Shown here one piece after another: positions 1 through 36,763 of a stretch of 36,763 bases of DNA. The position numbers and the translations under genes are program-made. The DNA comes from a virus. How positions within the stretch are numbered: position 1 is the stretch's first letter; each line of letters begins with the position of its first letter. The DNA is taken from positions 1 to 36,763 of the IMG/VR virus record IMGVR_UViG_3300019730_000002, one strand, 5' to 3'. The notes beneath the pieces are model-generated. The model was given only the letters and a program-made list of their open reading frames with translations, had not been told where the DNA came from and searched no databases.

Positions 1-123
1 AACTACTCTTAGTGGTTGTTTTTTAGCCATCATCTGATTAGAAAATGCTTTCTTATTCCAAATCCAATCATACTTATAATTCTTAATATTACTCATTCTC
101 AAAGCACTACTAAACGGCTCACT
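1..123. repeat. Terminal direct repeat, copy 1
   Basis: These 123 bases are identical to 36641-36763. A methyltransferase gene continues in frame through the repeat from one end of the window to the other, so the ends join into a circle of 36,640 bp. A short exact overlap like this is typical of an assembler closing a circular or circularly permuted molecule. It need not be a biological terminal repeat. Confidence 0.95.
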
Positions 124-321
124 ACCAAATAATACAATAGCTCAATTAGGTTTGATAAGTTTATTTAATCTCTCCCACATAGCATCAAAAGGAATAACAC
201 TATCCCATTTACAAGCAGTAGTTCAATATGGTGGGTCTGTTATTATTGCATCTACTTTAATTCACTGCTCTATAAGTTTATCCATTTCTTCTAAACAATC
301 TCATAATATAACTTGTTTCAT
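1..321 (-). CDS. DNA methyltransferase (N6-adenine/N4-cytosine, beta class), N-terminal part
   Basis: N-terminal 107 codons of a 245-aa protein that continues across the circular join into 36640-36224. It is predicted to methylate adenine N6 or cytosine N4 in phage DNA, probably against host restriction. The catalytic motif IV reads TDPPYG at residues 28-33, with the glycine encoded by TGA. An ILGDCLE segment at residues 5-11 is typical of these enzymes. Motif IV precedes the SAM-binding motif I (D196-F-T-A-G-S-G in the C-terminal part), which is the beta-class order of the N6_N4_Mtase family (PF01555). The start is the first ATG after an in-frame stop at 334-336. The preceding gene ends six bases upstream, so the two are likely co-transcribed. 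No restriction partner is visible. Confidence 0.93.
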
Positions 322-326
322 AACAA

Positions 327-548
327 CTATTCATTACTAGATAAATGTTCTCACAACAATTCTTCGGCCCTCTTCCAGTTTCCATTGCGAAGTAAATCAG
401 CTATAGCGTTGCAAGTATGTCTTTGCTCACAGTTCATACTACAGCGTTCTTTTATATCAGATTTATTACTTAATATATCTCAATCGCATAATATAAAATC
501 TCTATTACAAACACTTAAAGCTCAATTATATGTTTTTAGTTTTGTCAT
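327..548 (-). CDS. Small cysteine-containing protein, 73 aa
   Basis: I do not recognise a family. The protein has four or five cysteines, including a C-x(3)-C-x(6)-C cluster near residues 37-47 (CSMNCEQRHTC), suggesting a small metal-binding fold. Three TGA codons must be read as glycine to keep it open. It ends six bases before the methyltransferase start and overlaps the next upstream gene (526-714) by 23 bases, as expected in a tightly packed early operon. Confidence 0.7.
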
Positions 549-714
549 CGTTTATATCATAATATAAAGTTTTTTTCTTACAGGTACAACAGATTTTTAC
601 TTGTATTGTTTTTCAAAGATAGTTGTAATATCAAAGACTCCATCTGTGTCAAAACAAAAAGCAGTATAATTTTGTAAGTCGCTTTATTTCATATAGTTTC
701 ATTATATATTTCAT
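526..714 (-). CDS. Small zinc-ribbon-like protein, 62 aa
   Basis: The protein has the pattern CFLFGHRW, then about 20 residues, then KICCTCKKKT. This resembles the small phage proteins with a 'FGH+W ... CxRC' layout that are usually treated as zinc-binding. An alternative start lies four codons in (ATG at 702). Several TGA codons are read as glycine. It overlaps both neighbours by 13-23 bases. Function unknown. Confidence 0.65.
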
Positions 715-944
715 AACACAGATAAAATTCTTCTAGTCATAAATTCTCTTTGTCTATCTAGATCTTTTCAATACTTATCCCAATCTCATGTTTTAATTGC
801 TCTTGATCTATATCTATCCATACGCTCTTGGTTCTCTTCTTTAAGAACTTTAATTAGTTTATCTTTATTACGTGCAGCCCATATCTTCCTTTCTGATTTT
901 TCTTTATTTAGATCTTTTCATATAGAATTAATTGTTGTGTTCAT
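702..944 (-). CDS. Hypothetical charged helical protein, 80 aa
   Basis: Family not recognised. The sequence is rich in Lys, Arg and Glu, probably mostly helical, and has no cysteine or hydrophobic segment. It has overlapping ends with the genes on both sides (13 and 17 bases). In-frame TGA codons, including IGKDLN and KTGDWDKYGK, are read as glycine. Confidence 0.65.
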
Positions 945-1179
945 CTGTTGGTTTAGGAAGTAAAAATCATTTTTTTACTAAATAGTTTATAATTCAAATA
1001 AATAAATCTGATTTAGTTTCTGTTGTATTAAATATATCAGCTAAATCATTATCTCTATCAATACTTTCAATCTTACTTACTGGAACACTTGCTGGGATAT
1101 TCTGTTCTATGATTTTTATTCAAGTATATAAATACATAAATTTTGATTTACATACAGGACAATTATGTATTTGTCTCAT
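928..1179 (-). CDS. Small protein with N-terminal CxxC zinc-ribbon motif, 83 aa
   Basis: The protein opens with MRQIHNCPVCKSKF, a CPxCK knuckle typical of small zinc-ribbon proteins; no second CxxC pair is seen, so metal binding would need a partner or dimer. The rest is acidic then hydrophobic (IGIINYLVKKGF). It is the first gene after the tRNA in the direction of transcription. Function unknown. Confidence 0.65.
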
Positions 1180-1230
1180 TATAGGTATATTACTTGGATA
1201 AAATATATTCTACTCAATAGATATTAAGAT

Positions 1231-1313
1231 TGGGAGAGATAGGATTTGAACCTACAAGTCCTTTCGGAGGATGCTTTACAGGCATCTGAGCCAGCCAATT
1301 GCTCAACTCTCCC
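1231..1313 (-). tRNA. tRNA-Tyr (anticodon GUA)
   Basis: Read on the minus strand, a 7-bp acceptor stem GGGAGAG/CTCTCCC closes the molecule, with discriminator A at 1231. The anticodon stem GATGC/GCATC holds loop CTGTAAA, giving anticodon GUA. A long variable arm follows (CTCCGAAAGGA region), then a T arm GTAGG-TTCAAAT-CCTAT. The long variable arm is what bacterial tRNA-Tyr has. CCA is not encoded. It lies inside the early operon and would serve the TAT-rich tyrosine codons. It cannot decode UGA. Confidence 0.95.
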
Positions 1314-1318
1314 ATATA

Positions 1319-1341
1319 TAGCCAGACTATTTCACTGGCTA
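1319..1341 (-). terminator. Hairpin between Sel1-like gene and tRNA-Tyr
   Basis: The stem TAGCCAG/CTGGCTA (7 bp) has a 9-base loop. It lies just downstream of the stop of the 1351-1518 gene and just upstream of the tRNA on the transcribed strand. No U tract follows, so it may be a weak terminator or a processing site rather than an intrinsic terminator. Confidence 0.4.
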
Positions 1342-1350
1342 GTTGTTTTG

Positions 1351-1518
1351 TTATTTAAGATTATTTGCTCTTTCTATACTTTCTGAATCTCAAGCTTTTT
1401 CATACCAATATATAGCTTTTTCTATATCTTTATCACGATTCATTCAAAATTCGTATTCATAAGCTAATCAAATCATTCATTCTTTTATTCACATTCTTGC
1501 CATTTGTTCGTTATCCAT
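1351..1518 (-). CDS. Single Sel1-like repeat protein, 55 aa
   Basis: The central segment GLAYEYEFGMNRDKDIEKA followed by IYWYEKAGD matches the Sel1-like (TPR-related) repeat, in which a helical hairpin carries small residues and a KA-x-x-WYEKA end. Sel1 repeats mediate protein-protein contacts; here there is only one. Four ATG codons lie near the 5' end; the outermost (1518) is used. Several glycines are TGA. Partner unknown. Confidence 0.7.
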
Positions 1519-1545
1519 AATAATATATATTTAATAAATTAAAAC

Positions 1546-1743
1546 TTATTGCTGACACGCATAGTGTATGTCATGTAATCAGTGGTCTATTGATTCTAGT
1601 TTCTCCATTACTGCCTGATGTTCTTGTGATGGGGTGCAAGTATCTATTTTCTTTGAAAGCACAAAAAACAATAAAGTAAGTCAAAACATTGATAATATAA
1701 TAATAATTCATGATAATATACCGTCTTGTGTTTTTTGTTTCAT
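1546..1743 (-). CDS. Small single-pass membrane protein, 65 aa
   Basis: A strongly hydrophobic segment at about residues 9-30 (GIIIILSMFGLTLLFFVLSK) follows a short polar N-terminus. The C-terminal half is polar, with two cysteines and several histidines. It could be a lysis accessory or early membrane protein, as it sits directly downstream of the membrane-anchored muramidase (1759-2400). No family recognised. Confidence 0.65.
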
Positions 1744-1758
1744 TATCTTATATTGTGG

Positions 1759-2400
1759 TTAGGGAGTTAAAATAGTAAATCTATTTCTTACATAGCTACT
1801 ACACTTCTGTCATTTTATTACTCTATCAGGTCAATAAAATCTTGTACCTCCTAATCTTTTAGTGTAACAATAATCTACTTGATACTTTCGATCTTGATAA
1901 TACTCATTAGGTATATCGTGAAATCTTTTATTCATTTGACATAATCAATAAGCATCTCAACCATCTCATACATTTAGAGGATTCATTCAGCTTTCACATT
2001 CCATAAGTATAAGCAAATCCATACCTCATTTCTTATAAGCATAGTTTACTAACTCCTGTCTATAATCGCCACTAGCAAATCATTTATGTATAACTACTGT
2101 ATCTTTGGACATCATTTGTACAGATTTCTCTCCCAAACTATCTGACCTGCTAGAAGTTCAAGTTGTTTGTTTAATCACTCTGTTTTGATTTTCTCTAACG
2201 GTTGTTCCTGTGTTTCAAGAGATATTTTCTCCTGTCTTAGTTTTATTAGTTCAAGATCATACTTGAATTGTTCCTGATATGTAGATATTTCCACTTTCAA
2301 CTTGTGGTTGTTTGAGGAGGTAATAAAAAGACATAAACAAACAAATACCAATAAATAATATAACCAATACTTCTTCAAATGTTCTTTTATCATGTTTCAT
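1759..2400 (-). CDS. Membrane-anchored SLT/lysozyme-like muramidase, 213 aa
   Basis: The N-terminus (MKHDKRTFEEVLVILFIGIC...) contains one hydrophobic segment at about residues 10-29, a signal anchor. A low-complexity Gly/Thr/Asn linker spans about residues 38-85. The C-terminal domain carries the lysozyme-superfamily signature: MECESGMNP, with probable catalytic Glu136, then GDAYGLCQMNKRFH, matching the 'ESG.NP ... GA.GLMQ' pattern of soluble lytic transglycosylases (PF01464). It should cleave the glycan strand of peptidoglycan from the membrane side. Its place in the early/replication operon, far from the holin, is unusual. An overlapping frame (2094-2393) also starts with a membrane-like segment but lacks the enzyme motifs. 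The start is the first ATG in frame that precedes the hydrophobic segment. Confidence 0.78.
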
Positions 2401-2438
2401 AAATAAATAATAAGAATAAATCAACAAATAACGCTTAT

Positions 2439-2705
2439 TTAACCAATCAAAATATAACCAATAACTACACCAAGAGATAATAATCAAATAAGACCTAGTA
2501 GAGCTAACTTCCAATGTAAATTTCTAATCTCTGGTGCTTCTACTTCTATTAGTACATTTAGTTTTTTTCTTAGATTATAAAACTTTACTTTCTTGATATG
2601 ACATTTCTTACAAGTTCATCTATATCAATCTTTACATTGTTTGTGTGGGTAATAGTTATCTATTGATAGATTTTTCTTACAAGCTCTGCATTTTTTATAA
2701 TACAT
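2439..2705 (-). CDS. Zinc-ribbon protein with C-terminal membrane segment, 88 aa
   Basis: The N-terminal half has CRACKKN ... CKDGYRGTCKKCH, the two-knuckle zinc ribbon with a 'DG....CK.C' core seen in many phage and HNH-associated proteins. The C-terminus is a hydrophobic helix (about residues 66-88, LALLGLIGLLSLGVVIGYIL), so the protein is probably tail-anchored in the membrane with its zinc ribbon in the cytoplasm. Role unknown. It sits upstream of the membrane muramidase. Confidence 0.68.
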
Positions 2706-2731
2706 TTTTGTTTTAGATAAACGGATAAAAC

Positions 2732-2953
2732 TTATTTAATCTTTCTAAGTCTTTCTACTTCTTTTATCTTCTCTGATACATATAAATCAAATCATATACA
2801 TATCCTTTCTCTTACACTATTAGTTGGTTCATGTCATTTTAGGATCTTATATACCATATCCCTAGATATATTACAGAAATATGATATCTGTTCCTTTGTT
2901 AATTTCTTCTCCATCTCTTTTATATATTTCTTATATGAGTTTTTGCTTAACAT
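2732..2953 (-). CDS. Small helix-turn-helix DNA-binding protein, 73 aa
   Basis: The segment LTKEQISYFCNISRDMVYKI followed by LKGHEPTNSVRERI has the spacing of a Cro/C1-type or XRE-like helix-turn-helix. A basic N-terminus and helical C-terminus surround it. A transcriptional regulator of phage genes is likely, but no operator could be assigned. It ends 27 bases before the zinc-ribbon/TM gene. Confidence 0.62.
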
Positions 2954-2960
2954 CTTGTTT

Positions 2961-3254
2961 TTAATTTAAAGATAAATCTATATTTTCATTATATTCTTTT
3001 GTGTCTGTTATTCTCTCATATACATCTACCATACCCCTATATCTAGCTAATTCTATTTCAATAGATTTTGAGTGTATTTCTAATTGGTTATAATCATTAT
3101 TTCTTCTTATTGTTCTATCATTTTTTTCTTTTTCTTCTTTCCACAATTCATAATAATAATTTTTACTGTTTTCTAATTCAATTTTTTCTTTTCTAAGTTG
3201 TTTATTTTCTTTTTTATAGTCTTTCATATCTTGTTTTCTAAAAAGGTAAATCAT
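2961..3254 (-). CDS. Coiled-coil protein, 97 aa
   Basis: Family not recognised. Residues about 10-65 are almost all Lys, Glu, Asn, Arg and Tyr with heptad-like spacing (ENKQLRKEKIELENSK), predicting a coiled coil. An internal ATG (codon 10) is an alternative start. This gene contains no TGA. It follows the 3238-3723 gene with a 17-base overlap. Confidence 0.65.
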   Translation of the reverse strand: MIYLFRKQDMKDYKKENKQLRKEKIELENSKNYYYELWKEEKEKNDRTIRRNNDYNQLEIHSKSIEIELARYRGMVDVYERITDTKEYNENIDLSLN

Positions 3255-3723
3255 TGTTTATTGCTTTCTCTACTTTAACTGTTTCTCTATCAACAAATTT
3301 AATTGAGTTAATCCATTCATAATAACTTTTTATTATAGGATCAAGGTATGCTATTATTCATTGTGCTTCCTCTATATCTTTTAGATAATCTGTTTCTCAT
3401 TCTTGTGGATTTAGCATCTCTAAATTAACCATATTTTCTATCTCAACATTTGTTATTCTGTTTTTTTTTGCTTTTGGGTTAGTTTTTAGTTCTTCTTTGT
3501 ATTCATCATTATATTTTTTCTCTAGATATTGAGAACAATTTTCTTTTTTATATATAAACAATCTCTCATATCCTGCTTTAGATGAAACAAGATTTCTTTT
3601 ATTCTCTCATAACTTAACAGATAATCAAATAAGTTCCTTTAATAATTCAGGTAATTTTGTTCTGTTACTATCTTTCTCAATATCATTGATTAAAAAATCA
3701 ATTTTTTTAAGTAGTTTTTCCAT
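3238..3723 (-). CDS. Hypothetical helical protein, 161 aa
   Basis: I do not recognise a family. The sequence is predominantly helical and charged, with a central segment NPQEGETDYLKDIEEAQGII and one cysteine. It lies directly downstream of the ssDNA-binding candidate and upstream of the coiled-coil gene, so a role in replication or recombination (for example an annealing or nuclease-accessory factor) is a guess from position only. The ATG at 3723 is the first in frame and lies four bases from the stop of the upstream gene. Confidence 0.68.
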
Positions 3724-3726
3724 AGT

Positions 3727-4125
3727 TTATTTGGTTACTATTTCTAAAGCGTTAATAGTTTCTAACATCCAATTAAATATACTTGTAGCTGATGATTTAA
3801 TATCTTTAACATCTACTTTACCAGCAACAACAAGATCTTTTGAATATGCCATAGCCATACTAACAGCTTGTATTCTAGGATTAACAGGAGTATATCAACC
3901 TTTTTTAAATTCCTCTCTAATCTCTTTGATCTTCTTTACTCCATATTGATCTGTTTCTTTTACTTCATACTTAATTTCATCTCACACCTTAAAGTAATTG
4001 TCAGTCTTTTTACCAATACTTACTTTATCACCATTCTCCATCTCCATAGAGTGATAAAACACATCTCAATTAGTTGATTTCCATACATTTGTTCCTGTAA
4101 TTGATTTTACTTTACTAACTACCAT
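3727..4125 (-). CDS. Probable OB-fold single-stranded DNA-binding protein, 132 aa
   Basis: The N-terminal 60 residues follow the pattern W-K-S-T-N-G-D-V-F-Y-H, ENGDKVSIGKK, FKVGDEIKYEV. This alternating beta-strand layout, with a central 'NGD...G.K......VGDE..Y', is seen in small phage ssDNA-binding proteins. The C-terminal part (NPRIQAVSMAMAYSKDLV ... IFNWMLE) resembles the helical region found after the OB fold in many of these. It would coat ssDNA during replication or recombination. This is a family-style judgement from sequence pattern, not a strong motif. Its neighbours include a NinG-like recombination protein and, further upstream, the helicase. Confidence 0.5.
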
Positions 4126-4148
4126 TTGTATATAATAATATTATAAAA

Positions 4149-4292
4149 CTAATTTAATTTCTCTCCTAATATTCATAAACTAATCTCACTAATAGTTACT
4201 TTTCATTCTTCAACCCATTTGATAACTTCATTTGGATTTAGTTTTGCTTTCTTTGCATACATTGTAACTAACTTCTTTTGTGCTGATGTCAT
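4149..4292 (-). CDS. Hypothetical small protein, 47 aa
   Basis: The protein (MTSAQKKLVTMYAKKAKLNP...) is helical, with an HTH-like segment NPNEVIKWVEEGKVTISEI, but too short to assign. It ends 24 bases before the ssDNA-binding candidate. Three glycines are TGA or GGN. Confidence 0.55.
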
Positions 4293-4445
4293 TTGTGAAT
4301 AGATAATAATATAAAGACTTATTGATAGCAAGACTCACTAATCCTAATTTGTTTCGTTTATTGTCTCCCTATGTATGTTTGAATTATAATGTTTTTTTCT
4401 TAAATTGCAAGACATTTTTGTACTTTTTTGTCTTTTGCTGTTCTA

Positions 4446-4874
4446 TTACTTTATACCTAGCCTTTCTCTCTGTATCTTGTTTAATTCTTTATATTTTTCT
4501 AACATTTCTTCTAATTCTGGTGTTCTAATTTTATAAACTTTTTTTGATAAATCTCTCATTTCATTAACTTTATCTAATCAAAATTTCTCGATCTGTTTTA
4601 TTGTATATTCTCTTATATGAAATTCAGGACGGTATGTATTACATCAAGCACATCAAGGAGCAAGGTTATCTAAATCGAATCTATATCTTAAACATCATCT
4701 TGAGATCCGATGACAGCAATGAGCTTTCTTAAACGGTATTCTAACTCAACAAGATATACAAGTGATAAATCATTTACTATCAGCATTAGACATACGAACA
4801 TATTTAGATATCTCTGAATCTAATAGTTTTATTATCTTACTTCTAGTTCTTTTCTTTGATTTCATCTCTAACAT
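4446..4874 (-). CDS. NinG-like HNH/zinc-finger recombination protein, 142 aa
   Basis: The order of features matches lambda NinG/Rap (PF05766): a basic helical N-terminus ending in LDSEISKYVRM, then TCISCGVRIPFKKAHCCHRI, then RCLRYRFDLDNLAPGCAGCN, then a helical segment with FGLDKVNEM. In lambda, NinG acts on branched intermediates in recombination, using an HNH-type fold. The two CxxC pairs and the histidines are present; lambda's 'GHF' is replaced here by CCHRI. The same frame opens further upstream (ATG 4946), but that extension reads as hydrophobic noise overlapping the 4843-5052 gene, so ATG 4874 is preferred; ATG 4865 is also possible. Confidence 0.75.
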
Positions 4875-5052
4875 TTTGTAAAGTAGTAAAATCTTTCCTC
4901 CAAGATCTATTATAAATTTTATCACATTCAAATATAAATTCAGCATCACTTAATAATCAGTTTATATGTCTTTCTACTATATCTTGGTACTTCTTATTTA
5001 TTCTACTTATATTATAATAGCGACTTATTTTCTGGGCGTTTGTTTCTTTCAT
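4843..5052 (-). CDS. Hypothetical protein, 69 aa
   Basis: Family not recognised. The protein is basic and helical (KISRYYNISRINKKYQDIVE), with a single cysteine and a W near the C-terminus. It overlaps the start of the NinG-like gene by 32 bases, a coupling common in this operon. Only one TGA (read as Gly in HINGLL). Confidence 0.62.
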
Positions 5053-5298
5053 CTATTTTCATAACATAGATAAAACAGTATCAAATCATTCAAGATCATT
5101 AACCTTTCATTTTAACCATTCAATCATTTCATCTACACTATAATCTCATCAATCCTCTATCATCTCTAGCTCAAATATTAAATGTTCTATTGTTGATTCA
5201 TACACATACCTTTCTTCTTCATACATTTTAGCGTTCTCTTCTAACCTTTCTTTATGGTTTTTTATCATTTCTTCTCTTTGTTTTTTAGTTAGTTTCAT
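5053..5298 (-). CDS. Hypothetical acidic helical protein, 81 aa
   Basis: The protein has a lysine-rich start followed by a glutamate-rich helix (EERYVYESTIEHLIFELEMI) and an acidic end. No catalytic motif is seen. It ends exactly where the next gene's ATG begins (stop 5053-5055, ATG 5050-5052), a coupled arrangement. TGA codons are read as glycine, including the GG pair of EDGGDYSV. Confidence 0.62.
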
Positions 5299-5309
5299 CT
5301 TTATGGTTA

Positions 5310-5501
5310 TTATTGGTTAAAAAAATCATTTAACACACGTTCTATATCTTTAATGGAATAATATCTATCTATAACAATTTGTTTTCATCTTTCAACTTTA
5401 CTGGACGAACAGAACTGGCATTTCTCTATGATATTTTTCATTATAATGGTTTCTAATCAGACTTTTTTTCTTTTTCTTCTAGTTTTAGTTTCTTTATTCA
5501 T
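5310..5501 (-). CDS. Small basic protein with CxxC and excisionase-like helix, 63 aa
   Basis: The N-terminus is highly basic (NKETKTRRKRKK). A CQFC pair lies near residue 28. The C-terminal half, IVIDRYYSIKDIERVLNDFF, resembles the winged-helix start of MerR/excisionase-type proteins. DNA binding is therefore likely but not proven. It overlaps the next upstream gene by 8 bases. Confidence 0.55.
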
Positions 5502-5697
5502 TTGGTGTAGGGGTAGAAGATAAAATGTTATATTCTTCTTTAGTTATAAATTTTAATCTTCAATTCTTTTTATCCCATATAGCTCTTTTTCATGCTTTTT
5601 TTACTCTTTTATCAAAAAATTTTACTAATCATTTAAGTTCTTTATCACTTATTTTATTTACATCTAGTAAATATGTATCAGGTTTTAAACAATCCAT
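5494..5697 (-). CDS. Hypothetical protein, 67 aa
   Basis: Family not recognised. Its core DKELKGLVKFFDKRVKKAGK followed by RAIWDKKNGRLKFITKEEY looks like a compact alpha/beta fold; it ends in a serine/threonine/proline tail. It lies in the run of six small genes downstream of the helicase. Confidence 0.6.
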
Positions 5698-5702
5698 AAT
5701 CT

Positions 5703-5900
5703 CTATTGGTTATTAGATAAATATTTCTCTGCTTTTTTATAATCTATATCTTTTGGTTTTCTTTCTAGTTCTACACAATCTCTAAATCTATATATATTTG
5801 TATCAGCTAATCTATAATAGCTTCACATTCTCATATTATAATCTTTCTTTAATATCTTTATAGCTTCTTCTAAAGAATTAGCTCTTATATCTATATCCAT
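5703..5900 (-). CDS. Hypothetical protein, 65 aa
   Basis: The protein (MDIDIRANSLEEAIKILKKD ...) is alpha/beta, with 'A.S.EEAIKI' typical of small modules that bind or scaffold. The second half is basic and acidic mixed. No family assigned. Spacing to the neighbours is 5-9 bases on either side. Confidence 0.6.
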
Positions 5901-5909
5901 TAGTATGTA

Positions 5910-6089
5910 TTAATTAATTAAAATTCATCTCATATATGATTTTATTTCATTATAAGATTGTTCGTCATACAAAAGTGTTTTCTTATCACCATTTTTAAAA
6001 TATAAAACAATTTTATAATCTTCATCATTAAAAATCATTTTGAATACATAATCCAGATTTATAGTTGTTTTTAAGTATCTTATTCGCAT
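5910..6089 (-). CDS. Hypothetical protein, 59 aa
   Basis: The predicted fold is beta-rich (KTTINLDYVFKMIFNDEDYK, then KIVLYFKNGDKKTLLYDE). No motif allows a functional call. It follows the helicase gene with a 17-base gap. Confidence 0.58.
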
Positions 6090-6106
6090 CTTTTATAAAT
6101 TATAAA

Positions 6107-7321
6107 TTAAAAGGCTTTATCAAACATTCTAAAGGAACTAAGTTTTAATCATAATGGTATATCTGCTTCCATTCAGTTTCTATTCTTCCTTACAAGGATA
6201 TCTAATATTCATTTTCTCTCTGTTTCTTTATCATAATACTCTTCTCTATATAACATCAACACCATATCAGCATCTTGTTCTATACTACCACTATCTCTTA
6301 GATCAGATAGTATTGGTCTTTTATCTGGTCTTTTCTCTACTTCTCTTGATAGTTGGCTTCATAATACAATCTCTACATTATATTTTAATGCTATAAGTTT
6401 AAGTTGTCTTGTTATCTCTGATATTTTATCGATAGTTCTCATATTACTAGATCAATGATTTATTAAACCTAAATAATCTACATAACATACATCTAGTTTG
6501 TTCTTAACCACAAACTGTTCTATTTTGTTTATAGTATATATCTTATCAGATAAAAATAACTTCTTTTCTAATAATTTCTCTAGATACTCCATTATCTTTG
6601 CTATATGATCTGATTTCTTTTCTAATTGATATGAAGTTAATCAAGATAATATACAAACTATTCTATCAATAATATCACCTACTTTCATCTCCATAGAAGC
6701 AAATCAAACATTATATTTTGTGGATTCTCTTAACGCTTTATTTAACATTACAGTAGTTTTTCACATTCAAGGTCTACCAGCAACAACTACTAATTGTCAT
6801 CAAGCAAATTTACAATATTCATCTATACTATCAAATCAACAAACCAACTTCTTTTGTTCTTTATCTATATCCATAAAATAATCTTTTGTTTGTTTCTCTA
6901 GTGTTTCTTCTTCATCAAACTCATCTATCATATCAGTAATCTTTTCTAGCGTTGTCTTAGCTTTATCTATATCTAATCATCTTGTTTCTCATTCTAATCT
7001 TTGTATTCATCTTATGATGGTTCTAGCATTCTTATATTTAATAAGCTCCTTACAAATATATTCAATAGATGATTCTGATACAAATTCTCATAGTATTTCA
7101 AATATATAATCGGCAGCCAATAAACTATCTAAAGCTAATACAGAAACATCTTGTGATTTAGTTTTCTTTATAGATTCAAATAAAATTCTATAACTATCAA
7201 CATAAAAACAATTTTTATCTAGCTTATCTATTGTATAATTAAAATTATAAACCATAGCTATTCATAGTTTCTCTAATTCTATATCGTGAGGTGGTAATAA
7301 AACATCTTCTAATTTTGTCAT
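6107..7321 (-). CDS. dnaB: DnaB-type replicative helicase, 404 aa
   Basis: A hexameric 5'-3' DNA helicase that should unwind the replication fork ahead of host polymerase. The Walker A motif is AGRPGMGKTT (G182-T190 region), with Gly185 and Gly187 both encoded by TGA; translation stops here in the standard code and the loop is destroyed if TGA were tryptophan. Walker B follows as [12 protein letters not shown]. The RecA-fold DnaB signatures [12 protein letters not shown] and [17 protein letters not shown] are intact, then the C-terminal KNRNG. The N-terminal domain (about residues 1-100) is shorter than in bacterial DnaB, as is usual for phage versions. The start overlaps the end of the initiator gene by 13 bases, so the two are translationally coupled. 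Confidence 0.95.
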
Positions 7322-7923
7322 AATTCTTTATCTAATGAAGTAAAGAAATCATCTGTATCTGGAACTTTGATAGGTTCTTTATGTTCTTTCTTTTTGATTC
7401 AATCTTTATTTAACCAACTAAGTATAGTAAAATAATGAGATTTATATTTAGCTCATTTACTTCAAATATAATCATTTAAATTATTCATATATTTATTTAT
7501 AATATTATCTCAATAATTATATATTAGTTTATTATATTCTTCTATAGTTAAATATATATAATCTAAATATAATATCTTATCTATATCTATTCTATTCTTG
7601 TCTATTCTATTCTTGTCTATAGGTTTTTTAGGTTTTGTAGCTTTCGTAGGTTTTTTAGGTTTTTGTGAGTTATTCCAATCTTTCTTTGGTCTTCATCACT
7701 TAATTCAGTTGTTTTTTCTACTCTCACAAAACAAATTATATGCTTCTATATCGTTATCAAAAAATGGTTTAAAGAATCAAAATACAATTTCTAATCTTTT
7801 ATCTAATTTACATTCCAATCATAAATTATATCTATAAATATAATCAAATAAAATACCCTTATCTTCGTTAGATAAATTTTCTATTCAATTATATAATTCT
7901 CACGGAATAAATATCTTTCTCAT
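7309..7923 (-). CDS. Replisome-organizer-like replication initiator / helicase loader, 204 aa
   Basis: The N-terminal domain (about residues 1-75) has the pattern FIPGELYNGIENLSNEDKG ... FFKPFFDN, as in phage proteins that open with a DUF6291-like domain. It is followed by GIKGGRPKK and a Lys-Pro-rich linker. The C-terminal part LTIEEYNKLIYNYGD ... NNLNDYIGSKGAKYKSHYFT ... LSWLNKD is the module shared by many phage replisome organizers and DnaD-like loaders. It probably binds the origin and loads the DnaB-type helicase encoded immediately downstream. The linker includes a perfect 15-bp tandem duplication (7591-7620). An unusual structured leader precedes the ATG by about 20 bases. Confidence 0.78.
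7591..7620. repeat. 15-bp perfect tandem repeat inside the initiator gene
   Basis: TCTATTCTTGTCTAT occurs twice head to tail (7591-7605, 7606-7620) and encodes two copies of R-I-D-K-N. Just beyond it, 7621-7664 holds three imperfect AGGTTTTTTAGGTTTT-like units encoding the Lys-Pro linker. Repeats within an initiator gene are where several phages keep their replication origin, so these could be iterons; protein-level linker expansion is the alternative. Confidence 0.6.
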
Positions 7924-7944
7924 AATAAAATTTTTATAAAACAA

Positions 7945-8024
7945 AAACTGGGCAGCTCCGCCAAGAGTCGAACCCAGTTTAAGTTTGGCGGAACTTTTAA
8001 TCGACTCGGGGTATTTATCTTGGC
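7945..8024 (-). promoter_or_regulatory. Structured leader with three interleaved stems upstream of the initiator gene
   Basis: Three complementary pairs are arranged A-B-C-A'-B'-C': AAACTGGG (7945-7952) with CCCAGTTT (7973-7980); TCCGCCAA (7957-7964) with TTGGCGGA (7985-7992); GAGTCGA (7965-7971) with TCGACTC (8001-8007). A fourth competing pairing joins GCCAAGA (7960-7966) to TCTTGGC (8018-8024). All stems are perfect and GC-rich in an otherwise very A+T-rich genome. The pairs cross each other, so they must form pseudoknots or exclude one another. The region is non-coding and lies about 20 bases before ATG 7923 on the transcribed strand, so a translational or transcriptional control element for replication is the natural reading. 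It contains a TTCGA segment like a T loop but does not fold as a tRNA. Confidence 0.65.
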
Positions 8025-8060
8025 TATAGTAAACAAATAAATCTAAAAATCAAGTCAAAA

Positions 8061-8213
8061 TTAAAACAAACTAACAACAAATAAGATAACAATAAATAAT
8101 AGCCATCATAATCAATACAATATACCTAAAGCTAATGCAGTATATAAAGTATTTTCAAATCAGAAAACAATAACAGCAATAATAATAAGTAGTACAGGTA
8201 TAGAAATATACAT
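8061..8213 (-). CDS. Very small hydrophobic membrane protein, 50 aa
   Basis: The protein is almost entirely hydrophobic: one segment at residues 3-18 (ISIPVLLIIIAVIVFG) and another at about 27-48 (LALGILYGLGWLLFIVILFV), so it probably crosses the membrane twice. Function unknown. Confidence 0.58.
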
Positions 8214-8229
8214 AGTAGTAATAGTTTAA

Positions 8230-8427
8230 TTATAAAACATCTTCAAAATGAGCGGATTCTAACTCATCAATAAATTCTTTCATATTATCGTTAAAATTTC
8301 TTTTAGTAAATCTTTTAACTTCTTGACCAGATAATAGTTTATTTTGGTTATAAGTAGATAATCATAAATATCTCTCTATCCACTCTTTACTAATTCATTT
8401 ATTTAGTAGTAGTTTAAGTTGTTCCAT
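8230..8427 (-). CDS. Small helix-turn-helix-like protein, 65 aa
   Basis: The segment GISKEWIERYLGLSTYNQNK followed by LLSGQEV looks like a helix-turn-helix recognition unit; the C-terminus is acidic. It may regulate the divergent early/late promoters. Family not assigned. Confidence 0.55.
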
Positions 8428-8430
8428 TGG

Positions 8431-8550
8431 TTAGTTTAAATTATAAAATCAATCATCAATACAATCTAATAGTTCTTGATCTGTATGATCTAAGATTTCT
8501 TTAGTTTTTATCTCTTTTGTAATCTCTTCAATTTGTTCAAGTAACTTCAT
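8431..8550 (-). CDS. Tiny acidic protein, 39 aa
   Basis: The translation (MKLLEQIEEITKEIKTKEIL ...) is an amphipathic acidic helix with one cysteine. It fits the spacing of the operon (3 bases before the next ATG) but is short enough to be spurious. Confidence 0.42.
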
Positions 8551-8651
8551 AACATAATAGGTAAAATAAATAAAACAAATATAAATAACTGTTCAGGGCT
8601 AACTAATAACCCAAGCAGGAATATAACAATAAGTAGTAATATAAACTTCAT
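8508..8651 (-). CDS. Tiny membrane protein, 47 aa, first gene of the leftward block
   Basis: The protein is hydrophobic from residue 3 to about 34 with one break (SPEQ), then basic (NKLKRLQKR), the layout of a two-pass or hairpin membrane protein with a cytoplasmic basic tail. It overlaps the 8431-8550 gene by 43 bases. It follows the structured leader at 8690-8811. Confidence 0.5.
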
Positions 8652-8689
8652 AATATTATAAATACAAATTAAAGAGTAGATCTTGGTTT

Positions 8690-8811
8690 CTTTAACAGGT
8701 AGACCTACGAGTATCCTGCTACTTCAAGTTTCGCTATACTATGATAGCTAGACCTCTAACAAACCCTTACGAACTTAGTCGATAGTATATTGTGTTCCTT
8801 AGTGGTAGTGA
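8690..8811 (-). promoter_or_regulatory. Structured non-coding leader of the leftward block
   Basis: No reading frame spans this stretch, which is richer in G+C than its surroundings. Two complementary pairs are interleaved: AAGTTTCG (8726-8733) with CGAACTT (8770-8776, one-base bulge) and TATACTAT (8735-8742) with ATAGTATA (8782-8789, 8 bp), an H-type pseudoknot order. A weaker interleaved pair, CAGG/CCTG and GTAG/CTAC, lies at 8696-8722. It sits between the predicted minus-strand promoter and the first gene, so it would be the 5' leader of the early transcript. No known riboswitch family is recognised. Confidence 0.5.
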
Positions 8812-8812
8812 A

Positions 8813-8840
8813 ATTATAATTTTTTTTTTGTGGAATGCAA
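8813..8840 (-). promoter_or_regulatory. Sigma70-like promoter for the leftward block
   Basis: On the minus strand, TTGCAT (8840-8835) and a perfect TATAAT (8818-8813) are separated by 16 bases that include a run of nine A. Transcription would start near 8806, just upstream of the structured leader. Consensus-like boxes arise often in such A+T-rich DNA; the placement at the divergence point is what makes this one credible. Confidence 0.5.
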
Positions 8841-9039
8841 GCAAAAAAGACATAAAAGTATTTATCGTAAAAAAGTATGTAGGTATGTACTAGAAACTTA
8901 ATAGAGAATCTGCTATATTAAAAACAAAAAATATAAGAATTTACCTAGATATTAAATTATAAATCATTATAATAACACAAGAAATATAGGTTAGAACTGG
9001 TAAATATATAAACCTATATTGTATACATAAATTTAAAAA
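8841..9039. other. Divergent intergenic region, remaining part
   Basis: No gene is seen here on either strand. The stretch is very A+T-rich. A TATAAT at 8968-8973 on the plus strand could be a -10 box for the rightward block, but no convincing -35 box accompanies it. Confidence 0.4.
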
Positions 9040-9150
9040 ATGGTTTATATTTTTAAAAACACCAATGAAACGTCTAAAACATTGACAGTATATATTAGAG
9101 AAAGAGGATTACAAAATGTTTATGATAAAGGAGCCGATCCGAAAGAATAA
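9040..9150 (+). CDS. Tiny protein, 36 aa
   Basis: The translation MVYIFKNTNETSKTLTVYIR ... starts at the first ATG of the rightward block and ends in TAA with no TGA. Short and without motif; its end overlaps the next gene by 35 bases. Confidence 0.45.
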   Translation: MVYIFKNTNETSKTLTVYIRERGLQNVYDKGADPKE

Positions 9151-9268
9151 ATTAGAGAGAAAGAAATATATAAAGAAAGAGTTAAATAGTGAGTTTATAA
9201 AAGATGTAGATGGTAAAGCGGACTGATATACAAAAGCAAGAATAGTTTTACTTGCTAATTCTTTATAA
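9116..9268 (+). CDS. Small basic protein, 50 aa
   Basis: The protein is lysine/arginine-rich (KEPIRKNKLERKKYIKKELN), ending in a short hydrophobic stretch. A GAGG sequence 8 bases before ATG 9116 favours this start over ATG 9122. One TGA is read as glycine (KADGYTKA). Function unknown. Confidence 0.5.
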
Positions 9269-9282
9269 AAAACTAATATACT

Positions 9283-9498
9283 ATGTGAAAGATAAAAGAA
9301 CCTAATATTGATGATTTGCATAGAATGAATATAACTTTGCAAACGATATGTATGTTTATGTGAATGGTTAAATCAGATATAACTGATTCTAAGCCAAATT
9401 TCACAACCAAAGATTATACATTGCACCAATTCCAATGTTATGTATGAAGAAAGATAGATGAGTTAAAGTTAGTCCCAAGACCCAACAAGAAAAAATAA
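9283..9498 (+). CDS. Hypothetical protein, 71 aa
   Basis: The second codon is TGA (M-G-K-I-K), and two further TGA codons keep the frame. The N-terminal two-thirds looks helical (DDLHRMNITLQTICMFMGM), and the C-terminus is basic. No family recognised. Confidence 0.58.
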
Positions 9499-9523
9499 TG
9501 TTTTAAATTATAAATTATATATA

Positions 9524-9898
9524 ATGGTTAATATCAAAACAAGAGTAGAAGTAATTACAGATCTATTAAGCGTAAAAATTGTTCAAGATGACAAAAAAGA
9601 ATGAATGCTACAAGTATTATTTAATCAAGGTTACTTAGTACCATTTTCATTTGATGGTGATAAGTTTTATGTAGAAACAGTAGAAAAGGAAGCATTAAAG
9701 AAATTTAGAGAAGAAAAAGAAGCGGAGAATAAAAAACTAAACAGAAAAAAAACAGAACACGAAGAAGCACAAGATATGGCAGAGATGCAACTATTACCAA
9801 AAGAGATAGAAGAAATAAAAGTATTATACAAAAAAGATCCTACAAGTCCTACAATAGACTTATCTTTATATGTTAAAGAAATTATAGAATGACTATAG
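9524..9898 (+). CDS. Hypothetical protein with central coiled coil, 124 aa
   Basis: A beta-like N-terminus (VNIKTRVEVITDLLSVKIVQ) is followed by a highly charged helix at residues 50-85 (EALKKFREEKEAENKKLNRK) and a short C-terminal segment. The frame passes through TGA at 9602 and 9890. It overlaps the start of the following gene by 10 bases. Upstream is the recurring A+T leader AATTATATATA-ATG. Confidence 0.65.
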
Positions 9899-10218
9899 AA
9901 GCAATAGAAAAAATTGATGAAATGATAAAAAGATTATCAATGATATTCCAAGTACAAACACATGAAGTAATATCAGATCTAAATAAGTTGAAAGAAACAT
10001 TAGAAACACCAGTTAATACCGTTCCAGAAAAACCAATAAAACAAACAAAACAACCAAAGACAGTAAAACCTAAGGTAGAAGAAAAAAAAGAAGAAACCAA
10101 ACCAGAAATAAAAGAAGAAAAATCTATAGAAGATCTAAGAAAAGAATATAAAGATAAATTTGGTAAGAATCCATTTATGTGATGGAGTAAAGAAGTTTTA
10201 GAAAATAAACTAAAATAA
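9889..10218 (+). CDS. Hypothetical protein with Lys/Glu/Pro linker, 109 aa
   Basis: A helical N-terminus (about residues 1-38) is joined by a K/P/E-rich linker to a C-terminal motif LRKEYKDKFGKNPFMGWSKE. Such a short C-terminal 'Y...GK..F.GW' element is found in many small phage proteins, where it is thought to be a peptide docking motif. The penultimate part needs TGA 10180 read as glycine. It lies directly upstream of the small terminase. Confidence 0.62.
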
Positions 10219-10221
10219 CAA

Positions 10222-10635
10222 ATGGCTAAACAAATAACAAAGAAGCCAGTAGTAAAAAAAGTAAGAAAAATAAATAAATGAAAAGTAATTACTAAACCAA
10301 CTATAAAGCAACAGAAGTTTATAGAAAATTATCTAGAGTCTGGTAATTGAACAGATGCTGTAATAAAAGCATGATATAAATGCAAGAATAAAGATGTAGC
10401 AAAAAGTATATGATCTGAGAACCTACTAAAACCTTACATAAAGGCATCTATAGAAGATAGAGTTAAAAATGCAAAGGCTGTTATATATAAAATAGCTTTA
10501 AGTGAATCGGCTAAAGAAGCTGATAGAATCAAAGCAGCACAAGATGTTATTGATCGTGTGGAATGAAAGGCTTTGGCAAGGACACAATTAAGCTGAAAGC
10601 TAGAAATAGTCTCAGAAGATGAATTAATGGACTAA
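10222..10635 (+). CDS. terS: Terminase small subunit, 137 aa
   Basis: This subunit recognises phage DNA and feeds it to the large terminase. After a basic N-terminus, KQQKFIENYLESGNGTDAVI followed by KAGYKCKNKDVAKSIGSENLL matches the helix-turn-helix of the Terminase_2-type small subunits ('Q..FI..Y...GN.t.AAI.AGY'). A coiled oligomerisation region (RIKAAQDVIDRVEGKAL) and an acidic tail follow, the usual order. Six glycines, including those in the HTH, are TGA. It is 72 bases upstream of the large terminase. Confidence 0.88.
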
Positions 10636-10707
10636 AATCCTAAAAATAAGAACACAATACTTACCTAGAGTTTAATCGGCTTTAACTGTATGAGGAGTAT
10701 AAAAAAT

Positions 10708-12216
10708 ATGGCAGATAAAAAACCACTATTACTTTCCAGAGAATGGAGATTAAATCATCTATATAAAATAGTAGACAAAGAATGAGCTACTGTAACTTTT
10801 AAATTGAATCCCTGACAGAGGATTCTTTTTGATAAAGAGAACGAACTAAGAAAATCTAAGTGAAGAGTTTGGTTAAAGATATTGAAAGCTAGACAGATAT
10901 GATTTACTACATACAAATTAATAGATAAATTAGATAAAGCTATATTCTATTCTAATACCAACGTAAATATAGTAGCTCATAATAGAGAGAAATTACAAGA
11001 GATATTTAAGAAAGTTAAGTTTACGTTTGAGAATATTCCAGACCAAATAAAACTAAGTGATTGAAGAATATGGAAGAAACCTATCCCAAAATATGATAAC
11101 ACAAACGAATACTATTTTCCTGACAAAAATAGTACGATAAAGATTACATTAGATTCAAGATCATGAACACTAACAGATTGTCATATAAGTGAATGAGCGT
11201 TCATAGAAAAATTTAGAGATATGTTAAGAGCAACATTACCATCAGCAGAGCAAGCAGATATAACGATAGAAACAACAGCTAATGGTATGAATGAATTTAA
11301 AGAGTTCCGAGATAACGATGATAGATTCGAGGAGGTATTCTTTCCTTGGTTTGTTGACCCTAGTTATAGAAAGACAGCTCCGAAGTGATGGAAATGTATG
11401 GAAGAATTGGCTTATATTCAGGATAAATATTGATTAGACAACGATCAAATGTATTGGTATGAGGAAAAGTACAGAAACGATAAAGATTGAACGTTACAAG
11501 AATATCCATCAGAACCTATTGATGCTTTTATAAGTTCAGGAAGACCGTTCTATGATTTACATAAAATAAAAGAATATCCTATAAAGAAATGAATAGAAGA
11601 TGATTTCCATAAATGACTTATACGATATAATAAAACTAAAAGCAAAAATTATATCTATTGATTAGATTTTTCTGAGTGATTAGATCATGGAGATTACTCT
11701 ACTATAAGAGTAAGAGATAGAGATTTAAAATTGATAGCAACTTATAGATGAAAACAAGACCCCGCAGATATGACAAACATAGTTAATTACTTATGGGAAA
11801 ATTGAATAGAGTGAGTTATAGCTCCAGAGAGCAACAATCATTGACACACGTTTATTCACGCAGCTAAGAGTTATAAATGGTACGATAACATCTATATTCC
11901 AAGGACAGATAAAGAGGATAGAAATAATATACAATTAGGTAGAAGATGACGACAAACAAATCTAAAGACTAGACCACTAATGTTAGACGAACATAAAGAT
12001 ATGATAAAAAACTGATTACTAGAGATGGATAAAGAGTTACAAGATGAATGTTATACATTTGTATTAAAGAATGGTAAACCACAAGCAGATGATAATTGTT
12101 TTGATGATGTTGTTATGTGAGATGCTATATGTTGTCAGATGTTGAAAGAGGAAGTACATAACGAATATTTATGAGATACTGTAGATGTTGATGTTTGAGA
12201 GTTTTTGTTATGATAA
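10708..12216 (+). CDS. terL: Terminase large subunit (ATPase-nuclease), 502 aa
   Basis: This is the packaging motor. The N-terminal ATPase has an adenine-binding LNPGQRILFDKE, Walker A LKARQIGFTT with Gly65 encoded by TGA 10900-10902, a Walker B region TDCHISEGAF (S161-E162) and the coupling motif TTANG near residue 190. The C-terminal RNase H-like nuclease has D320 in YGLDFSEGLDHGDY, E374 in APESNNHGHT and D466/D467 in FDDVVMGDA, the canonical acidic triad. About 24 glycines are TGA and many sit at conserved positions, so glycine is required, not tryptophan. GAGGAG precedes the ATG by a few bases, one of the few Shine-Dalgarno-like sites here. Confidence 0.96.
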
Positions 12217-12279
12217 AAATACTTGAATAATTAGAAAAATGATTATAATCTCTTATATTTAGATATATAACTAATATCT

Positions 12280-14199
12280 ATGGAGGGATTGTTACACCAA
12301 GTAAGAGAAGAATTTTCTGTATGAGATAACTATATGCAGAACAAAAGAGTACAGATATTAGATAGATTAAAGAAACATATCAAACAGAACAAACAACCTT
12401 GATTGGTTAATATAAATATGGTTTCAAACACTATCGATACATTGATAGCATGAAGTTATATAGATGAACCACAAGTAAAGTTTATATCAAGAGATATGTT
12501 CTTAGAGAACGAACAAGCAGATAATCTTAATTTCATGTTTAAGTTTGATGGGAAAGAGATGGATTATCAACAAATAGACTATCAAGTACAATGGGATAGA
12601 TATTTTTTTGGTTTAGGGATAAAATATAAACATTGATTTGATCTAACAAAGAAAGCACCTATCTTTTATGCTGTTAATCCTATGACAGCTATATTTGATC
12701 CAACGCCTACATTGATAGGTAAATTCTCAGCCAACCAATACAAATACTTCTGATTCACAATGACAGCTAGTATATTTGAGATGAAGAATGATCCACAATA
12801 TAATAAAGCTGAGTTATCTAAACTAACTAAACAAAGTATAGATAAAGATCAGGATTTAATGAAACAAGCTATAAGTATAAGCGATAATACCAATCGAGTA
12901 TGTGATAGTTTAGCATTAAACTTTAGTGTAGATATATATCATCACTGTACTATAAGAAATGGTAAAAAATATATAGTAACAACAGATGCCGCAACAAAGA
13001 CATTAGAATTAAGAGTAATAGAAATACCTGCAGTATTACAAGAAGAAAAGAAAGATGCTAGTTTAATACCACGACCATTCTCGTTCTATTTCTATAAACC
13101 AGAGAGATGAAAGGTATTATGAGTATCTGTTACTGATCTATTAGATGATAAGGAAGAAGCTAAGACAGTATTATTTAATGCTAGTCTTATTAAAGCAAGA
13201 TTAGAAGCGTTTGGTGGTAAATTTATAGTAAATAGTAGATTGATTAAGAATAAAGAAGATATATTAAAGCCAAGTACATGACCTAAATATATATTCACTA
13301 ACGATAAACTACAACCATGAGAATCGTTATCTAATGTTATGTCAGAGATACCAACAAGTAATATCAAACAAGATGTTATGACTATGAGTAATATGTTAGA
13401 GCGTGAATGAACAATGGATACAAAACAAGATCAAATGCAAATGGGTATTGTTCCAGATAAAGCTATGACAAAAGCAGAACAACAATCAGTACAAAGTAAC
13501 GCTAATATGTTAAGTTCATTGAATATGAAAACATACTTACGAGGTGAATATGATTTTGCATTCTTACGATGGAGAACATATCAAGAGTATTTTTCTAAGA
13601 GTGATGAGAAATTTGTATTAATGACACAAGATTTCGAATGGAAATCTATAAGTATAAAGAAAGATGATTTCAATACTAAGAACAATCCGTTTATAATAAC
13701 TGGTAGTAAATCAGATATAGAAGCTATAACAGAGAAGCAAAAACAGTTCTGGAGAATGAGTTTACCAATAATAATCAATGATCCAGATGTACCAAAGATA
13801 AGTAAACTGATAGCTAAAAGGTTTAGTGCTAAGTTAGAATGAATGCCACAGAATGTAATAAACCAAATATATGGATTACTACCTGCTGAGAGAAAAGCTA
13901 AAGAGATGGTTGAATACTTTTTGAACGAAGATAAAGTACCAAAGACGTTATTCAAAGATCCTAACTTAGATTACAATATCTTATGGATATACTTCCAGAA
14001 AGCTGAAGATACTGATGCTACTAATAAAGTATTAACAGCATTAGAACAGTATCTAATAGATCAATGAGAAGCACCACAACAAATGACAATGAATGAACAA
14101 GCTAATACAGCAAGTAATATAATGATGGCACAAGCTAACCAATGAATGTGAAATGAAGTAGTTAGTAAACAAAGTGTTTTAGAACCTAATATGTGATAA
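12280..14199 (+). CDS. Portal protein, 639 aa
   Basis: The dodecameric ring through which DNA enters and leaves the capsid. The identification rests on length, position directly between large terminase and scaffold/capsid, and overall layout: helical N-terminus (QNKRVQILDRLKKHIKQNKQ), a mixed alpha/beta wing, the long helical region around DLLDDKEEAKTVLFNASL, and a Gln/Asn/Met-rich C-terminal tail. It resembles the larger portals of podovirus-type phages. One uninterrupted frame runs for 640 codons with about 18 TGA codons. The stop TAA overlaps the next ATG (TAATG). Confidence 0.82.
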
Positions 14200-14507
14200 T
14201 GACAGTAAAATTAAAACAGAAAAAGGATTTTAAGACATCAGAATATTATGAACATTATTGTAAAACAATAGAAAGTTATGGAATAGATCTTATAAAAGAG
14301 ATATTAGAGAACAATAATAACGAAGTAAAATATACTTGGAATGATGTATTGAAGATGGTATTCAGGTTTGTTAATGGAGATCTAAAAGACTTCAAAGACA
14401 AAGTTGATCTAAATCCAATCACAGAAGAGAGAGACAAAGAAGAAGAAGAGAGACTAATAGAAGAACAAGCTATACAGTTGATGAACGGACAACAATACAA
14501 TATCTAA
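14199..14507 (+). CDS. Hypothetical head-region protein, 102 aa
   Basis: The protein is helical (EYYEHYCKTIESYGIDLIKE) with a very acidic C-terminus (EERDKEEEERLIEEQAIQLM). It contains no TGA. A GTG two codons earlier (14193) is an alternative start, but ATG 14199 is coupled to the portal stop. From its place between portal and scaffold it may be an assembly factor. Confidence 0.62.
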   Translation: MTVKLKQKKDFKTSEYYEHYCKTIESYGIDLIKEILENNNNEVKYTWNDVLKMVFRFVNGDLKDFKDKVDLNPITEERDKEEEERLIEEQAIQLMNGQQYNI

Positions 14508-14600
14508 TGGTATGATTAACCTCATATATTGCTACAGCGGATGATGCTTAATGCCGCCTTTGCGAGTAGTAAACGCTTTAACTTACTAACCAATTACACA

Positions 14601-15161
14601 ATGGCAGAAGATGTTATTGAAAACGAAAATCTAGAGAATGAAAATCTAGAAAACGAAGAGTCTGGAGATGAAACAGACTACAGAAGCCTTTATGAACAAG
14701 AAAAGGCTGAAAGGGAAGAAGCTTTAGAATCCGTTAAGAAATGGAAAGAAAGGGCTAAGACCAATTACAAGAAAGTAAATGAGAAAAAATCTGACAGTTG
14801 AATTGACCAAGACACTGTAAAGAGAATGGTTGATGAAAGTGTTGGTGTTGTTAAATTCTATTCAGAGAACAAGGACGCAAATCAGTATCAATCTGATATT
14901 GAAGAGCTAGTTGCTAAAGGGATAGAAAGAGACAAAGCATTTAGATATGTAATTGCAGAAAAAGACCCTAGTCTATTACTTGATGATGCTAAAAAAGCTC
15001 AGCTTAATGGTAATACTGCATTAACATGAGTGCCTTCTAATCCTGATATTGTAAAGAATCCTAATCAGATGAGTGATGAAGAATTAGCTGAACTATCAGA
15101 TGAAGAATTTGATAAGTTATTTCCAACCACACAGAACGATAAGAAGTTCTTTGCACAATAG
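14601..15161 (+). CDS. Probable scaffolding protein, 186 aa
   Basis: It should shape the procapsid and leave before packaging. The sequence is strongly acidic with an N-terminal ENLENENLENEESG repeat, then a coiled coil (EKAEREEALESVKKWKERAK), then an alpha-helical C-terminus. This composition, the length and the position immediately before the capsid gene are typical of scaffolds, although no specific family is matched. Two TGA codons are read as glycine. An open frame extends upstream to 14529, but ATG 14601, preceded by ACACA, is the better start. Confidence 0.72.
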
Positions 15162-15190
15162 TATTATTTTATTTACTATTTTAATTCACA

Positions 15191-16393
15191 ATGGCAAACT
15201 CTTTATCAAACTTTAAAAAACAAATTTGGGATCGTAGAATCCAAAGAGACCTAAATAAATCACTAGTAGCTTTGCCACTAGCAAGATTTGGGTTTTCTGA
15301 AGTAACTGGTGCTACAAGATTTAATAGACCAGCGAAAACAAGACTTTATTCAGTAAGTTATACTGCTGAAACTGCTATGAGTACACAAGCTCTTGGTTCA
15401 TCTAACGAATACTTGGATGTAGATCAAACAAAAGCAGTACATTTCTTTATCGATGATACACAAAAATTAGAATCAAACTACGACATTATGTCTATGTATG
15501 CTCCTGAAGCTGTGTATGCGTTGAGAAATGAAATGGATGGAAAATTCTTAGCTCAAGTATCTAACGCTTTCTACACAGTAGGAAAATTAGATATAGAGGG
15601 AAGTGGAGCAAATACTACTGGTATTACTGTTACTACTTCTAATGTAGTTAAGATGCTTTCTTTCTCTAAAGCTAAATTAGTACAAAACAGAGTAGAAACT
15701 ACTACACCTTTCTTCGTAGTATTAGAACCAACTATTGCTGCTATCTGGGAACAAACTCTTACAGGTACAGGAAACAACTTGGCTGATACAACTCTAAGAA
15801 ATGGTTATATGGCTTCTATTGGTGCATTAGGATTGGATGTTTATGTGTCTAACAACCTAAAACATACAAGAACTCTTACTGGTACTGGTAACTTCTCAGC
15901 TAATGATACTGTAATTATCGGATCACAAACATTCAAATTCGTTGCATCACCTGCTGCTGTTGGAGATGTTGATTTGGGTGCTGATCTTGAAACTTCATTA
16001 GCTAATCTTGCTGCTGCTATCAATGATAGTGGAACAGCTGGAACAACTTATATCCAACTTACTCAAGATGAAAGAGCTAAATTGAAACAAAATCTAGTTT
16101 CTGCTACTTCTACAGCTACTACTCTAGTAGTAACTACTGCTGGATACACTGACATTACTGAAGGTGTTGATGGAGGTACAACTTTCTCTATGGGAGATCA
16201 TAATTGTTCTTCTATACTTGGACAAAAAGGATGTATTGATATGGTTATCCAAAAATCAGTTGTATCTGAAATGCAAAGAGGTACTTCTAAAGGACTTATC
16301 GGTGAATACGTTACAACTTGGACAAGATATGGAATTAAAACATTTACTGAAGGTGCTCAAAGAATGGTTGAAATCCTTATTAAAATGTTATAG
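15191..16393 (+). CDS. Major capsid protein, 400 aa
   Basis: This forms the icosahedral shell. The N-terminal 200 residues (LARFGFSEVTG, then NRPAKTRLYSVSYTAET, then an E-loop/spine-like region) and the C-terminal domain are compatible with an HK97-type fold. Residues about 225-315 (from TRTLTGTGNFSANDTV to LVVTTAG) look like an inserted beta-sandwich of the 'tGT..aNDTVtIG..tf.F' kind often found in phage capsid and tail proteins. Unlike every other long gene here it contains no TGA: all of its roughly 32 glycines use GGN codons, and it favours CTT, ACT and GCT. It is followed by a hairpin terminator. Confidence 0.88.
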   Translation: MANSLSNFKKQIWDRRIQRDLNKSLVALPLARFGFSEVTGATRFNRPAKTRLYSVSYTAETAMSTQALGSSNEYLDVDQTKAVHFFIDDTQKLESNYDIMSMYAPEAVYALRNEMDGKFLAQVSNAFYTVGKLDIEGSGANTTGITVTTSNVVKMLSFSKAKLVQNRVETTTPFFVVLEPTIAAIWEQTLTGTGNNLADTTLRNGYMASIGALGLDVYVSNNLKHTRTLTGTGNFSANDTVIIGSQTFKFVASPAAVGDVDLGADLETSLANLAAAINDSGTAGTTYIQLTQDERAKLKQNLVSATSTATTLVVTTAGYTDITEGVDGGTTFSMGDHNCSSILGQKGCIDMVIQKSVVSEMQRGTSKGLIGEYVTTWTRYGIKTFTEGAQRMVEILIKML

Positions 16394-16411
16394 TCTTAAT
16401 AGACTTATAGG

Positions 16412-16439
16412 ATGGAGGGGAGCAATCTCCTCTCTCCAT
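16412..16439 (+). terminator. Hairpin terminator after the capsid gene
   Basis: ATGGAG...GGAG-CAAT-CTCC...CTCCAT forms an imperfect G+C-rich stem-loop 18 bases after the capsid stop, followed by TATAAATTT. A smaller hairpin, AGTCT-TAAT-AGACT, precedes it (16392-16405). It could limit read-through from the highly expressed capsid gene. Confidence 0.6.
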
Positions 16440-16467
16440 ATAAATTTATTGATAACAAACTATACTA

Positions 16468-17151
16468 ATGGATGTATCAAATATAATTACTAAAAGTAGA
16501 GTACAAACAAATACTAGTGCAGGACAAAAGTCTGATGCACTAATATTACAAGACCTTAATATTATATATAAGGAGGTTTTTTCTCGTTTAGCAACAAAAA
16601 GTAAAAAATATACACGACAATCATATTATGCTGCTACAGAAGAAAACCAGCATGAATATTCTATACCTAAACCATCAGTAACAGAGACAGGTATAAAGAG
16701 AGTATTAAATGTTCACGTAAAATACAGTTCTGATTGAAATCATATTCCTTGTAAGATGTATGATACATCAACAGGTGTAGATAATGACTATGAGAACGAA
16801 AACATCCCTTATTGTATTGTAAGAGATGGTAGTATCTTTGTTTATCCAGCTCCAACAGAAGTAATATCTGATTGAATAGTAGTAGAATGACAATACATTC
16901 CATTAGATCTAGAAACCACAACAACAAGTGATAATATAAAACTAGATTCAGAGTATCATGATATACTATTGAGTGGGTTAAATATGTATAACTTTGCTGA
17001 TAAACAGTTATTTGATAAGAAAGCTATAGCAAAACAAGAATTTGAGGAATGAATAGCTAGGATGATATTAGAATGATGAGCTGATCCCGAAAGTGCTTAT
17101 GAAACAACAGAAACTGATATATATAACCAATCTTTAGAACTTTTACCTTAA
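16468..17151 (+). CDS. Head-tail connector / adaptor protein, 227 aa
   Basis: It should sit beneath the portal ring. The N-terminal helices, a central beta region (YSIPKPSVTETGIKRVLNVH, then IVRDGSIFVYPAP) and the C-terminal LDSEYHDILLSGLNMYNFAD with a following helix form the pattern common to podovirus and siphovirus adaptor proteins, including the conserved 'yHd.L..g' element. About seven TGA codons occur. Its place after the capsid gene supports the call. Confidence 0.68.
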
Positions 17152-17155
17152 TAAT

Positions 17156-19186
17156 ATGGCAGAAAATACAACCAAAAATCCAATATACAATGACTTTACG
17201 GGCTGAGTAGGTTCGGATAAGTATTTGTCGTTGAAGTGAGGTTGTTATGATGGTGAGTGATTGGACATATCTAATGGTAAGAGAGTTATATTAGCGACAC
17301 ACAACCAAAACAATGTAGTACAATTCCCTAATAGTTCAAAGATAACAACAATGTGAGATATATATACTAGTAATAACTGATATATATATGATAGTTCAGC
17401 AACAACATTATATGAATTTGAGTGATGAGACTCTTATTGAAATCTAAGAAACTACACAACATTTAATATATTAGGAACAGAATATACATTAGTATTCTGA
17501 GTGGGTTATATATCAAGATACGCTTGATCTAGTGTTTACACAACATTAACACCATCATACACATCAACAGGATGGACATCTGCTGGTAGTGTTTACACAC
17601 ATACAACTGGTAATACTAACGCCTTTACTAGTTCTGCTGCGGCAGTAATATGAAATAGATATAGAATATATATAGAAGTAACATGAGTAACAGCATGATC
17701 GTTAGAAGTTGATATTGGTGATTCATGAGATCCAAAGACAATAACTGCTGATGGAACTTATACATATTTCCTTACAGCAACTAATACTGATGCTTTAACA
17801 TTAACACCAACAACAGATTTTGATTGAAGTATAGATATAGATTGAATGTATTCTCTTTGTAATGTAGAAGAGTGATATTTAGAGTTAGATAATTTAGCCC
17901 AAGCATGTCCTATATTAGAGGATACTGGTGATTTATATATAGGTAATGGTAACGCGTTATTATGATTAGGTGTTGATTGAGTATTAAAGACTTATTTCAC
18001 ACTATCAGATAACACAGAAATAATATGAATAACTAAAGTTGCTGATCAATTTGTTATATGGACTAGAGATTGACAATGAAGTAGAGTACATCGATGGGAT
18101 TGAGTATCATCAACTCCAGAGAACACAATATATTGGTATAATGAGATTATACAAAATGTAGTAAACCAATGAAACTACCATATAGTTATGACAGGTGGTG
18201 ATTTTGGTATAAAGAAAATATGGAAAAGTAATGGTAATGCTAAAACAATGTTATATCAAATAAGAGAATGAGATCGACAAAGTGCAATATGATCTAATAC
18301 ATTAGTACCACCAATACCATTATATTGGTGATGAAGTGCTACAAACTATTATGTTAATAATGTAGAATCATTATGAGATATGGTATTTATGCCATGATAT
18401 AATAAGATAATAACATACTGACATAGAACACCATGATTTCCTGATGCTTTGTTCCCTACGTTTGCATTAAAACAGACAGCTATATATTCTATGTATGCAA
18501 GTGAATGAGCTTTATATGTAGCCTATGATAATTGATCTTGATGTAGTGTAATAGAATGGCATCTAGATAACTATGAATCTATGCAGGATTCATCAACAGA
18601 TTATTATTTTGGTAGTAGATGATATATGACATTGAACCCTATAATGTATCTATGACAACAATTAAAGGATGGTATTAAATGGAGATTATGAATTAGAACA
18701 CCAGAGAATACGTTTATGAATCTATATTATGCGATAGATAGAGAGGTTGATAGATATACGTTTGTTGTTGATGAGACAATAAATGCTGTAACAACAGATC
18801 CTGTAGTATGAGATATATATACAATATGATCAACACCAAGATTTGAGGTTGTACAAGTAAAGAAGTTCTTAAACTATATGTTTATAGAATGTAAAGAGAC
18901 AACAAGATATAGAACACCTAGAGTATGATCTACACTAACAAAGATAAGTTGAACAGGTGATGCTACAATAACATACGTAGATTTCCATAACTATAGATAC
19001 TTTGATACAATAACAGATACAACAGAGATAAGAAAAAGACAATGGATAAGGAAATTTGATACAGATATATGAGAAAACTCGTTTACAGAGATCCAACCGA
19101 GAATAGAGTTAATTACTAGAGATGGTAAATATACTCCAGAGTATAATGATATAGGTTTATATTTTGACGACTTACCAGATGGATAA
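17156..19186 (+). CDS. Large tail hub/nozzle-like structural protein, 676 aa
   Basis: A virion protein dense in TGA glycines. Residues about 125-240 form a jelly-roll carbohydrate-binding-like insertion (TGWTSAGSVYTHTTGNTNAF ... RYRIYIEVTGV ... DFDGSIDIDGM). The remainder has repeating beta segments such as SRVHRWDGVS, DQFVIWTRDG and EGALYVAYDNGSG, compatible with a beta-propeller, the fold at the core of the P22 gp10 and T7 gp12 tail nozzles. Position after the adaptor fits a tail hub. The fold is inferred from strand pattern, and a siphovirus-type tail protein cannot be excluded. Confidence 0.6.
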
Positions 19187-19373
19187 TAAAGAAACAAAAG
19201 AAATATCTCCAGAAAACATAGATTCAGATACAAATAAAGAAATAGAATCGGTGGAGATAGAACAAGTACCACAACCTGATTATAGTTATGGTATAGAAAA
19301 CCAAGCATTAGATTACAAAACATCTGTTAGGAATCAGCCTAACATAAGAAGAATAGCTTTTTTAAATAGTTAA
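19179..19373 (+). CDS. Small acidic protein, 64 aa
   Basis: The sequence is disordered-looking and acidic (ETKEISPENIDSDTNKEIES), ending in a short basic segment (NQPNIRRIAFLNS). It starts inside the end of the preceding gene (8-base overlap) and contains no TGA. Function unknown. Confidence 0.58.
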   Translation: MDNKETKEISPENIDSDTNKEIESVEIEQVPQPDYSYGIENQALDYKTSVRNQPNIRRIAFLNS

Positions 19374-19381
19374 TATATATA

Positions 19382-19699
19382 ATGGCATCACAATGAAAAA
19401 ATGTACATGAGATATTAACTCCTAGTGCTGCTACTGCTGAGTTGTTGTATACTGCTACTTGAAACGAAACATTAACTATAACAGCATCAAATAATTGAGC
19501 AGATACTGCAGTATGGGTTTATACAGTACCAGCATGATGATCTGTATGAGATAGTAATATGTTTATTTCATGATATACATTAGTTGCTACTGATCTTAGG
19601 ATTATATGATGGTGATTAACGCCGAAGTATTGAGAGAAGATATATGTAAAATCAACTAGTTGAGATGTTATATTCCATTTACTTTGAGATAAACCATAA
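19382..19699 (+). CDS. Small beta-rich structural protein, 105 aa
   Basis: Strands such as NETLTITASNN, TAVWVYTVPAGG and EKIYVKSTSGDVIFHL suggest a compact beta-sandwich of the sort used as capsid decoration or tail-tip proteins. About ten glycines are TGA. It is preceded by ATATATA-ATG. Confidence 0.6.
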
Positions 19700-19700
19700 G

Positions 19701-20252
19701 ATGATAATAACATGATTGATAGATGGTGAACACAATAAACAGTTAATAACTAAATGAGAATGATTAACACAATCAGGAACATTTAGAGTTAATAGTTATA
19801 GCTGAACAGAGTACGCTATAAGATATAAGAATAGCTGATCTAATCAATGAACATATCTATGGACTAACTATATATTACAATATACATCACATTATAATAA
19901 TGATGATACAGAGTGTTATATAGTATTAACCTTTACGGCAAACAATGATGATGCTAGAGAGAGTTATGAATTACTAAGATTCTCAGCAACAACAGCTATA
20001 CAAAGTGTTTATATAGATGGTAGTACAATATACTTTAATTATGAGAACTGATCTTGAGTGTTTGTTAGAAGAGAGTTTAGCTTAACAACTAAAACATTCT
20101 GATGAGAGACATCTAACCGATATACAACATGAACAGCTTGGGATAATACAGCAAAGAGTTTCGTATGATACTCAGTAATAAGTGATATGAAGGTTGTATG
20201 ATGAACAACTAACTGATATACAGTAACTCCATACTTAAGATTCACAAAATAA
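19701..20252 (+). CDS. Beta-rich structural protein, 183 aa
   Basis: The translation consists largely of beta strands (FRVNSYSGTEYAIRYKN, YIVLTFTANND, SVYIDGSTIYFNYENG). The ATG follows one base after the previous stop. It is probably another virion surface protein. No family recognised. Confidence 0.6.
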
Positions 20253-20277
20253 TTTATTTATAAATAACCTAGATACA

Positions 20278-23100
20278 ATGGTAGATTTCAAATACACAGA
20301 CACAGAGGGTAGAAAAATAACACAAACAGCTTATGACCAACAAAAACAGGCATGAACTGATATTTCTGCTTATAAACCAATAGAAGCACCAGCACCTCAA
20401 CCATCAACGGTTGAGCAAGCTCCTACAAACCAAATGGATGCTATAAAGAATCTACCACAATATCAACAACTTATAGAGAAATGATATACAGAAGATCAAA
20501 TTTCACAAGCTGTTGAATGATATACACCACCAAAAACAGCAGAACCTGTTGAAAAAGTAGCGGAAACACAGGTAGAACCGTCTACAGAAACCAAACCAGA
20601 GGATATAAAAATCCAAGCCGAACCAACTACCACTACAGAGGTAAAACAAGAAGAATTTGTACCAACAGAAGAGCAACCATTAAAACCGTTGCCTGTATCT
20701 GAGTATCTAGATGATTCTACTGCTAGACAGAATGAGATAGTAAGTAATCTGAATCAATACAGACAGAATGCACCACAATTTATGTCTAATATAGATACAT
20801 TTAGAAGCGTATTTTCTTATGGTGTTAGAAGTGATGCTCAAAAGCAATTATTAGATAATTGGTATAAAGGTTATCAGAAGTGATTACAATTAGATAGCAA
20901 AAGTGTTAATGATTTATCATCTATGTATAGTAGTTGATTAGTTTCCGATAGTGATTTAGAACAACTAAAATTAAATAATCCACTAAAATACAATGAAACA
21001 ATGGCTCAGATAAACAAAAAGAATGAGCTTATTAAATATGACCAACAAATAAATTGAGTAGAAAGCACAGATTATAATCAATATATCAAACAATATGCTA
21101 TGAATATGTTATCAGCATCAGCTGCACCAACAAATATGTTTGAACAATATAAATCAGAGATGAATAGTCCTGAGATGAAAGATATGCAGAAATGATTAGC
21201 AGATAAAGAAGGTGAAATAAAACAAATAGATTTACAATTAAATAGCTTAAGAAAAGAGATAGAAAAAAGATATGAATGAACAGGTGCTTCTACAAGTAAA
21301 ATAAACGCTATATATAATGATGAAGCGTTTGAATTAAGTAATTTAAGAAACACATTAGCTATAGATTACCAAACACTTGGTAGTAAATACAATAACGCTA
21401 TGTCTCAAGTAAGAGATAATTTTGAGCTACAACTACAAGAAGAAGAATATAAGAGATCAGAAAGAAACCAAAAGATGCAAGATCTATGATTTGCTATGGA
21501 GCTTATGAACTATGAAACTAATGAAGAAAGAGATGAAAGAGAATGGAATAAGTTTATTAGACAACAAGAGTATCAAGATGGTAATATATATTCAAACGAT
21601 CTAGCAACAAGAAGAAAAGCTGTAGAAAAAGCTGTTGATAGAGTATTAAAAGAGTTTGAGTGAATACCAATGATAAGAAGTAGAGAAGAAATGGTATCTG
21701 ATATACAAAATATGGTAGAAAATGGTACAGAATTATGAACAGCTATAACAGAAAATATTAGAAAACCTATAATGGATAAAGCTGAATATAAAGCATGGAG
21801 TAATAAAATGTTTGGTATATGAGAAGATTCTACACAATCACGAACAATAGAAACAGACGAAAATTGAAATAAAAAGATTGTTGTAAAATGAACTGGTGAA
21901 TTACCATCAGATATAAACTATTGAATTACTGGTAGTTTAGATTTTAGACAATATGCTACCCAATATCCTAATGAAGCTAGTCTAAAAAACAATAACCCAG
22001 CTTGAATAACATGGAATGCTAACTTTGATAATCCAAAACCATGAACATTAGCATACGCTTTACAACAAGAATGAATACAATTTAGTAAATGAACAGCTAG
22101 ACCAGCTGCAGAATGAGGTAATTATGTAACATTCAATAATATTAAGGATTGAATGGCTGCTTATGATATTCTATGGAGTCAACCATCATACCAAAACAGA
22201 ACTGTATGAAGTGCATTATCAAGACGAGGTACATGAGATTTGGCATGAGTTCCAAAAAACACATTGGTTAAAGATCTTAATACAGAAGATTTAAATAAAC
22301 TAAAGATGGCACAATTAAAGAAGGAAAGTCCTTGAATGTTTAAAATAATGTCAGAACAAGGTATGTTTGATACACAAGCTACAGATGTTATGAAAAATGC
22401 TAGTAATTTTGATGCTTATCTTAAAAGTTTTGGTGAAAAAGGTAACTGAACATTAGCTTTTGGTTGAACAAAAGAAGAAAGACAAGCTGCATTAAAAGAT
22501 ATGTGATATAATAGTCGATCAGAATTCAATAAAGACTATGATAATTGGTTACAGTCTAAAGCTGAAGAAGCTCCAGACCCTTGATTTATGACAGCATTAG
22601 AATATGTTACAAATAATCCATTATTTAATTATACTGATGAAAACTGAGTAGAAATAAAATGATTATTAGGTAAACAGGGTAGAATTGATGCGGTAACTGT
22701 TTCTAAAATAGAAGATAATCTAATGAAATGAGAGAGATGGAATAAATGAGTATTCTTTTCTACATTATTTGATCCTATGGATTATGATAAAATAGGAGAC
22801 TTTGCTGAATCTTTAAGAACTATTAGAAATAGTAAAGTTATAGATATAGTAAAGACAGGTAAAGTTAAACTATATCCTATGTCAGATGCTGATATATGAT
22901 TATTAGCTTGATCTGTATGATTACAATTAAATAGTTTTGCAGAACCAACAAAAGCTAAAGCTACAGTATCTGCATTAGAAAACCTTTATAATAAATATCA
23001 ATGAACAGCTGGACAAAATAATACACAATCAGAACGATGATTTACTTCATCAGTAGGTAATCAACAAATAAACAATGATCTAAATAATATATTTAAATAA
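20278..23100 (+). CDS. Large internal virion protein with possible muramidase-like domain, 940 aa
   Basis: One frame of 941 codons with about 45 TGA codons. The N-terminal 130 residues are a Pro/Glu/Gln-rich disordered region; about 140-500 are helical and coiled-coil; residues 572-655 contain NNPAGITWNANF ... YALQQEGIQFSKG ... RPAAEGGNYVTFNNIKDGMA ... TVGSALSRRG. That resembles the 'NNP.GI.. / GG.Y..F....G..A' layout of phage peptidoglycan-processing domains carried on ejected proteins; the catalytic residue could not be placed with confidence. The C-terminus is helical. Its size and position fit an inner-core/ejection protein that opens the cell wall during DNA entry. Confidence 0.6.
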
Positions 23101-23114
23101 TAACAATATAAACA

Positions 23115-26100
23115 ATGGCTCTTTGATTACAATTATGAACACAGCTTTGAGTAGATGTATGACAGAATAATATTAGAACTCCACAATCTAGTAATTTTTC
23201 TAGCACTATTCCTAACCAACCAATGATGAGTTATGATGTTAGGTGAACTATTTTACCATGAGTTGAAGATGACAAAGCCAAACAAATAATAGATTTGGTT
23301 GATTCTAAAACAACTAATGAAACAGAAAAGAAAGTTTTACTACAGGAATATCATCAACAAGCTGTTAAATTTCAACAACAAAAAGCTTACGAAGCTGAAA
23401 GAGCTAAGATGAAACAAGATATAAACATTAAATCATTGAATGCTAAATCACAAGATGAAAAGCTAAAACTACAAGCAACATTAAAGATAGCTAATTTTGC
23501 TGATATACTTAGAGATAAGGCTAAAAACGATGGTATTGAGTTGCCTAATTTGTTAGATGATGATCTTATATCAAAATATATGCAATCTAATCAAGATAAA
23601 ATGCCTATATATAAGGATTATGTTGAATGAAAAACACAATGAACTGATGTATTGAAATCATTAGGTATGATAAAAGAAGAAAAAATGGATTTATGAGAAA
23701 AAAATCCTTTATTAAGAGCATGATGAGCTGCTATTGGTAGTATAGTTGGTGCGGTTAAATGATTGTATGAATGAGTAGTGCCATGATTTAAAGAAATGAT
23801 TGATGATAGTAAAGAAATATTAGCTAGAAAAGATAAAACATCTTGAGAAAAATTTGCACAAATAGTTATGGGTGAATGAATAGCTGATTACTTAGGTTGA
23901 ATAGTTGGTAAAACTGTATGATGAGCTTTAGAATGATGACTTAAATGATTTACAACAGAACAAGAAAGAAAAATATTATGAGATAAAGCAGCTAATGCTA
24001 TACAAAGTATGGCTGAAGTAGCAAAAACTAATCCAGATATACAAGTTATAAGTAATATGTATAATAATCTAGATGATAACACAAAACAAGATGTTAATGA
24101 TTATCTATGATATGCTGGTAATCTATTTAATCTAGCTATGTTATGAGAATGAACAGCAATTAAATGAGGAATAGAAAGATGATTGGTACAATGAGAAAAA
24201 ATATTACAGAGAACAGTATGATGATTAACAGATGATGTTTCTACTGTAGCTAGTAAAATATGAGCTAAATTTGCTAAAAACACACTAACAGAAGCGGAGA
24301 AATCAACTATAAAATGAGCAACTAACGCTGATAAGATATTAGATAATCTACATTGATTTACTAAAGCAGAAATAAGAAAATACAAAGCAAAATTTTGAGA
24401 GACACCATGACAAACATTAAATAATAAAGGTTTAATAGAATGATGAGAAGAAACACTAGATAGGACACTAGAAGATATGATTACATTGCAAAAAGAGAAG
24501 AAGGCAGCATTATCAGAAATAAAACAAACAATACCTAAAGATGATGATGTAATAAAGATGGCTAGAGAAGTAGCTGATTATGAAAACAAAACACTTACAC
24601 CATCACAGATAAAAGCTGGTGAATGAAAAAAATGGGAAGATTTAGTTATGAAAGCAGAGAATGGTGAACTAACACATATTGAATTAGAAGAAATAAAGAA
24701 AACTTTTGAGTCAAAGCAATCTCTTAAATATGATGCTACTAGAACAAGTGCTGAACAAGAAAGATTAAAAAATCTTGATAGTTCTATTAGAACAAAACAA
24801 CAACAATGGGCAGAAGAAGCTGGATTTGATAATATAAAAGATATAAATAAAGATATATCTAAAAATAAATCTATATCTGATTTATTAGCAAAAGATATAG
24901 ATTGAATAGGTTGATTATGATTAACTGATTATATATTATTAGCTGAATCAGCATCTAATCCTGCAACAATAGCTTTATTAGCAACAAAGAAGATTGCACA
25001 ATCAAGTTGGTTTAAAAAGAATCTTATAAAACTATCTAATATGGTTAATGGTAAAGCAACTACAGCAGAAAAAGTTGCTGATATGATAAAAATAAGAAAC
25101 ATAAGTAATAAAACAGAATTAGAAAATTTACTTAAACCAGCTTTACCAGAACCAAGAGCAATAGAGATACCAGAGTGATGATTACCACAAACATCAGCAA
25201 TATCTCCATTATCAAAGGAGAGACAAATAATAGAATCTAATAGACCTTTAAATTCTAATATAAAAGATGCTACTGATATGAATATTATGCCTGATAATTC
25301 TAATTTATGAGGTAAAAAAGTTAATACAATAAACGAATCAATTCCTCAGGATAAAGTAATGTTAAAAGCTCCTGAAGAACCATTGATAGCATATAACTGA
25401 AATCCATATTGAAAATGACCTTCTATTGCTAAAGATGGTGAACTTTGAGAATGAATGTATTTTACTAGATCAAAAGATTTAGCAAAAAATTATTCAAACC
25501 CAAGATGAGATATAAAAAATATGTTAGAATCATCAAAACAAGTAAGTATAAATAAAATTGATTTATCAAAATATAATATAAAACAGATTACAAAAAAAGA
25601 ATATTTATCTGATAGATCAAAACTATATAAAATAGAGCAAGAAATAAATAATTGAAGTTGGAATGAGTGAATAGCTAAAAAAGCAGAAAAAAAACTAATA
25701 GATAAATATAAATCTGAGTGATATGATTGATTAGAAATAAAAGATGAAAATCAATGAGTTATATTTAAAGATAGTATAGAATCAAATAAGACTAAATGAC
25801 TACCAGTTAAAGAGAGTATTCCTCAGGATAAAGTAACAGTTAAAGCTCCTGAAGAACCATTGATAGCAGAAGCTAGTAAGTATAAGAGTGCTGAAGAGTT
25901 TATAGAAAGTAAGTGAAAACCTTTATATCACTGAACTGATGCTAAGTTTGATGAATTTTCCCTAAGTAGAGCATGAAGTACTGATGAGTGATTTCTATGA
26001 GCAGGTATATATCTTACTCCTAGAAAATGAATAGCTAAACAATATTGAAAAAATATGGTTAAAACATACCCAAACATCAAGAATCCACTTGTTATAGATG

Positions 26101-26345
26101 ATGTTTATATGTTTTGAGGAGTAAATCCTGATGTTATTAGACAGAAATTAGGATTAAATCTGAGTGCTAGTGCAAGAGATGTAAGATGAGAGCTTATTAA
26201 GCAATGATATGATTGAGTATATGTGAACGAATTACTATGATGAGATAAAAAGAAACTAATAGAAGTTGTGGCATTAAAACCAAACCAAATCAAAACAGAA
26301 GCACAACTTAAACAAATCCGAGAAGAAGCAAACAAGACTAAATAA
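23115..26345 (+). CDS. Giant virion/ejection protein with two C-terminal ADP-ribosyltransferase-like domains, 1076 aa
   Basis: The longest gene, open over 1077 codons only if TGA is glycine. Residues about 70-130 are a charged coiled coil. Residues about 195-290 are Gly/Ala-rich and amphipathic (RAGGAAIGSIVGAVKGLYEG), as in membrane-interacting ejection proteins. Helical segments follow. Residues about 761-880 and 935-1050 are two ADP-ribosyltransferase-like domains. The second has YHGTDAKFDEFSLSRAG with His939, GFLGAGIYLTP with Tyr966, IKNPLVIDD, and QGYDGVYVNE with Glu1039 as candidate third residue. The first has GELGEGMYFTRSKDLAKNY and SEGYDGLEI but YNGNP where HGT is expected. Each is preceded by a nearly identical 19-residue linker. 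ART modules of this style are known from phage polyvalent proteins; an effector injected with the DNA is inferred. Confidence 0.72.
25335..25391 (+). repeat. Linker repeat copy 1 before the first ART-like domain
   Basis: It encodes ESIPQDKVMLKAPEEPLIA. The DNA is almost identical to 25812-25868, with differences mainly at the second and third bases of a few codons. The copies lie 477 bp apart, each immediately before an ART-like domain. Confidence 0.85.
25812..25868 (+). repeat. Linker repeat copy 2 before the second ART-like domain
   Basis: It encodes ESIPQDKVTVKAPEEPLIA, 17 of 19 residues identical to copy 1. The pair points to a recent duplication of a linker-plus-domain unit, or to a linker that recombines domains. 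The ART-like domains themselves have diverged far more than the linkers. Confidence 0.85.
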
Positions 26346-26371
26346 CCTTTTATATCATAAAACAAAACACC

Positions 26372-26416
26372 ATGCCTTGTTGAGGAAAAAAGAAAAAGAA
26401 AGGAGGGAAGAAATAG
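26372..26416 (+). CDS. Possible 14-aa polybasic peptide
   Basis: The frame encodes MPCGGKKKKKGGKK with one glycine as TGA. Tiny Gly/Lys-rich peptides of this kind recur in phage genomes downstream of structural genes, but 14 codons are too few to prove. Its 3' half forms the upstream arm and loop of a hairpin (26402-26424), so the region may be only a terminator. Confidence 0.3.
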
Positions 26417-26424
26417 AGCCCTCC
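26402..26424 (+). terminator. Hairpin after the ART protein gene
   Basis: GGAGGG and CCCTCC form a 6-bp all-strong stem with an 11-base loop, followed by CTTTAA. It separates the ejection-protein genes from the fibre cluster. The short T run makes it a moderate candidate. Confidence 0.5.
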
Positions 26425-26448
26425 CTTTAATACATAAATCTATGAAGT

Positions 26449-26655
26449 ATGACAACATATACACCTAGAACACCAGTAAGTACAACATATACCAAGAGGA
26501 CACAGCCTGTTATATATCAGACATTGATAACAGGTACTTATGATGATGATTTAGAATATATCCTTACTGATGATGATTGAAACGCTATATTTGTATATGA
26601 TGATACAGGATATCCAGTATTCAGTACAATATGGAATAAAAGAGCAGTTATTTAA
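26449..26655 (+). CDS. Small structural protein, 68 aa
   Basis: The N-terminus is Thr/Pro/Tyr-rich (TTYTPRTPVSTTYTKRTQP), followed by beta strands with acidic turns (TGTYDDDLEYILTDDDGNAI). The 'dedG..i..ed...' strand pattern suggests a small beta-sandwich of the virion. One TGA is read as glycine. Confidence 0.58.
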
Positions 26656-26673
26656 TTACTAATATAAAATAAT

Positions 26674-27747
26674 ATGACAGCAACAGCAGATTTACCTAAT
26701 AAAAATATTAAAGACTTTACTGAGAAGTTAAGTTTTGCTGCAGGAGATAAATGATTTATCATTGATAGTGAAGATGGTGATAAACTAAAACTTATCCCTA
26801 AAACACTTATGAAATGAGATCAATGAGATCCATGAGATAATGGTGCTGACTGAGTATCTTTTGTTCCTAAGTGAGCTTATGATTCTGGTACTGAATACAT
26901 AGCCAATGATGTTGTATCTTACTTAGGTTCTACTTGGATAGCGTTACAAACAACTACTGGTAATACACCTAGTGAATGAGTTTACTGGACACTTAATGCT
27001 GCTAAGGGTACAGATGGTACTGGTAGTGGTGATATGATGGCTAGTATGTATGATCCAACAAGTGTTGAGTGAGATGCTTTTGATATGGATAATATGGCAC
27101 AGGGAACCACTAATAAGTATGTTAGTGCTGCAGAAAAAACAGTAATAGAAAATACAAGTTGAACTAATACAGGTGATGAGGTAGTAGCAACATGAGCAGA
27201 GGTGGATACTGGTACTAATGATACTAAAATGGTTACACCTAAGGCTATGGAAGATAGCTCTTATATGAAAAACCCAATGACAGCATCATGAGATGTTATA
27301 TATGGTTGAGCTAGTGGTGTTCCTACTAGGTTAGCTAAAGGTACTGATGACCAAGTATTAACATTGGCTAGTTGAGTTCCAACTTGGGCTGATGCTACTG
27401 GTGGTAGTTGAGGTGGTAGTGATTTATTTGCTATAGCTTGAACTATATGAGCTACTGGTACTAACGTAGCAAACACTATTTTAATTAACGCTACAAAGAC
27501 TATAAGTTCAGTAGATATGTGGTTTGGTACAGCTGGTAACGGAACAACAACAATAGATGTAAATAAAAATGGTACAACAATATTCTCTGCCAATCCATCG
27601 ATAACAACAACAGATCAATATACAATAGATTGAGGTACATTATCTACAACAAGTTTAGCTAGTGGAGATTTATTAACATTAGATATAGATGCTGTAGCAG
27701 CAACAACTGCTGGTGTAGATTTGTATGTAAGAGTTAATTATGCTTAG
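26674..27747 (+). CDS. Tail fibre/receptor-binding protein with collagen-like run and carbohydrate-binding module, 357 aa
   Basis: A short N-terminal beta domain is followed by a collagen-like Gly-X-Y stretch (GDQGDPGDNGADG, residues 48-60) in which four of five glycines are TGA at exact 9-base spacing (26815, 26824, 26833, 26851; GGT at 26842). Next is a chitin-binding-like module, GAYDSGTEYIANDVVSYLGS ... LQTTTGNTPSEGVYW, the 'W..gt.Y..GD.V.y.G..y' pattern of CBM5/12 proteins. A trimeric stalk-like region and a C-terminal beta-sandwich follow. It is a likely adsorption protein binding the host surface or the host's own prey/partner cell. Confidence 0.75.
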
Positions 27748-27769
27748 TTTTATCTCCTAATGTAAAAAT

Positions 27770-28447
27770 ATGAGTTTATGAGAATACTTAGGAGCATGAA
27801 GCTCTGTAACCAAATGATTGTGGCATCTAAATTGAAATAGTAATGATAGTAGTGGTAATGGTAACAACTGAACTGATACAAGCATAAGTTATGTTGATGG
27901 AAAGCTATGACAATGTGCAAGTTTTAATGGTACAACATCAAAAATAGATGTTTGAAATATACCATTAAATGTATCTGATATTACTATTGCATTTATTATC
28001 GATTGAAGCACAACATGAAATAGAGCGGTTTTGTTTAAAGACTGATACCCATCAGCTTGAAGTAGGTGTATAGACCTTACTTGTATTAACTCATGATGAC
28101 AATGATTGTATGTAAGTTTCTTTACCACTGATTCTTTGTGTTCGTGTGCTTACCCAACAACATTATTACCATCATGAAAGGTTTTTTGTGTTATAACAAG
28201 AGATAGTAGTGGTATAGTAGAATTTTATTATAATTGAGTTAAACAACCTAAAACACAAACATCTACAAATTCATGAACACTACAAAATAGTTCAGCAAAC
28301 GTTACTCTGTGATATAACTCTGCAAGTATTGGGTATCCAAATCTAAATACAACATTAGATGAGGTAATTATAGAGGGTAGAGTGTGGACGGAAGCAGAGG
28401 CAAAGAAATACTATACTTATGCTAAATGACAATTTTGAATTTTATAA
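27770..28447 (+). CDS. LamG/concanavalin-like lectin domain protein, 225 aa
   Basis: The translation follows the LamG_3/ConA pattern: LNGNSNDSSGNGNNGTDTSI, then YVDGKLGQCASFNGTTSKID, a beta core, then GIVEFYYNGVKQ and TTLDEVIIEGRVWTEAEAKK, the usual strand before the C-terminal helix. It is a single carbohydrate-binding jelly roll, probably displayed on the fibre or baseplate. About 20 glycines are TGA. Confidence 0.8.
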
Positions 28448-28493
28448 AAACAATAAACCAATAGAAGTATTTAGTAAATAATCTTTATAAATA

Positions 28494-29303
28494 ATGGCAC
28501 AATACATAATCCCAGTTACATTTGCAGATGATACAGGTTTTGTTGCTTGATTATCACCTACAATAACCATAAGACAACGAGACGATAGAGAGCTTGTGTA
28601 TTCTGATATTGTTTCAGAAACTATGGAGGATAAATGACTGGGAGATTATGTATATATATTCTATGATTATGATAAGTCTAAACTATATAACCGAAAAATA
28701 GATGGTGGTAGTGATGAATTAACATCTAGATTCTCTTTTGGTAATAACGAACTAGATTATTATTCAAACAAAGAGGATTATGGTATCCAAGTAAGAGGTG
28801 CTATAGGTTGATACGCTAACCATATAACAAAAAGGTTTGAGAAATTAGAGGAGATATTAGAATTACTTAAACCAGAGAAAGTTGATTTAAGCGATATACT
28901 TGAATATTTAGAAAAAATAGATAAAAAAGAGATAACAATAAATAACGATGAAATAATATCTAAGATATACGAATTAGAGGACAAATTTGATTCAAAAAAA
29001 GATAAAATGGATATTATATCGGCTATGAAAAACAACGAAGCTAATTTAATCAAATTAAACGATGATAACAGGGAAATAATCAATAAATTATTAGAACAAC
29101 AGAAAGAAGACAGAGAGATTATACAAGATTTAAAAAAATATATAGAAAAACTAATAAGAAGATGAGATATAGAAAAAGATAGTGATTTTAGGAAACTAGT
29201 TAAGGAGATAAAGGAAAGTGAAAACAATATAAAAGAGCTGTCTATATATATGGATCAAGATTTTATTTCTTTAACTAGTTCTTTATGAGTGTTGGATGAT
29301 TAA
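28494..29303 (+). CDS. Baseplate/fibre attachment protein with long coiled coil, 269 aa
   Basis: The N-terminal 100 residues form beta strands with FADDTGFVAGLSPTITIRQR, DRELVYSDIVSE and GLGDYVYIFYDYD, similar to the N-terminal domains of upper-baseplate proteins that bind a fibre. Residues about 108-250 are a continuous charged coiled coil. The stop overlaps the start of the tail-fibre gene (19 bases), so the two are co-translated and probably assemble together. Confidence 0.6.
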
Positions 29304-32182
29304 AAAGAATTGGTAGTCCACTAAATTTTCTAAAACTAGACCAAACAACACCACAAACTGTTGAAAATGGTTTTCCTAAGTTTTGATATTGAATAGAATT
29401 AGATACGACATATACACCAACTGGAGCAGAAACAGCATGACAGATTTTTTGGGATGAAGATAACCAAACAATAACATGAATGTTAAAGAACGGTGTTGGT
29501 TATCAATTTGGTAATGAGTTATATACTGACGTACAAAATGATACATGAGAGACTATAACAAATGGTACTCCTGTTATGTTTGCTGAAGGTATTGGTAATA
29601 GTTGAAATCTTAGAATACAAAAAGCAATAGCTGATAATAGTATTCCAGTTTGATATATATTATGATTAGCTACACAAGATATAGCCGATTGAGATAGGTG
29701 ATTAGTTACTTGGCGAGGTAAAGTAAGATGAATAGATACAACAGGTACTCCATATTGAGAAACTTGGAACGAATGAGATTTGATATTTGTTTCAGCAACG
29801 ACTGCTTGATATTTAACCAATGTTCCACCAGAAGCACCAAACGCTGCAATATTTATATGAGCAGTAATTAATGTACACGCTACAGTTGGTACTATAGATG
29901 TATGAACTAGCTTCCCATCAAAACTAACAGAATTATCTGATGTAAACTGAACAGCATTAACAACCAATGGGCAAACTCTATACTGGGATCAGGATAGAGG
30001 TGTGTTTGATTTTACTACAGATATAGTAGTAGACCAAACAACTGGTAGAGTAGGTATAGGAACAGCTACTCCAAGCTATAAGTTTGAGGTACAAAGTGAT
30101 GATACAACTGTTTGATTTTTTCAATGAGCAACTAATGCTTATATGTATATAAAAGCAGGCACAGCAACTAGCGACCAATGAATATTTCTAAGTAATAGTA
30201 ATGGTTTAAATTGGTTGTTTTGACATGATAAAAGTGAGAATAGGTTTAGATTCTACTCTTACAATACCAGTTTAGATATGTTTGAGATAAGTTCTATAAC
30301 TGGAAATACATCTGTGTTACAATGAGATTTCTTGGTGCCTAATGGTAATGTAGGTATATGAACAACTAGCCCTGATACAAAATTACATACTTATGGTACT
30401 AATAACACAATAAGGTTTAGTTATAATGATACAAATTATGGGGAGATTTATTCTAAAGCTAATTGAGGTATAACACTTAATCCTATGGCATCTGGGAACA
30501 CAGCTTATGTAGACATATTACAAACACATACTCTTTATGGTTTTTTAATGCATAGAGGTGCTGTTTGGTGTGGTCAAGGGCTTTCAGTTGATGGGAATTT
30601 TGGTCTATCTACTTCAGACACTACAAAGGACACCATATTTTATGGGGGTAATTTCCAGGTGTCTACTGAAATTATGAGATTAAAAGGGACTGGTAATGTA
30701 GGTATATGAACAACTAGTCCATGAGGTAAATTACACGCAATAAGTGACACATTCCCAGTATGATTCTTTGAAAGAGAGACTACTGTTACTGGTTGAGATC
30801 TAAGCACTATATCATGACTAGCTAGTTGAATGTTACTAAAAACAACTACATCATGAGATATGACAGATTGATTTGGGTGATGATTCATATTTGGTGCTGC
30901 AGATGATACAGCTACATGAGATAATAATTATTTAGCTAGAATCTATGCTAGAAGAGATTGATGAGATGCAATATGAGCTTTACAGTTCTGGATAGGTAGC
31001 ACAGGTTCTACGTTAGGTATGACATTAAGATCTAGTGGTAATGTAGGTATATGAACATCTAGTCCACAATCAATATTAAATATAAATTGATGAGCAGGAG
31101 GCTTAGGAAGCTTAGCAACTTGATTAACATTTGGAGATGGTGATACAGGAATATATGAGGCTTTAGATGATAGATTAGCGATAGATCCAGTAAACAGGCT
31201 ACTTATTAGAACAAATGGTATAGATTATTGGACGTTTGCAGGTAATACGTTATATCCATCATGAGGTATAGGTGCTAGAATAACAGCCATAGAACCATCC
31301 TCAACTGTTCCTACAATAATACCTAGAAACATAGATACAAATTCTGGGCTGGGTTCAACAGCTGATGACGCTATATCACTAATCGCTGGAGGGGTAGAAG
31401 GAATAAGAATAACAGAAACAGCAGGAGTTATTCAAAATAATTTAGCTGGCTCTGTTTATATAGGAGATACAATAACTACTCCTTCGGAAAATTTAGAAGT
31501 AGCTGGTAACTTATTCCTTAATACAGATAGTAATAAAATATATTTATGAGCTTGAAAAGATGTCTGAATATATTATGATTGAACTGACGCTATTATAGAT
31601 ACATGATTAGTTGCTCCTAGTGATTTAATAATAGATTGTGGGATAGAAAAGACACTAGAATTAGAGGAATGAGTATATATGGATGAAAACTTTGACCCTA
31701 TTATAGGTAGATGAGCTAATGCTCCAGATTTGATAAATCTAAATAGCACTAGTATAAAGATAGCTGCATTTAATGGTGCTGCAACATTAGAGGAAGTATC
31801 ATCTCATAAAGAACTTAATCATAACTATCAAGAATGAACAGACCTTAGTTTCCATATACACCGAGCTCCTACAACTACTGGTACTGGTAATGTAAAATGG
31901 TTTCTTGAGTATTACATAACAGATGGTAATTGACCTACAGTTAAGGCTACAGGAACAATAACAGTCACTTCTGCAGCTAGTGGTACTGCTTGGGATACAA
32001 CTATTGGATCATTTTGAACGATAACATGAACATCATTCACTATATGAGATCAAGTATCTTTAAGGTTATATAGAGATCCAACAGACGCTGAAGATACGTA
32101 TTGAGCAGATGCTGTAGTAAAAACATTTGGTTATCACTACAAAGTTGATACAATGGGATCAAGACAACTAACATCAAAATAA
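29285..32182 (+). CDS. Tail fibre/spike protein with GIGT repeats, 965 aa
   Basis: A beta-rich N-terminus is followed by at least four copies of a 'GNVGIGTTSP' repeat (30047, 30344, 30692, 31037), typical of beta-helical phage fibres. In copy 1 the glycine after isoleucine is GGA; in copies 2-4 the same codon is TGA, an internal proof of the code. The C-terminal 130 residues (HIHRAPTTTGTGNVKWFLEY ... DTMGSRQLTSK) match the terminal domain of many phage fibres that ends in 'dt.GSr....K'. A trimeric host-recognition fibre is expected. Confidence 0.8.
30041..31066 (+). repeat. GNVGIGT fibre repeats (four copies)
   Basis: The DNA unit GGTAATGTAGGTATATGAACA and close variants begin near 30044, 30344, 30692 and 31037, about 300-350 bp apart. 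They encode G-(N/R)-V-G-I-G-T-(T/S/A)-(S/T)-P, with diverged spacer sequence between them. Confidence 0.85.
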
Positions 32183-32209
32183 TCTTTTAATTTATAAATA
32201 TTTATACAA

Positions 32210-32428
32210 ATGACTATTATCGCACAACCTGAAACAGAACAAGTATCTAATGAATACTATAAACTGTTTCAATTAGTTCCTATGGAAGATGAAGATGGAA
32301 ACACAGTTAATGTGAAACAATCTATCTGACAACATTCTAAAGCACAACTAGAAAGCCACAAAACTAGATTACAAGAACAGATAGCTAGTATCGATGAAAA
32401 GATATCAGCTATTGATTCAATAAGTTAA
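32210..32428 (+). CDS. Hypothetical protein with C-terminal coiled coil, 72 aa
   Basis: An N-terminal polar region (YYKLFQLVPMEDEDGNTVNV) is followed by a helix with heptads (AQLESHKTRLQEQIASIDEK). The pattern is like small phage proteins encoded next to tail fibres. One TGA (SIGQ). Confidence 0.6.
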
Positions 32429-32433
32429 TCTAT

Positions 32434-32455
32434 GGGGAGTTTAGTAGTTCTCCCC
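32434..32455 (+). terminator. Hairpin terminator
   Basis: GGGGAG and CTCCCC form a perfect 6-bp stem with a 10-base loop, six bases after a stop codon, followed by TTAAATAAAA. It ends the fibre cluster. Confidence 0.6.
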
Positions 32456-32499
32456 TTAAATAAAAACTACAATATCTTTTATTATTTACCAAAACTACT

Positions 32500-32652
32500 A
32501 TGGAATTCAAAATCTCACAAGAACTATTACAAGCTATTGCTAACTATCTTTCATCAAAACCTTATAATGAGGTTGTATGATTACTAAGTAAAATCCAAGA
32601 AGAAGTAAATGTACAACCAAAAGAGGAAGAAAAGAAAAAAGAAGATAAGTAA
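32500..32652 (+). CDS. Small protein, 50 aa
   Basis: The protein has the pattern FKISQELLQAIANYLSSKPY followed by NEVVGLLSKIQ, then a Lys/Glu-rich tail. The 'l...i..YL..kPy.eV..ll..iq' unit occurs in many short phage proteins of unknown role, often near lysis genes. One TGA. Confidence 0.65.
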
Positions 32653-32660
32653 ATCATAAA

Positions 32661-32679
32661 CTAGACTGGATTAGTCTAG
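32661..32679 (+). terminator. Hairpin after the 50-aa gene
   Basis: CTAGACT-GGATT-AGTCTAG is a perfect 7-bp stem with a 5-base loop, nine bases after the stop. It has no following T run, so it may be a terminator or an operator. Confidence 0.5.
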
Positions 32680-32716
32680 TCTAGTAACTTAATTTATTTG
32701 TTTAAAACTTTATATA

Positions 32717-33001
32717 ATGGTAGTGCATAAATGTAATCAAATAGAGACAATAAAAGAGATGCAAAAGGGCATCACAGAGTCTGAAAAAAGAGATATTTTA
32801 CAAGCTGAACAAATTCTAACTATGAATCAAAAAATAGATAATGTTGATAAAAAATTAGATGAATGATTGAAGATGTTGTCAGATAAAATAGATTCGTTAG
32901 AAAATAAATTTGTTTTAAGAGTAGAATTTAGAGTTGCTATGACTGTTTTGATTGCAATATCTACTATTTTATGAATTTTGTGGTATTTTATGTGAAAATA
33001 G
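32717..33001 (+). CDS. XhlA-like coiled-coil membrane protein, 94 aa
   Basis: The N-terminal 70 residues form a coiled coil (QKIDNVDKKLDEGLKMLSDK), followed by VEFR and one membrane segment at about residues 74-92 (VAMTVLIAISTILGILWYF) with a short lysine end. The order coiled coil then C-terminal TM is that of hemolysin XhlA-type lysis proteins. It probably works with the holin two genes downstream. Confidence 0.6.
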
Positions 33002-33023
33002 TTTTATAACCTAAACTATATAT

Positions 33024-33875
33024 ATGGCTAACAAACCAAAAAACAATCCAAAACCAGTAGAGAAAATTTCAAGACAAGACAAAAAGAAATTAGAGATATT
33101 AAAAAATCTAACACCAAAAGAAATACAAGATATATTATTTCTAGAGAAACTTAATGATAAACCAAAAACAACTAAAATAGAAACTAAAGAAGTAGGTAGA
33201 GCTTTATTTGGAGCTATATGAGATACACACCTAGGTAGTAAGAAATGCAACTACGAATGATTAAATAAATACTATCAGAAATGTAAAGAAATGTGAGTAG
33301 AAACAGTGTTGCACGCATGAGATATGGTAGATGGTTATTGAGTATATAAATGACACGCATTTGAGCTTAATAAACATAGTATGCAGGAACAGATAGATGA
33401 TGTAGTAAATAACTATCCTAAAGTTGATTGAATAGATACTTACTTTATAAACTGAAACCATGATGAAGCATGGTTAAAACTAGCTTGATATGATATAGGA
33501 AAAGCAATAGAATGATTTAGAGAAGATTTACACTATCTAGGTTTCTATAATGCTAGGATAAAACTTAATTGAGTAGATATAGAACTACATCATTGAGGTT
33601 GAAGTCAAAGTTACGCACAAAGCTATAAACTACAGAAGATGTTAGAAAATGCTGATCCTAAAGATCAACCTAATGTATTCTTATTATGACACTTCCATAC
33701 TGCTATGTATATGTTTTATAGAAAGATACACGCTTTTATGGTAGGTGCTTTCCAATGAGAAACATTACTTGCAAAAAGATTCAAACTAGGTAATGTTAAT
33801 GGTGGTTGGGTTATAGAAGTTATGTTAGATAATAAAGGTTGAACACAAATAAATATGGAATTTTTAAAAGTTTAA
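33024..33875 (+). CDS. Calcineurin-like metallophosphoesterase, 283 aa
   Basis: It has the full set of metal-binding motifs: GDTHLG (D67, H69), GDMVDG (D100), NGNHDE (N145, H146), HHGGG and GHFHT (H223, H225). The first glycine of four motifs (33219, 33318, 33453, 33687) is TGA. The first 60 residues are a basic extension. The family hydrolyses phosphodiesters or phosphomonoesters and includes DNA-repair nucleases such as Mre11/SbcD relatives and phage phosphatases. Lying between tail and lysis genes, its substrate is unknown; processing of nucleic acid at entry or of envelope phosphates are both possible. It ends ten bases before the next gene. Confidence 0.9.
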
Positions 33876-33884
33876 TTATATATT

Positions 33885-34112
33885 ATGCTTATAAAATCTG
33901 TTATATTCCAGTCAACTAAATGATATTGAATTGTAGCATTAAAAGACTACAAGAGATATATATACGAAAACTTTATAACCCCACAAAGATTAGTATTAGT
34001 AGATACAACACCAGACTTCTGGGATGATATACAAGATATAACAGGAGAAAGACTTAGAGAGGTATTAGATGAAGAACTTTGAGCTAACCCTCTTACCGCT
34101 TATATGAATTAG
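33885..34112 (+). CDS. Hypothetical protein, 75 aa
   Basis: An N-terminal beta hairpin (MLIKSVIFQSTKGYGIVALK) is followed by a helical acidic C-terminus (GERLREVLDEELGANPLT). It lies between the metallophosphoesterase and the holin and has the A+T leader AATTATATATT-ATG. Function unknown. Confidence 0.6.
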
Positions 34113-34136
34113 TTTTTAAATTTTAAATTATATATT

Positions 34137-34355
34137 ATGATCGAAAAAGATTCAAAGATTATGCAACTTTCATGGAAAGACATTAAAAGCTGGATAGTTT
34201 ATGTATTTATTATAGCTATAGGTACTGGGATACCATTACTTCCTGATGTACAAAACTATCTTATAACTAATGGCTGGAATCCTATATTAGCTGGTTACGT
34301 AATAACAATAGTAACTATTTTAGCTAAGAAATTTTTATCCGACTATAGCAAATAG
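34137..34355 (+). CDS. Holin, 72 aa
   Basis: It should form the membrane lesion that times lysis. It has two membrane segments, about residues 19-37 (WIVYVFIIAIGTGIPLL) and 50-66 (ILAGYVITIVTILAKKF), with charged ends, the layout of small class II-type phage holins. The gene contains no TGA. It is followed without a gap by a small helical gene and then by the peptidase, the usual holin-endolysin order. Confidence 0.75.
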   Translation: MIEKDSKIMQLSWKDIKSWIVYVFIIAIGTGIPLLPDVQNYLITNGWNPILAGYVITIVTILAKKFLSDYSK

Positions 34356-34538
34356 ATGAATATACCAATCAAACAGATGCAGCTTGATGATCTGTATAAT
34401 GATTTAGAAATTATTGATATGGAACTTCAGACAGCAACCTGAGATGATAGATTTAGTAAACTTAAACTAAAAAAAACTATTATAGATTCAATAAGAAGAT
34501 TAGAGAAGCAATTAGATTTATCTAATAACAAATCCTAA
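34356..34538 (+). CDS. Small helical protein of the lysis region, 60 aa
   Basis: The ATG directly follows the holin TAG, and the stop overlaps the next ATG (TAATG), so it is translated together with both. The sequence is a charged amphipathic helix or hairpin (LYNDLEIIDMELQ, then SKLKLKKTIIDSIRRLEKQL). It may be a lysis accessory or a chaperone for the peptidase. Confidence 0.6.
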
Positions 34539-35383
34539 TGGAAAAGATAATAGTAAATGGTGCTAAATCCCATGACAAACAAACAGATTGGGATATAGGG
34601 TTTTTATGATTTGATCATAACTTAATAAAAGAAATAGATTGAAGAAAACTACCTAAATTTAATCAATGAAGTTATACAGAAACAACCCATGCTTGTACTA
34701 TGGTATGAGCTACTAGAGAATATTGTTATCAAAATGATATAGAGTTCTCTGTATGACTTATGTTAGATGTAGTTAAGTATGCAGAAAAGAATCTAGGTTA
34801 TACTATAGGAGAATGATGGAACTCATCTCTAGGTATGAACGCTATAAGAAAATTCTTTGGTAACGAAAACAACTATGTAAAGATTATGTATAATGATCCT
34901 ATAATAGCAGAAATATATAGTAATAATAATGTACTCTGAATAACATATAAAGGTAATAGAGAATGGAATCTAGATAGTAGTGATGGAGAACTAACAGGAA
35001 ATAAGTTTGAACCAACAAGCTACTGACATAGAACATCAACACAATTTGATATAGATAAAAAAAGAATCTATATCAATGATAGTTATGATGGTAGTAAGGG
35101 TAATGTATATAGTGTTCCACATCTATTAGAGTTAGTAAACTGAACTAATGTATATCCTACTTTCTATTATTGGATACCTAAAGTAAAAAATGAACCAGAA
35201 GTAAAAGATCTATATAAAATTATCCAATGATATGATATAACGATAAACGATATGATGAATCTATATAGAACACTAAAAGAAGAAAAACAACTCAAAGATA
35301 GAAAAGATTTATTAAAACTTGTTGGAGAACAAAGAAAGAAGAAAGAAAAATATGTTAATCTGCTACAAAATACACAGAAATAG
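34538..35383 (+). CDS. Papain-like cysteine peptidase, candidate endolysin, 281 aa
   Basis: The order of residues fits a papain-superfamily enzyme: Cys53 in TTHACTMVGATREY (a 'C...A' helix start), His164 in TSYGHRTSTQFDID and Asn180 in RIYINDSYDG, corresponding to the C-H-N catalytic order and the 'H.....N.' spacing of C1/C39 peptidases. The C-terminal 70 residues are helical and basic. As the gene follows the holin, cleavage of peptidoglycan cross-links or of a surface protein during lysis is likely. A protease role in virion maturation is the alternative. It is not a CHAP or amidase by its motifs. Confidence 0.6.
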
Positions 35384-35390
35384 TAGTTCT

Positions 35391-35406
35391 CTTTGTTATA
35401 ACAAAG
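35391..35406 (+). terminator. 16-bp perfect palindrome after the peptidase gene
   Basis: CTTTGTTATAACAAAG is a perfect inverted repeat beginning eight bases after the stop. It could end transcription weakly or be a protein-binding site. Confidence 0.4.
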
Positions 35407-35479
35407 CATTTAACGAGTATAGAATATATTGGGTGGTAGTTACATCCACTCAAAGAAAAAACAACTCAAATTTAACAAG

Positions 35480-35506
35480 AAAAGAGGGAATAATTACCCC
35501 TCTTTT
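35480..35506. terminator. Bidirectional terminator where the two blocks converge
   Basis: AAAAGAGGG and CCCTCTTTT pair over 9 bp with a 9-base loop, flanked by A runs on one side and T runs on the other, so it works as an intrinsic terminator on both strands. On the minus strand its upstream arm overlaps the last codons of the 35494-35679 gene. Confidence 0.85.
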
Positions 35507-35679
35507 TTTAATAATCTTTCTTTTCTTTGTTTTGTTCTTAATCTGCTTTTCTCTGAATCTAATTTTGATCTTTCTTTATATATTATATTTGAGCATTTTA
35601 GATCATATTTTTGGTTTCATGATTTAGCTATATATAGCTTTCAACAACGCTCACATCTTTTCTCTATAGATAATACCAT
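35494..35679 (-). CDS. Small zinc-finger-like protein, 61 aa, last gene of the leftward block
   Basis: The protein starts MVLSIEKRCERCGKLYIA, a CxxC knuckle, with a further cysteine at LKCSN; the C-terminal half is very basic (SEKSRLRTKQRKERLLKKEG). It is probably a nucleic-acid-binding protein. Two TGA codons are read as glycine. Its stop lies inside the loop of the convergent terminator. Confidence 0.65.
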
Positions 35680-35689
35680 TATATTTTTG

Positions 35690-35893
35690 TTATATATTAA
35701 AATCTAGTTGTACTGAACCATCTTTGTTTCTGTCATGGTATTTTGTTTCGTATACCACATTAGTTTTAAGGATTTTAATTAGGTCGGAATTGTGTCTCTT
35801 TAGAAAAGATTTCTTATCGCATATACATTTAACATTGCTATCGTGATCTAACTCCATATATTTATCTGTTTCTTTTATGTATGTTATTCTCAT
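35690..35893 (-). CDS. Hypothetical protein, 67 aa
   Basis: The protein has a CIC pair and basic segment (NVKCICDKKSFLKRHNSDLI). An ATG at 35977 would give 95 aa, but that extension overlaps the upstream gene almost wholly, so ATG 35893 is preferred, with a 32-base overlap. No TGA is present. Function unknown. Confidence 0.58.
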   Translation of the reverse strand: MRITYIKETDKYMELDHDSNVKCICDKKSFLKRHNSDLIKILKTNVVYETKYHDRNKDGSVQLDFNI

Positions 35894-36071
35894 TGTCTTT
35901 AAGTAAAGTAAGTAAAAATTCTCTAGTATCACATTTAACATTATCGGTACATCTTCTACATATAGATAACAAGTCATGAGACTTATCTATTCAAATATTG
36001 TTTTGTAAATGTACTCAGAATTTCTTTTCTTTTGTTTCATAGGTATTAGCTCTACAGGTTTGTTTGTTCAT
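35862..36071 (-). CDS. Cysteine-rich small protein, 69 aa
   Basis: Cysteines at residues 6, 38, 41 and 47 (ICRRCTDNVKC) make a likely metal site. An upstream in-frame ATG at 36083 would add four residues. Two TGA codons are read as glycine (KKFGVHL, NIGIDK). It is the first gene after the minus-strand terminator at 36117-36135. Confidence 0.6.
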
Positions 36072-36116
36072 TAGTTTAGTCATTACTATATATTTACAAA
36101 TTAAAATCTTTTTAAG

Positions 36117-36135
36117 GGGTAGGATATACCTACCC
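36117..36135 (-). terminator. Hairpin terminator on the minus strand
   Basis: GGGTAGG-ATATA-CCTACCC forms a perfect 7-bp stem. On the minus strand it lies six bases after the stop of the 38-aa gene and is followed by CTTAAAAAGATTTT. It would separate the methyltransferase pair from the last three leftward genes. Confidence 0.55.
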
Positions 36136-36141
36136 ACTTGG

Positions 36142-36258
36142 TTACTTACTGTGTTTTCTTTTGTCTCTTACTCTTTCCCAACGAGCAAACTCTGCAGGAG
36201 AAAGCATCTTCTTAAGATGCTCCCTAAAGGTTGGTTTCCTTTTCTTGTTTGTTTTCAT
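36142..36258 (-). CDS. Very small basic protein, 38 aa
   Basis: The translation has MKTNKKRKPTFREHLKKMLS followed by PAEFARWERVRDKRK: two amphipathic basic helices. Its start overlaps the end of the methyltransferase by 35 bases. An 8-bp perfect hairpin (AGCATCTT-CTT-AAGATGCT, 36203-36221) lies inside it. No TGA. Confidence 0.6.
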   Translation of the reverse strand: MKTNKKRKPTFREHLKKMLSPAEFARWERVRDKRKHSK

Positions 36259-36763
36259 TTTGTTTTAATCTATCATTTATTATGTTATAATACTTTTCTT
36301 CTTTTTCTATTCATATATAGTTTCTATTTGTGTTTTGTGCTGCTACAAGTGTGCTTCAACTTCAAGCTGTGAAATCTAATACAATTTCTCATTCATTAGT
36401 ATATGTTTTGATTAGATATTCCATTAGTGCTACTGGTTTTTGGGTGGGGTGGTTAGATGGTCTATCTTTTGAAAATTCCAATATATTTCTAGGATAATTT
36501 GTGTGTGTTTGTATATAGCTTTTCTTTCTAGTCCCACCACCTATGTTGTCTGTAATTTTTGAGCCTTGTTTGGTTACTTTATTAACCTCCACAAGTCCTT
36601 GTGGTTGATATATTTTTGAATTAAAAACAATAATATTCTCAACTACTCTTAGTGGTTGTTTTTTAGCCATCATCTGATTAGAAAATGCTTTCTTATTCCA
36701 AATCCAATCATACTTATAATTCTTAATATTACTCATTCTCAAAGCACTACTAAACGGCTCACT
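36224..36763 (-). CDS. DNA methyltransferase, C-terminal part
   Basis: This is the rest of the 245-aa methyltransferase that begins at 321; bases 36641-36763 duplicate 1-123. It holds the RPSNHPTQKPVALMEYLI segment (motif X-like, typical of PF01555) and the SAM-binding motif I VLDFTAGSGSTLVAAQ (D196), in which both inner glycines are TGA, then the NYIGIEKEEKYY motif II region. The intact reading through the window ends is strong evidence for circular closure. The end overlaps the 38-aa gene. Confidence 0.93.
36641..36763. repeat. Terminal direct repeat, copy 2
   Basis: Exact copy of bases 1-123; see that entry. Removing one copy leaves 36,640 bp. Confidence 0.95.

Follow-up and report, generated by a model that had tools for sequence, protein, structure and literature searches.

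Organization of the leader and its operon

The stretch of DNA analysed here (the window) is a 36.8-kb virus record. Its reading frames stay open only under code 25, in which TGA stands for glycine, and TGA is the commonest glycine codon within it. This is the code of Gracilibacteria and Absconditabacteria (PMC10746230). The sole tRNA found in the phage is a tRNA-Tyr (GTA) at 1230–1314 on the minus strand (ARAGORN, Rfam). The leader element lies within a minus-strand operon, between a small hydrophobic ORF and a replisome-organizer gene, and its parts are arranged as follows.

6107–7321, minus strand: DnaB-like replicative helicase gene, following the organizer gene (code 25)
7309–7923, minus strand: replisome-organizer gene with a DUF6291 N-terminus (phrog_13246; code 25; ATG at 7923–7921)
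7935–7947, minus strand: U-tract UUUUUGUUUU, directly following the 3′ arm of stem a in the manner of an intrinsic terminator
7945–7980, minus strand: stem a, terminator hairpin; 5′ arm 7980–7973 (AAACUGGG), 3′ arm 7952–7945 (CCCAGUUU)
7954–7995, minus strand: stem b, putative anti-terminator capturing the loop; 7995–7985 (AGUUCCGCCAA) with 7964–7954 (UUGGCGGAGCU)
7965–8007, minus strand: stem c, 7 bp; 8007–8001 (GAGUCGA) with 7971–7965 (UCGACUC), in the 5′ half of the terminator loop
7960–8024, minus strand: competitor d, 7 bp; 8024–8018 (GCCAAGA) with 7966–7960 (UCUUGGC)
8061–8213, minus strand: small hydrophobic ORF of 50 aa, upstream of the leader and in the same direction

The original prediction described three perfect, mutually crossing stems of 8, 8 and 7 bp in the order A-B-C-A′-B′-C′, with a competing fourth segment, in a G+C island just before the organizer ATG. 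The segments, their lengths and their order, which holds for the plus strand, were recovered exactly, the region is 42% G+C against 29% for the genome, and the start codon lies at 7923 on the minus strand when code 25 is applied, 21 nt downstream of the element. The stems are all perfect over the lengths given, with the correction that stem b, perfect over 8 bp (7957–7964/7985–7992), really extends to 11 bp with one G·U (7954–7964/7985–7995). The element was rightly taken for the leader of the replication-initiator gene and rightly said to act on the transcribed strand; that strand is the minus strand, where the RNA order is d-c-b-a-c′-b′-a′ and then TTTTTGTTTT.

With code 25, the organizer frame is also open upstream (7924–8058, minus strand) across the entire leader to a TTG at 8058, and the domain alignment favours the ATG at 7923 over this TTG as the start. 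A second G+C-rich island lies upstream of the same operon at 8680–8800, near a divergent promoter region. It holds an imperfect direct repeat (8690–8706, 8739–8755), and it folds no better than shuffles on either strand.

The crossing stems are real and very unlikely to have arisen by chance. A set of three crossing stems, each 7 bp or longer, occurred in 0 of 20,000 mononucleotide shuffles of the 80 bases and in 0 of 20,000 first-order Markov shuffles, and no such set with at least 3 G/C per stem arose when the whole window was simulated 60 times. A single three-crossing-stem case, built from a repeated unit, turned up in 2.17 Mb of other DNA, most of it from phages.

Stem a is perfect over 8 bp (7945–7952/7973–7980), or 9 bp counting a closing U·G, and runs out into TTTTTGTTTT. 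Together with the U-tract, a feature overlooked by the original prediction, it is shaped like an intrinsic terminator, the loop being 18–20 bases long. The 3′ strand of stem b (b′) adjoins the 3′ arm of stem a (a′) and fills the 3′ half of this loop, and c′ fills the 5′ half, so that the upstream RNA is complementary to nearly the entire terminator loop. Here, d and c together form a bulged composite helix onto the loop. Because the loop is long (18–20 nt), the efficiency of termination is uncertain. With a U-tract after stem a, attenuation of transcription becomes a better reading than a novel fold with several knots.

The stability of the simple fold of the RNA is unremarkable (z = −1.07). 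Several mutually exclusive folds are nearly isoenergetic, at −18 to −20 kcal/mol, and these alternatives, within about 2 kcal/mol of one another, bear out the earlier expectation of exclusive structures. Since b′ abuts a′ and the linker from a to b′ is long, full-length stems a and b cannot form a classical coaxial H-type pseudoknot. The junction from the 5′ strand of a to the 3′ strand of b, which is very short in a classical pseudoknot of this type, measures about 7 nt or more. The two stems might coexist, in which case they would need strained side-by-side packing.

Recurrence in leaders of other organizer operons

Three further leaders (L256, L272 and L284) were located through a protein or a helicase motif, independently of the RNA, and only the window was chosen for its RNA. 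L256, from a related phage contig, was found with a search pattern for the helicase P-loop that used TGA codons; its DnaB is 45% identical to that of the window and its organizer 40% identical (N-terminal part), and a small hydrophobic ORF of 44 aa stands in the place equivalent to the 50-aa ORF. Its organizer gene is preceded by the same arrangement b-a-b′-a′-U in other sequences (b being UGUCGCUAA/UUAGCGACA), with a terminator consisting of a 17-bp stem (−25 kcal/mol) and a 38-base loop. L272, on contig 33 of the Gracilibacteria genome G042, was found by a search of the class with the organizer protein and carries b-a-b′-a′-U immediately before the start codon, with a terminator of 13 bp (−18 kcal/mol). 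L284, on contig 14 of the same genome, was found by organizer protein similarity. Its terminator precedes the first ORF of an operon in which a 90-aa ORF accompanies an organizer and a DnaC-like loader. The terminator loop pairs with a nested composite of 8 + 6 bp further upstream, to which the d and c helix of the window is comparable.

U-tracts are present in 4/4 leaders, and in 4/4 Pfam/PHROGs mark the genes that follow as replication initiators or organizer-like. In the window, L256 and L272, stem a and its U-tract lie about 20 nt before the ATG. The design is known from only four leaders, two of them (L272 and L284) from one genome. The original prediction had emphasized one compact multiple pseudoknot of three stems, and this did not survive the comparison: only a and b recur, neither L256 nor L272 has an equivalent of stem c, and L284 carries its nested composite helix onto the terminator loop instead. 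Lacking counterparts in L256 and L272, stem c is either phage-specific or partly fortuitous. The upstream competitor differs in each leader. Pairing to the 5′ arm of the terminator, as by a pre-emptor, is seen in L256 (AUCCAG and GUGUUU against arm a) and weakly in L272; it is absent in the window, where the pairing goes to the loop.

Compensatory changes in homologous leaders, which the original prediction had proposed as a check, were found in both recurring stems. Across the window, L256 and L272, registered at the b′/a′ junction, 9/9 compared pairs are kept in each stem, with two-sided changes at 7/9 in stem b and 4/9 in stem a. The constant part of stem a is the closing U·G and three G-C pairs, and the two strands of b even swap sense, with CGCCAA...UUGGCG in the window and UUUGGCGAC...GUCGCCGAA in L272. 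As the alignment register was picked by the analyst, these counts lean towards structure, and the independent evidence is that of the shuffles and controls.

Long-loop terminators were defined as those with loops of at least 10, an upstream complement was counted at 8 bp or more, and the expectation was taken from shuffled upstream sequence. In 383 kb of code-25 and Gracilibacteria DNA, 4/15 long-loop terminators have an upstream loop complement where 0.2 were expected, and all four sit at organizer operon leaders. The corresponding counts were 2/56 in 2.63 Mb of other (phage) loci (2.6 expected), 0/5 in other prophage loci, and 0/12 in 1.11 Mb of Gracilibacteria control DNA, comprising stretches of two long contigs and of the contigs of G042. 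When the duplex energies of 27 long-loop terminators were compared with shuffles, the window, L284 and L272 took ranks 1–3 and L256 only the 8th (z = −1.07). A strict motif scan (8/8 bp) of 2.84 Mb picked out the window, L256 and a single further place; three shuffled copies gave no hit. A relaxed scan returned three distinct places, which are the three leaders only; as shuffles predict about 1.5, the weight of this result rests on where the places are.

Direct searches extended the set no further. The 20-base core gave no match in IMG/VR, and DNA similarity searches of phages, plasmids and 353 Gracilibacteria-class genomes returned A+T-rich flanks or chance matches only. A pattern common to the window and L256 (CTGGGT..TTRGCG..CCCAG+T) matched 12 contigs, with the structure in L256 only, and was found in 0 of the 353 genomes. 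Terminase and helicase searches yielded close relatives (L003, L004 and L007) too short to reach the replication region, the other matches being distant phages. In eight phages that use the ordinary code and have related organizers, leaders are short or missing and no such terminator occurs, and an organizer-type gene of another Gracilibacteria genome (L271) is without a loop-captured terminator and has a long nested hairpin leader instead (1190–1290, minus strand).

Several side observations were made in these contigs. A further strong terminator-like hairpin (AAGCAACUGC/GCAGUUGUUU followed by Us) lies at 8320–8420 on the minus strand of L284, upstream of the loop-captured one, and a downstream copy is able to pair with its 3′ arm; L284 possibly holds tandem attenuators. 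The organizer leader of L272 (15128–15280) begins about 80 bases from a divergent, host-like radical-SAM-like gene, as if at a prophage edge, and the contig ends at 16581. In the close relative L007, imperfect copies of AATAAAAATTTTTTATATTTTT occur in a C-rich non-coding stretch (1040–1190).

A candidate attenuator and competing readings

Terminator form, an upstream complement of the loop, recurrence with changed sequence and absence from control DNA together make it rather likely, on sequence and comparison, that the element is a cis-acting transcription attenuator between the early genes and the replication operon. Its occurrence in four phages or prophages with the same design suggests that it is probably a built-in switch for replication-gene transcription. 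According to this model, polymerase copying the minus strand would produce d, c, b, a, c′, b′, a′ and the U-tract in turn. The emerging b′ could pair with b over 11 bp and enclose arm a before a′ exists; because b′ is made before a′, stem b could form first and hold the loop. Polymerase would then go on to transcribe the genes for the organizer and DnaB. If something, such as d and c paired to the loop or a factor from outside, kept b from b′, arm a would pair with a′, and the hairpin with its U-tract would stop the transcript about 20 nt short of the start codon. Segments c and d would thus act as competitors of the anti-terminator b. We infer termination by a, its prevention by b, the order of folding, and a purpose in setting the level or timing of replication.

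The same segments could instead answer to an RNA acting in trans, either an antisense RNA or the terminated leader of a resident prophage, which would pair with b or b′, free a and stop the replication operon. A terminator that precedes replication genes and is surrounded by self-complementary segments, as in pT181/pIP501 and P4, the two leaders within a host genome and the upstream copy in L256 that can pair with the terminator 5′ arm in the manner of a pre-emptor would all fit such an attenuator or immunity device. We nevertheless consider it unlikely, since no antisense promoter is established, promoter-like sites being no more frequent than in shuffles, and no separate RNA gene was found. 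A ligand- or protein-sensing leader, in which the knotted a/b/c would be an aptamer or a translational operator (bound by the organizer, for instance) and the U-tract incidental, seems somewhat less likely again. An operator of this protein-bound kind is reportedly exemplified by T4 gene 32. Several crossing stems, a compact G+C island near the start codon and a GGGU/GCCC junction of stem a that is constant in three leaders speak for sensing; conservation of the kind seen in known aptamers is missing from the loop sequences and from the third stem, and U-tracts occur in 4/4 leaders. No Rfam family matched any of the four leaders at gathering score, HMP-PP (thiS) included, and relaxed E-values gave chance-level matches only, in keeping with the earlier statement that no riboswitch, ribozyme or tRNA-like family is known to have this arrangement. 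With Rfam giving no match, a self-cleaving ribozyme or riboswitch was rejected, as was a tRNA- or tmRNA-like reading of GGGUUCGACUC, for which ARAGORN and Rfam gave only the tRNA-Tyr elsewhere.

Intrinsic terminators between operons are common, and the loop complements among 56 other phage terminators are at chance level, both of which would suit a reading in which the upstream transcript ends here at an ordinary terminator and the complementarity is fortuitous. This reading is disfavoured, and we regard it as improbable, given the 4/15 where 0.2 were expected, every one of them at a gene of one kind, the 0/12 in control DNA, and the compensatory changes. Initiators often bind near their own gene, and all of the stems are inverted repeats in the DNA, as a site for the organizer or a repressor (an origin or operator) would have them. 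Such a DNA-level element is very improbable: the b half-sites flip orientation between the window and L272, arm spacing varies among the leaders, the half-sites are not iteron-repeated, and the U-tract is always on the coding side. A DNA-binding dyad was rejected on these changes of orientation and spacing.

A broader version of the attenuator proposal, which we consider unlikely, is that the leaders represent an undescribed class of leader RNA in Gracilibacteria phages and their kin, in which capture of the whole loop gates the replication operon and the terminated leader serves as a prophage immunity RNA in trans. Gene control in phages with recoded TGA that infect candidate-phyla bacteria is very poorly known, and the hosts are hard to grow. 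If the attenuator reading is true, an RNA-only gate would offer a testable control point, recognisable by simple complementarity rules, and a marker for the replication modules of such phages, and the loop-capture design would join the small set of natural replication-initiator attenuators.

Relation to known systems

In phage lambda, tR1 is a Rho-dependent terminator that is relieved by the N protein at nut sites. The element resembles tR1 in placing a terminator between early and replication genes; tR1 depends on Rho, whereas the terminator here is of intrinsic form and has a loop complement. The HMP-PP (thiS motif) riboswitch has an aptamer embedded in a terminator, with a knotted alternative fold that shares the terminator (PMC6478431). 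Here too, a terminator stem has a pseudoknot-capable fold as its competitor within a single short RNA; the conserved aptamer sequence, thiamin genes and ligand of HMP-PP have no equivalent in these leaders.

The nearest known systems are the rep attenuators of pT181 and pIP501 and the immunity system of P4, and none of them matches fully. In pT181 repC and pIP501 repR, the initiator gene is immediately preceded by a terminator, which a pre-emptor keeps from forming unless an antisense RNA reinstates it (PMC5703833, PMC4981023). The leaders share with these a terminator-like stem directly before the initiator start codon, mutually exclusive folds, and an upstream RNA that would prevent the terminator. 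The plasmid pre-emptor targets the 5′ arm of the terminator, whereas here the main upstream segment targets its loop; the plasmid switch is a known antisense RNA, for which the present element, carried by a code-25 phage, has no known counterpart. In P4, CI acts as an antisense RNA that halts replication-gene transcription (PMC4825925). There, a processed antisense RNA pairs with seqA and seqC, whereas the leader described here has a hairpin with a U-tract and no known processed RNA. The c4 RNA of P1/P7 is said to be an immunity RNA comparable to P4 CI. Common to the P4 CI system (and P1/P7 c4) and to the attenuator proposed here are a leader with mutually complementary segments and premature termination that blocks, or in the present case would block, the replication genes of a phage.

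Follow-up and report, generated by a model that had tools for sequence, protein, structure and literature searches.

Scarcity of the reassigned glycine codon TGA in the major capsid genes of code-25 phages, probably through translational selection

The stretch of DNA that we analyzed, here called the window, is a virus record of 36,763 bases. It begins and ends with an exact 123-base direct terminal repeat (1-123 and 36641-36763), from which we judge that the record is probably a complete genome; a methyltransferase-like gene spans the two ends. The features that matter for what follows are:

327-8427, minus strand: leftward module with a DnaB-like helicase; ~74% TGA among its glycine codons (95 TGA and 34 GGN, including the cut methylase gene at 1-321)
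10690-12216, plus strand: terminase large subunit (TerL), a contrast gene; 24 TGA and 5 GGN
12280-14199, plus strand: portal, a contrast gene; 15 TGA and 12 GGN
14529-15161, plus strand: scaffold-like gene directly before the capsid gene, its function taken from position alone; 2 TGA and 4 GGN (52% TGA in its family)
15191-16393, plus strand: major capsid protein gene, assigned from PHROG 267 and predicted fold; 0 TGA and 32 GGN
16468-17151, plus strand: head-tail adaptor (PF24175, SU10_adaptor), a contrast gene; 6 TGA and 5 GGN
17156-19186, plus strand: tail-region gene, a contrast gene; 43 TGA and 26 GGN

The open reading frame at 15191-16393 runs from ATG to TAG and encodes 400 amino acids. 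It matched the PHROG 267 profile for a major head protein (E 7.9e-14), and its structure was predicted to have an HK97-type fold (model pLDDT 82), with the capsid of cyanophage A4 as the top match in the PDB (9jwb, E 3.6e-13). Taking this predicted fold together with the profile match and the gene order, we assign the product as the major capsid protein. A PHROG search with the scaffold-like gene returned no match. The sole tRNA gene that ARAGORN found in the window was a tRNA-Tyr(GTA) (1230-1314, minus strand), and no phage-borne tRNA decoding a reassigned stop was found there. No obvious GGAGG-like Shine-Dalgarno motif was seen within 25 bases upstream of any of eight late genes (10690, 12280, 15191, 16468, 17156, 20278, 23115 and 29285).

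The use of TGA as a glycine codon in this phage (genetic code 25) finds support when TerL is aligned with its standard-code homologues, in which glycine was the residue most often found opposite TGA (112 of 256 aligned positions), followed by alanine (33). From the phage's code alone, we infer a host among the Gracilibacteria or Absconditabacteria.

A first-pass annotation of the window had described the capsid gene as having some 32 glycines, all GGN, and no TGA codon, and its neighbors as rich in TGA, with about 24 in the terminase. Our counts agree: the capsid gene has 32 GGN codons (17 GGA, 14 GGT and 1 GGG) and no TGA, and the flanking genes have the TGA counts given above. All other called genes of the window together contain 476 TGA and 303 GGN codons (61% TGA), a rate at which drawing no TGA among 32 glycines has a binomial probability of 7.5e-14. 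Allowing for the spread between genes, by fitting a beta-binomial to the remaining genes of the window, raised this probability to 1.7e-5. A few other window genes also lack TGA, but they are short or glycine-poor (0/3, 0/4) and carry little weight. The shift toward CTT, ACT and GCT that the same annotation had reported is likewise present (0.32, 0.62 and 0.78 in the capsid gene versus 0.11, 0.31 and 0.56 in the other genes), as is a strong avoidance of ATA (2 of 21 in the capsid gene versus 492 of 691 elsewhere, P 1e-8). Two long, repetitive, glycine-rich late genes (26674-27747 and 29285-32182) have 38% and 43% TGA, below most other long genes.

We collected relatives by scans with the capsid, terminase and portal. 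About a dozen capsid-bearing contigs with at most 5% TGA outside the capsid look like standard-code phages and the remainder look like code-25 phages. We took a set of 49 code-25 contigs (including the window), most of them fragments. In these we called open reading frames mechanically, used BLAST to sort the proteins into families and added up the glycine codons of each family. Among the 36 code-25 contigs with a capsid gene, the capsid family used TGA for 104 of 927 glycines (11%), compared with 43–92% in each of the other families listed (minimum 4 contigs and 20 glycines), including the portal (53%), scaffold-like (52%) and adaptor (59%) families. The capsid had a lower TGA fraction than the rest of its own contig in all 36 cases. 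The 36 capsids form 11 clusters at 80% identity, one of which holds 25 of them, and the capsid was also lower in all 11 clusters. Low TGA in the capsid is therefore not peculiar to the window phage, whose zero lies at the low end of its family (P 0.022 for none of 32 at the pooled capsid rate). At the other end, some capsids keep much TGA: 10 of 28 glycines in contig L002 and 19 of 52 in L151/L153. Separately, four contigs of the code-25 set (L155, L156, L132 and L052) have 18–33% TGA among all their glycine codons, compared with the usual 45–75%.

A capsid gene without any TGA, with a codon profile unlike that of the neighboring genes, might have been acquired recently from a standard-code phage and have yet to accumulate TGA, as the first-pass annotation had also considered. 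The capsid tree indicated otherwise. The nearest capsids, those of L001, L002 and L007, are 61–75% identical to that of the window and form a clade with it at 100/100 support, and all three lie in code-25 contigs; the tree does not resolve how code-25 and standard-code capsids branch at greater depth. Moreover, the capsid gene of L002 contains ten TGA codons, all ten of which align with GGN glycines of the window capsid, and low capsid TGA is common to all 36 contigs. We therefore reject recent acquisition, which we regard as very improbable. The pattern has been inherited among code-25 phages and maintained by synonymous replacement.

The depletion is also seen with an unrelated capsid. Contig L192 (identical with L053 and L194), which also uses code 25, encodes a capsid of a different type (PF17236, SU10_MCP) and carries a tape measure gene. 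Its capsid gene uses TGA for 11 of 31 glycines (P 7e-6) and a putative tail-tube gene for 5 of 23 (P 2e-7), compared with ~76% in the rest of the contig. The latter gene lies one gene away from the tape measure gene, which is the usual place of a tail-tube gene, and is assigned by this position only; a profile search with it gave no match. Two scans for relatives of L192 returned only L192 itself and one short fragment. The 11 of 11 clusters and the unrelated L192 show that the depletion recurs in independent lineages.

If the depletion reflected a regional mutation bias, or a constraint on the trinucleotide TGA in DNA or RNA, it should extend beyond the reading frame. In-frame TGA fell to 8.0 per 1000 codons in capsids from 41.3 elsewhere, whereas TGA in the two other frames was not reduced overall (12.6 versus 16.9 in one and 50.2 versus 41.3 in the other), such that capsids have about the usual out-of-frame TGA and the avoidance is specific to the codon. 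Although G+C content is slightly higher near the capsid gene (0.34–0.35 versus 0.29 for the genome), GC3 outside glycine is not raised in capsids (0.191 versus 0.229), and the scaffold-like and adaptor families, which flank the capsid, are rich in TGA. The frame-specific pattern contradicts this explanation, to which we accord a negligible probability.

The loss of TGA is accompanied by a codon shift that touches nearly all amino acids rather than glycine alone. In code-25 capsids, ATA, AGG, CGA, CAT, AGT and most G-ending codons are used less, and ATC, TTC, CAC, AAC, GAC, GCT, TCT, ACT and GAA are used more; going from the other genes to the capsid family, for example, ATA changes from 0.57 to 0.13, TTC from 0.35 to 0.56, CAC from 0.28 to 0.69, TCT from 0.24 to 0.50 and GCT from 0.47 to 0.69. 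Among common codons, TGA has the greatest log-odds shift (-2.45), followed by ATA (-2.20). The capsids of ten standard-code relatives likewise avoid ATA and favor TTC. Within contigs, non-capsid genes with more capsid-like codon usage (glycine excluded) also have lower TGA fractions (rho -0.27, n 313, P 1.3e-6), with only a weak direct correlation between TGA and ATA in these genes. Because the drop in TGA comes with shifts in nearly all amino acids, we regard it as one part of codon optimization of the capsid gene. The main substitute glycine codon in code-25 capsids is GGA (0.66). Since a single base separates GGA from TGA, either ease of mutation or tRNA preference could equally account for this choice. 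In the standard-code relatives (L008, L022, L031, L044, L046, L050 and others), the preferred capsid glycine codon is mostly GGT.

We considered whether the history of UGA as a stop codon might matter more than its decoding rate. Residual termination at UGA, or the insertion of a wrong residue such as tryptophan, could produce truncated or faulty subunits that poison capsid assembly; TGA does show the biggest shift of the common codons, and BD1-5 proteomics contained one peptide with tryptophan at a UGA codon (PMC4032931). A cause in decoding fidelity would make TGA rarest at conserved glycines, but TGA made up 17% of glycine codons at the most conserved capsid columns (partly owing to one column) and 5–11% elsewhere, and thus a fidelity cause is unsupported. 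Premature termination would lower TGA toward the 3' ends of genes, but TGA was no rarer there, and in capsids it was scarcest in the first two fifths, which leaves a termination cause unsupported as well. ATA and other codons that have no link to release factors shift almost as strongly as TGA, and prfB is reported to be absent from BD1-5 genomes (PMC6851277), which also speaks against the residual release factor 2 that the earlier annotation had suggested. Overall, we consider an origin in the stop-codon past of UGA improbable.

Another suggestion of that annotation was that the capsid must be translatable under the standard code, either in a second host or before recoding becomes active. Some predicted phages of these hosts do lack any in-frame TGA (PMC10746230). 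However, the terminase, portal, adaptor and tail genes of the window phage are rich in TGA, and a TGA-free capsid alone would be of no help; in addition, relatives retain some TGA in their capsid genes, and the only tRNA that the window phage was found to carry is the tRNA-Tyr. We give this possibility very little credence.

Because TGA is neither rarest at conserved glycines nor declining toward the 3' end, and because prfB is reportedly absent, decoding efficiency under high expression is favored. In our view, the low TGA of the capsid gene very probably results from translational selection of the ordinary kind, acting on a protein made in great abundance, and the reassigned UGA would be the most disfavored of the common codons. 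The capsid product would be required in hundreds of copies per virion, which would place the gene under strong translational selection; expression level, as judged from the role of the capsid, would be the driver. UGA, behaving as a disfavored glycine codon in code-25 phages, would be replaced mostly by GGA (through one T-to-G change) or GGT, along with the replacement of ATA, AGG, CAT and most G-ending codons. Its decoding by tRNA-Gly(UCA) may be slower, or this tRNA scarcer, than the decoding of GGA and GGT by ordinary glycine tRNAs; a limited supply of tRNA-Gly(UCA) is a likely putative cause, compatible with our results. Of the causes first proposed for the TGA-free capsid, the tie to a highly made protein is thus the one that stood, supported by the 36 of 36 contigs, the unrelated L192 and the codon optimization in almost every amino acid, whereas release factor 2, translation outside the recoded state and recent import did not. 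Counting against translational selection are the scaffold-like family, whose product is presumably abundant too and which at 52% TGA shows no depletion, the considerable TGA kept by the capsids of L002 and L151/L153, and the weak correlation between TGA and ATA.

A stronger version, in which UGA-Gly decoding in code-25 cells is slow or limiting beyond ordinary preference, such that expression is tuned by UGA content and individual UGAs serve as programmed pauses, seems to us unlikely. One alignment column bears on it. At column 212, a conserved glycine (residue ~187-198) is encoded by TGA, in the context GAY UGA UUY, in 22 of the 24 capsids of the main code-25 clade (for example, L012:5935-7089), whereas away from this column TGA makes up 9% of the glycine codons of the same 24 capsids, and most codons near it vary synonymously. 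In the window capsid the corresponding residue is Gly194, encoded by GGA. The TGA at column 212 could be either an inherited site or a selected pause.

We also searched for the host. A related portal was found on a single genome contig, L157 (CAIOXR010000054.1), which is a TGA-using phage contig. The EF-Tu-like and SecA frames of the genome bin that holds it have no in-frame stops, and we therefore rejected this bin as a code-25 host; L157 is probably a stray phage contig mis-binned with a standard-code genome. We also screened genomes drawn from the class and phylum of the bin with EF-Tu, gyrB, SecA, L2 and a tRNA-Gly(UCA) pattern that may have been too strict; among the matches listed, none came from a clear code-25 genome.

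Our results suggest that a reassigned stop can be the commonest codon for its amino acid genome-wide and yet be treated as inferior in the genes whose output counts most. Translation quality is thereby separated from mutation pressure, through which low-GC genomes can become filled with UGA. A simple prediction follows for highly expressed genes in the uncultured code-25 hosts, and the codon profile of the capsid may serve as a proxy for host-preferred codons where the host is uncultured. We found no earlier report of the code-25 capsid pattern in the literature searched, which is no proof of its absence.

Phage head and tail genes were previously found to favor host-preferred codons (Lucks et al., 2008; PMC2266997). 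In those phages, as in the ones studied here, head genes make more use of preferred codons than the remaining genes do, but those phages use the standard code, infect known hosts (E. coli, P. aeruginosa and L. lactis) and have no reassigned codon. In Blastocrithidia, highly expressed genes avoid reassigned codons (PMC12153298), and there too a reassigned stop is treated as a translational burden and depleted where expression is high. That case concerns a eukaryote whose nuclear genome has different reassignments and for which protein abundances are available, whereas in code-25 phages UGA encodes glycine and, apart from the capsid gene, accounts for most glycine codons, with abundance judged from the role of the protein. 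Code-15 crAss-like phages also have a reassigned stop codon inside their genes (PMC9523058), but they carry suppressor tRNAs and have recoded stops in structural genes, perhaps delaying them; the window phage yielded no such tRNA, and its capsid gene is purged of the reassigned codon. A further comparison is with code-25 phages of Gracilibacteria and Absconditabacteria, whose genes are likewise dense with in-frame TGA read as glycine, a density that was suggested to perhaps make translation more efficient (PMC10746230). The capsid goes unmentioned in that work, and the capsid pattern described here, in the gene that should depend most on efficient translation, opposes the suggestion, arguing against dense TGA as a form of codon optimization.
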